64,000 nt of DNA. Source: Mesaphorura yosii (Eukaryota; Arthropoda; Collembola; Poduromorpha; Tullbergiidae). The translations under genes and the position numbers were made by a program. How positions within the stretch are numbered: position 1 is the first letter of the stretch; each line of letters starts with the position of its first letter. Below, piece after piece: positions 1-64,000 of the stretch. The notes under the pieces are model-generated. The model ran no database searches. It saw only the letters and a list, made by a program, of their open reading frames with translations, and was not told the origin of the DNA. Location: NCBI GenBank assembly GCA_009869945.1, contig WIXG01000113.1, forward strand, positions 1-64,000, written 5' to 3'.

Positions 1-342
1 CCCTGAGATATTCGTTGTGAGCTCGTGACTCATCGAGGCCTACCGTCTGCGGTTCGTGAGTACTTCCAACAAGGAACATGAAGAAAGGTAAGAACATCGA
101 CATATCCCCACCTCATCTTATCTTGCGTTTGAGTTGGAAATTATAGGCTTTATGAGACAAGTCACGAAAGCGTATTTGTATGGTGGCTGTTTTCCTTTGC
201 TTTCCTGAGTAAGGCACCTTTAGCCTGCCATTTTGGAGGATGCTTTCTGTTTCGAGGTTGATGGCTACGTAGTGTAGATGGGTGATGGCTCTTTTCGCAG
301 TCTCAATCTCAGTTTGTGTTGGCGCATTTAGGAGTCTCTTAC

Positions 343-3043
343 CAAGTGCATCACAAGCTCTTCTAACATCCGAGGGGGTTGGTTGATTATTAGGCGTCGG
401 ACTGTGCTGTGAAGGCAGGTTCCCCACAACTTGTGCTTGGTTGGGTTGATTAGGGTTTCTACTGCGATCAGCTTGTTTGAGCGGTAGGCAGACGGGGCAG
501 TCTGATCGAGTGCAGTGCTTCCAGTGAGATATGATCTGGCGCGATGAGGAACAATGCGTCACGGTACAATTCTTTCCTGCTTGGCACGTCGTCATATGAT
601 TTAACACATTTTTCATTGTCCGACAGTGGGGCAAGGTGCACTGCAGGTAAAGGAATCGATGTCATAGTTAGTTAGGCTTCTCCAAACAACAAACATAATT
701 CTCAACTCCGATCTCCAAATGAAAACGATGATTACCTGTCGCTGCTCCCCGTTGGTCTGACTTTCCCTTCGCTGGCATTTATGCGCATGAAACAGAAGTA
801 CTAGTTGTTGCTGAATAAGTTTACGTTTCTCAGGATCTGCATTTGCTGGTGCGTTTTGTTGCTGACTCGGCTGGGGTTGTTGTGGTTGTTGCTGAGTACC
901 CATTTGTCCTAATTTTTGAGGACCACCTATAGACTGATTCACAACTTGATTCTGGCTAACCAAACCCGGGTTTCCGAGCGGTAAACCGTTGTTTACACTA
1001 ATTGAGTTATTGTTAACGTTAACTGTGTTTATAGGAGGCGCTGAATTCATCATTATCCCACCTCCCAACGAAACTACAGGAGGACCAGCTACAGTGCTCG
1101 TTTGCGGAACTTGTTGCATCGTCGATGACACGACCACATTTGGTGGGTTCTGCTGCAAGAAGTCACCTTCAGGATACCTTGGCGGAGGCTGCATAGGAGT
1201 TGTTGTCATTGGTTGGAGCATTCGTTGTATCTGACCGGGCCCGTTATTTGTATTGAAGCTATAATTTTGATTCATCGTATTAAGATTGGGACCCTGAAAT
1301 AGACAACATTTCTCATTTAAATACTAAAGTAAAAGACAGGGCATTTTTGCTTCTTAACGCGTTCGCATGCCAGCATAGACAACTACCAGCCATCCTCATT
1401 TCACACCAGCGGAATGAGCAAAACTGTCCTTTCCTAGTTAGGCCTTTGCTAACTAGTAGAATTAATGATCAGTTATCAGTACCTGAGGCCTCTGCTGCTG
1501 AAGGTTGTTCGGAAGTGGATTTATCTGAACATTTCGAATGTTTCTCACACTCATTGGACCATTTGGTGTTAACTTGTTCATGATCATATTGTTGTTCATC
1601 AGAGGTTGCTTATTGAGTAGAAGATTATTCTTCTGGGTCCCGCTGGACATCATCATTCCCTAAATCAAAGCAAGCAGACTCGTTAGTTAATATCAAAATC
1701 TGTTACTCCCTGGGGGACCCTCTGGGTTGAATGCCTTCCACGGGCTTACCTGCATAATACTTTGCGATTGTTGTGAATCTCCATTCTGCATAGTAAACTT
1801 CTTTTGCTGATTCTGTGACCCGATTAATATTTGCTGTTGTTGAGGCTGTTGCTGTGTTACAGGAGGAGGTGGTGCCTGCTGCTGTTGTGTCAGAGGACCA
1901 TCCATGTTCGACCAAGATGATGTTGACGGTAACAAGTCCAATTCGTCAGGCAAATGCTTCTCCAGGTCGAAGGCATCTGTCCTGAACGAGTCTATAACAG
2001 AAGAAGTTAAAGTATGAGTTATACAACTGTAAAATGTATCTAATGTGAGTGGGACGGACGGTTAACTAGGTACACTCAAAGTTAATTAACTCTCTGATCT
2101 TCTGAATAAATTGGAGGAGAGGAGCTTCAGAAATACTCGTGGTTGTTAAACTGGAAATCGCAAGATGTTTTTACTTCAACTTATCATATGATGCTTCAAC
2201 ACAACCAAACTTAATGTAGACCGCCAAAATAAATTGTTAGCTGTTCCTGGATTTTTAGGTTTGAATAAAGTTCAATTGTTTTCATTTCTTAGGTTGACGC
2301 CCCTGCAAACTGACGACCGAGAAACTCGAAGTGAATCTAGCAGGATCTTTAACTGGGCGCATTCATGAGGATTGATGAATGAAGATACACCACGCTTGTA
2401 AGCAATGACAAGCGAGGAGGAGGCTACTAAAATACAATTCCTGTCATACTATCGCCGTTAGCAGCCAGTAATCTGCAGCGCATCTTTTGCATTCAGCTAA
2501 CAGTAAGTTAATTTCAGTATTAGCTAGTAACTGAATGCTTCTAACACCTAACAACACTTTACACTTGCACTCCAACCAATGAACTAATGATTTACAATTT
2601 TGCCATGTGCTCACTAATATCTGATTTGGAGGTATCATTTTTCGGACGGTGATCAAGAGATGAGTTTAGTCGTCGATTATTAACAATTCTTGTTAACGCA
2701 GAGTCGATCATCAAGCAGGGGACTCGAACTGGAGGTACCGATAATTACTCATGTGATTTCACTCCAGTTGCATTTGTGTACCCAAATAATCTTTGTAGCT
2801 AAATTATTTTGCTCGCAGGTCACTAATTTAATTTCGCTGAGAAGAGGATGGGAAGTTGGATTCGATTGAATTAGTAGGCTGATTGTAGTTAGAGGCGGAG
2901 TGGGTAAGAATGTCATTAAACAACCTAGCAAACAGCTAAAAAATTTAATTTGTTCAATTACCTTGCCCGTCGCTTTGGTTTTGCAGCGGATCATTTCCAA
3001 TCCGGGGCCGCTTCGTCGGCGGCCCTTCGATTTGTTCGGCCAT
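343..3043 (-). CDS. CREBBP: CBP/p300 histone acetyltransferase co-activator, N-terminal part (TAZ1 included), cut by the window edge
   Basis: CBP/p300 is a nuclear lysine acetyltransferase that bridges transcription factors to chromatin. Five exons join in frame on the minus strand: 3043-2962, 1991-1750, 1659-1483, 1293-736 and 640-343, about 452 residues. The N-terminus [16 protein letters not shown] and the [13 protein letters not shown] segment match the family's conserved start. Exons 2-4 are Gln/Asn/Pro-rich. TAZ1 runs from [21 protein letters not shown] through [19 protein letters not shown] and [16 protein letters not shown], with its His-Cys3 zinc ligands present; an intron splits it after GEQRQ. 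The last exon ends at CDALG, matching the vertebrate AALG stretch after TAZ1, before a GTAAGA donor. KIX, bromodomain, HAT and ZZ/TAZ2 must lie left of position 1. I could not place a further exon in 1-342. The start is the first ATG of the conserved N-terminus. Confidence 0.93.
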
Positions 3044-6000
3044 TTATCTCAGTCCATGAAGCACTGATTGGGGGACGAATATTCCACTTGGAACAATTAT
3101 AAATAAATGGTGGACACTAGGGTCCTGCCATGGTCGAAGTCTTCGGTGAATGTGGTACTCGGTGAATTAATTTCGAAATTTTGTCAGTGATTTGTCTACA
3201 CAAATTGCTTCCAGAAACTTAAATTCCAGATTATAGAATTGTTCTGAACCAAGTGTTCATTTATTTTTTCCTTTGGTTTGTACTATTCTATGATAGCTGT
3301 ATTTGCTTCTATTCAGCTTAGTAACTCTTTTCTGTACGTTACTCTCGTACTCTCCTGTACGAGTCCTTACTACGGGATTCACTTATTTTATATTTTTTTT
3401 GATTGAAGTTTTCAATCGGAATCTCAGAAAAAGACAAAATGGCGTTCAGGAAGATTCAGTGTTCTCTGCTTTCGACTGTCTCAACTGTACTGCAAGCTAT
3501 GATTGGACCCACTTGTGTGTTCCACCTTATATTGTCTGCAAAATAAGGATTGGTTACTGCGTCAATTCACATCAGCTAAGAGTCTCTGTACAATAATTTC
3601 ACAATCCCCTCCCAGTCTCAGAGCGACCTTTAGTATTCGCACCCAAGCGTTTTCGTATTTGTTGCGATGCGCGATCCAGGCTGGTAGCAGCACTCTCAAT
3701 CTCAATGCTCGAAAGCCTCGCCAACTCACGATCGACTTGGCTGCGGTGCGCCTTCTCTGGCTCTCCGGCTCTCGCATTGTTGGCTTTTGTAAATCCGTAG
3801 CCAGCTATCGAGCCAGGAGTGCGAAACCCGTTCCTCGCTTTTCCTCGACGTTATTTGGTCAGGCCCGTCCTGCATAAATCGCCTTTGGATTTTGCACAAG
3901 TGCAGTGGTGCTTTTGCAATGTTATTGTTCGATTACAATGATCTCGTCTTTCGGCATTCCGTCCAAACACATGAAGCGGTGTTACACGGCTGAGGCTTTA
4001 TTTACTATTTTGATTCCTTCAGCTGGCTGCAGTGCTGACGATATAGAAGAATTCATTGCACTCCTGAAGAGCGTAGCTTGGTGTTGGTAGTGGGAACGTG
4101 TTGGTTACACCGCACAGCAGAACCTTGTCATGCTCCTCATGAACATCAATGAGCGGTGTATCAATAGTGAACTGAACAGAAATCGAAACTGAAAATCATC
4201 TGGCTGGCTGCTTCACGCGGCCCCAACAAATGGCAGATGCCCAGATATTCCACAGCTGATCAATTGACCAACACTCAATTGAATTGATTCGGTTTCTCAC
4301 TTGTCCTTGCCCTCCTGATTACAAAAGCTACAGCTACGGCTAAGTGTTCCTACTCCCTAGAAGAACTTAGAGCTGTTCCGAACTGCCTGACGGCAGCCGG
4401 CAAACTGATACCTGCAAGTGGCACTGTGAGATAAGTTTTTCTAATTTATGGAAAAGACAAGTCGTCTAAGTGGATGCTTGGGAGGAATTCTGGGAATGCG
4501 ATCAGGAGTCTAGAACTTAATTGGCTTCCTGTCCTGGTCATCAAGCAAGCTTTCGTTAGACATTCATGATGCTGTGATTAGCCCGTACTTTAAATAAAGC
4601 AGATAACGCTCACGTAGGCGACATATGACAAGGTTTGACAACCACTGACACATCCTCCATTGGCCTGAATAATTCCTTCGACTTTGCATTCAGATACTCA
4701 AAGCGCAAGCGTCCCGAAATATGGATCACTTTATACTTCTGAAAGATTTAAAAAGCGCAGTGTTTTACGCTCGTCAATCGCATGTAGTAATATACATGTG
4801 TTCTTTTCATACTTTAAGACACATGCAAAATGAGTTCCGTTGACGCTGTACCCCAACGCGGCATGGCTCTCGTCTTAATAGGCACGCAATTTGCAGTAGC
4901 GTGGAGATGCAAAGGCAGACGAAGGCGAAATTGTTGTAGGTTAAGGTTGTGTACACGTTGCATTTTTCGAGATGAGACAATCACACCATTCTTCTTGCGT
5001 GAACACAATACACGTTTGCGAAAATGGAAAAAAACAAGCGTATGGGAGGCTCCAGGTGGGAGACAGACTTGTTTCAAGCTGAGAGTAACGCGTCTCTGTT
5101 TATTTCGCCACGCACACAAGCTTGCTTGAGATAGGCGTGCATTTTAAATGCAGAGGAGACATTGACACCGAATCTCAAGATGACATAACGCATATGGTAA
5201 TAATTGCAACTCTTGAGCACATGAGCGCGTAAGAGTGGCTTTCGTTATTGTGCTAATTGTAAAGCAGACTAAATTAAAGCGTTTAATGCGTCGGCTTGCC
5301 TGTCGGGAAAGATTTTTTGGAGAAAGTAAATGTTCGCTGCTTGCATATGAATGACGCTGGTCCATTTGCATTTAATTCATAGCATGAATGCTTTCAAAGG
5401 ATTCTAACTACTATGTCTGGTCGTCAGGAGACTCAAATGCTGTCGTTTACGAGTATTCGCAGCTAAGGCGGATTGCTTTCCTTCTAGATATATATACATA
5501 AATACTCTCGGAGGATTTACAACGAAGAATATTAAATATTAGTGCAACTCAATTAAAGTGTGTCATGAGTTGAGTCACCCGATGTTATGGACAAAGCATT
5601 ATGTTTTGGGTTTTGGTGTACTTTATTTGCCTGGAGTTTCATCAACGCCAACCGCGTGTCAGTTGCAGCTTATTATAATAATATGTCTCAGCAGATTTCC
5701 GACGTCATCATTCAAATGATTCAAATGTGCTGACTGCGATGGCTGGGTTCATTGGAACCGAATTAACTAAATGTATGAAAAGGTGGTTCATTTGGAGAAA
5801 AATTGCACACGACACGAAGCGCTGCTCCAGAAGGATCGTCGATACACACTGGACAGGACAAGTGAGGCTCGTGCGCAAAACCTAACATCCTGCACTTGTA
5901 TAAATTACAAACTTCATTATCTATCAAAGGACCAGTACTACCGAAATTCGTCAGTCAGTCCCAACTTCATTCCGTGGAAAGGCCTGAACTAGTGATAAGT

Positions 6001-6097
6001 GAAGCTATAATAGTGCCAATTGTGCCATTGTTTATTGTGGTCATTGTTGCTCATCGAAAAGTCTTTGTTGTGTTCTGAGTGCGCGCAATCCAGCGTC
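3044..6097. other. Divergent intergenic region between CBP and the metallothionein
   Basis: About 3 kb separates the CBP start (minus) from the metallothionein start (plus), so it should hold both promoters and 5' untranslated exons. No open frame here shows a conserved domain or splice pattern. A short direct repeat of CGGTGAAT occurs near 3144 and 3161. The part near the metallothionein is listed separately. Confidence 0.6.
5804..6087 (+). promoter_or_regulatory. Candidate metallothionein promoter with metal-response-element cores and a TATA-like box
   Basis: Sequences fitting the MTF-1 metal response core TGCRCNC lie at 5804-5810 (TGCACAC), 5871-5877 (GTGCGCA, reverse strand) and 6080-6087 (TGCGCGC overlapped by its reverse-strand form). 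A TATA-like TATAAAT lies at 5899-5905. An initiator-like TCAGTC lies at 5951, further from the TATA box than usual. Such cores are short, and roughly one per kilobase is expected by chance, so the clustering next to a metallothionein is the main argument. The site at 6080 would lie in the 5' untranslated region. Confidence 0.4.
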
Positions 6098-7248
6098 ATG
6101 TCTTCAACCAAGTGCGAAAACCGTAAGTTTTTCTGCCATTCTGTCATCTCCCTTCCTTCGTGCTTTCTTCAAGCTTGAGCGTTCACTCATCGCTTTCTTC
6201 TCAAAGTGAAACAGGCTGGTCAGGGCGTAGGTTTTTCGTTTTGTTGAATGTTTTAATAATGTTAGCCAGAATCCAAATACGACCTATAATTCAAAAAACT
6301 AATCTTAAGACACGAAATTTCGTGGCAGCATAAGCTTTCCCGGCCAGAACTAGCAAATTGCATCCATAAATGTGTGACTATGTAGATACGTCCATCTCAT
6401 CGTTTCAGGACAAAAGGGCTCACATTCCAAACTATCCAATCCTCATTCCTATATGTGCGCTTTAATATCGCTACTGCCCTGTATGGAGGTTTTTAACTAC
6501 TAATAGTGTGAAGTTGCAAAATTGATGCTTAATTGATGTTTGTTCATGTTAACTGATCACAATTGAATGGAATGCATTATTACATTCAGTGTCAACGTCC
6601 ATTCCAGAGGTCAGGTGTCAGACGCCAAATCGTCTGTCGAGAAATGACATCCTTCCATTCCATTATCAGAAATCAGATAATGCTATTTGAATATTTAATT
6701 AAGTCACTTCATGCCTTTTACTTTGTCTCTAGTCAACTGCAAATGCACGGACTGTCAATGTGGACCGAGCTGTGTCTGCGGAGCTGCGTGCCAGTGCGCC
6801 GACTGCAAATGTAAGGCAGTAACATGATTTCGCTATCAGTGAGATCGAGTGAGAAAATAAGCTCTTCTTTGAAATTGTAGGCGGCGATTGTAAATGCGTT
6901 GGTGGCTGTTCGTGTGGCCCAAATGGCAAAGGACCCAATTGCCAATGCGTGGATTGTAAATGTGGTGACTGCAAATGTGGACCGAACTGCGCGTGTGGCA
7001 AGTCTGGAGGAGGATGCCAGTGCACTGATTGTAAATGTATGTTAGCATCATTCAGATATCATTGAATCAGGATTTGCATAGGTCAGTGTGTCATTTTACC
7101 CCTTGACGTATATTATACAGGTGGAGATTGCAAGTGCGAGGGTGGCTGCACTTGTGGATCGGCTGGAAAAGGAGCCAACTGCAAGTGCGTCGATTGCAAA
7201 TGTGCTGATTGCAAGTGCACTGATTGTAAATGCAAGAGCAAGAAGTAA
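6098..7248 (+). CDS. Multi-module cysteine-rich metallothionein
   Basis: A cytosolic metal-binding protein that would chelate Cu, Zn or Cd through thiolate clusters. Four exons (6098-6122, 6733-6810, 6881-7036, 7121-7248) give 128 residues with 39 cysteines (about 30%), no aromatic residues and many Lys, Gly and Asp. The sequence is a repeat of units such as CGDCKCVGGCSCG followed by NCQCVDCK, seen four times with variation, then a tail CADCKCTDCKCKSKK. Nearly every Cys sits in C-x-C or C-x2-C. All three introns (610, 70 and 84 bp) are phase 1, and the last two split a Cys codon at the module boundary. The start ATG follows TGCGCGC and precedes a short exon ending in a clean GTAAGT donor. AATAAA follows at 7284. 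The spacing does not match the classic vertebrate or fly forms I know, so the subfamily is left open. Confidence 0.87.
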
Positions 7249-7283
7249 AAATACGCAAGAACTCAACATGCGATTTCAACAAG

Positions 7284-7309
7284 AATAAAAACGCTGGAAA
7301 ATATTTATT
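7284..7309. terminator. Closely spaced convergent poly(A) signals
   Basis: AATAAA at 7284-7289 on the plus strand lies 36 bases after the metallothionein stop. TTTATT at 7304-7309 reads AATAAA on the minus strand. It is the only such hexamer I see between the fusion-enzyme stop (7875) and the metallothionein, so the two 3' untranslated regions may overlap. Confidence 0.45.
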
Positions 7310-7541
7310 GTCCCAATATCGAAGAATTTTCACATTATAAATTATATTACAAATGATTCAAGTACATTCGCTCATAAGAAAACTTGCATTGCATGGCTAA
7401 TATGGCAGAAACACTCAATGTAGCACGCATGTAGTTTAAACAACACATTCTTATATTGCTGTCGTCGTACGCTCTCTCACTTATTCATAATTACAATGAT
7501 TAAGGTAGTTAAGTTCAGAATTTTGAAGCATTCATAAATCT

Positions 7542-7602
7542 GGTACATTTGCCTGACTCAGTCTAATGGTACTTTTGCCCAACTCAGTCTAATCGTATTT
7601 TT
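7542..7602. repeat. 26-bp imperfect tandem repeat, about 2.3 copies
   Basis: Two adjacent copies (7542-7567 and 7568-7593) share GGTAC, TTTTGCC/ATTTGCC and ACTCAGTCTAAT and differ at three positions. A partial third copy follows to about 7602. The repeat lies in the likely 3' untranslated region of the minus-strand gene. Confidence 0.8.
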
Positions 7603-7874
7603 CAGTAATTTCTGATAGTCGAATGTCTCTAGCATAGCAAATTGCACAGGCACAATTCCATTTTGTTAATCTGGTGCCAAATTAAATTCAAGGCTAAAAC
7701 CTCACTAGCTTGCACCAGTAGTACAGTTAATCAGCTGATAGAGTAAGCGATTGTCACTTCTGTCACCTGCTAAAAAAAAAGTTAAACTGAATTTGAAACA
7801 TAATAAATTAAATTAAGTAATGCTTTGCGTAATTAAAAGGAAACCATAAAATTGAAGCGCAACTTGAATATTTC

Positions 7875-10800
7875 TCATTCATCCTTTGACGAGGAAGTCT
7901 CCTCCTTTTGACCCTTCATCTTGGAAGGTCGGCGATGACGGCGTGGATGAGTGCTTTCCATGCCAGTCTTGTCAATCGCAATCAGCGGATGAATCGCAGT
8001 TCTCAAGCTGACAAAGATCTTCGGGAACAGGATTTCCTGTTGTGCAAGCAGCTGCTTAATTCGGTAACGTTCAGTTGGTGCTTCGAAGCATGCTGGGCAG
8101 TTTTCCGAGATGATGGGAAGTCCGCGCGACTCGGCAAATTCTCTCAAGCACTTCTCTCTCACGTTCACAAATGGACGAATCACGCGAAGATCGCCCTCCC
8201 TATGCACCCGGAAAGATAATAAGAAAATTTGCATATCAGTTTGCTGTATTAAAATATTTTAACCATCAGCTTCAATATTCGCTTACTTGACGGTGTATTT
8301 TGCCTTCATGCTGCGCATGAGTCCATTATGGAAGACAGACATGAAAAAGCTTTCAGCAAGATCGTCCAGATGCTGTCCAAATGCCAGAACATTGTAGCCA
8401 TGCTGACGAGCAGTTGCATAAAGCCTGCCACGCTTCAAGCGACTACAGAAGCTGCAGATTGATGTCACGCATTCTGGACCTTTTTCCATTGCAGTTGGCA
8501 TTATGCCTTGTTCTTCGTACAAGTAAGGAATGCCCAATGATGCCAAATAAGGAATTAGCGGTTTTGGATTGTAAGCGGAACTTCCGGGATCAACGGTGAT
8601 GGCGCCCAAAGTGTAGGTGATTCCTTCTTTTGCAAGCACATGTTGAAATTGCTTCATTGTGTGAAGTAGACTCAATGAGTCTTTGCCGCCAGAGAGACAG
8701 ACGAGCATTTTGTCACCATTTTCAATCATTGAGAACTCCCTAATTGCCTGTAGTCGTCAAAACAGTATCATCAATCATTTGTTCCATCTTGCAGTATTGA
8801 TCACGGATACGCGAATTTTACGAAGACCACTTACCTGAAGCGTCGGCTTGAAGATATTCTTCGGTGGACAATGCCATCTTGCACCACCTTTCGGATCCTT
8901 GACTTTCTTCAGCTTCGTCGGAGATTCTGCCGGTGTTTGCTTTTCTGGAGTTTCGGTGCTTGTGCTTGCGTCTGTACAAGTTGCTTCTTGAGACTCCGCA
9001 GACTGAGACAATTCTGACTTGTCCGAATCATTTCTCTTTATGTTGGAGTTCATCAGATGTCCGCTCAATGTTCGAGTTCTTCTGAATCGGTCGAATCGCT
9101 TGTCCTTGGCATTCACACTGGACGATCTTTCTCTGAGTCCATCCGGATCAATACCTTGTTCAACTTGAGAGATTACTTCACGGATTTCAGACTTGAGTTC
9201 ATTCGCGATACTGGTGGCATGCCGTAGCGTCTTGTTAACCACATCATGAAAGTCATCAGAAGAGTGTGAAATGCAGTATAATTCTTGTGATGATTTGTCC
9301 AGAGAGTTGATTGGGCTTTCAGTGCTGGTTGAAGTGTACGGAATTGGAGCCGGGCCTTGAAGACAGGCCACTTGAGTTGGCTGCACGTAGTCTGCGCTTG
9401 GCTGCTGCACAAACATTGACTGACAATTGTACTGTTGCGGAGAGTTGGAGTAGCAGTAACCGGCGCCTTGAACTGGAGACGCAGCATAAGCCATTTGATC
9501 ACCGAATCCATTCACATGATTTTGCTGCAAATTGTTGAATGAGTTCATGTCTGGACTATATGATTGGTGGCGAGTGAAGGGGTTGTGCGTTGGAGAGCCA
9601 ACCATTGGTCCCGCTGCAGCTGCAATCGGTTGAGTGTAGTTCATAAGATTGAGATTGGCCATTTTTGCGTTCATATCTGAATATAAATTGGGTTCTGAAT
9701 AGCCGGTATTGTATGCTGGAACACTTTGTTGAGTTTGGTATGTCATGTGCATCGGACTAGAACCTTGCCCAGTAGGAGTCGACGGGTAGAATTGTTGCTG
9801 CTCAGTCGGTTGCGCTTGTACCATTGGTTGCTGGACAAATTGCTGTTGTGAGATTACATTTTCTGTTGAGACGAAGGGTTGAGGCACTTGATAAGCGTTT
9901 TGATACCCGTAGACGCTTAGCCCATTCATGTGTTCTTCAGGATTGTAGTTTGAACTATCTATTTCCACCGTCATGTTCTGTGCAGCCATGTTAGGTACTG
10001 GACAATAGTTGTTGTTTATTACATCCACTGAACTTGTGCTAGTATCCTTAGAGATCGAGGTCTGAACAGTTTGTTCTGGAAGTCGTTTCTTGTCAATGCT
10101 GCTCCTGAAACATATCCTGGGCCCGGTGACGGTTTCTCCAACGAAGTAATCGTGATCGCTTTCATGCACACTCAAGTCGCTGGCGGAGTCTCCTGCCTTT
10201 ACACGCCGTGCTTTCAAATCCGAAACTGAGCTCACGGCTGCCTGCATGCACTGATGTGGAACGCTCGTGTCGTAGTATTCCACAGTGCGAGTCATTATTG
10301 GAAAAGTCTTGACCGTAAAGGGCTTGGCGATGGGAGCTTGGTTCCAAGAGCCGTTCATAATGCTCTGACTTTCAGATGGCAGGAGAAACCATCGTAATTG
10401 AGAAGATGCGGTGTCAAACACCAGCGACTGATCCTGGAGGTTGCGTCGTTTGCAAAGCTGTGAAGACAAAGTAATTTACAATTGAATATCAATATTTGGC
10501 AGACACGGAAGTTTTTCAGATATGAAGTGTCTGATCTTACATTTTCTGCGTTAGAAAGAATGTTTCTTGCTTGTTCCAGGCACTCTTCGTAATTTGGATA
10601 ATCTTCACTGTTATTTCTGGTTCGCTCCTTGCTCTTTATTCCCTCCGCGTCAAAAGTCGCCCAACTCAACCACTTTCGATGCTGTACCATCTGCCAAAAG
10701 ATATCATTTAATAAATGCGCCTCGATGTGCAATTATCAAATCCTCTCTTACGTGATTTTGGTGGTGGTGAAATTCTCCAGTTTCCGGGTTGCAGTTGTAC

Positions 10801-13800
10801 AAAGGAAGAAGTTTCCATCCATGTTGTGCCACCAGTTTCACAGCCTCTGAAATGAATTCGGCCTCTTGGACTGAAGAGTAGTATGGAATAGAAAGGCGGA
10901 CAAATCCAGGGCGAAATATTTCGAAGGAGGAACATTCCTCTTGTCTTCGTAAGTGGCTTCTGTCCAGTCGGCTGTGAGTAAGATGTGAAGAGTCATTCAT
11001 CATTAAGATATGCCTCAATTATCACATGATTCGTAATTATTAGAATTCGCACTTCACCTGTCCTCCAGAAGCAAATTCTCATAAGCGGTAGCAAGTTGCT
11101 GGTCAATCCCAAGCAGAGATTGTGAGTAGGGGCCAGCACAAGCACAGCCGCCTCTTGTTTGCAATCCAAACAAGTCGTTCAAAAGTCCAACAACAAAGTT
11201 GTAATGCAGATAGTAACCCTAAATAGTAAACAGATGGAAATAATGCAGGACTCAGCAGCACTTCAAACCGACATTTTTATGAAGCAATGGAACATGTTGT
11301 GCTCTTAATAGCAACATTTCCACACGTGAGATGGATTGCATTAAATTTAGGCATTCGCTTACAGAATGTGGATGATCGATCAAAAATGAAATTATTGGAG
11401 TTCTTGGACCAGCAATTGGGCCGAGTAACTTTATCTCGTCGCACTTTGACCAGGCTTCAAAAATTTTTCTAGAAATCAAGACAGTAGTAGTAAGCTTAAA
11501 CGTGGTTTACTTTCGAATTTGCAGCATGGGCAATGGACACTGGCTTACCTTGCAAACACTTCCTCCCTGCTCATGATGTTTTTCGAGCCAATTGAATCCT
11601 TCAGGCGAAAAACTAAGCCCAATCGAATCGACTCGACGATCGCAGGCGTTCCTCCTTCCTCGCGGTTCTCCGAATTCTACATAAATGGTATATTACGATC
11701 ACGATATTGAGAAATGTGTGATAACATAAGATTTCGGAGGGACAAACCTTCAGATATCTGTGGCCCTCCGGTGTGACAAAGAAAACTGTCCCTCCACCTC
11801 CTCCGTTTGGGATGTGATTATCCAGCAAGACTTTCTTCGCCACAAGAACACCTTTACAAAAATCCCATTCAACTTTGAACTCACAAATTAATAATATTGC
11901 TAGTCTTAACTTTACCAGGAGTTTGTGGCCCACCCACAAATTTATGCCCAGAGAAGAAGATGGCATCTTTCTTCGCAAGTCCTTCTTCCGGTCCCAACAC
12001 AATTGGATTCATTATAATATGCACATGCGGAGCTGCCGCTGAGTAGTCCCAAAATGCTAGTCCACCATATTTGTGCATCAGAATAGTCACCGCAACGTCA
12101 TCAGTCGCTACGCCGGTCACATTGGACGACACGGCGAAGGTCCCAATGAGCAGTCGATCCTTCAACTCCGGGTCGTTCTTGACTCTCTCCAGGTGCTCAG
12201 CGAGAAAATTCATGTCAAACTCTCCGTTGATATTTTGGGGCACATAAATCATCTGCAATTGAACAAATAGATGAGTCGTACCAAATCTCAAAATCGTGGC
12301 ATCAACGTCGTTGAAAGGCATAAGAGTTCAGCTGGCATACTTTTGCTCCAATATCTCTCCAGGGTAGAAGATTGGAATGATGCTCAAACGGACCAACAAA
12401 CACAACGGGTGGAGCCCCACCCGACTCATACATTAAGTTTTGTACAAGTTTATGCACTGGTCCAGTGGCACCGGCTCCACAGAAAATGACAGCATCGTGC
12501 TCAGATGCCCCTACCGAGTTACGGACGATATCCCGGGCTTCATGTCTGGAAAAAAAAATCGAAGCCCATTGAAACCAAAAAGCAAACAACCTTGTTAAGC
12601 ACATCATCAATATTTAACAAATAAGATTTCGATTTCAATTTTTTTTTCATGGGGCATACAATCATGATGAGTTAGTGTAATTAAATATAAGGGAATGTGT
12701 TTGGAAACTAATAAACTTAAATACATGCTCCTCCTATTTCTTCCCTGTGCCGCCGTTGCAAACTCTTTCAAAACTAAAACTCAAGCTCACCTGAAGTATG
12801 TAGTTTGAGAAGATGTGTTGGTTGTAGTGGTGTGAGTATTTCCGTAATATGGCAGCACGTGGTCTCTGATATAGTCCTCAATGCACCGGAGGGGCTGTCC
12901 AGATGCGGTTTGATCGATGTAAATATCTGGTTTGAAAGATGAGAATGGAATAGTGCAGATTAGTACGTGCTCTACAACCTATTGGCCACTATTAGACGCA
13001 ATTTCATCAAAAAACTTTTCATTCGGAGAATTTAACTACAACTTGTAGACATTGTGCAGACAACAGTCAATTGCTAAGTGTGTGCGGAAATTTTCCTCGT
13101 AAATTTGGATTAGGAGAGGAAATTTATGAGATTTGACAAGTTGTTCGCAAGATGAGAACCTTGCATGAGCGGATAATCTCGCTGGCTGTTGAGTATTTAG
13201 TATTTTGCATTTCAGGGTCAACATACGGTACCGTGTAAAAATAGCTAACAAAAAAGTGACGTCTGCAAGGGTTAATTCTGCTTGACGAGCAGATCTCTAC
13301 TCTGCTTTCTACAGTTTTACTTTATAAAATCTGGAAATTTCAATGTACATGTTATGCCTCATGCACACGAAGGTACTGAATTTACTTTGCCCTGATCCGG
13401 TCCAAGTCAGGTTCGCCCGGACTCAAGCAAGAGCCTTAAACAACTTAATAGCAAAGCAAAATCAGACTTATCATAATACGCGCTTTATTACGTGCAATAT
13501 GCAGCTGCCTTTGTCCACACGCTCGTAAAAATTAATACTAAGAAGCTAATGCACTCCAGCCACATTCACATGCGAAAGCGAAACTGGTTTCCATCAGAGA
13601 CCAGAGCAGGGTTGCCACATAGCGAAGTATGAAGACCCTGGCCAGGAATGCACTCTTGAACTCGACGACACTCGATACTCAAGGTGGAGATGCATTGAAA
13701 TTTAAATGACATAAGTATTTAAATCTGCTTAGTATTCTTTCAGTCTGCAGAGCACAACTTGTAATCTGCTACCGACGAGCAGACGTGCACGCTTTCGTCT

Positions 13801-16800
13801 TTGTTGTTTCGTTGTGCACTTTGTACAGCTTACATACGTCTGGTGCACACTTCATTGCTGTCAAAGTGCCAACAATTTGCAAAATATGCAAAAATGGTTG
13901 TTGTTTGTCTACGCATACAAGAAGACCCTCGTCGTGTAAAAATCGGCGCACTAGGGAATATCTTCGCGTAGTTTTTGCACGAATGAAATAGCCTTCCGAT
14001 TTACGCGTCTACACGACTTTTGCGTCGCGGGCGCCGCTATTAAAAACCGTATGACGAATCAGTAAGATTGTGAAGTGTAGCGGAGTCGAAGTTCGGCCAT
14101 AGTAAAGGCGACCCATGAGGCGATATGATCTAATTTAGACTTTTGCTCAAGCATGACAACGGGATTTAGGACCCATAAACATTTGATCTCCAAATCTGAA
14201 TAATACGCAAACAAAGCATCAAGCAGCATCCATTAAAATTCAAAGATGAAGTCGTCGGCCACCGACGACGCTGACGTAATGTGATTGCAGTGGCGAATGA
14301 CTTGCATGTTCTACTTGTGGGTTTCGAGATTTAAGGAGGATAAATGTCGTAAACTGGAAGTAACATTTTGAAGACGACAGAGTGTCATTATTCAAACGAT
14401 TTCAAGATTTTTTCCTGTGGCAAGCACAAACCGTGTCTCAGAAATGAGAAACAGAAAACTAAGATGGAATATTTTTATTTATACCGTCAACGAAAGTAGA
14501 AAAAATTCAGAGGATTGCGTCATTTCCTAAATTGTGGCATCGTAAGATTAACTGAACTATTTGACAAAGGACAATTATGTGCCGAATTCAAAGGCAAGTG
14601 GCACGGTCTGATATTAATTTTTTAAATTTGTTTGCTGTTTCTTCAGGAAACATTAATCAAAATCTTCTATCATGGACTACTCGATTATACGTTTGCTTGA
14701 GAATGGAGAACAGTAAACAATGACAAGCTTTGACAGCTTGCAAAATAAGCTGAAATTGTAAGAAACTACGTACTACAAGTACTATTAAGACAGTCGGCAC
14801 CATTTGAATTGCAGGTCGTGATTTTCGAGAACATCTATTTTCGCCTTGTATCGAACTTAAGCACTCCCGATTAAAATTACTGGAAGGGTTAATCGAAGGG
14901 CGTGTATGTATGAAGCAAATGAATGCGAATGACGAACAATGAATGAATCATTTCAACACAAAAACCAAACCATTATCTCATCCGTGCGTTTCATACTCTT
15001 ATTTATTTTAATGCATAAAATTTAATATGCCACAAAACAAAGACAAAGGCAAGCATCATGCGATTGTTTGACTAATATAAGTAATCTAAACTTTGACGTG
15101 ATTGGAGTCACCAAGTCGAAAGATGACAAAATCTATTACATTTTGCAGGGTTCGCAAGAAATTACACAAAGAAGTAAAAAAGACCGACTCTGCTACATTC
15201 TACGTTATCATATTTTTAAACTCCGAAATACGGTCAGCAATAAGAAGCGCGATTCGAATGCCTGCGTTTTCTATCGTTGAACTGTTTAGTTCCGTGCTCG
15301 CACCAGAAAGTTTGAAAGGGTGAATCATTCCCACTACACAGACACAGACTCTCGTTCATCCTTCATGAAGACAAAGAATTGGAGCTGATCCAAAGCAATC
15401 ATCATCTTAAGGATAATATTTCACGAACTAAATACGCGAACAGAAAATCACCTCCCAACTATAAACAAACCTTCCATTCTTCGAATGTGCTCATGAATGC
15501 GATTCGACCTCCGCTAATTCACATTCGCATTGTCTGAATTCTGCAACTAAAGAATCGCTGCTAATTGATGCTAAGGTTCATTAGCTCATCTCTCTGCAGT
15601 GCAATACAGTTCAATGAGCGGGTCTTACAATCTCACGCGTGGTGTCTTGGCATTAGAGTCTGGCAAAATTTGCAGTGAGATGCTCGGCTCGTTCAATAAC
15701 TGTTGGTAGAATGAACGAGCAAATGGTTTGCATTCCATACGTGTGGTCCGTCGAATTTTAGCAAAGCCCTGAACATTGGCAAATTCGAGTCACGAGTTGC
15801 AAAAATGTGCTCATCCTTTCAAGTTACTAGTGGCGGACTATCATTTTCAGCTTTAGCATTACGCATTAGCATTCTCACTTTTGAATATCGGCGCACTTAT
15901 CGGCATTCAATTTATTTTATGTTTTTTCTTCACATATGCACCAATGTGTGTTTACAGATTTTACGAGTGCATATGTATACAGGTTCGGGCACAGTAGCTC
16001 AGGCTTACTGCCTCACTTGACATTGAATTTGGAAGTCAACAAATAAACAAGCATGCAAATGGAAGCACCAAACAGCAAACACATGGACACGTCCAGAATA
16101 CGAGGCATGATGATTCGCGATTCTCATGCCGTATCGTTATTCACTTACCGAAGCAAATTAAGCGTTGCATAATGATTAATGTGTTATGAACTATAAGCTC
16201 CACTCAAACAGCCGAACAACATACGGACATGAGGATGCGACATGTACGTGTTTGAGATATTCTACTCGACACAAGTGGTACAATAATACAACCTGCTTCA
16301 TGTTTGCTCCAATTACAATCCAAGCTTAATCTCAAATTGGATATTACGGCAATCGACAATTGCTAATCAATCGTAATCTCGCTCTACTGGAATCACAAAC
16401 CAGAAACAAGTCCTGGCCTGACCTTGATCTGTATCTGTACGATTTACAAGCATAACATAGCAAATCCCGTTGAGGATTTGCCGGGTGGAGATTGAATTGT
16501 TAAAGTGTTTCATTATTTTCTTAGTGGCCTTTTCAGGACATCAACTGTCACTGAAAGCAAGAGCAGGCAAAGAAGGGAAAATACTTTCAGTTGTCGAGCT
16601 CTCGTTTTACTTGTGATGACATCATGCGCCAAAATAAATTTCATGGTGAGACACTCATTTCAATTTTAATGCTATTTCTTATTTATCATCCTGCTGGGCA
16701 ACACTTGCGATGCTTTCTGGTTGTGTCGCACTTATAACCCGGCAAGAACATCAATCACCAGACATATTTATTTCTTGCACATGGCAATGGCTCATCAGTG

Positions 16801-19197
16801 CCACAATGTAATAAACTATCGACTGTGGTTATAAAACCTGAATCTTGCGTCTCATTTTGGGAAGGGTTTAAATTCAGTGTCAGCTCGACGTGTGCCGAAA
16901 TAATGTGCACGTGTCGCAGTACGAAGCACGACAGGACTGGATGACTGTGCTGTCTTCATAAAGGAAGTGAAAACCATAACATATTCCTAATTATAGACGC
17001 ATAAACTTCCATGCAGAAGCCTAATACATATGAACGTTGTGTTTTTCAATAACACCTCCACGTCAGTTGGTCTCTAAAGGTGGTACACACGTTTGACCTT
17101 CAAAATTGAACCATAATCTTAGCTTTAACAAGCAGCAACTTATTGGCAGCATGCAAAATGCGGTGTCATGAATCGAGTTTCTTTTTCCATAAGATTTTAA
17201 AAGTTACAAGATGTCAAATTACGCGATTTCGCCGGAAAGCACGATCACGATTGCTGGCACCTGCAGCGGCAGAGATGCTGATGATTATTCATTGTGCAAA
17301 CTGTACCGATGACGACTGATTGCTGATTGTGGAAAACAATTTCATGAATCAACTCATTCATTCATACCATGTATAAAATTAGGAGTGCAACGCGTACTAC
17401 AAAGTCGACAATGAGAATTGTATAATATCATGATCAGAACGACTCAGAAGCATTACTCTCGAGATGAAGTGCCAATTGAGACAAAAGAGCGAATTGATAC
17501 CGAAATTTGGGCAATCAGCACTGCTGCACCCTCAAAGGAAAACCATTCCACATTTCCGAATAATGCATTTATATTCATACAAAATGTAAAACAAAACCCA
17601 CTGACCATACTTTGCATACGCTGACAATTGGTAATGGGATTGGAGCTAGTTCTATTGCGTCACAATTGATTGCATATGATATGACATTCATCCCAGTTCA
17701 ATCATTATGTAAGCCCGAGACTAGGATTAGCCGGGCAGCAGGAGCAGTAACTCCAAAGTCTACAGTGAAATTGAAATATGACGACGGTAATACATTTCAG
17801 CAAAATATTACCATTGCTCATCTCATCCATCTCGGTCATATTGCCATACCGTATTGTCGAGCTAAGAAAGTGCTATGCAACTGGCCTGGTGACTGGTGTA
17901 TTATTGCTGTGGTATTTTATAAGTGCATTTGTGCATTTCGATCGACAATTTCGAGAAGGAAACCACAACACCGCGTAGCCTGCGTCGTTGACCAGACTGG
18001 GCCTGGGCTCGAGCTTGTTCGCAATGTTAACGTCTGCTTAACTCGAAACCGATAATGTATAAGTGTATTAATAGACCTTTAGACTTGTAAACAAAATATA
18101 ATACATGTCTCTCAATGTTACGATACGTAGTACGTAATACAGAACTCACAGCTTAGGCTTTCAGATTGCGAATTTTGCTACGTCTTACTTGGCAGTGGCA
18201 TCTCACAGTCAGCAAAATGAGAATACCTGGGCCTGAATGCTTATCGCACACTGTTGGCAACCAGGACTAGGACTAGAAATAACCAGACTGATCATACCGT
18301 AGAAAAATATTTCCCATTATCGCATTCACCATTCGATTTGGACTCAAGAGTGAAAGCCCCCCATAGTTTGCGCATTTGCATATGGTTCAGTTTCTCACTC
18401 GGCTCGATTCGTTCTCAGCTTGACCTTTGCATGAACCCTCGTTAAATTTATCGACTTGCTCTCGTAACCGCAATTTCAGCCTGTACTTCGTTCCATTTGC
18501 TATGTAACCTAATATTAGACCCTGGCACTACTTACACAGGCGGCAGTGTCACTAGCAAACTGATGCTGATGCAATTCCAATGGCTTACCTGCCAACTTAA
18601 GTTAGGCCATAATTCGCTTAATTTGTTTATGTAATAACAGTATGAAGGTATGATGGACTGACAAGTTTTACCTCAGCGTAGGGTCATTGAATGGGTCATT
18701 CGCAAGAAGTCTGACATGCCGCAGATTGTAACATTGAAGAGTGCGAAGAGTGCGTCATAAGCGAAATAAGTAACTGAATAGAATGTTGTTGACTTCATTC
18801 GTCCTTAACTTTGTTGTTTATTGGTAATAATTTATTACTTACTTCGTCTTGGTCCAAAGGGTCCCTGGATGACCGTCTCTCTGCCAAAGGAATTATGCTC
18901 CACCATTTCGATGAGGCCACGTATACTTCTTCTTTGCATTGACTTTGATTTTGACTTCTTTGATTTGGTTGTATTCTTCGACTTGGCCGGTGTGCCTTCC
19001 GGAATTTCTCCGTCTGCCTGCAGTTGTGGAGGCTCGGTTGACACTGGAGCGGTGGGCATGGCGTAAAATGTGCGATCGGCATGGGGCTTCATAAGTGGAG
19101 ACGTGTCTCCAGTGTTTGGTACCATTTGGGGAGGTGGGCTCAAGCAAGGTGCCACTTCGACAACTTCGACATCACCAGGTTTTGATTCGCTATCCAT
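7875..19197 (-). CDS. Class V aminotransferase (cysteine desulfurase-like) fused to a TtcA-type PP-loop tRNA thiolase
   Basis: Thirteen exons join without a phase conflict: 19197-18843, 12926-12791, 12545-12341, 12252-11916, 11851-11748, 11676-11549, 11468-11363, 11218-11058, 10971-10752, 10690-10541, 10457-8835, 8747-8287 and 8199-7875, giving 1,436 residues. Residues 1 to about 95 are low-complexity, with a Lys/Ser run. Residues about 95-590 are a PLP-dependent class V aminotransferase: IYIDQTASGQPLRCIEDYI, GNTHT, FCGAGATG, FEHHSNLLPWR, the PLP lysine in SGHKFVGG (about 336) and RGGCACAG (Cys about 482 and 484). A Gln/Asn-rich linker follows (about 600-1165). Residues 1176-1436 are TtcA-like: SGGKDS (about 1194-1199), CSFC (about 1273-1276), GQHLDD and NCPAC. 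By family knowledge the first part would take sulfur from cysteine and the second would adenylate and thiolate tRNA. The substrate in this animal is inferred. ATG 19197 has context AAAATGG; a longer N-terminus is possible. Confidence 0.92.
8835..10457 (-). other. Large linker exon of the fusion enzyme, encoding a disordered Gln/Asn/Ser/Pro-rich segment
   Basis: One phase 0-0 exon of 1,623 nt (541 codons) carries the whole connector between the aminotransferase and the TtcA domain. Its middle is rich in Gln, Asn, Tyr, Ser, Pro and Met (for example QQQFVQQPMVQAQ). Its end has an Arg/Ser patch (SSSVNAKDKRFDRFRRTRT), then an acidic and Thr-rich stretch. Just before the donor, GGARWHCPPKNIFKPTLQ resembles the lead-in of TtcA proteins. 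No folded domain is recognised in the rest. The composition is prion-like or condensate-type; this is judged by eye. Confidence 0.8.
12927..18842 (-). other. 5.9 kb first intron of the fusion enzyme
   Basis: It is bounded by a GTAAGTAA donor next to 18843 and a TTTCAAACCAG acceptor before 12926. The other introns of this gene are 61-245 bp, so this one is exceptional. I saw no nested gene. The longest frames inside start at non-ATG codons and show no domain. It may hold enhancers. Confidence 0.7.
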
Positions 19198-22100
19198 TTT
19201 CGTGCAATCAGAGGAATAATAGTTCTTACAGGTTAATCCAGTCTGACGTTGTGACCCATCTATGAATGCGAGGGCAGTGATTCCGGTTGAACTTGTCACA
19301 GGGGCTCGGAATACAGAGTGGCTGGTTACTTTGGCGGTGACAGTGCCTATGACAAGGGGTCGACTTTTGGCAAAGACGCGTATCAGTTGTCGCGACAGGG
19401 TGAAAGTTGTTGCACTAACGAATGCACAAATCTGGGCACGTGGCCCTCGGTGTCTGTTGAATTTACTATATTCGTGAAAGTACGTATTTAGTTCGACTTA
19501 AATGCTGCAGCTGAACTGCGTAGTGGCTAATCTGCGGTACACACACGTTTACTAGAACTTCTTAACTCCGACCATTAAGCGCTGAAACCAAAACACGACT
19601 GACTGAAGTCAAGTCGGTCTCGGTGAGATAGATGAATGAACCACGTTAGACTTTGTGAATCTCTTGCTCTATCGCTGCCCCCAGTTTGTGTACACTGCAC
19701 ACTAGACAGGCTGTGAACACATTTAACGCTAATGAAGCCTGTGATGATACCCATTCAATGGATAGTACCACTCTCGCCCTCAACTAAACCACAAATGATG
19801 TTATCGACGTAAAGTAGTAGACGTGCCTCTGCTCACATCCGAGCTCATGCAAAATTTCATATTCGCTCTCAAATCTTTGGATCGTGGAACTACATGTGAG
19901 CGTGGCCAGGGGACGCTCAAGCTTAGTCGAAGATCGGGTGAACAAAGATGCGTGAATGCAACGAGTCGCGTCGCTGGCTGCGTTGAATGGTGAGCCTTTC
20001 ATGCTTGGAAACGTTGAAAGGTAATTATTTTTACTCGGAAAAAGTGTACAAAGTCCCCTTTTAATTACGAGGCCATGACGGAAGAAGATTGAATGATTAG
20101 GAGGGGCTGGGAGTTTCGCCACAAGTGTTAATGAGTTTGCGACGCTAGTGCTCATTCTCAGATCTCGAAAACGTTATTTGATTTGTCCAAAGGATTGGCA
20201 AACCTATAGTCAAGTTCCTTTAGAATTGCTCAAAAGTTGAGTGAGTACTTTGGTGCGACGAGATCATCACCATTTTTATCATTCTGATGACGGTGATTCC
20301 TTGAATGTTGTCTTGGAGAACTTTCAGATGTCTCCTGGCGCCTCCATTGGCCAGTCGCTTGCCTCCTTTCTTGCGACTGCCTCGCTATGCAAAATAAGAT
20401 CTTGACTGTCCTCGCCTGTCGGTTTGTCTCCTTAGTGTGCTGGCTTGAAAAGGTTCGAGCAGGTCTTCTTTCACCCAAGTCCAAAACGTAAGTAGTGGCG
20501 AGGGGCTAAGCGTTATTTATAACATTCAGAGCCAGATACTGCGGACGTTGTAGAAGCAGTAGGCAGGTTACTCTGGAGTGCGGACGTTGTAGAGGTAGCC
20601 AAAGCACAGCGAATCATACGGAGCGAACAGCGTATGCATGGCTGCGTGGAGCATTGCTAAGAGTGATGTGAGAAAAGTATGCCCCCCCCCCCCAACACGG
20701 GAACTCATGATTTTCCTCAACGCTGATCGACTTGACTCCAGCACGGACTGCGAATTCAAAGCCGACTACTCTTTCATATTTCAAGGCACAAAGGGACAGT
20801 CTCGCAAAATTAGTTCATCAAATCGGGATTGATTTTTTCGACTTCTTTTCAGTCGACGTTGTGACTGGGTCTGCCACCGTTTCTATGTATCCATATTTTT
20901 TGCTAAGTGTCGCATTTCGTTACATTTCATGCAATCATCATAGCAGTTGATTTAGTGATGAAGTATTTTTTTATTTCGAATAGTCAGGTTTATTCTTTAG
21001 CCATAGTTTTTGCTCTGTGGATAATTTGTGGCCCTTGAAAGAGTCTTTCTTAGGTCAGAATCGTAGTCAGGAATCCATGCAGAACATTGGACGTTAAATT
21101 ATTAGCCTCCGAACCCGTGCGCTCACTTTTAACATACGTAACGTGTCATTACATCATTGCTGCACATTCTAGAAGTCTGGCGACCCGATTCCTCGCTCTT
21201 GCTACTCACCAGAGCCGACATTGGATAATTGTAACTGGCGAAACGTGCAAGAATGCAATTCAGTTTATCTTATAAATATTCTTTCTATGACGGAAATGCA
21301 TTTTTACTTGTTCAGTTGAATTACAGCTTGAGCGTGTTTTCCATCTCATGTTACGCATTGCACATTTCGTTTCCTTTTATTTTGAATGTCAGATCCGCTG
21401 TTGTTTCTGTTTTCAATATACACGGATGAAATAGCTCAAACGAAGAGAGGAGATCCGATCCGAAGAGAAGAGTCTTACCTTGGAAATATTTTGTGAGTTC
21501 GTACTGAAGAATTACCATACATACAATATAACTGCACAACATCAGGCGATTCAGACCCGGCTACTGGCTTATGGTTTGCATTATTGGGCCATTCTCGTGC
21601 GATATTATTATTGCCTCGGAGTGCGTAGCCATGGGTACTGTATCACATGGATTTTATTAGTGCGGAGTGAATAACGACGACCAAAGCTTTCGATTACTGA
21701 AACTGAAGTGAAAGGAAGGGTTCCTTTACGCACAATTCGGCAGTTCGGTGCCTACTTGCAGAGATGGGCAGAATTACCCGAACTGTGAGTCATCTGAGGG
21801 CGCTCGCTTTAATGCCAAGTTCATGCATTGCATTGGCATCAGCCAGGACGACGGTACGAGTCAATATTTTATGGTTCGAATCAAGTCAAATTCTTACGCA
21901 TTAACGCGAGGTGCAGGATTCAGGAATTGACTCCCCTTCCCAACATATCTTGCCCACTAACGATTAAAATCGACGTGCTGCACTTCTCCGCCTGAATGCA
22001 ATTCCGCAATAAATATTTAACTAGGTTTACTCCACTCGTGCATCTGGGCCCATGTGAGCACTTGCTGACTCATCACGCACGAAGTCACTCAAGTCAAGCA

Positions 22101-25100
22101 GGAGGCCAAAGTCTGGATTGCATTTTATTTAATCCGAGGTGCATTCATTCCGTGTTCGGAAAGCTTGTTTCAATTTTGTTCTCTCACAAATCCGGTAACA
22201 CAAAACTTTGCCAAAGAACGGTCTTTAGTTGTGTCCTTTCTGTTGTGCTCCTTGACCTGCACATCACATTTCTTACAAAACCGCCTTCAATTAATATCTG
22301 ATTTCATTTTGCCCATTCGCCGTTGCCTTCTTATTGAACGCAACGAGAGAAACCCGACGCGAGCCTGAATAACATACCTTTCGTCCTAACAAACACTTGA
22401 ATTGCGCGTGGTCTGGCCATCATTACTCATTTCATCTCCAAACAAAAGTATCGAAACCTCGATTCGAGTCCTCTCATCGCAAGCGCAAGTGAGGACGAGT
22501 CGAGGCTCAGGCTCCGAATGGAAAGTGTGCACAGTGCAACACGGGGCACAAAACTGGAGTTGGATGGATGCTCGTTGTTGCTGCTGCTGGAAAGAAATTC
22601 ATTTGGAATGGGCAAAAGAACACGGAAAAAGAGGGCTTTTTCTGTAACTTTCGAAATAATAATGCGAGTAATGCATGAGACTGCAGATTATACTGGCATG
22701 GAACAAGAACACAACACAACATCATAACACATTGAATGAAAGAGAGAGTAATAGAAAATGCGTGAGATTCATTCCATATCATCCCACACTGAACACTGCT
22801 CTCCTGCTCCGCTCATAATAACCAACCAACGCATGAAAATGTGCACCCGCACTGGCAACTAGCAGGCTGCATTGGAGTTTGAATTTAGTCAAATGCGAGT
22901 GGAAGAAAGCACTCTGGTTTGTGGCGAAGGCAGGCAGTGACGGAAGAAGCGAGCAGGCCAAAGCAATAGGAAGGAGTCGCAACACAACAAATGCCAGAGA
23001 GTTCCACTACGAACGAGATCGTGAACCGTGGACACGGAATGAAGAAAAAGCTCAATAAAGCACACACTCGCATCATTCTGAATTGAACAGTGTCACTGTG
23101 TAGTTGTAGCCTCCAACGGAACACTGGCACCCCATTATGCAACTGCAACTCGAATAATCATAATCATCAACATCTCTGCATTGGCATCAGCGTCACTATC
23201 GCAGCACTGCAATCACTCCAGTCTCAGTGATTTTCACATTGTCGAAAACACTGCAGCTCTGAGTCGTTCAATCTGAACTCGTAACCTTCAAAGTGCGGTA
23301 GCATTGTGTTGATTGGCGTTCGATTGTGAAAAGAGTTTCGAAAAGTTTCTCACCGATTTCTAACCTGTGCGTAATTTTACGTTCTTTCGTCCTTTGTGCC
23401 GCCGACTCGACCAAGAATAATTCTTATCACGGCAAAGATATCGGGGCCGGGACAGCAAAGAGTCAAAGAGCAAGTACGTTAAATTGAGATGACAGTATTG
23501 ACATTTGTGTTACATCATAATAATCAATCGAGTGACAGTTTATGCATCATTCGAAGTCTTGAGAAAGAGATTTTTCTCAGGCTCTGACTCTGACTCGTCG
23601 ACCGGCATTATCTATTTACGACGCTCACTTCGTGTTGTGTTATTTACTCTTTCTGCGAGAACCCGTCTTGAGAAGTGTCAGCTACACTTATCAAAACAAT
23701 TACTATCAGCATAAAAGTCAGACTCTGACTCCGTGCTTTCGCATATTTTCTTACGAAGCAGCCGGAAACCGAATATTGCATTTGTATCTTTCGCTAACAT
23801 ATCAGCCACCACCCTGGGCTGTCGATTCAAGTTCTTTCTCTAATTGATATCACATTTTGACGACACATATTTAGAAATACGAACAAGGAACCGCAACCGG
23901 AAAGAAAGGATCAAAATACACGCACTTTACTATAAAGGACCAATTTACGTCTACACTACATATTAAGCACGCGAACTTTTCACTTGCACAACTCCCAGTG
24001 TAATTCGTATGTCTTTTTCGAGTTGAATAGTTTTTATTAGACAATTAAAAGTCGTCTGATCGTATTGTTAACGCTGTGAACTTTATTACTTTGTGGTACT
24101 CTTGAGTCGCATTTATTCATTCATCTGTTCCGCATCCATTCGAAAAGTGTTCTCGAGCTCTTCCTCAAGTAGCGTTATCTACTTCTACTCTACATAATCG
24201 TCATCGTGTATACTCTATAAATAGAACATAAACAAACTTCTATGAAGGAACGCGAAGGAAGTATCATCATTAAGATTCACATTAAAAGTAGCAAAAACGT
24301 GGTTTATTGTGCTGCGAATGTCAATGAACATCATTCTACAACAACAAAAGAATTCAAATTGTGATTCACGGTCATTAAGGTACAAGTTGCTTTATTAACT
24401 CTCAAATTAGCATACAATCAACCGCTTGTTGACTTGTCATTGTGGATTCTGCGCCAGTATCCAGTGCCCAGCTGAAACAGACAAAAAAGTGAGCCAGGCA
24501 ACCGGTCGTGAAGAAGACACCGCGAATAATGTAAGTACGGAATTTTGTCTTTGCTCTTTCCAGAAGTGCAGCACGATCGGAAGGCGAAATTTCAGCCAGC
24601 AAAAGGGAGTCTTCAGTTCACATTTCACTAATGAGCATAAATCTTTATCAATACAGTAACAGTTGAGTTTCCTTTTTGTCATCACTGCAATATTTACATC
24701 GGAATCACAAAATTACTCCTGCGCTGTGTTTGAGTCTTGCACCGTGACTTTCAGCACCTGCTTGTGAAGTATTCGCGCCAGTTGACTTCATAGCGTGTGT
24801 TGGTTTGCAAAGTTAATTAATTTACATGCTACATCTTTGCAACAAGTAAAATTCCAAAAGCACTGCATTCTCCTGAAGTCGTGTCGAATTTGTTCAGTCG
24901 TTTCGTATTTTGTGATTTCTATTTTGTATTTTGCCTGGTCGTAGTTGTGTGAAAGGGTCGTATGGTTTGGTCTTGGCGTTTTATTAGTTTGTGGTGGTGG
25001 ATAGAGTCATGTCGTAAGTCGTTACTTGAAAGATAGGGGCTTAATGTAGAGTATGCTCCCTCTGTCTACTCCTGTCATTCGTTGTGCCTACTCTTCTTTG

Positions 25101-28100
25101 CCGTTCCTTGTCTTTCGTGTCGTGTGGCGGAGCGCTTGGTGTTTCATCGGCGTTGGTGTGACTTCGTTTGGGATTCGACGTCGACGAGTACAAACCAGAA
25201 ATTATGTAATCACAAAATGAATACTTTTTGAGTAAGCGTGAAAAAGTGATTGATTGGCTTTCATGTGAAAAGAATACATTTATTTTAAAGTCGCAGACTC
25301 GTACTTTTAAATGGTACATGGAATCCTGTCAAATGGGAGTGAAAAGGATTTGCTCAGAAACGAAATATGACCGAAACTTTTCAGAAACGTGCTACTCACT
25401 GGGTTTGAGCTAGACGCTGAATTGAGACGTTCGCGACTGCTTCGTGTTTATGTGCAAACGACGGTTTATGGTGACACCGTAAATCTGCGTGTGCGTACGT
25501 GAGTATTTGGCGACACGGGCTGTATCGATTTCGAATTTATTTCCTTCATGTTATTTACTTGATTGTGAGCAGGCGAGTGTGCAGCGAAAGAACAACGTGC
25601 GGATGATTTGTTTAGAGGATGCAATGAGACTGGCTGAGACCGTTTACGTGTGTCAGGTTGACTTGACTGAGATTCTGCATGCATGGAAATGAAAACAAAA
25701 GAGGGGTTTGTTCACACTTATCGATATTATTATTAGAATCAGCTTCTGTTGACATTTTGACTTTCTTGGCTCAATCACGAACCAATCTGCGTGCTTCAGG
25801 CTCAAAAGACTCGAACACAAACAATATGGAACATGCGCATAATATTAACTCCAATGCACCATGAAATTAGTTGTTATTTATGATTCATCATTTCATCTCC
25901 GTCCCACGACTCCTTCGCATACCGCTGGATTTGATTTACTCACAGTGCAACCATGCCCGCATGTCTCCAGTCTCCAAATCGGAGCTCGATTGAAGTTTGT
26001 GTACAACTTCAAATAATCATTTATCACTTATCGCATGAGCGTAAATATTTCATGTACACTTGTTCATAAAGAGTCGCTTGTTCTTGCGCACAATCTCTGT
26101 GTGGGTTACGTGCTTTGAAGGAGTGCAACAGAAAAACAAGATTTAAATTTAATCCTTTCGCTCAGCATTATTCATTAAATGTTTAGGAAATGCGTTCAGT
26201 CACAAGAAATTAAGTCTGGGATGCGGGAGACGAATGGAGTGTTACACTGCGTCTCTAACAAAGCATTTGAAACCCTGCGCATTCAGCAGGAGTTTTATTC
26301 CGTACACAGCAAGCGAAATGAAAACTGATGGTTCTATGATACGGGATTTTGGGCGTACAAAATTAAAAATAGAACGCAAGAATTTAGACTTACTTGGACA
26401 GGTTAAATGTGACTTTATTCGAGATAACGAGCTTTGCGTGCGAGCTGCCCTGCGTTTACGTTTAAGGCTGTATGAATGCATTTGTTCATAAACACTTCAA
26501 TGAGGTATGAAATCAGACGTTATGAACCCTCCGCTGAATAGCGTGTGATACGCATAGACTGCCGCACTGGCAGTAATTACAAGTTAGGCTCTCGAATGGA
26601 GAAAGCAGATTTGCTGACTGGATCGCTGCTGCGAAGCTCCGCGTCCAAGTGTGGGAATCCAATGATAAAGAACCTCATAACCAGTGCTGACAAGTACTTG
26701 TGGGCTGGACTGCAACTTCCATGCACCGAAGTTAATTCCGCTCATATTTCACAGCTCGCTTGTTATTTAGTTCCAACTGGGCCTTCGTGTTGTATGCGTA
26801 CGTTGTACTTGTTAGCAAGATTATGATAAAGTGTTCCGAAATTATTTTCAGAACTTGCACGCTTTGATGTTCAAAAGTTGGTCGGTGCACTGTGCCCCTC
26901 ATCCTGAAATGAGTTTATTATTCATGCTAGCTAAATGAACTAAACATGTAAATTCTGAAATGGGGCCTGGAAATCTGTACTGATCTGTGTATATGCTTGG
27001 ATTCTTTTGCAATAAGTTTGCAGGTTACTTCAATCTCTTCGCATGCCGTAGTCCGAACTCTCCTAACTCGAGATTTCCCTCTTGTGTTTTCTTAGTTACA
27101 TAATAATGAGTCTGAGTTACTAAGGCCCAGCTCACGGCGATGGTATTGAATTGGAATTCTGATGAAAACAGGCGGAGACAGTTCGCTTCTCTCGGCGAGC
27201 GTAAGCATGAGCAGTGTGCGTGCCGTGTGTGCATTCACGCTCTGGACTCTGGGTACAGAAACGCAGAGTTGTTTTTCCCTCCACACCCAGTCAATCCGGA
27301 ACCTTCAAAGGAATCCACGTAAATCCAATACAAACTCCTGCTCGGTTGCACCAACATTAAATAAGCCGGAGTTGTAGATGTTGGTTACTTTGGGGTTTTA
27401 AACAGTGGCACATTGAGCCGAGACGAATTTATTGCCTTCTAACACGTTTTAGGAGTTTGTTTTGGAATTTAAATTGAATGGGATTTTCCTTTCTTGGCTG
27501 CATGAAACAAAGAAATGCGTTTGCGGATAACTTTTCTTAACCTGGCTGCACACAAGAGATAAAATTACAGTCGAGACAAGTCATTCGGTAGAACCGACTT
27601 GAAGCTGGCACATCTCATAAATCATTCGCTGAATCTTTGAGCTTCTGTTCTGTTTTATGTGTGCACCTCGCCAGCGATGTTTTATCTTCGACTCCCCACA
27701 AAATACAAGAATCTCGAACATGTGTTGTGCACAAAGCCGGGACTGGCAACGAGCAATATGTGACTTGTGGTGGCATTTTAGGGTTTGGACAAAGATGGAC
27801 GGATAAGATAGCACGCATTGTGTTTGAATTGGCACATTCCTATTCCGGAGTGTCATCGCAAATGAAGAGCAGGAGTCGAAAGAACACAAATCAATTCGGC
27901 CAGTCAGTTGGTCCCAATTGGTCCATTTATTTATAATAACACTTAATATCTACAACGGGAAAAATGAAAACTGAAATCAGCAGACAGAAAAACTGCGAGT
28001 AGACTTGAATTCTACACTGCACGAATTGGGAACGGAGAAAGAAACAGAAACAGCCTGTTGAGTCTCTTCACAAGATCACAAGTTCCATAAATTCACGTGC

Positions 28101-31100
28101 CTCTTTTGTTATAGCACTTTCATGGAAGGAAAGTTTTCGTGTTGGCCCATGTTTTAATGCATAAATAAATTCTATTGTGTATGTTCAGATGCTCAGGCCG
28201 AGGGAGAGACGATAAATTGCACGCAATAATGTGCAAAATGGATTGTTGGCTGAAGGAGTTGACTGTAGATGCTCTTTCTATGCTGAGCTGCGATGCTTCT
28301 TAGAAAACAAGAGCAGCTTTCACTTGTGCACTCGAGTCTCTTGAAAATGGGCGACGAATAAAATATATTTCTGCCTTTTCCTTTTCAGGATTCTCACGCG
28401 GCCGCCTTCTTCTTTTATAAGAATTGCTCCAACACAACATATTTTTATGCCTTTTTCATAAACTTTGGAACAATTATTCACTTTCTGCTTGTTCACACTC
28501 TCACGAACACTTATTCTCCGGTAAAATATTCCGTATTCATCTCACATGGCTAAATCACTGTGTTCCAAGCCCCAAGTGCCGCGGCAGTAAATTGAACAAA
28601 GACCGTCTTGAAAGATTTATACTTATTAAAAGTTGACTTCTTGGACCGGGAGCTGTCACGCTCTTCTTAAACCAGTAATAATGATTCATGGCGCGCGAAC
28701 CCCGCGTCCTAAATTTACACTTTTCATTGTTTTACCCTCAAATTCAGGTTGCTTTTCCATCTGCGAATTCTTCTAGCTCTTTTGCCAACACCAGTACAGA
28801 GGCGGGCTGATTTGCTGCTTTTGTTTACAATTAGGCATATGTTTGGGAATTCAGCCGAGTAGGTACCTTTTCGAGTAACGAGGAAATAAGTTATGACAGA
28901 CCAAAATAAATACCACTCCCACACAATGTCAAGAGAAGCTACCACGCGACTCTGTGTTTACTTACACGATGATCCGGCATGAGCTCCTGTGCAAAATTTC
29001 GTGGTGTGGTGCTCATATTTCGCCTGCAGCCCACTGCCTCCTTGTCTTCCATTTTGTATGGGAAATATGTAATCCATCTTGACTAATAGCGAAGTAATAA
29101 AATAGCGTATTTATGTCTTCCGCGTTTAAGGCGTTTACTATCTGCGAATATTACAAGTAAATCTTGTGGCCTGAGTTCTGGTTCTGGGTTTCCGACCGCT
29201 CACTCACCACGATCAATAAATAATATTCGCCGGTTGCGAATTATTTATCCGAAAAGAACACCATTTCCACAAACGTATTAAATAATTGAAGCATGAATTC
29301 AAGATTACTGACTTCTGGTTGTCTACTTTACTCGATGCATGAAATATTTAAACGTCTTGTGGGGTTGGAGATTTGGCTCTTGGCTGAAGACCGTATGGCT
29401 TTGTATTCAGCATGTTGGCGACTGTAAACAAGCTTTCTGTTATTATTTGCTTTACCTGCTTTGAATTTTCAATTTAACCTCGTAAATGTTTCAGGGCTAG
29501 TGTGCTCATGTTAATTTTGTGGGAATAGTTTGGATTTCCTTTTCGACTTCTGCAGAGTATTTTGGATTTGAAGAGTTGACAAGAACATGCAAACGTGCAA
29601 ATGCGAAATGATGCATGATGATAATTCTGACTAAGTGCTGAATGGATTAATGTTAATGCAAATACTTGACTCCAGCTAATGACATGACGTGCCTGATTAC
29701 ATTTAATTTCGGTGCTTGTATGATTTGCCATTAATGCTCCCTATTGCAGGTTATCCCTTTAATTCTGCATCTTCCATCGGCTTGCTTGTCTGACGGAGCC
29801 AAATTCTCGTGACACAACAAATAAAATACCAAATACCCAATCTCATAGCAAGATCTCCATCTTCATCATCATTCATCATCTCCGGCATCAGAAGAAGTCA
29901 ATAAAACGACACCAGAAACATTTCATCTGCTCCATCCATTGTCATGTAAATTCCTCAACTCAACAACTTCACCATTGCCAATCAGACTTTAAGAAGTGCG
30001 CGACGAGTTCCATTGCCCATTGTTAGCCAGTATTAATCTTTGGCCTCCACAATTATCCCTCTGCCTCAGTTTACTTACTATCTTTCTGCTACAACAGAAC
30101 ACTTGGATTTCATTCATATTTTGAGATTTGTGACACACCATTGTGAACCTTCTTGAAGAAAAGTGTCTTGCTGAGAACACCGGCTAAACAATTTTGTGGT
30201 GTCTTTGTATGCTCGTGCCTCTTTGTGAATTCTCTCTCACAGAAAGGATTTACGGCTGACCAAAAGACTCACTGCTGAGACCATGTCAAGACTTACAAAT
30301 GACCAACCGATTGTGACATTTAACGCAATTCGTGAATATTTTAAACCTTAGTATCATCCATTCCTCAGTGAATTGAATGCTGCGTGCACCTGGAATCCAG
30401 TCCAATTGCAAAGCGCAATTGCACGCAATAAAACGAAGAAAGAAAGAACTAAATTAATTCTCAAGCCACGTCATCGTAGCGCCGAGACATATGGACATGG
30501 TCAGCTCATCTAATCAAAGGTATGAACAAGAATCACGCTGGGCGGGGACTGCCTGCCTGCACTTGCACCGTCTGCTCGTCTAATATCTCGCGAGAGTGTG
30601 GCGAAGGATTACTCTGTTTATAAAAGAAATAATTCCGTGTCGCCCATCTGTCTCGCAGAGCCACAGATTTTATGTTGCAGGCATGACGCGCGGCTGCGAC
30701 ACAAAATAATGTGAAAGCAGTCAGTCCAGACTTGCCTTGTGCTAGTGCGTTGTGCATCGTTCCTTGCTCTCAAGCTGTGATTGATCCCACCAAATCAAAT
30801 TGTCTTTGCATGCAATGAATTGAATGCTCATCGCAATGGCAGAGTCCCTGCATTCTGCATAGCATGCGCTCTTGCATTCGTGCCCGGGTCGTTTATTAGC
30901 CGCCGTGAGTTGTTTGTACGCATACATTTACACGTGAGTATTCGGTGATGGGATTTCCTGCCGTGAAGTGCACAAGAAAGGAGATTCGTGGCAGGCACAC
31001 AGGTATGACCTGGAATGGAATTACATTAACAGGGTTGTGAGAGGATACGCAATAAAATGAAACAACCAACTGCGGCACAGCAATGAGACGACGATGAGGC

Positions 31101-34100
31101 TCGACTATGGCCTGTGCATGCATAACTTTGTATTATTATTTGCGTTCCTGTAAAAATAAATTGCTTTTTGTTCCTCGTCTAGCCGAGCGGATTCGAAATC
31201 TCATAAACCTTTCTCAGTGCATAAACTCTCATATTTTTGTGCAATATAAATCCAGAGTTCGTTCGTCGCAATTGCTGGGGAGAATCGCACTCAACGTCTC
31301 GCCATTCCATTATTGTTATTATTTACTTGCACTGTACTGCGGCAAACGATATTGGTATTGGCAGATGCTTTGCAAGAAACACCGTTGTAAATTCAGCCAA
31401 TGTGGGATGCTTATTGCAATTTCCATGTTGTGTTACGCTACGTATTTTTATTAGATCTCAGTCGCTGGAGGCCCATAATTTGTTCATTGTCCATCTCCTC
31501 ATTTAATTAGCATTCGTTACTGTGTGTCTCCGCAATTATCGGCTTTGTACATGATATTTGCATTACTCTTCCGTCCTGTGTAATTAAAATTGTGGCAAAA
31601 AATAATAAAGTTGTCTACATTGTTGCTGTCACAATGTAAATTTTTGCCTACGATTTGATGCAGACAAGTAGAACCGCGGGCGCAGGATGTTGTCCAGTTG
31701 CTGATCGCAGTGCTGCTGTCGCTCCTGCCTGCCCGTCTGGGCACCTCTGGAACGAAGTGAGTGACAGAGTGTGAGTGATGAACACAATTAAGCATCATTA
31801 CAATGCAGCATGAGTTAATTATGCTGCGAGGGTGAGGCTCTCCACTCGGCGGCTTGGCATCCAAACATTAGGAACGAGGAATGCCAGACAACTACAAATG
31901 CAAAAGTTGTGATTCTTTTATTTCCGTTTGTGTGCAACATCCAGTCTGCGCTTTGAATCTTTCATGCACATTCATAATTTGTATTCATAACGCGCATGAT
32001 GCATATGCTCTCAATTGTGCAAGACAAGCAAGCATGCACTTGCTTGGCTCTCATATCACAAATGCGGCTGTTATTTGTGCGTAGATACAAGCTATTAATT
32101 AGCAGCCATAAATCAAATGGACAACAACGTCGGGGCAAGGAAATAAAAATTAATTTTCCGGATAAATTATAATCACAACCAATTCAGACTCACTGAGTGC
32201 GGGTGTGTCGTGCGAAGCGTGAAACGACTTCCTCTTCTCCACACACGATGCACTCTGACTTTCATCGCTCCAGCTAATTTTCCGGTGCACAATGTGCAGT
32301 TCATAATGGAAATGGGTAATTAAAAAGTGATAGGATCAGGTTGCTCACATGCGAAACGGTAGAAGGAGAAACCACAAATGACATTATCTTGTAGCAATTT
32401 GTTTTCCATCGTGTTCTCGATTGGGGAACTTAATCCTCATTGTGTTGGATGAGATCGCTCGTAATCCTACACGGGAAACTGGCTCGATCTAGCTCACGGT
32501 TTACCGTGCGTCTTTCCGCGTTCGACATCAAAGCTCGGTTTTGGTTTACAAGTTCAGTATTAATGAACTGGCTTGTAATTGTCAATTGTGTGGGCTGAGA
32601 GCTGACAACGAGCTATGTGGTGACATGTTCGAGGTATTTTCTGTTTCGGTGCTACGCGTGGGTGTAAACCCAATCCAAGCGCTAGCTTCTCATGAAAACA
32701 GAATCGTATACTACTAAAGAACTACGCTGAGTAACCCGATACAATTAGCTACCTTGTTCGGTGATTCTGTTTCTCGTGAACGCATCATCAGCACGGGAGC
32801 AGAAGTAAAAATCCAATTACGATTTACTTTTTACTTTCCAACCCTTGCAAATGCAGTATACGTGAACAACTCGGAAAAGAATGTTTCCGCAACGTTGAAT
32901 GCACCAACCAGAATTTGTATACCTATTAAATAGCATGTCGGCAGTCGGCATGGCGTCGCTCGGGCACACTGCAGCTGATAGTTGGATTTCAATTTTCTAT
33001 TTATACAGTCATACCCGTGAGCATTTTCTGTCTTTTCCCACGGATATAAAACATTCCCTCAAAGTAGAATTGATTTTTTGAAAAAAAAGGCAAGCTTCAT
33101 CTCACAAATCGTTATTGGGGCAGAACCAACCCTTCTGCTTTCGCTGTCGGGGAAGGAAGTTTGTCGTTCGCCATAGCCTACATAATTAAAAAGATATCTC
33201 AGCTCGCAATCTCCAGTGCTTTTGTCCTTTCTGCTCGTCATTCTTTTTAATTCTCAACTCTCTTGCTTTTTGCTCAGTATCGAGTTTCTGTTTCTGGTCG
33301 CAATGACGATAAGGATGATGGCGATGAAAGTCATACTATGGCATAAACTTTCTCGTACCTGTTCACCGGTCGGTGCACACATACAATCTCGCTTGTCCTT
33401 TTCTTTTCTCCTCATGCGTTGGTTAATTCAATCAATGATTTCTTTCGTTTCTCCCAAATGGAGACGCTCTTGTCATTCCCAGATAGTCGCCTTAATTGTA
33501 TTCCTTCTGTTCTGGGAGCTTGTACCTAAAAGGGAAACGAAAATGAGGAAGGAAGGCTTGGTTATTGCATTAATAGTTCGGCTAAGAAGGAAATGTGAAA
33601 GTGCCGGCAAAGGAAGGAGAAATATGAAGCAGATTCTAGTATTATGGCTGGTGATTATATTTGCTCACTTCACGGCCGTGGTCTGTAAATGGCAACATGT
33701 GAGCAACAGTGTAATTAAATTAAGCAAGGTAAAGGAATAAAAAAGTCTCCTTAAGTTGCTTGCGTTGTCTTTGTGTGATGGTAGTAAGGATACTGATTCG
33801 TTATTGTATCGAACCGACAAAACATGAAAGTGAATTTAGTTTGGGATGTTGGTTAGTAATGAATTGTGTCCCGACTTCAGACATCGCATCATAACCTACA
33901 GGTAGATTATGACAGAAGAAGCGGAATGTACGATGTGATGGTATGTCAGTTCCACATTAAAAATCCAATATCACATCGAGCGCTGAGTGGAAATGTGAGT
34001 TAGAGTCAGAAGAATGAGTTTATAGCCACGAGACATAATAATCATAATGGCTTGGGTAGTTGACTCGCTTGTGTTTATAACATGGAGGTTCAGTCAACTG

Positions 34101-37100
34101 TGAACATTGCTGTAGTGCAGTTCGAGTTTTCAGTGCCGGTTGCCGCATTCAGACTCGCTGAAAAGAACAAAGCGGAGAATGCGATAATAATTCAAAGTTT
34201 GTTGTTCTTTCTCCGGCGTGTGACTGTAATCGACAGATTGTGTGTTATTTGGTTGGTTGACTTTTCTCCACGACTCGCCAGGTCTCTATTTTATTATTCC
34301 TATTTCCCTGTGGTTAGAGCCTGGCTCCATCCTCTCACAGATTCCAACTCTTTATTCGAATTATTTCCTTGCAACACGATGCAATGCAGCGCAGAGGAAA
34401 AACAAAGACGGGGATCTTGTCACAAAGGAGACAAAAAGACGAATTGAAGAAAGTAAGCAAGAACGTGTTTTGACAGTATAAATCTTTCAACTCTTTCCTC
34501 CTGCTCGCAATGCCTCTTTATCTTCTTTATAATTTCGTTCTGTCACATAACGTAACACAATAATACAAACGCACACACAACACGACAACGTGCGTAGATT
34601 GTAATCGGGAAAGTTTTCGCATGAAGGAGTACACTCGATTTGGAATACGAATCAGTGGCATTACTGTGCTCCGGCACTGTGCGTGAGGTGCAGTGAAAGC
34701 GGGTGAGCACAAAATAGACAATTAGATTTCCGTGAGAGCGAAAGTAGCTGGCTGGCTGCTGTTTGCGTCCGTTTTGCTTTCTCCTTGCCACTCTTCGTTG
34801 GTCAGCCCGTCCTTTCGTCTTGTGATTATTTGATTTGGCAGAGCGATGTGACTCTCACACTTAACGCGTCTTTTTATTACCTCTCGTCTTTCTCTTCATG
34901 AAACTGCACGAACTGTCGACTCATTCGTACTATCGTGAGTACGCGCCAGATTGCTAAGCCAAGAGCTTGCCTAGGAATTAGTAGTCATTCCCTTTGAACT
35001 GGGAGGTTGAAACCACACGGGAAGAGGAATTAATAACGCTTTAGAAACTTTAATCTTCTCAATTTCTAGTCGATTCACATAGCCCGTCAATTAAATTGCA
35101 GTCGACATTACATTGACTGAGAATCTGTGCTCTGTACTGGCTCAGTCTTGGTTGCCTGGATGAAGAGCCGAGCTAATAAAGTCTCGCCACTTGTAGATGA
35201 AATGGCTCTGACCCGTCAAGTGTGAAAAGTCGAAATCAATGCGAACGATCAAACGCAGCAATGCCCGACCGCAAAATGTGTTCAGTTGAATTTGTTCGCT
35301 GAGCCGAGCTGAGCATATATGATATGGTCATTGGATGGCGTTCATTGTTGCAACGTTTCAAATTTTGACAGTATCGTAGGCAGAATCAAACATCAAGGCC
35401 AAGACAGACAGCGGCAGCATCCCACATAATAACATGTTATTATTCAGTCGTATTTTTAGTCAAAGCATGGAGAATGGTTGCAATTTGTTCATAAACTCAT
35501 TATACAAGTACGTGGTTTGTACTCGCATCATTATTTTCCGGTATATTGCCATTAGTCAAGGTTACGGTTGGACACTTCTCGCATTGTTGCGCTGCTACTC
35601 AAGTTGATTACGTTCTCACACTCACATGTGCACGAATACGTAAGTATTATAGATGTGCGGTGCACATGCAGAGTTGTTTCCCTCCCAAAATGAAAACAGA
35701 TTTAGAAAAACCACCACCAAGCAGCTCAGGCCTTTGCCTCTGCCACTGCTTTTATCAACGCGTAGCGTAACTTGGGAATCATTTCTCATATCCGGTCCAC
35801 AGGTTGCCGAGCTGCTGATTACGTCTGCGTACAGAGAAGATCAACTCCTTTCCATTACCACTGTGGTGCAATTTAATTCCTCGCACAGCCCAGAGCAACA
35901 ATTGCAGATACAATCAGATGTGCAGATGTGATGAGTGCGTACCATTGTTATGAGAGCCGTGAAATGACGAAGGTGCTCTGGCGTTGTATAAAATGCGGGT
36001 GTCAAAACAGAACAGCTGAGCGGAGAATTGTGGTCTTGTTTTGGTATTTGCATGTGTGAATATATTTGGCCTGGCAAATTGCAGTTTGAAATTCTTTGCA
36101 GCAATTAGCACGTACTCTAACTAGATATAGTTACAGTGTACTTGTGCGGTGTTTGTTGTCTGTCCGGACTGTGTACACGCATTGGACTGGATGCCGCTAA
36201 TGTGAATTTTGTATTTACTGAAGCATTTCGTCTCTGCTCTTTGAAACAGCTTAGAACTTTATCAACAAGAAAAGAAGAAGACACGGTAAAGTCAAAGCAA
36301 GCTTTGAATTATTCGCATTTTGAGTCCGGTGCTGAAGAAAGTGCGCACATCATGTACGTGTTTGTTTACCCAAACACGCTTAATTTTCTCCGCCGGCTGT
36401 CTTGCGTCTTTTGTTTGTCCGTCGGGAATTCACAAGTCTCTTCTGCGTTTGTTTATGCAAACATTCTTGATTTCACCATCCACAGCACGGCATAGAGTGT
36501 GGAGTAGGAATTGAGCTAAATTTGCCTTTTGGGTCAATTTTATGTCTGACTCGGCGCTCGTGTCATTATACCTAGTTAATCTTAATTTAATTCAAACCTG
36601 AATTGTAATTGTGACGGGCTAGGAAAAAGAAAAGAGACGAATCTAGAATTTCTTACTATGTTGGAAAGACTCAGGATTTTCATCTCTTTGTAATTCATTT
36701 CTGACTCTGATAAATAGGAAGCGTCTAAAAGTTCAATTTCGAATTTATTTTAAACCGCGATCTCATTTCTCTTGATTCTTGACGTGCGCCAGAGTCTTTA
36801 GGCGGAATCCATCGAGATGAATGGATAAAAGTTGAGGATCAGTGGAAGAAAGTCGTTCACTGCTGTGTAATTTCTACAGCTTTTATCTGACCCTTCTGCT
36901 TCGCTTTCGTTCATCTCCTATGCGAAGCGGAATTCCATTGTTCATTATAATTACGTCTCCGAGTTTCTTCAGTTCCTGCTGGTTCAGAGTCTTAACATCT
37001 CTTCCCGCAACCCCATGCAATCCGTTTGCCATTTCGAGCTTCGTGTATCGTGTTCTAAGTGCTTAAGTTTATAATATGAGCACAGCAATAATTCTGTTGC

Positions 37101-39071
37101 ATGATACTTCCTCCATGCGCAGGTCATGCTTTGACATTTATTAAATCCAGACTTTGGCTGGGTGGATACCAGCTTGGTAGTAATTTACATTCCTCCTGGA
37201 ATGTAAATGTAATTGAATATGAAAAAGTTATTATTTTGGTCCGTGCTTGCTGAGCGAGAGTGCTAGATTGCGACACCAAGTTTCGAATCATTTCTTCTGC
37301 AAATTGCCTTGTGCCTGTGCCCGGGACAGACTTTAAATTCCAAGCAGGCACTGTGCCCGTAAAATTGGTTTTGTCTCATGAAAAGCACACGCTTTGATTT
37401 TTACGGTGTCAAGAAGCCGTAATCCTGCCTTTGTAGTTGCTCTTTACTGTTGTTACTGCTCAACGAAAATCCAGAATCTGCTTCCGTGACGGTTTAGAAA
37501 GCCATAAAAGCCAACAGCTACGTGAAATGTGACTTGGCAGCAGCAGGGCTCTAAGCCATAAGAAATCAAAACTAGGTTAATTGTATTTATTGTGTTTTAG
37601 GTTTCCAACATCTGGTTTCTTTTTCCAACAACTTCAAGCTCCTATTGTTTAGAATAATAAACCGATGGTGTTCTGGCTGGTACTGATTGGCGAAACATTC
37701 GGAGAGGCAGAAGGAACATTGACTCTCTTTTTGTGTAAAAATAACTCAAATCTTGAATCCTGCTTGACAAACGCACATTATTCGCAAATGCAGTTCTGGC
37801 TGTGTGTTATTATCGCTAATCAACTGAGACTGGAGACAAGCCCGAGACGCGTTGAGATGAAATGAAGAGCAGGCGAAATATGATAATTTATGTGTCGATG
37901 GCACGAAGCCAAGACTCAATTTATTAATTTTATTGAATTTCTTTGAAAGTTTAATCCAATGGCAACTTCCGAGTGCTTTCGTACGTATGCGTGCGGAAAT
38001 TTGTCTCTGAGAGTGACTCTTTGCGCCTTTATTCTTGTAGAAATCAACGATTGAAATGTGAAAGGAGGAAGGCTTATCACTGCAAACTTTGCCATTTCCT
38101 GCTCATTCTACTGGTTGTTCTGGAAGCAAGAGCTCGCAAATTGATGGCAGAGCTGTTGCACTGCTTCCACAATCATATTTCATGCTCGGTAATTTTTCCC
38201 TACAATGTTAAGGAATTTTGTCACGACTTGAGCAGCGAAGGAGCAAGAAGCCAACTTTCCTTCGTTGATGGTCCTTTCACTTGAGTCTGAAGTCTGAGTT
38301 ATCTCGAAATATGTTCCGTGTATGCGAGTCGAGGTGATTTGTATTGCCGGTGCGTACCTTGGCTCAGTATTTCTATACTTGCTCGTATGCAGTTTGCTAG
38401 TTTTGCGTGTGGTTGGTTGCTATTTTTAATCCTCCACGGTAAAAGCATTTCGACTTCCTCTCTAGAAACAGCACGAGACGCAATGCACGCATTCTCATAA
38501 TAATAGCAGGCGGTGGACGAGATCGATATTCCGCCCGAAAGATATGATTCAATCCAAGTAAAAATAAGTGTTGCGAGAATAGAAGAGTGCGCTCGAGACG
38601 ATGCACCTGAAACTTTCAGCGTTAGCAGGAAGAAGAGTTGAATGAAGAATGATCCTTTGAGCTCAAAAAGCAAGCTCGTTTACCTCTCACCTTTGCGTTG
38701 CGTCGACTGGCAAAAGTCGTTGTAAGAAAAATGTCGAGTCGTCTAACTTTGATTAGAAATAAGCAGTCGCATTTCCCCGTCCCCCGGAATATGAAATGAG
38801 AGTGTCACGCACTTTTCATCGTAGTCCGCCTCCTTACTCCTATTATGCATTAGTTAATGGCCTCTGTTGCCGGCTGTGAGATGAATAATAAACACTTTTC
38901 ACGCCAACACGGAAAAATATGCAAATCTCGAACGACAATTCTTATTATAAACGCATTGTCGATTCGACTGGCCTCTTTGCCGCACTCGCGAGATTTGTCG
39001 GTGATTGAAATGTGAATGGGATCCTTATTATACGAATGCATTGATTGTAATGGCGATGTGTTTTTTTACAG
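19198..39071. other. About 20 kb without a supportable gene
   Basis: This runs from the 5' end of the fusion enzyme to the first recognised otopetrin exon. All frames are short, mostly begin at non-ATG codons and show neither domains nor consistent splice pairs. The first otopetrin exon begins directly after a strong acceptor (T-tract then ACAG at 39071), so at least one upstream non-coding exon and promoter should lie in this region. Small items inside it (the open frame at 19198-19497, repeats at 20540-20693, a palindrome at 30586, a possible terminal exon near 24391-24602 and a hairpin at 37183) are described elsewhere. Confidence 0.6.
20540..20693. repeat. Short direct repeat and a C12 homopolymer
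   Basis: TGCGGACGTTGTAGA occurs at 20540-20554 and again at 20579-20593, 39 bp apart, followed in each case by a similar AG-rich tail. A run of twelve C lies at 20682-20693. No gene is associated. Confidence 0.8.
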
Positions 39072-39073
39072 GA

Positions 39074-42000
39074 ATGCAGCGTTGTCCTTACTTGGCTGAG
39101 ATGAAAGAGAGATTTTGGCGAAGTAATGGCAACGAAAGCAAGAAAGCCACAGACGACGAAGGAGATGAACTTTTGAAAAGTGTTGCAATGACTACGAAAA
39201 GCAAACAGTCGACAATTGCTCGCCTCGCGCAGCCAGAACCGGATGATCCTGACGAGACACTTCCCATGCTCCCGCCGCCATCTGCCATTGCTACTTCAAC
39301 CCCGGGACAAGTTCAGACTGTTGTCAAGGCAAGTACACGCAATGCACGCAGCCTGCTTTTCATTCCCTGCACACTTTCTCCGTCTTGCCTTCCATCGCTT
39401 GTTGAGCGCTTTCGCCCCGTTGTTCAATCGATTCCTTCGTAACAAACTCGACTCGAGCAGGGCAAAATAGACGCCGAATTTAAATTACTCAAGTGCGGAA
39501 GGGTAGCAACAGCGACCCAACCCCGAAACGAGCACAAAACGAAACAAAACTCAGACGAGCGCCGCGACCGGGCTTTGAAGTCTAACAGATTATTGCATGC
39601 GACGAGACAGTTTAATTTCTTACTCTGCTCTCCAGTGCGACGCAGGCGGACGCACACAACAGAAATAAAAAACGAATAAAAGTAAATACGCAATCGATTG
39701 CGAGGATTCGTTAGGACGAGAGTGAGCATTTCGGGCACTAATGAGCTCATTGCACTCTGGCTCAAGTCTCGTATCTCTGAACCCTGGCAGATAGTTACGA
39801 CTTTTAAACCAATCAAGCGAATCAATGATTTCTTCGGTAATGATTTAACGAGCCATAATAAAGCCGAAAAGAGAATAACAAAACGTATTTATCCCGAATC
39901 CACCTGAGAGATAAACTTTATTTTGAGCAGTACATTGCTTCTATGTTCATGGTCCCTGCCTTAGGTTACATTTAAGACACAGGCAAACAACGAGCGCACT
40001 GAAACGCGAACGTGCTGTGTACACTTGCACATTACTTGATGGCTTTACAAAATGAGGTCTTTGTTGTAGAAAATCAATTCCTGGATAGTTCGTGTTTCTG
40101 ATTCCGCCAGTATTTTCCTGCCTCGGATTTATTGCCACTTTTACTGCGCGAATTTATTACTGTCACCTGTAATTGCTTATATGGTCGCATTTGTTTTATT
40201 GTGCTACAAATCGCTAATTCAGTCCCTCTTTTGTGTCTCTCATGTGGACGAAGCGTCGGGTGGATGCAGAGACTCGGACTGCCTTCCAAACCAGTCTGTA
40301 ATTGTTGGCTAGTTAATATGCGAGGAAATAACGAACTTATCGACGGCCGGAGTTATCAAATTATGTGACGCACGAGTCCCACGCTGTGATCAACGCGTGT
40401 TCTTGACAGGCGAACGACAATATTTCGGTTATGCAGCACAGGCCGTGTTGCGCATTTATTTTGTACAGGCGATGCGAAAGGCGATGGAGAGACGAGAGTT
40501 GCTAAATATCACCATTGAGACCGAAACCCCAAGCATGTGCGCCCCTTCGTCTGTGTAATGAAGAGGAAGTTGAACAATGTCACAGAGCAGAACATGCCCT
40601 AAAGTTCTCCCTTGTGCTACAATTTTCTTTTATGTCACTGTAAAAGTCAAGTTTGTTAATGGCACTAATACGGCTGCTCGTGTTTCCCATTATGCCGAAA
40701 ATAATACCATTGCACATAGCAAAGACAGCAGGCTCACATTGCGGCAGCTTTTGATGGAAGCTGGAACGTAGAAACGAGACACCAGAAATGAGGCTGGATT
40801 TTGCTCATTTAGTATGCACAGAGGAATCAATCAGAGTAGACAGTTTCTCAATGAGGGTGATAGTGAAAACGATAACCCGTTCTGATTTGGTGACACGGGC
40901 TTAGCAGTTAGCAGGCGGAAGTTTACGCGTTTAGTTGTGGAATTTTTGTGTCGCATTCAAATGGAGGCTCCCCTAGTACAGGTCATCATTATTTAAACAT
41001 GTCTTGCTCTTAATTGACATTTCGTGATCTCAAAGTCCTTCTGAAAGTCTGAAGTCCTTTTATTCCAATTATTCACCTGCGAATTGAAATACATGCGAGC
41101 TATAATGAAGTGAAAGTTTGCACGCATTAACAAACCATACTGTAAGACACAAAGTGGTCTAACTTGGCAACTTGGCATTTATTTAACCACTCGAGTTCCC
41201 TTCCCTTGTTATAGGTGAAAGAGTTTCTGACCATGTGTCCACACTGACTCTCGTTTCTCTCCTTTCTCTGCTGTTTGTGTCGTGTCCATTACATTTGAAT
41301 TTAAATTTCTTGTATTTTTTATGATCGTCTTTTGTCCTGAGAGTGCGAGTTTCCAAGTTTTATGACTGGTGGTTGTTGGCTTCTTACGGAGACTTGCCGG
41401 AAATTTCTTCCGCAGTGTGCGGGCACAAGGGAGGCATAATTCCCACAACAAGCACTCCACGCATGCACACAAACTGAGCAGCCAGGCAAGACTTCACTCG
41501 CGAGAAACGCGAAAGCAAAAGCAACAGCAGAAACACAAAGTGAAATTGATGTTGGGAAAGTTTTCTTGTTTCTTCCTCTGTTTTCTTGTATTCATAAATA
41601 TGTGAATGATAAATATATTTATAAAATATTACACTACATCGGTAGTATGAAACAGTTCGCTAGAGAGAGCAAGCCATAAAAATAAAATAAAAAAGTTTAA
41701 AGGCATTTCATTTTGTACTAGAATTATGTGCGCTGCAAGAGCGTAATAAGCAAGCAGGCGGATACAAGCTTGACTTTCATTATTTGTCTCCCTTGCCGGT
41801 TGCGAGTAATCATAATGACTACATTCTACACAGGAAGCCCAATTTCGCAAACAAGTGCATAAATTGTTTCTGGAGAGTCCAGTCAAGTGAGCTCGCGAGT
41901 CAAGTACAAGTTTGTGTGCAAGCGCACAATTTGACATCGGTTACTTGTGTGCCTGGCGCCAATTCAAGCTTCCCGTCGACAAGCGACAGAGAAGAAAGCT

Positions 42001-42197
42001 TTGACAGAGCAGAGAAAAGAATATGCATACGAAATTTCTAATATTTTGCTTCATATTTTCCTATAGGTGAAGCCAGATGGTTCTGGATCCCGCACCGTGG
42101 CCGCTGAACGAACGCCTTCTTTCATTTGGTACCAACAACCCTCCGCCATTAAGCAATGGTGTTGCAACTACCGCTACAAATTCCCCAAAAACGCCAA
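39074..42197 (+). CDS. otop: Otopetrin N-terminal exon pair, isoform A
   Basis: Exon 39072-39328 follows a T-tract and ACAG; its first ATG is at 39074 and it encodes 85 residues from MQRCPYLAEMKERFW, ending VQTVVK. The donor reads AAG|GCAAGT, a good GC-type donor. Exon 42067-42197 begins after TTTCCTATAG with VKPDGSGSRT and ends PKNA plus two bases before GTAAGTAA, leaving phase 2. That phase fits the first transmembrane exon at 48419 exactly, and does not fit the exon at 45695. Both are cytosolic N-terminal sequence. A separate gene is possible but less likely given the phase match and the lack of a stop. Confidence 0.72.
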
Positions 42198-45100
42198 GTA
42201 AGTAATTAAACTGGCTCGTGAAAAGAGAAAGGCTGAAAAAATTTGAATGCTTTCACCTGAAAGAAACAGAATGCAGACTCACCATTTCGAACAGCCAGAT
42301 TGCACTACTGCACTTTGTTAATAGAAGGGCAATGACAGGCTTTAATGAAGGTGCGGCAGTTAAAGCATCAACAAAACCATAAAATTATGCTTTAGTGTTA
42401 TTGCATCCTCGATTCTGCTGTCACGCCGTCAGCAGCATTACATTTGCCTTCGGGACTTATTGGCGTTATTGGCCATTGGACGACTGTTATGGTTATGATA
42501 GGAACTCTCTCCCTTCAGAATTGCCTGCTTAATTTTTTCCATACATCATTTTCAGTCTTTATGATCTTGTTATAATGCCATTACTGACTGAGCTGGTTCC
42601 CAATAGTCGAGTCATGTACTTGCATTTGATGCACTTTGTAAATGGCCAAACCATATTCTCGTACTTGTTCCCCGCAGCCTCCTGCCGTCCATGTTCACAT
42701 TTTTGTTAATACTGTCATTTAATGCGAAAAGTCATAATTCTATAAACTAATGGCATGAACGGAAGGAATAGGAAAAATTCAGTGAGGCCTACTTCAGCAT
42801 TGTTGTTCGGAATTCTTTACAGGGATGCAGAATCGAATGCAATCCATTACGATGTCATTTTCCCTGTAGCAACATTTAAGCCGGGACAATAACAGGGACC
42901 CCATTCCATTTTCCATTTCGCCATTTCTCCTCCCTTTATCCCTCTCCTTGTCTCTTTGATTTAAGAGTGAGCACTCTCCGTCTCGCTCGCTCTCTTCAAG
43001 CTCAATTTTCCATCTTGTGACTTTCGCTTCGGGTTTGCAGAGATGACTTTTACCACACGATGCAAACTGCATCTGATTACATCACATTGCACAATGCATT
43101 GAGAAGGATGCAGTAATAACAGCAATGACGATGATCATATTCATACTTGTATGCATGAAGCTGAGCATTCTTCAGAAAGTGCCAGAGCCAGAGAGCTTTC
43201 TCCCCACGGAAAAAATGAAGCAATGGAAATACTTCTCCACTCGCACGCATAAACACGGCGCATTTCGCAGTTCGTCATTCGCCTTGTTGGTCATGTCACG
43301 CACGTATTACAGCCCATCACGAGTTCATAGTCGCAGCCACGGTCACACTGGAGCCCAAACAAACGTCCGCGTAGCATAATAAAATGTAATCGATCATGGA
43401 ATTGAACACGTTTCCCCTTTCTCTGCTCTGCTGCTTGATGATGATGATATTATATGGTGCCTTATTATAAAGAGAATAAACTCTTTAGCGCATGATCGTT
43501 CGAGAGACTATAAATAAATAGCGTGGCGGTGCGGTGCGTGTGGCATTTGTACCTACAATTTTACTGCCACACTTCCCTGTGTTCGCCCTGCCGCTTTGTT
43601 CAGCGATGGTTGGTGGGCTCGCTGATTGATAGAGTCGACTGAGCACCGGAATGGACTTTCCCTGAACCGAAAGACTTTTATGATTGTAATATATTACGCG
43701 TATCGCATTTCGCATTTCCTCGCACAAGATCAATACGGATACTCCAGGCGCGAAGGCGTGCGGCGAGAAGTATTTGTGCAATTTCCACGCGATGCAAGCA
43801 CTCGAACAGTCGCACGTTGTAATGACAGAGGGCTAGCCTGGTAAGGTATTCGGATGATTATTATTATTGCTCTGCTGATGCTCTCTCAAAATAATTTCAG
43901 AGCAGGAAGGTGATGGCAAAAGTTTCCAAGCACGCGGGTCGAACATACTTTAGTGTTATTAGAGTGGAAACAAGAGAACGTACTGATGAAAGCGAAAAGA
44001 CCAACAGGTACCTCAACTCAACACTCAACACAGCGCGGAGAAAATGCGAAGCAATAAAGTAGAACCTGTTTACAATAACTGCCTGATTGCCTGGGCTGCA
44101 TTGCTTTTACTCGCACTTCAATGGCGTGCAACGGAAAATGGGCAAACTATTTATTCCGGGTACGGCAAAGATGCAAAGAGAAACATTGATCCGGAGTAAG
44201 TAGTTTATGAACAAACTCGAGTTTGAACAGTTTCTTGCCTTGGTCGAAGCTAGTTGCAGAAAAGAAGGAAACGAGAGGAAAGTGCGAGCGGTGTGGGCGA
44301 GAGATGCATTCCAAATTGAGTAGATGGAGAAGGAATTCACATCTCGAGAGGTGAAAGCACTCTGAATGACTCTCCAGCCTCCGCTCAGTCCAGACGCAAA
44401 GATTTTACGCAGCAGGCGCACTTGTAACGTGCAAGAGTTCTCGACTCATAGTCCAGAAGCTCAGCTTGCATTGGCTCATACGTATTTAGGCTAATAGGAA
44501 AGGCATGTGTTGGTAAACACAGAATTTGATTGGAGCGGAGCGCCAAAGTGCAGCGCAAGCTTGGTCGCAGTCTCAGCACTATTTTTCAGTGTGGGTTCAA
44601 ATATTTTTCAATTCATTAAATATTAATATATTGCATCTTGCCTGTCCATTCTCTGCACTGCAAAATGCTGCAGTACCACACGAAAATAAATAATGGGCAT
44701 TTTTCTTCTGCTCCACGCGCGTCGATGGTTTCCATTTAAGAGGCAGGGCAAGTAATCATTTGCTCTCGTCGTCCTGTTGACATCTTGTATGGTCTCGGTT
44801 TCGATCCTCTGTTTCCGATCCGTTCATTGCACTGCATGTACATTGTCACTACAGTGTACAAATGCTGAACTACTGTGCACTGTGGAAGAATGCGGAGGAT
44901 AAATGAGCCGCAGCCAGCAGCGACAGAAGTGAAATGGAATGATAAGCGTGAGTAAAGTTGTTACCAACTTTGTTTTTTCGCTTCCTATTGCCTCTTCCTG
45001 TGCTCCGGCACTGCCTGTCGGCCCGCAAAGAGAAAGCCAGTTATGGTTTCTCTGTCTCCAGCCAGCCTGAGCTCGCTCTGTACGCGGTGGCTGTGCGTTT

Positions 45101-48100
45101 GGGCGAGGATGGACTTCTGAAGGGGGTTGAGATCAGATTCCGAGTCAAGTAACGGGAGAGAAGAGAGCGGTGCACAGCGGTGGTGGTGTGCTGGGCGGGG
45201 GTCTCGTTTCTCGTATTCGCTTTCTCTCCATTCTTCTGGATGAAATATGGTCCTCTCCATTGCAATAATGTGCTGCGTACTCTGTAAGGCAGTAACCATA
45301 GAAACTGGAGTCTGCGGGTTCCTCTGGAATAGATCGAACTCGCTTCTCGGTTGCTGGCTGTGAAAGGAGCTCTGTGTCTGTTTTCGTTGGTCTGAGCATC
45401 GACCGACGCAGTACTTCTTCGTGCTCCTGGACAAACAACCTCTTTTTCTTCTCCTTTGGTTCTTTGAAGCCATTTTTGTGTCTCCTCAGTTGGAGTCTGT
45501 TCTCGTCGTCTCTTCTTCGCTAATTCTGTCTGGTGCTCTGAGCCCAATTAATTTACGCTCCTTAATCTTCTCTTCTTCGCCGTCCTGAGTGCGTGCGTGC
45601 ATAATATTTTCGGAATTTCGTGTCCTTCAACGGTTTCACTCTGTTCCCCAAAAAGAAAGGAGGGTCCAACCACCTCGTTGACACCCAAGCAACAATGGGC
45701 GGTGGACAACAGGTGCACGTGGCCACAGTGGAGTCCGAGGCAGACAGCTATAACAAGCAAATGTCTGAGGCCGCGACGCTGCCCCTCACCGAGGGGAAGA
45801 AGGCCAAGTCCAAAGAAAAGCGCCCGAAGGAGAAAAAGACCAAGAGCGTCACTGTCGTTGAGTGCACTGGCGGGCCAGGAACGGCACCAGAAGAGTTTCC
45901 ACTGCCTCCACCAGAAGACACGCTCCTCAACCTCATCGTACTCAATCGGTATTTACATCTTGACATCATAAACCCATAAAAATTAGCGCCATGTACAGAC
46001 AGGGCGGTCTCCTTCTTTCCGCCTCCGTGCTCGGCCTTTTGCAATCCGCTACAAATCCTTTTGTCTTTCCTGATTACAACAATGCAAAATGGAATTAGAG
46101 CTTTTAATGAAGCGGTCTCATGTGTGGGAAGAGTTTTTATTGCTTTCTTCACATACATCGAGTGCGAGCACCACAACACAGCATAATCCAGAGCATAGCG
46201 CATGGTACATAGTATAAGCAGCACTAGCAAAGGTTGTCGAACCGGTTGAATAATACGAGCGTCGTGAGCAACAATAACAAACACGCAAGGAAAGGCAAGA
46301 AGTATAAACAATACGAATACAAAATGTAAAGTTCAGGTTTAAAATGCACGCCAGCCCAGCAGTAACGACGTGAAGGCTGTTATTTGGTAAGGTCATTCAA
46401 CATTCAGCAGACTGGTTGCGCAATACTTTATGAGGAGTCCTGCCTGGTTTCGCTTTCACTGTGCATTAAGTAGGGAGGAAAATTGCTGCTCTCTCGGTAT
46501 TGTCTAACTGCGCACAGTTAAATTTTTATATGAACTCGCCATGGCATGGCGTGAAAGCTGAGCACCGTGCGGGACATCACCGGTGGACAGGCGAGAATGT
46601 AGTCAGCCCTGCATTTGCGTGTGAATTTAATTTCATCGGTCGCTTCGCCCATGCATTGCACTTGGAATGTGTACGTAGTGCACGTGATTATAATATTACA
46701 CGAAGTAATCCATGAAAATTCTGAGTCGAGTCGGTATTGTTGATGGTTGTGCTGTTGCTCCCTGGCAGGCAGACTTCTGCCCCGTAGCCATGCAGTGCGT
46801 GCACGGGCTTTAAAATAAAGGGGACGCGACGTTAAGGGGTTCCGTCTTCCTTGCCGAGGCAATGGACGCGCTGTAAATATCACAGTGATCATCTTCCTAT
46901 GCACGAGAATGCATTTTATTCTACATCGCATTATATAATCGTGCGGAGGCTATTATTATTATGAATCTTGGTTGTTGCTGGTTCAGTTGTCGAATTCAAT
47001 GGCAATGGCAGTGGCAGTGGCAGTGGCTTGAGTAGTCAAGTTTGTTGCGTATTTTGTTGTTGCATTGGGAAATGCTCAAGATTTTTGTAGACTCGCAACA
47101 CAGGACACAACAGCAATAGTATCGAGCAGCGTAGCGTAGCGTGGCTGAGACGGGCTTGGAACATTGTTTTGTTGCTGCGTTAACTGCTGTTGCTGGTTAG
47201 TAGTGTTTTGGTGGTGCTTCGGTTCGTGCATGTTGCTGTCGACGCGAAATGAAATCAGACTAGATGAAATGCTTCGCTTTTGTTGTGACTTTGGCCAGTT
47301 GTCTGGTTGTTAGTGACTTTGGTGCGTGGTGCTGATCTCCACCGAAACAAGTAGTTGCGTTCAGAAGCTTCGAGTGATCGGAGTTGCATTACAAGAAAAG
47401 TTTGTCTCATTTGTGCTTCGTGCTTTCGTGCATAGTTTCTAATTTTCTTAGATCGAGACCGCACTGCATTCGCTCCTCGTGCGTATGCACGAAAGGCCTC
47501 AAGATGTGGTTGAGTGAGTCGGAAAGGTATTACGCAGAATTTCATTAGTATGAAATGTAGCCAAGAAGGCCGTAATTTGGGGACATTCGCATTGCATTCC
47601 TGTCTTGAACATAAAAATTAGACAACGCGGTAGGATCTTCGGTCGTTCGTCAAATACGCGTCTCTCATGCAACCGTGACTGTAACTTAGGGTTGTGTTGT
47701 TAACTTACGGCTGTTTTGGTGAAATTATGTCTGCTTTTACATTGCAAATCCCAAGAGATGAGAAAGACGAAGAAATTCCAGAGTATCCATTTCCATGCTC
47801 AGCCTTTGAAATGCCGAGTATGGAGATTAACAAATCATAAAGGGCTCTTGCTGGAAACTAGAAGATGGAAAGCATGAATTCATGCCTCGTCGTTACAAAT
47901 GAAGATTAAATGGTGTACATAATAGGCGAAAATAAAAAGGAAAGGAAAGAAGGCTCAGCCGAAGCCAAAGAGTTAAGGACTTGTTAGTTTCGGTGGAGTA
48001 TTACAGCAGGAGATGAAACCAAAAGGAGTAAAAAACTATTTGTAATTTTCTGAGACCAGAAAAAAACTCAAATCTCATTTCCTCCGTGTGTTCGTGAATA

Positions 48101-51100
48101 GCCCGAACATATACTGATAGCTGAGATTGTGGCTGAGGCTCCGCTTTGAAGTTGAGAAACTAAAAAATTACACGCCTCCATCCTCCTGACAAGAAATGGG
48201 GCTCGGGTGCCGCGGTGCGAAAGTCACCACCACCAGACTCGAATGTTTATGAAAATTAGAATGGTGATTTTTCATTCTGCGCGGAAGAGATGTCTGTCCA
48301 ATTTCGTTACACTTGCGAAATGGGAGATTTATTTGCGTACATGTGTTTTTCATGCGTGGTTTCAGATCCGAATTGGTTTAGCCGTAAGTCATTTTGTCAT
48401 TTCTTTCTATCTTTGTAGGACTTCGCTCTTCATTATTACGAGTGCACTGTACTGCAAACTTGCCGTAATCGTCTGCCTGGCTGTTTTGCTATCAGAAGTT
48501 GTCACCATTAATGTCCCCCTGCACTTCTTTGAGGTAAGTGCCAGAGAAATCGTGAGTCGTTTAAATTGACAGCAGAACAAAGCAGTCTTTCATTTGCAAG
48601 TCATAAAACTGAATTTTAATCGCATTCTGTTTGCATTTGCGCTATTTCCTCCGCAGCCACTCTTCACGTACTTGTATGGCGGAAGCATTTTGTTCTTTCT
48701 CTACGTGTTCTGCTATCTGCTCCACGACTCCTCTCAGAGGAAGCGACAACGAAATCGGGAGAAGAGCAAACAGGCCAAGAAGGATGAGGAAGCATCGGCT
48801 GAGGCCGCCGTCGCCAAAACGGGAGAACGCAAACAATCCTTTCTCCAAGTAAGCCACGTTTCCATTGCTTGTCTGTCTCGCTGTCGTACACAATTCACAG
48901 CACTCGGCTAAGAAAAGAGAATGCAAGCGCATAAACCAAAAACTTTGCGAAGCACTTAATTCAGTTTCAGTTTATTTTTTATTCGTTTCATGCCACTTTA
49001 CTGTTATTTTGTTTTTGTTGTTGCCCATTATCAGGAAGGTCGTCACAAAGCAAAGTATGAAATTGCAGAGAGAGAAAGACATGAGCCTCTTTTGGTTAAC
49101 GAGGTTTGTGAATCAATTATCATATGATTTCTTATTCTGTCGGGGTTGATTTTGATTTTGTCGTTGCTTTATTAACACTCGGCACTAATCTGGGAAGTTT
49201 ATCTGTTACTGGCGTTAACATCGCACCAGACTTATAACACGGGAGATTCCTCGCCAGTTCTGTCCTCTTGGGCCTTGCCAGTGAAAGTGAACTCCGCATT
49301 CAATCAACTGACTCTGACGTTTAGTATTCGACAAAGGAATTCTCTTTCATCCTTCTCAAAGCTACTTGAATGAAATTTAATCTTCAATGTAAAGAACAAG
49401 AGCTGTTCACTGTATTCGTTTCCTCGTACCGGTACCATGGACCTGGAAATGCGAGAACAATCGAGTTTAGTGAATTGTGCACAGTAATCAGCAAGAGTTA
49501 AGTTGGCATCGACTCAACTCAGATATATTTGAAATTGGACGCTCTTGTCATTTAATACTACATAAAGCAAACTTTTTCCGTTCTCTGTGTTTACTTTCTG
49601 CCAGTGTAACGAGTTCAGTTGCAAAAGAGTCAATTTGTGCGAGCTACAATTCATTGTCAATGAAGCTATGCGCTTGCCTTTCCTCTTCCTATGCCCATGT
49701 TTTGTCTTTCGCTTCGGCGTGACAAACACGACATTATTCACTTTCACTCTCGGCTGCTTCTTTTCGGTGAATTTGCCCATTTTTGTGTCGGAATGTGGGA
49801 CTGGTGAAAGGCGTTGGATGTCATGTTTAATCGGGCGAACGAATTAATGCTCTTGGAACTAAGCTCATATGTTTAAACTGACAACAAGCACATTGCGTTT
49901 TTGCGTTGGGCTAACATTAGACATCCCTGTGCGTATGGCAAAGAGATCATTGTTGAAATATTTGCTTGCAGAGTATGCTAAAGGGCGTTCGCAAGGGCAG
50001 CGACTCGAAGGACGTGAATTTAAACGACGGGTCCGGAGATGCTGGCTCAGCACCTGCTGCTCAGCCGCCAGCTCAGAGTCAAGAGAAATCCCATGGCGAA
50101 GCGTCTTCGTCCAAAGATGGCCCAAAACCAAAAACAAGTCAAAGTAATTAATCATCAGACCTAATTAGCGCTCTAATTGCGGATGGCTCATTGCGATGCG
50201 TGTTGTTTGACAGGTGACACCGCTCATGGCTCGTTTTTCCTTCGTATGGGAGCATTGGGTAAGTAAAGCGTCTTTTTCGCAGTGTTTTCGGAATACCCTT
50301 GGAAAAGAGTTCGGGTGAACCAGACGAGAGTTGTCTCTGTGTTCCCACCATAACCCGGTCAATGCACCTCCTCAGAAGGAAGTGGCTGTAAATTTCAAAG
50401 TAGACACTACCAAGCTCGAACCGAGCAGATTCTTATGAATCATGTCCAGGTTTCAATTAACAATTGATTTTGTCAGTTGAACAAACTTCATTTGGGCACG
50501 TTCCCGAGTTCAGTAGGAGCGTGGCACGGAGAGAAGCATAAATCTCGATCAGTTAGTCTGCTTGTTTACTCGGCAGAGTTCTCAGACCTTCTGCGTAGAA
50601 GCAGGATCGAAATACTGCTCGAATCGATTTTGTGTGAGCAGGAATCCATTATTCTAATTTTGTGTTGGATTTGATTTGAGTGAGCCAACCAACTTGTCAA
50701 TAACAAAGTTTCCAGAAGAGTTTATTTATTCAAGTCGATGTTTGATTCTTTTGTTGGAGGGCTCCTTCATAAAAGACAATTTGATAGATCACTTCAATTT
50801 CTGTCTCGAAGGAGTTCAGCCAAAGTGTACACATCATATTTCATCTTCAGTCTGTCAGCTTCAATACCGCCAAACCAAGGCCAGAGTTATCATGCTTTCT
50901 TTCTGTGCGTTACAGCATTCGGACTTGGCTCGATGGTATACATTGGACTGGAACTTGGATCTTTCATTGACTCGATTCTACCCGTTGACTCGCCCTGTCA
51001 CAACATTCTGCGCGGAGTCAATCCACTTCTCCAACTCATCTTCACATTCATGCAAATGTACTTCATCTTCATCAATGCAAGAGTAAGCATATTTTCGTCT

Positions 51101-53254
51101 TTTGTCCGTGGGCCACTGGGAAAAGATTCTTTATTAAAGCAAGAAGTAAAACAGTTTGCGAACTCGATGTCTACATTTTAATGATCATTTTTTTCTGTTG
51201 AATTTGACACGTTCCCGTCTCATAATAATACGATAATTCTAATCTTACGACTTACCATATTTTCAACTCTATGCCAAAAGTTTGCGTTTACATGAACGCA
51301 CTTTTGTGCGAAGGTGTCCTAGTCAGCAAAGTCCAGCATAAAATCTTGGGATTTATTTACAAATGTGGTTTATTCATGGCTCATCTATTCTCTTTTCTTT
51401 CTCCCTATGAGCAGTTGCGAATACACAAATTCAAGATTATTGCCAGATTTGGACTCATGCACGTGGTGGCGACAAATCTCTGCGTCTGGATAAGAACACT
51501 CGTACGTGAGTGTGTGAAAGAAGTGACTCGTTATCAACTGAAGAGGGGCTATGGGATCTCGGAAGGATACATGGTTCTAGGTACTTTGCACTTTTACTCG
51601 TCAATGCCTTAGTATTTATAGCAAGATGAGTCATATCGGTCGTGCGAGTGGCAAACGGATCTTACGTAATGATTTTATGGCAAAAATATGATAATGAGGA
51701 AGGGCACTCGATGCCATGAGATTCAACCAGTGTAGTACGACATTTTAAATTGTGACTGCATTGCAGAGGGAAATCGTATACTGCACGCAAGATTGGGGTG
51801 GAATGGAACAACAACCGAATCTCCCATCGGCACATTCGGCAGTGGAGGGTACAATCTGAATCAAGACGTCGGGTTCAAGGCGCCCGGCTCCACCGAGGCA
51901 CCGGTGGCAAAGAATTTCTCATGCGAAAGGAAGGATCCGTTCATGGGCACATTCGTGGCTGATGCAGCTCCTTATCTGTTCCCTGTTGTAATCGAGTACA
52001 GTCTCATTGCTGCTGCAGTGGCGTTCATCATTTGGAGAAATATTGGCCGCGGAGTACCGACCAAAACGTGAGTGCATCTTGTTAAGACAGTACGACGAGT
52101 TGGTTACAACTTGCATTGATTCAATTTCTATATGCACAGAACAACTGAAGAGGGCGACGAAGGCCAGCAGGAATGGGAAATGGGAGCCGACGTTTACAAT
52201 CGCTACACTTCTGGGAATGGGGACGGCGGTTCTGCCTCTGGACCAGTAGATTGCGTTGGAGCAAGCAAGGGCCTCTTCTTTGGCCTGTTGCTGTTGGTGG
52301 CCGCACTCATCTGCCATATTCTGTACTTCGTTCTGGTATCGCGTGAGCAACTGAAACTCTTGGCGATCTGCTTGGCTGATGGAGCTCATGGCGTTCTTCT
52401 CGGAATTTCATTCCTGGCGACTCTGATTGGATTCATACGGTGAGCCTTACCATACGGATTCTTACGCATTTAAGTTAGTAAATTACGGAAGCATGTGTTC
52501 ATGTTTGCTTGCGTTTCGTCTGCCAGAGTGAGACGTCTGAGATTTCACGGAGACCACACAAGTCCACTGCGGGACCTTCTCCTGCGTGTGTCAATTCTTG
52601 GTGTGTTTGCGTACGTCATCTTCAGTTTAATAGCCGGGGTGTTTCAGGGATTGAGTTTGGACATTCCATCGATTTTGGTGGGAGGAGTCGCGATTCTCGT
52701 TATCCTGCAGGTCAGCGCCAATCTGTGCCAATCACTTTTTGCATTAATATCGCAGAATTGAGTACGAAGTGCCTTGCGTCTGCAGGTCATCTTACAAATG
52801 CTCTTTATTTCTGATGTCGGCCGAAGAAGAATCCATCTTCCCGAGCACACAAGAACCAAACCAGGCAGACAAATCGTGACACTGCTCCTGATCACAAATT
52901 TGACCATGTGGGCTATTGTAATTTTGGAAGGTAATTGGGAAATTTAATAATAATAATAATAATAATAATATAGTATTTAATAATAATAATTGCAATTTAT
53001 TCAGGTAGGTAATTTCATTCGCGCATTGCCATTTTGAATTCCAGATTTCCAATCTTGTTTGTTTATTTTCAGCGCGCAAAGTGGAACTTGACCCGGTTCA
53101 GCTGAACATCTATCAGTACATCCCGTGGCTCATGGTTCAGCGTCTTGCCCTTCCGCTGTACATCTTTCACCGCTTCTTCTCAGCAATCACCCTGGCTGAG
53201 ATCTGGAAGAACACCTACACCCTCAAGTACCTCCCTGTGGCCACAGGACCCTAA
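39074..53254 (+). CDS. otop: Otopetrin-family proton channel (whole gene, long isoform)
   Basis: Otopetrins are plasma-membrane proton channels, in insects linked to acid sensing. The long isoform joins 39074-39328, 42067-42197, 48419-48533, 48657-48848, 49035-49103, 49972-50143, 50214-50258, 50916-51082, 51415-51580, 51767-52067, 52140-52439, 52527-52710, 52786-52930 and 53073-53254: 807 residues with all phases compatible. Twelve hydrophobic segments are visible, from SLFIITSALYCKLAVIVCLA (TM1) to IPWLMVQRLALPLYIFHRFF (TM12). Strongly typical stretches include MVYIGLELGSFI, KIIARFGLMHVVATNLCVWI, the VDCVGASKGLFFGLLLLVAA segment, and the C-terminal RFFSAITLAEIWKNTY. The loop between TM2 and TM3 is long, charged and disordered (exons 48657-50143). 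The loop between TM5 and TM6 holds a Gly/Thr-rich stretch with an NFSC glycosylation sequon. The N-terminal 128 residues are soluble and not conserved. An alternative start exon exists at 45695. Confidence 0.94.
39329..48418 (+). other. otop: Long otopetrin 5' introns
   Basis: The intron is 2.7 kb after exon A1 and 6.2 kb after exon A2 (2.5 kb when counted from the B exon). Outside exons A2 and B I see no coding exon. A short hexamer repeat of the type GGCAGT lies at 47001-47027. The stretch at about 45000-45690 is GC-richer and probably holds the promoter and leader of isoform B. Antisense frames there (45041-45547 and 45748-46311) start at non-ATG codons or mirror exon B and are not called. 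Confidence 0.6.
45695..45948 (+). CDS. otop: Otopetrin alternative first coding exon, isoform B
   Basis: It starts at ATG 45695 in a strong context (AACAATGGG) and encodes MGGGQQVHVATVESEADSYN, then a Lys-rich tract, then EDTLLNLIVLNR. It ends in phase 2 at CG|GTATTT, which joins the first transmembrane exon (48419) as R-TSLF. No acceptor of suitable phase links it to the exon at 42197, and the preceding few hundred bases are richer in GC and lack coding signs. It is best read as the first coding exon of a transcript from an internal promoter. This isoform would have 763 residues. Confidence 0.8.
50214..50258 (+). other. otop: 45-nt micro-exon of otopetrin
   Basis: Flanked by TTGTTTGACAG and GTAAGTAA, it encodes SDTAHGSFFLRMGAL, the start of TM3, which continues directly as AFGLGSMVYIG in the next exon. 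It enters and leaves in phase 1, so skipping it would keep the frame but remove the start of a membrane segment. Confidence 0.85.
52945..52990. repeat. TAA trinucleotide microsatellite
   Basis: About nine TAA units at 52945-52971 and four more at about 52980-52990, interrupted by TAGTATT. The repeat lies in the last otopetrin intron (52931-53072). Confidence 0.9.
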
Positions 53255-56050
53255 GCGCCCTTGGCGAAGAGATAAAATCACATCCCGCATTCACACACTA
53301 AGAAAAAGGCTCAACATTGAACAGAGAAATCTTACGAGTAAAATCCGAGCAATTGTAAATCAGGTCGAATTGAAAGTGAGTTTCTCTTCTTCCTCAATTT
53401 GATAAACACTTAAACTATGCATAAAGTCAATGATGATAAGCAACAGTACAATAGTGAGTCGGTTGTCTTAGACACATGAACAATTCTTTCATTACTATTC
53501 TTAAAGGTTATCTCATAGCAATGGAAAGCAGAGAAGTTAAGTACGGCTACTGCAATATACAAAATGCATTAGTACCGGCGGCTGCTGACTAAAGGTGGGA
53601 TTTGGGATGCTATGATCAGTCTATTGTGATTTGGGAGCATCGGGAAACAATGCAAAAGGCGTCACACGTCAATCTGTACATACTCACGTAGAAAGACGCA
53701 CCTACTGTTAGACATGCCATGGTCAAAAACAACGAGATACGAGAACTCAGTGCTGGTACTTTCAATTTAATGGCTGAAGTCATCATTGATCCCGATTCGC
53801 TCACTTCTTACTTCATATGCACAGGCACAATAGTAGCGAACGGCGGTTTAGATACGCAGAATGCAATTAGAAAGGATGCAATTGAAAAGATAGATCCAAG
53901 ACACAGAAATCTAAGATCGTTTCACTGCCAGGAACCCATAACTTAATAAATGCAGTAATTCGACGTGTAAATTAGACTTTCATAAGTAAGACCACTTTTC
54001 AAGTTATTTCAAGCACACGAAACACATGACGCCAGCATTCTTCTTAATCAGCATCCCGCCTAACTAGCTTTTTAAGGCGAGTTAATAAAAATGTAGCGAT
54101 GCAATTTGCTAAAGTTCAACTTTGTGCGCTTTAATAACTTTGGCTAGTGCGGCCAGTAGGGAAATATTCCGAAGGAAAGCAAAGCAGGTTGTACTTAAAA
54201 TTTAAACCCCGAACTGCAGTCAAATTTCAAATACTTGGCGTTGATTGCAATTTTACTCTTTTTCTAAAGATGGTCAATTGTCCCGCACAGGGCAATTGTT
54301 TTGTACTTGTTTGGCAGCGCTTTTGTGTACATTTTAATCTCATAAGATCACCATGTCGTGTACAGTAAAGATAAGCTAGACATTTGATAGTCTATTTACA
54401 TTTTGCTAACTATTTCCACGTTTTTCATGCGAGCACGTGGCAGAAATAAAGAGTTACCGATTTGTTGCTATTATAATTGTAATTATGATCTTAGGATGAC
54501 GACCTTCGAATTAGGCCCCTACTAGAATCATTTCTCATACTCTTCCCCATGTGTCTAGTCCTACCATAAGCGAACCTTAGAAGTTAGTTCATGGCGAGTG
54601 CTCTGTTCTGAATCGTAATGCTGTATGTACTGTAAACAGTGTGGGAGTCAACGAAGAATTGAACAAGTTGAACGGGAAATTGGAATTGAATGCGAATTGC
54701 TCTGCTGAAAAAATATGCAAATTTTCTAATTTACTCTTAGAATTCAAGTTCTAAATGTAGCAATTAGTTAAGTTTAGTGTAACGTGGTAAATTTTAAGTG
54801 ATACAAGCGTTGTACAATACAGTGAGGAAACTGTTAGGTCATATTCTTTAGTTTTGTTAGAGTTATGCAGTGATATTACTAGCAACTTGTGGCGACCATA
54901 AGTGTAAGCGTATAAGCATACTGTGCGTTCGGTGAAAGTATTCATTATTCAGCTGTTCCGTTGTTTTTTATTTCCAAGCCTCACAATGTCACCTTTTATA
55001 TTTGCTGCGAGCGATTTCCTTCTACTTGACTAACACTTGCTAATTCCTAATGGGCCCTCGTGATGATGAATACGGTGTTAGTTAACTGATTGTGTTCATT
55101 GTATGACATTCAACACTCTTGATACGGTATGGTATAGTTGGTAGAGTTCGTGGTACGTGTATTCAGGCGGCACATTCAAACATTCAGCGAGGACATTTTT
55201 AACTTCTGTCCAGGATCGATATACGAGTACAGCGGTAATAAAGGTTTCAATCCATCAGCCATGCCAAAAGCCGGCCCGGCAGGGGTCTTACTCATTTTTC
55301 AGTTGCAGAAACTGCACGTGCAAATACAAACTTCGTAATCCAGGTCTTTCGTCTCAATTGCCATAACTCAGGGCAATCTTTCCATTCGTATCGTCTGCCA
55401 AAGCAATGTCAAGTCTCATTTAAAGTGTCCGTTTAATTTCCTCAATCAAATCACACACATACATTATGAACTTATAGTACAAAACTTAAACACTGTAAGC
55501 ATACGTAAGTTCATTCAGCGTGTACTTTACTGTATAACAAGTGTCTGCAATTAACAAGCAACTCAACACTACTTAAGGCTAAAAATAATTTATTAACTGC
55601 ATGGAATTTACGCTAGCTTCTAGAAGCAAGAGTACCGTTTTAGTCTTGATTGACTGCCCTGTCGGAACAGAATTGCAGCCAGCTGGTCTCAGCGTCGCTT
55701 CACTCATACAAGCGATCGCAGCGACAAAATTACTCTGACGCTTTTGTTTTGTCCGTACGCTATGCGAATGCGAATTGCGATTGTGAAGTAGCAAGAGGCA
55801 AGAACCTTCTCGATGGAATTGTCGAGACAATCTTCACTGCTGTAAAATTTATGTGTACTGCAATTTCTAAACTTGTACCGCTGCATTAACCATTTGTCAA
55901 ATTGATATTAAATTATTGACTACAAGCTTTTAATAAACTGAATTAAAAATGAAGCCCAGCTACGTCCGGGTTCTTTTGGATTGTCTCGAATATTTGCCAC
56001 AACGAATTCGCACGTTTCAGAAGTTTGCCTGCAAATTGTTTGCAGGAAGC
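53255..56050. other. Convergent 3' region between otopetrin and the secreted-protein gene
   Basis: About 2.8 kb without a supportable coding region. Plus-strand AATAAA hexamers lie at 54084, 54445, 55237 and 55932. A minus-strand AATAAA (TTTATT at 55589-55594) could serve the gene that stops at 56051. Most of the stretch is therefore likely 3' untranslated sequence of the two genes. Which signals are used cannot be told from the sequence. Confidence 0.55.
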
Positions 56051-59000
56051 TCACTTTGGAAGTGGCTTCCAATTTGATGGAATGACAACCGTCTTGGTCA
56101 TTCGCCGCTGCGTTTTTCTTAACGACTCATCTTTTGCGTAGGGCTTCACCACTCGAATTTCTCCACCGCCAAACGAGTTTACTGCTCTGCTGGAACTCTT
56201 CCTGAACTGCGTAGTCGAGGACGATGTCATCAAATCATTGATCACAGCCTGATCGAGTTTTGTGTTGAGATTCGTCCCATAGTTCATCTCTTCTGACCGC
56301 TGGCGAGTCTTCGCAAAACTATCCCTGCTTTCCATTCCTTTGAGCAGCGCCTCCATCGACATGATTTCCGCTGCATCGTCGTCTTCGTCGACACCGGCGC
56401 TAAGCAGCACCTGCACAAGTTGCTGCACTTCCTTGAAACTGTCTCGCTGCTTCTGATCCGCCTTGTTGGACTTTTTGACAAGCGCCTTTGAATTGAGTTC
56501 AGGTATTCTGCTCTGTGGAATCGAGTGCTTCGCAGGTGGCAGAAGTGGTCTCAATTCCTTTCTTGAATTGTAAAACCACGACTTTGACGGCTGATGTCCG
56601 ATTGTTTTGTTATGTGAGTCTTTAGTTTGGCTGCTTGACGATGACGAGAACGAAAAGAAATTCTTAATTGATTGAAGAATCCCGCCTCCGATTGATTTCG
56701 ATTGGCTTGGCGGAGCCTCCTTCTTGTTGCGGAGAGGCGATTTTTTCGGTGGCAGCACGACAGCCACAGGCACATGATTCGAGTGTTGCGCCTCAAGAAC
56801 GGGGAATTGATTGGTTCGTCGAGTTTGTTTCGTGGTCGGTGGAGTCGGCCTGACTCCGTATTGAGTCTTCTCTCGCGCTTCACTATGTTCGATCTCCTGC
56901 AACATTTCCTGTAGCTTCTCCTTCAGGAGCTCCTTCACGTACTTGCGAAATTCTGTCTTTGGGATTCCTTTGCTGGAAATGCTCTCTGGAATTGCTTTGC
57001 CCGTTAGCAGGCTGTTGGATGCGCTCGTCTGTTGTGTTGCTGCAATGGCCGAACTGTGTTTAGAGGCACTCGATTCGTTGTTGACATGCTCCTGCTTAAA
57101 GTTGCTGAATGAAAGCGGGCTCGGAGGGTGCCTCAAAATATATCCAAGCGCAGAGAGTTTCACAGCCAACTTGTCTGCAAGCAAATCAATTGCAGGCTGT
57201 ACTGTGGACCGAACTCCATTTTCACCGGACACCTTTCCGTTGTACTCATCGAAGAGGTTTCTCTGGGCCTCCAACTCGCCAAGTGGCTTGTATTTGCCTA
57301 GACCCTGTCCACCTGTCTTGACTTTACTATTGCTGCTGCTGCTTTTGTAAGAATCAGCAGCTGGCTTTTTGAGGAATTTGTTTGCTCGCATCGAACTGGA
57401 AGGGGAAGAACCAATCTCGCCCATTGGAACTAGAACCTGCAACGGGAAAAACGTTATCATGGTGTCAGTGGACAAGAGCTAGGCTAAATCGGTCCAACTT
57501 ACTCCGTACGGTGTGTAGATGTTTGGCGGTGGTTTCTTCTTACTCTCATAGTATTTGTTCATCATGTCATCGTGGTATTTTGCCGCCAGAACATTCATCA
57601 TCTGTTCTCTTGGATGTACGTGCACAACCTGAGGTCAATTTAGAATTTAGACCCGAGCGTGTTGAATCTAACCGAGTAATTAAATTTAGCTTACCTCCAT
57701 TCCTGGACCCAAACTATCTAGGGAAAGTTGGTGAGGAACAGTAGGATTCAGTTCAGAAGCACTGATGACCGGAATCTCACGCCCGTGCACTTTCGGTCTT
57801 ACTGGAATCATTGCCTCTGCAGGAACCAGGCTTGGGAACATGAGAACGTACGGTTTATCACTAAAAGGACTGCTGGGTTCTCCATTCCCCCTCTCCTGGT
57901 TACCCTCAGAATTCTCTTGCGTCAGATTCTTATCGTACGAGTCATAGATATCATCGTCGTTGTTCTTCGGAGGTCGTTGTAGGCTGAAAGGGTTCTCAAA
58001 GTCAGGATTTTCTTCTATGTCATTGTTTGGTATTTGCTGGAACCGGGGTGGTCTCTCGTAATTTTGTTGCTCTTCGTCCTCTTCGGGAAAATCTTCGTTG
58101 TTCGAGTGAATACTTTGCGGACGGTTCCTTTCTTCGCGGTATCGTGAACCCTGAAATCTTGTGGTAGGATATTTGTGCTCGGATGTTTGACGATATCTTC
58201 CACCAGAATTCTGGCTACTTTGGACTCCTTGAGCTATTTGACTAAAGTCGTGGAATTTGTCCAAATGATTTTCGACGGGTGGACGAGAAGAGAGAAGGTT
58301 TTGGTCACCTTGATCGTCCGAGCTTGGAAATTGTCCTGCATTTTGCAGGAATGGATCAAAATGATACTGCAGCTGGTGTCCATTTGGTAGGGGCGGATTG
58401 GCTGGTTCGTAGTCCGGATGCGTTGCCATCGAGTGCGAGTGTGGAGGATAATGCCGATGTGGAGTGACCTGTTGCATTCCATGCTCATCGGACGGTGGAA
58501 GTGGGACGTTCACCAGCCCGGGCATTGGGAGGGTGATAGTCGGTGCTGCATTCAACCTTCCTTCGTAGCCATCAGAGCCCGCACTGATTACTGCAACCGG
58601 ACCTCGTTTCCCGTTGATATTGTTTCCATTTGCCTGTTCCATCAGTTTCTTCGTCTCACCACTCGTTAAACTTCCTGCCGAATAATAGTACGAGGTAGGA
58701 ACATTTTGAAGTGTGGAACCAAAAGTTTGCGGCACAGCAGCCGGCATTGAGTCAGAGAACTGTTTGAAAGGCGGCAGGGACCGGAAACCACCGGCATCTA
58801 AGCTTTGTGCGTTTGAGGAAACGGTGCTGGGGTTGGAATCAGGAAATGGATGGAACTGCTGGATCGAACTTTTCGTGTATGATGGAAGACTGGTATGGCT
58901 TTGCATGACGTTGAAATTATTTCCAGCGAATGGATTATGGGGATTGTTGGTCATTTCTCCAATCATGTTCCCAAACATATTTGGGTCAAACATTGAGAGA

Positions 59001-62000
59001 GCATTTGACTGGAAATTAGAGCTGGGGTCTTCAACCGTGGATGGAATCGCTTGATGCTCTTGAGTAGGCAGCGAGACAGGCGTAGTAGCTGGAGATGATG
59101 CAGGAGGATGCTGCACTATTTGGTGGTGATGGTGATGAACAACAATCGGTTCCAGATTTTCATGGTGTGCTCGGACAACATCATTGCCTTCTGTATGATA
59201 GTTCAATATTTGCTCATCGTCGACAACACTGCCCGCCTGAAACGGTGGGATTTCAGATGATCGAACGTCGTTGAAAGTGAATTTTGTCCTGTCAAAATGG
59301 GTCGAAGCTGACGTTTGGTCTTTTGGAACAGACTTTGGCGTTGTTTGAGGAGTAGGTGGGTTTCTACTATAACTCGGGCGTAGCTTCTCAAAATATTCCT
59401 TTGACTGTGGATGATTCGGAGTGAGCACAGTCAGGTGAGGATGAACACTGAATTGGACGGCAGAGATGGGCTGAGATGACATGAATGAAGACTGGATCTG
59501 TTTGTGTTCCGTTCTGTTGGGTGACGGATACGGTGTCTCGCTGACTGATATTCCCTGAGCAAACTTTGCATAATCGTCTGCAGTTGGAAATGCAAACATT
59601 TTTCTCCGAGCCACTTCTTGCTCTCTTTTGGCCTCCTGGATTCGCCTGAGCTCGTGCAGGTTGTCGTCTTCGTATTCAATGTCGTCGGAGCCAGTTGTCT
59701 TTGAGTTGTGATCATCCTGTGGAGTTGGACCGTGGTTGTTTATATCCACGAGAGAACCACTGGACCCTGAAACACCGGTTGAGTCTTGCTCCTCTGCGCT
59801 GCTCGTGTAGAATGAATTCTGCTGCAGGTTCATGTAATTGTTCTCCCAGCTCTTTCGATCATGCGGTGTCAATTTGGGGTCAAAATTTGTGTCCGTCTCT
59901 TCCTGACCAGTGTCCTCGTCTGGGTGTTGAATGTGGTGATGTACGTCGGTCGAGTGAGCCCCTTGCATCCACTCCTTCGGACTCTCAGTGATTGTGGAGT
60001 TTGCTGGCTTTGGCTTGCTCGTTATTACCGGCTGTGAAGTTGTGATCGGTACGTAGTTGGACTTCTCCGTGTAGCCTGATCGAGACGGATTTTCAATTTG
60101 TTGCGGGATGAACATGGCGTTCGTGGTCTCCATCAGTTGAGTGGCCACCGTTGGGGCCGACATTGTTGGCAGAGAAGAGAGAATCTCGTTTCGAGTCATA
60201 GGCAATTTCCTCACACTTGAGGTTGGTTTGGGCAACAGTAGCTCAATTGGCTTTCCGTTCTCCTTTGCGACGGGTTCAAGTTTTGTGCTTTGATGGCCCG
60301 GATTGAGGAAATTCTTCTGAAAGAACGGGGGAAGAAGAGGAGGAGCGGGTGTTGTGGTTGTCGTGCTGCGAATACGTTTTATTCGTGGAGGTTTCTTCTC
60401 GGGAAATTCCTCCTTCTCAGATTCAATTCGATCGCCGAATGCCGGCCCCGAAGGCCCGGTGGCCGTGGAGGGGAAGAAAGGCTCGTCAAAGGTGGACGTG
60501 AAATTAGCACGATTCACTTTCCGGATTCGCATCCTGACGCGTTTATCACCCCGTTTCTTCAGCCCGCCATCCTCACCGTTCCCAATTCGAATTTTTCGGT
60601 GTGGTCTCTTTCTCCTGAACGCTTCAGCAAAATCTTCCTCAAGCCTCACACCGTTGTGCTGCGATTCCTCTGGCGCGGTGGTGGTATTTAGATTCTCGTT
60701 ATCAACACTATCGAGAAAAGTGGAGCTCACGAGCGCAACGGGGTCTGGTAATGCCTCAGCAACATCATCCCCAAAAGTCTCGAAAACTTGCTCACCCAGC
60801 TCCGGACTTCCTTCCATGTGGTCGTATTCAGCGAATGTTGGGGCCATGTTCGACCCCGCAAACATACGAGGATCATACAGCGCATTGTTGTTGCTGTCGC
60901 TGTAGTAGTCAATGACTCTCCGTGTCTCGTTGGCGAGGTAAATCAGATCCTGGGCGTGAAGATGCACAGGCCCAGCTTCGAAGGACTCCATTTCCATTTG
61001 TTCTCCTCCAATTTCATTTTCTAAATTATTTAGACTATGAAGACTCGTTGCGTTTGATTCATTCTCCTGCGCGTCAGTTGAGTGGCCGTGCTCTCTCTCG
61101 AAATCTTGATTATATAACCCGTAGTCCCCATTGGGATCACGCGTGCCATACTCGTTCAAGTACGACTGGTGATACGGCGATGTCAACTGCGAATCTAACT
61201 CGTAGTCATAAAAGTCGTTGCCAAACCCTTTCTCTTCACCATCTGCCTGATCATTTTCGTTTTCTTGCCGCCGCTGGTTCGGAAAGGAGAGCGCTTCAGA
61301 AGAGGCCAGGTTTATCAGCGGTATTGAAGATATTGAGGGACTCTGAAGCGGCGTGCTGAAGTTGCTTTCGTCATTGGGGTTATGGTGAGGAAGATTTGAA
61401 CCCTGAGTCACATTTTCGTCGCTGGTCTCATTTTTCATGCCGTCGTCACGATTTTGCTGCTGGTGTGCAGTGTCCGAATGAAAATAGCGTGACATTCCAA
61501 TTCTGGTGGCTGTCACAGTGAGCGTAGACTTGGTCGCATGATGATCTGATAAGTCTGGGCTGCTGTTTTGGGCTTGACTGAGATTGCTTGGACTCAATGT
61601 CATGGTCGACGAGTCAATTGCAGTCGTCGACTTTCTTTCGACTTCGTCTTGAATTTCGCCGTCGACACTGGCTTCCTCCTTTTCGCGCGTACCTGTCATT
61701 GAGTCAGTAAATAAATTATCGCAGGCCCAGTGGAGAAGGAGGAAAACGCGCAATATTTCTTCCCATGGCTTTGGGTGCGTGAGGTGACGAGTTTAGGCCA
61801 ATTACTTATTCTGCACCCTTTCACACAATAACAAGAATAGTCAAACTGAGCTTGAAGTAGGCCTGAAAGTGAGTGGAGCATAAATAATTTTACTGGCGCG
61901 TTAATGTGCCAGCAGAGTCCCAGGTTAATTTGAGACACTCATTAAGACTGAGATTGTGACGATTGACGCGCGGCGAGAGAAGGAAAAGTGGGTAAGTATG

Positions 62001-63246
62001 GCATTCAGATCAACAACAGAACAACAAAGCAAGGAGCCAATTTGATTTATTCTGACCACAGCCGACTTATTGCACTTCGACACGACATTCCTCAAACAAG
62101 GCGCTCACTGCGAACTCATTGACTTGTGATCGCCATTCGATTCGCAGAGTGCGTTTGCTTTCTACGTTATTGTTTTGTAATCTTTTACAATTAAGAAATG
62201 AAGGCCATGAGGCAAGTCTCATTTTACGAATAGACTGCGTGCTGAAGAGAATTGTCAAACCAGTCGAATTTCTGAGGCGGCCATTCAACAGTTGTCAATT
62301 CGAAACACGCTCTTGAAATATGAATGCAATTGTAACAGGAGCTTCACATTGAACGCACTTGAGCCTGAACACAGGCTTCAGCGGTTTCGTGATGAGTACG
62401 CGTTTCGTGGCAGAAAAGCCAAGATCGTTGGCAGCAGCAAGATGTTACGCTCTCATTGCTTTCGGTTCTCCTTCAGTCTTCTCTTCAATTAATGCAACGC
62501 ACCTGAGACACTCGTGCCTTTTCCGTGGGTGCATTTTGCAAATGAAAACTGATATACATGCACAGACACACGTTTGTCTGGTCAATGGCAAGTTCATTTC
62601 TGCAACAGCGGTGCATTGCCGCATGAGATAAGAGTTTGAACTGAATAGCGTGTAATTAGTGTTCGGCTGAGAGAAACTGCAGACTACCGGCTTGTGTCTT
62701 TACACCTACTGAGAATTTGAGAAGATGAAGACTGATAGGGAAATAAATAAAATACCGTTTTGCTCACATAACAGTCCGAGAGTCTCCACTCGTGCAGTTA
62801 TGCTACAAGACCTCGACGAACACGGTTACGCTAGAACGCTTAATAGAGCAATTAATAATTAGAGACATTACAAAACACGAATTTGAGACTTGACATTCTG
62901 ACTTGGCATTTCATGTCGAAATGGGAAAGAACTGCACTAAAAGGAATTGAATTATTATCCTGGCTTTTAAACTTTCATGTCACTGGTGTGGTGTACTTAT
63001 TGTCTTACTTATTGTATGCCTTCTCTTCATCTTACCATTAACATGCTGGGACTCCACAACCTGAACTTTGGATGGACTGATTTGGGTTTCATTAGCACCA
63101 CCACCGTCGCCGCCAGACAGTTTTTCAGTTCGATTAGCATCATCCATACTGGCGGTCACTTCAGCCAAGGCTGGTGCACTACAAACTAATAGTATTGCGA
63201 GCAAAACTCCTGCTGCTGTGAGCGTGAAGTGTCTGAACTGGCACAT
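56051..63246 (-). CDS. Large secreted, mostly disordered protein of unknown function
   Basis: Four exons join in frame: 63246-63036 (phase 1), 61692-57695, 57628-57503 and 57436-56051, giving 1,906 residues. I do not recognise the family. The first exon encodes a clear signal peptide (hydrophobic AAGVLLAILLVCSAPALA, likely cleaved near residue 28), then NRT and NET glycosylation sequons. Residues about 70-430 are acidic and Asn/Ser-rich. A basic cluster at about 430-465 (RRKRPHRK, GLKKRGDKR, RMRIRK) offers furin-type sites. The following 900 residues are Pro/Ser/Asn/His-rich, with a five-His run. The third exon (VVHVHPREQMMNVLAAKYHD) and the C-terminal exon look better ordered, with a likely helix around EFRKYVKELLKEKLQEMLQE and a basic tail ending SNWKPLPK. 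No membrane anchor is seen after the signal. A matrix or cuticle protein, or a large pro-protein, would fit. ATG 63246 is the first Met after an in-frame stop. Confidence 0.85.
61693..63035 (-). other. 1.3 kb intron after the signal-peptide exon
   Basis: It is bounded by GTAAGATG next to 63036 and by TGACTCAATGACAG before 61692; G|GT restores a Gly codon across the junction. Frames inside (for example 61696-61938 minus) run into the acceptor in another phase and are not coding. Nothing else was recognised. Confidence 0.7.
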
Positions 63247-64000
63247 TTTACTGGATTCTTCTACCGATGACAAGAGCAGGGACCTTATTTATCTAGCGAA
63301 GGCACTGTTGCTGTGCAGACACAAGAATATTTCCAGAGGAATATTCGTCAGCACATTTTCTGATTCAGGCAGAGTCCGATAAGTGTGATATTGCAGTCAC
63401 AACTGGTCCAGTTAGCTTAACTCACACACTTTGGCTGTCGCATGCTGCGGATGTCCCCTCGAGTGTAGGTCAGCGTTTGGGCTCAGTTTCTAAGTCAAGT
63501 GAGGCCAACCTGAAGACTGACTCTTTTTCATTCCTCGATTTTTTAGAATCTCATTTTTCCTAGGTAGCAATGAAAATTATGTGGTGCATGTATGAGAGCA
63601 CACGCATGAAACAATACGGCGAACAGAGTTCAGACACGCTTTTGTGGTCATCTTCACCAAAGCGAGAATTTAGACTTTAAAATTACTTGGGAGTTGAGCC
63701 TATACAACGATACTATTACAATGGCGCACTCACCCGAAATAAACATATCACAGAGCTGTAATCATAATTTGAAAATTCATTTCGCGAGGTTGTTCCTCAC
63801 TCCCACATCATGAATTCCATTTCAATTAGTGGGCTCAATAATGGTTTCCCTGCCCAATGACAGGGCGGCAGAAATCCTGGTGGTCACCAATTGATAACAA
63901 CTTTTACTATCTGAACTTAGCAAAAATTCGAATCAGTTTGATCAGGAGTCTGAACTATGGCACATGGCATCAGGAGCGACAGTTGTAACTGCAGAACTTC
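63247..64000. other. Upstream sequence of the secreted-protein gene
   Basis: An in-frame stop lies a short way upstream of ATG 63246, so the coding region starts there. The remaining 700 bases show no gene, repeat or clear promoter motif that I can support. Confidence 0.5.

Follow-up and report, generated by a model that had tools for sequence, protein, structure and literature searches.

The gene that runs along the minus strand from position 19197 to position 7875 of the window (the whole stretch of DNA analysed, 64,000 nucleotides) raises the question of whether one animal protein could both take sulfur from cysteine and place it on tRNA. The sequence-only reading had described thirteen exons with matching phases and a single 1,436-residue frame, in which a cysteine desulfurase-like enzyme is fused to a TtcA-type tRNA thiolase. 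Joining the exons from the sequence reproduced this frame, from the ATG at 19197 (the first of the open frame) to the TGA at 7875, with agreeing phases and GT...AG borders at all 12 introns, and each of the motifs named in that reading was located in the spliced protein (SGHK, residues 333–336; RGGCACAG, 479–486; SGGKDS, 1194–1199; CSFC, 1273–1276; NCPAC, 1362–1366). A Pfam search of the spliced protein placed Aminotran_5 at residues 120–490 (4.5e-35) and ATP_bind_3, the PP-loop/TtcA-like domain, at residues 1188–1358 (4.4e-12). Since exons of p300/CBP and otopetrin also lie in the window, the genome is that of an animal, and bacterial contamination is ruled out by these genes together with the 12 GT-AG introns. 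Within the open-licence PMC literature, for which some of the searches were broad, no report of a desulfurase-thiolase fusion was found.

Whether the two halves truly belong together can be judged from exon 11 (8835..10457; 1,623 bp, residues 635–1175), which lies between exon 10 (10541..10690), carrying the C-terminal extension of the first family, and exon 12 (8287..8747). It is open for 541 codons; none of 2000 mononucleotide shuffles remained open, and the other five frames contain 20–35 stops each. Its 5' end holds LRWF-LP (LRWF at 10397–10386), a motif that recurs as [LM]RWF in 83 of the 86 first-half relatives from bacteria, and at its 3' end PPKNIFKPTLQ can be aligned to PPKRILKPVGE from L109, a bacterial relative of the second half; the linker between them is about 500 residues long and rich in Ser, Gln, Pro, Thr and Asn. 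Both junctions singled out in the sequence-only reading, 10541/10457 and 8835/8747, are consistent with this homology. Because a C-terminal motif of the first family and an N-terminal segment of the second stand on the 5' and 3' sides of one exon, a stitched gene model is an unlikely source of the fusion, and an artefact of this kind was rejected. It could also be proposed that the halves are separate genes or transcripts and that the fusion is only apparent, a start codon and promoter inside exon 11 being possible, but with one frame and conserved sequence of both families at opposite ends of this exon we consider this highly improbable.

The first half begins in exon 1 (18843..19197) with a Lys/Ser-rich N-terminal tail (residues 1–118), and the Aminotran_5 domain starts in exon 2 (12791..12926). 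Exon 3 (12341..12545) carries EHHSN (residues 218–222, genome 12385–12371), the SufS-like catalytic His region, and exon 4 (11916..12252) carries Asp301 and the PLP lysine, Lys336, within SGHK (11952–11941). The domain continues through exons 5 (11748..11851), 6 (11549..11676, with the EEGGTPAI motif) and 7 (11363..11468) to the active loop RGGC482AC484AG (11155–11132) in exon 8 (11058..11218), followed by Arg536 and the C-terminal part of the PLP enzyme in exon 9 (10752..10971). The description of this half as a cysteine desulfurase-like PLP enzyme holds, though not to the point of SufS proper: against the NCBI SufS model (TIGR01979) it scores 122.7 bits, under the cut-off of 475.1, and its sequence places it instead in a bacterial SufS-like family of its own. 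It is 36–46% identical to 86 bacterial relatives (from Rhodococcus, Sagittula, Pseudomaricurvus, Myxococcota and others), in alignments spanning the whole half or the greater part of it, and shares with all 86 the residues Lys336, Asp301, His219, His220, Cys482, Cys484 and Arg536, whose catalytic roles we take to be those of the same positions in SufS. Cys484 aligns with the Cys of the SufS HHCA motif, and both the RGGC-x-CAGPY loop and the LRWF extension that mark the bacterial family are found in the animal protein. The bacterial members are standalone in the loci examined, with a thiolase neither fused to them nor within the available stretches, whereas the animal protein is fused.

Compared with SufS and CsdA, the PLP lysine, the position of the catalytic Cys and (as judged from a bacterial relative) the fold are the same, while the Cys-x-Cys loop, about 150 additional C-terminal residues, the sub-cut-off score and the replacement of the Gln of the SufS D-x-x-Q motif by Ala304 (Ala in 84 of the 86 relatives) set the first half apart. 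The fold was predicted for one bacterial relative, not for the animal protein, with a mean pLDDT of 86.7; its first 50 PDB matches are SufS-type desulfurases, some of them named selenocysteine lyase or CsdB, with TM-scores of 0.83–0.88 when normalised to the target and 0.61–0.65 when normalised to the query. The 43 solved sequences matched by the first half itself (E up to 0.1) are named as cysteine desulfurases or synonyms, with one ‘Aminotransferase’. In the tree of this half the animal protein has a long branch, surrounded by a mixture of phyla, and no donor can therefore be named; the viral contigs contained no relatives other than one distant PLP enzyme (L107, 27%).

These properties have to be weighed against the idea that the N-terminal half represents some other class V PLP enzyme, such as a catabolic lyase acting on cysteine-like compounds, the sulfur of the thiolase coming from elsewhere and the fusion serving co-regulation or tethering. 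The score below the SufS cut-off and the change from Gln to Ala would fit such an enzyme, as would the catabolic neighbours of some bacterial members, which adjoin ABC transporters, a thiazoline-carboxylate hydrolase and an aminoacylase, or else Lrp-type regulators (within 3 kb at 5 of the 86 loci). No cluster of recurrent neighbours is common to more than four of the 86 loci. A metallo-hydrolase or rhodanese match lies within 3 kb at seven of them (L001, L006, L014, L036, L052, L054 and L078), and at four (L001, L006, L014 and L036) the metallo-hydrolase was read as persulfide-dioxygenase-like or as a hydrolase-rhodanese, a count which omits L054 and L078 for their weak matches (the strong match of L078 is 6.7 kb away). 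The neighbour at L006 is the only one to score best as a Blh persulfide dioxygenase, at 519 bits and under the cut-off of 625, while at L001 and L036 hydrolase and rhodanese scores occur together. The one at L014 may be read as dioxygenase-like, although its score as a hydroxyacylglutathione hydrolase (107 bits) exceeds that for Blh (85 bits), both being below cut-off; the L052 neighbour was set aside, being glyoxalase-II-like. A TauE-family gene of the sulfite-exporter type is found within 3 kb at 3 of the 86 loci. Against a different PLP enzyme stand these few neighbours resembling persulfide or sulfite handlers, the invariance of all the catalytic residues, among them the Cys position that would carry the sulfur, and the desulfurases that make up the first 50 fold matches of the relative, and we find such an enzyme rather unlikely.

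The second half occupies exon 12, with the PP-loop SGGKDS (8693–8676), CSFC (8456–8445) and GQHLDD (8378–8361), and exon 13 (7875..8199), with the ENCPAC region (NCPAC at 8102–8088), the end of the thiolase, a basic tail and the stop. The PP-loop SGGxDS and the two C-x-x-C motifs required of TtcA are thus present (SGGKDS, CSFC and CPAC). What had been claimed of a desulfurase-like and TtcA-type fusion stands as regards the fusion in an animal gene and the retention of both sets of active-site residues, but the second half is not a canonical TtcA: it scores 194.2 bits (E 2.9e-57) against the TtcA model NF007972, below the cut-off of 272, as do two bacterial ENCPAC proteins (231.1 and 196.1 bits). 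Its scores as TtuA and NcsA are 50 and 33 bits. It shares with the canonical TtcA rows the PP-loop, the C-x-x-C-S-R-L block, the second C-x-x-C and H-x-D-D, and differs from them in having ENCPAC as the second Cys motif, where 18 of the 23 other tree rows have P-C-N/D-L-C. It is 53% and 47% identical to its two first ENCPAC matches, and it groups with 18 ENCPAC rows (16 of them different) with a support of 100/100, apart from the 23 other rows, in a tree that omits four weak rows (L100–L103, below 50 bits) and carries the warning that long branches meet. This placement assigns it to a rare ENCPAC sister subfamily, known here from Pseudomonadota (G258 with its family, and G040), whose bacterial proteins are standalone whereas the animal thiolase half is fused. 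Only 2 of 398 Pseudomonadota genomes contain the type (this sample overlaps an earlier one, and both are rows of the model itself), with matches of 454 and 464 bits; the other 22 genomes past 1e-60 reach at most 225 bits. The type was found in none of 188 genomes of the phylum of G037 and in none of 201 of the phylum of G028, and 149 genomes of the phylum of G016 gave no match above 145 bits. Of 61 genomes in one bacterial family, 60 have it as the sole TtcA-family gene detected, and it therefore probably takes the place of TtcA there. Both halves of the animal protein lie on long tree branches (1.53 and 4.16), which would suit a gene that has lost its enzyme function or has an unrelated role, but each half retains its catalytic and Cys-motif positions and nothing interrupts the frame of 1,436 codons, so that we give this very little credence.

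A bacterial operon or fusion as the source of the gene was rejected, as no linkage was seen in 86 first-family and 10 ENCPAC loci. At an E of 1e-3, none of the 86 has a match to the thiolase half, at least 9 kb being available on both sides in only 32 of them; none of the 10 ENCPAC loci has a match to the first half or a desulfurase among its neighbours, and whole-genome searches of G258 and G040 returned no first-half relatives.

The reading we prefer, and regard as evenly balanced, is that one polypeptide performs both steps of a tRNA sulfur relay, most likely yielding 2-thiocytidine at position 32. The N-terminal SufS-like domain would use PLP on K336 to take sulfur from L-cysteine and store it on C484 in persulfide form, C482 perhaps sharing this role, and the long flexible linker may allow its delivery to the C-terminal TtcA-like domain. 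There, a [4Fe-4S] cluster on three of four cysteines (C1273, C1276, and either C1363 or C1366) would carry the sulfur, and the PP-loop would adenylate the target base. In their available parts, PMC5372739 and PMC7694415 trace the sulfur of TtcA to a cysteine desulfurase and report that its activity requires an Fe-S cluster, and PMC8931425 describes a desulfurase-rhodanese fusion as an active two-function enzyme. CD-Rhd (from Pseudorhodoferax) and ABA3 (desulfurase-MOSC), treated in PMC8931425, join a cysteine desulfurase to a second sulfur-related domain, their partner being a rhodanese or Moco domain whereas that of the animal protein is a tRNA thiolase. Counting against the relay, neither half reaches its NCBI cut-off (SufS, TtcA), the SufS Gln is Ala, no linkage of the families was seen in the bacterial loci and genomes searched, few sulfur genes neighbour the first-family loci, and 2-thiocytidine is on record for archaea and bacteria only (PMC7694415).

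As to the product, 2-thiocytidine at position 32 is the most likely one, given that the nearest subfamily in bacteria probably substitutes for TtcA; the second half being a non-canonical TtcA, we infer it, if with fair reason. The relay could instead be real with the thiolase half acting elsewhere, on another tRNA position or another RNA. This would agree with membership of the ENCPAC subfamily, with the alignment of the second Cys motif to the ECP motif of TtuA, and with the available part of a review in which 2-thiocytidine is recorded for archaea and bacteria only (PMC7694415). The TtcA score of this half nevertheless far exceeds its TtuA and NcsA scores, and ENCPAC is the sole detected gene of the TtcA family in nearly all genomes of the bacterial family above, so we judge another target unlikely, if deserving of attention.

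With position 32 of tRNA as the preferred target, the protein can be set beside the eukaryotic cytosolic tRNA thiolation known for the wobble uridine (PMC10067955, available part), whose sulfur comes from NFS1 via TUM1 and Uba4/MOCS3 (PMC8931425, likewise). Tentatively, and leaning somewhat against it, we raise the possibility that some animals have a self-contained cytosolic enzyme, drawn from two bacterial families unlinked in the bacteria seen, which would make s2C in tRNA directly from cysteine without the route through mitochondrial NFS1/MOCS3/URM1; s2C would then be new to eukaryotes, and animals would have a second, independent pathway of tRNA thiolation. If true, an animal would possess a separate, self-supplied thiolation route of bacterial type, a modified base would be predicted that the review's available part does not record for eukaryotes (PMC7694415), and a one-protein system would be at hand for studying how persulfide sulfur reaches an Fe-S thiolase. 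The locus also draws attention to two bacterial groups, the RGGCxCAGPY desulfurase-like enzymes and the ENCPAC TtcA-like proteins, for neither of which we came across a tested function. Members of the former are annotated as ‘aminotransferase class V-fold PLP-dependent enzyme’, and the gene neighbours of the latter, read by eye, are TlpA/DsbD-like.

Joined at GT-AG borders, the 13 exons lying between 19197 and 7875 on the minus strand yield a single 1,436-residue frame, which bears out the gene model of the sequence-only reading. Intron 1 spans 5.9 kb and the remaining introns are each shorter than 250 bases. Pfam places Aminotran_5 at residues 120-490 (4.5e-35) and ATP_bind_3, of the PP-loop family, at residues 1188-1358 (4.4e-12). 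Between them, exon 11 (10457-8835, minus strand; residues 635-1175) is a single open frame of 541 codons, with 20-35 stops in each of the other five frames; none of 2000 shuffles remained open. Its 5' end encodes SSQLRWFLLP, of which L is found in 81, R in 83, W and F in 84 each, and P in 82 of 86 bacterial proteins related to the first half; the motif [LM]RWF is present in 83 of them (all except L003, L006 and L050). Its 3' end encodes PPKNIFKPTLQ and, continuing through the next exon, reads AIREFSMIENGD, which aligns with PPKRILKPVGEAIRRWNMIREGD of L109, a bacterial protein akin to the second half. A single exon thus carries conserved sequence of the first family at one end and of the second at the other; judged from the sequence, the fusion of the two halves is probably real. 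The middle of the exon, presumably a flexible linker, spans about 500 residues with a high content of Ser, Gln, Pro, Thr and Asn. The host genome was taken as animal because the window also contains a p300/CBP exon with a TAZ1 zinc finger (113-661, minus strand) and otopetrin exons (50684-52440, plus strand), three open frames of which match Pfam Otopetrin.

Among solved proteins, the first half comes nearest to SufS-type cysteine desulfurases, with 43 matches at E up to 0.1 and a best value of 8.8e-27; its score with the NCBI SufS model is 122.7 bits, below the cut-off of 475.1. More similar to it are standalone proteins of bacteria whose annotation goes no further than class V PLP enzyme. 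A plasmid search returned 192 records at E 1e-5, more distant desulfurases included, 79 of which cover at least 80% of the query. The best 80 of 581 relatives found across genomes of bacteria and archaea, together with six plasmid loci, formed a comparison set of 86 rows with 36-46% identity to the animal half. The PLP lysine K336, Asp301, His219, His220, Arg479 and Arg536 are unchanged in all 86 rows, as are both cysteines of RGGC-x-CAG (C482 and C484), the latter aligning with the Cys of the SufS HHCA motif. The D-x-x-Q position, Gln in SufS, is Ala in 84 of the 86. A fold model of one bacterial member, rather than of the animal half, was built from a 26-row alignment (mean pLDDT 86.7), and its first 50 PDB hits are SufS-type desulfurases. 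A 306 kb IMG/VR viral contig (L107) also encodes a class V PLP enzyme, distantly related at 27% identity. The portion of one study consulted (PMC3812683) reports a sea urchin 'Aminotransferase class V-1' in normal-embryo cilia, possibly a protein of this kind.

Most of the 86 loci have no neighbours in common. A metallo-hydrolase or rhodanese match lies within 3 kb in 7 of the 86, 50 of which have 3 kb on each side, and four of these were retained (L001, L006, L014 and L036). The Rhizobium member (L006) adjoins a protein scoring 519 bits with the dioxygenase part of Blh, a persulfide dioxygenase model (cut-off 625), with a gene of the TauE family, read as sulfite-exporter type, also beside it. 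The Pseudomaricurvus member (L014), the one most nearly identical to the animal half at 46% over 544 columns, is directly followed downstream by a TauE-family gene and a metallo-hydrolase with 107 bits for hydroxyacylglutathione hydrolase against 85 for Blh, both under cut-off. A hydrolase-rhodanese protein adjoins the Rhodococcus DK17 member and is found, with TauE, near a Streptomyces member (L036); TauE occurs within 3 kb in 3 of the 86 loci. A thiazoline-carboxylate hydrolase is encoded at two of the six plasmid loci. These neighbourhoods, small in number, fit the idea that the bacterial members free persulfide sulfur from cysteine or a closely related compound, and the four RGGCxCAGPY genes with metallo-hydrolase, rhodanese and, in three, TauE neighbours could possibly form a module for oxidation and export of cysteine sulfur.

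With the TtcA model the second half scores 194 bits, short of the cut-off of 272; the TtuA and NcsA models give 50 and 33. Within 299 genomes from the phylum of a Neptunomonas (Pseudomonadota), a match to it at E 1e-20 or better occurs in 115; 113 are ordinary (at most 144 bits, 33-41% identity) and two stand out, G258 (240.6 bits, 53%) and G040 (194.3 bits, 47%). The proteins of these two genomes share the motif ENCPAC with the animal protein, while 23 other rows have P-C-N/D-L-C (18), a CGC-x-LC form (4) or neither (L099) at this position. A 42-row tree groups the animal half with 18 ENCPAC rows (16 distinct sequences), separated from those 23 by a branch with 100/100 support; the animal branch is long (1.53). 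Neither of two ENCPAC members tested reaches any NCBIfam cut-off; the rows of this subfamily are L108, L109 and L125-L141. In broader samples the type is rare, with 2 of 398 Pseudomonadota genomes (a sample overlapping the 299), none of 188 and 201 in two other phyla, and no stand-out match in 149 genomes of a fourth. Within the family of G258, a gene 71-100% identical to that of G258 occurs in 60 of 61 genomes, the ENCPAC letters having been read in the 15 with sequence retrieved. A canonical TtcA query (E 1e-10 or better) gave one match each in the same 60 genomes, with no second TtcA-family match, and row by row the positions coincide in 60 of 60. The ENCPAC gene is therefore the sole TtcA-family gene detected in that family, for genomes of unstated completeness, and the gene content suggests that this type probably does the job of TtcA.

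No thiolase-half match was found in the 86 first-family loci, 32 of which have at least 9 kb on both sides, nor a first-half match in ten ENCPAC loci of 11-20 kb. Among 39 genomes with a first-family gene, drawn from 40 of the 80 loci, 21 have a thiolase-half match at E 1e-3 and only 12 at E 1e-20, the best matches of all 12 carrying the ordinary P-C-N/D-L-C motif. Five genomes were searched for the first family: G258 and G040 gave no match, and two others gave distant ones (26-28%). The animal gene thus unites two enzymes for which no joint occurrence was seen in the bacteria searched; no donor could be named for either half.

The sequence-only reading, a desulfurase-like enzyme fused to a TtcA-type thiolase, stands in outline and is refined in both halves, the first lying under the SufS cut-off and the second being of the ENCPAC type, under the TtcA cut-off. 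According to the sections consulted of PMC8931425, a desulfurase-rhodanese fusion acts as a bifunctional enzyme, and in ABA3 a MOSC domain is attached to a desulfurase. A desulfurase with a sulfur-handling partner is a known kind; here the partner and the host are unexpected, and the function is a predicted one. Searches of the open-licence literature yielded no report of a desulfurase-TtcA fusion, which may well be present but unnoticed in public proteomes. In the parts consulted of PMC5372739, PMC7694415 and PMC10067955, TtcA sulfur is traced to IscS, a [4Fe-4S] cluster on three cysteines is needed and ATP activates the target base. The eukaryotic cytosolic route is described as targeting U34 (PMC10067955, in part) and as supplied by NFS1, TUM1 and Uba4/MOCS3 (PMC8931425, in part), and the section consulted of PMC7694415 lists s2C for no domain other than archaea and bacteria. 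The simplest reading is that the animal protein carries its own sulfur donor. It would be cytosolic, its thiolase half would bind the cluster, the linker would permit direct hand-over of sulfur between the halves, and the target base would be C32.

Elsewhere in the window, the minus strand at 56051-61792 has open frames of low complexity and great length (1,368 and 475 aa), without a Pfam match. Just past the fusion gene on its 3' side, at 6853-7248 on the plus strand, are two tandem open stretches very rich in Cys and Lys, with CKC repeats; the first has no match in Pfam, and by eye they are metallothionein-like.
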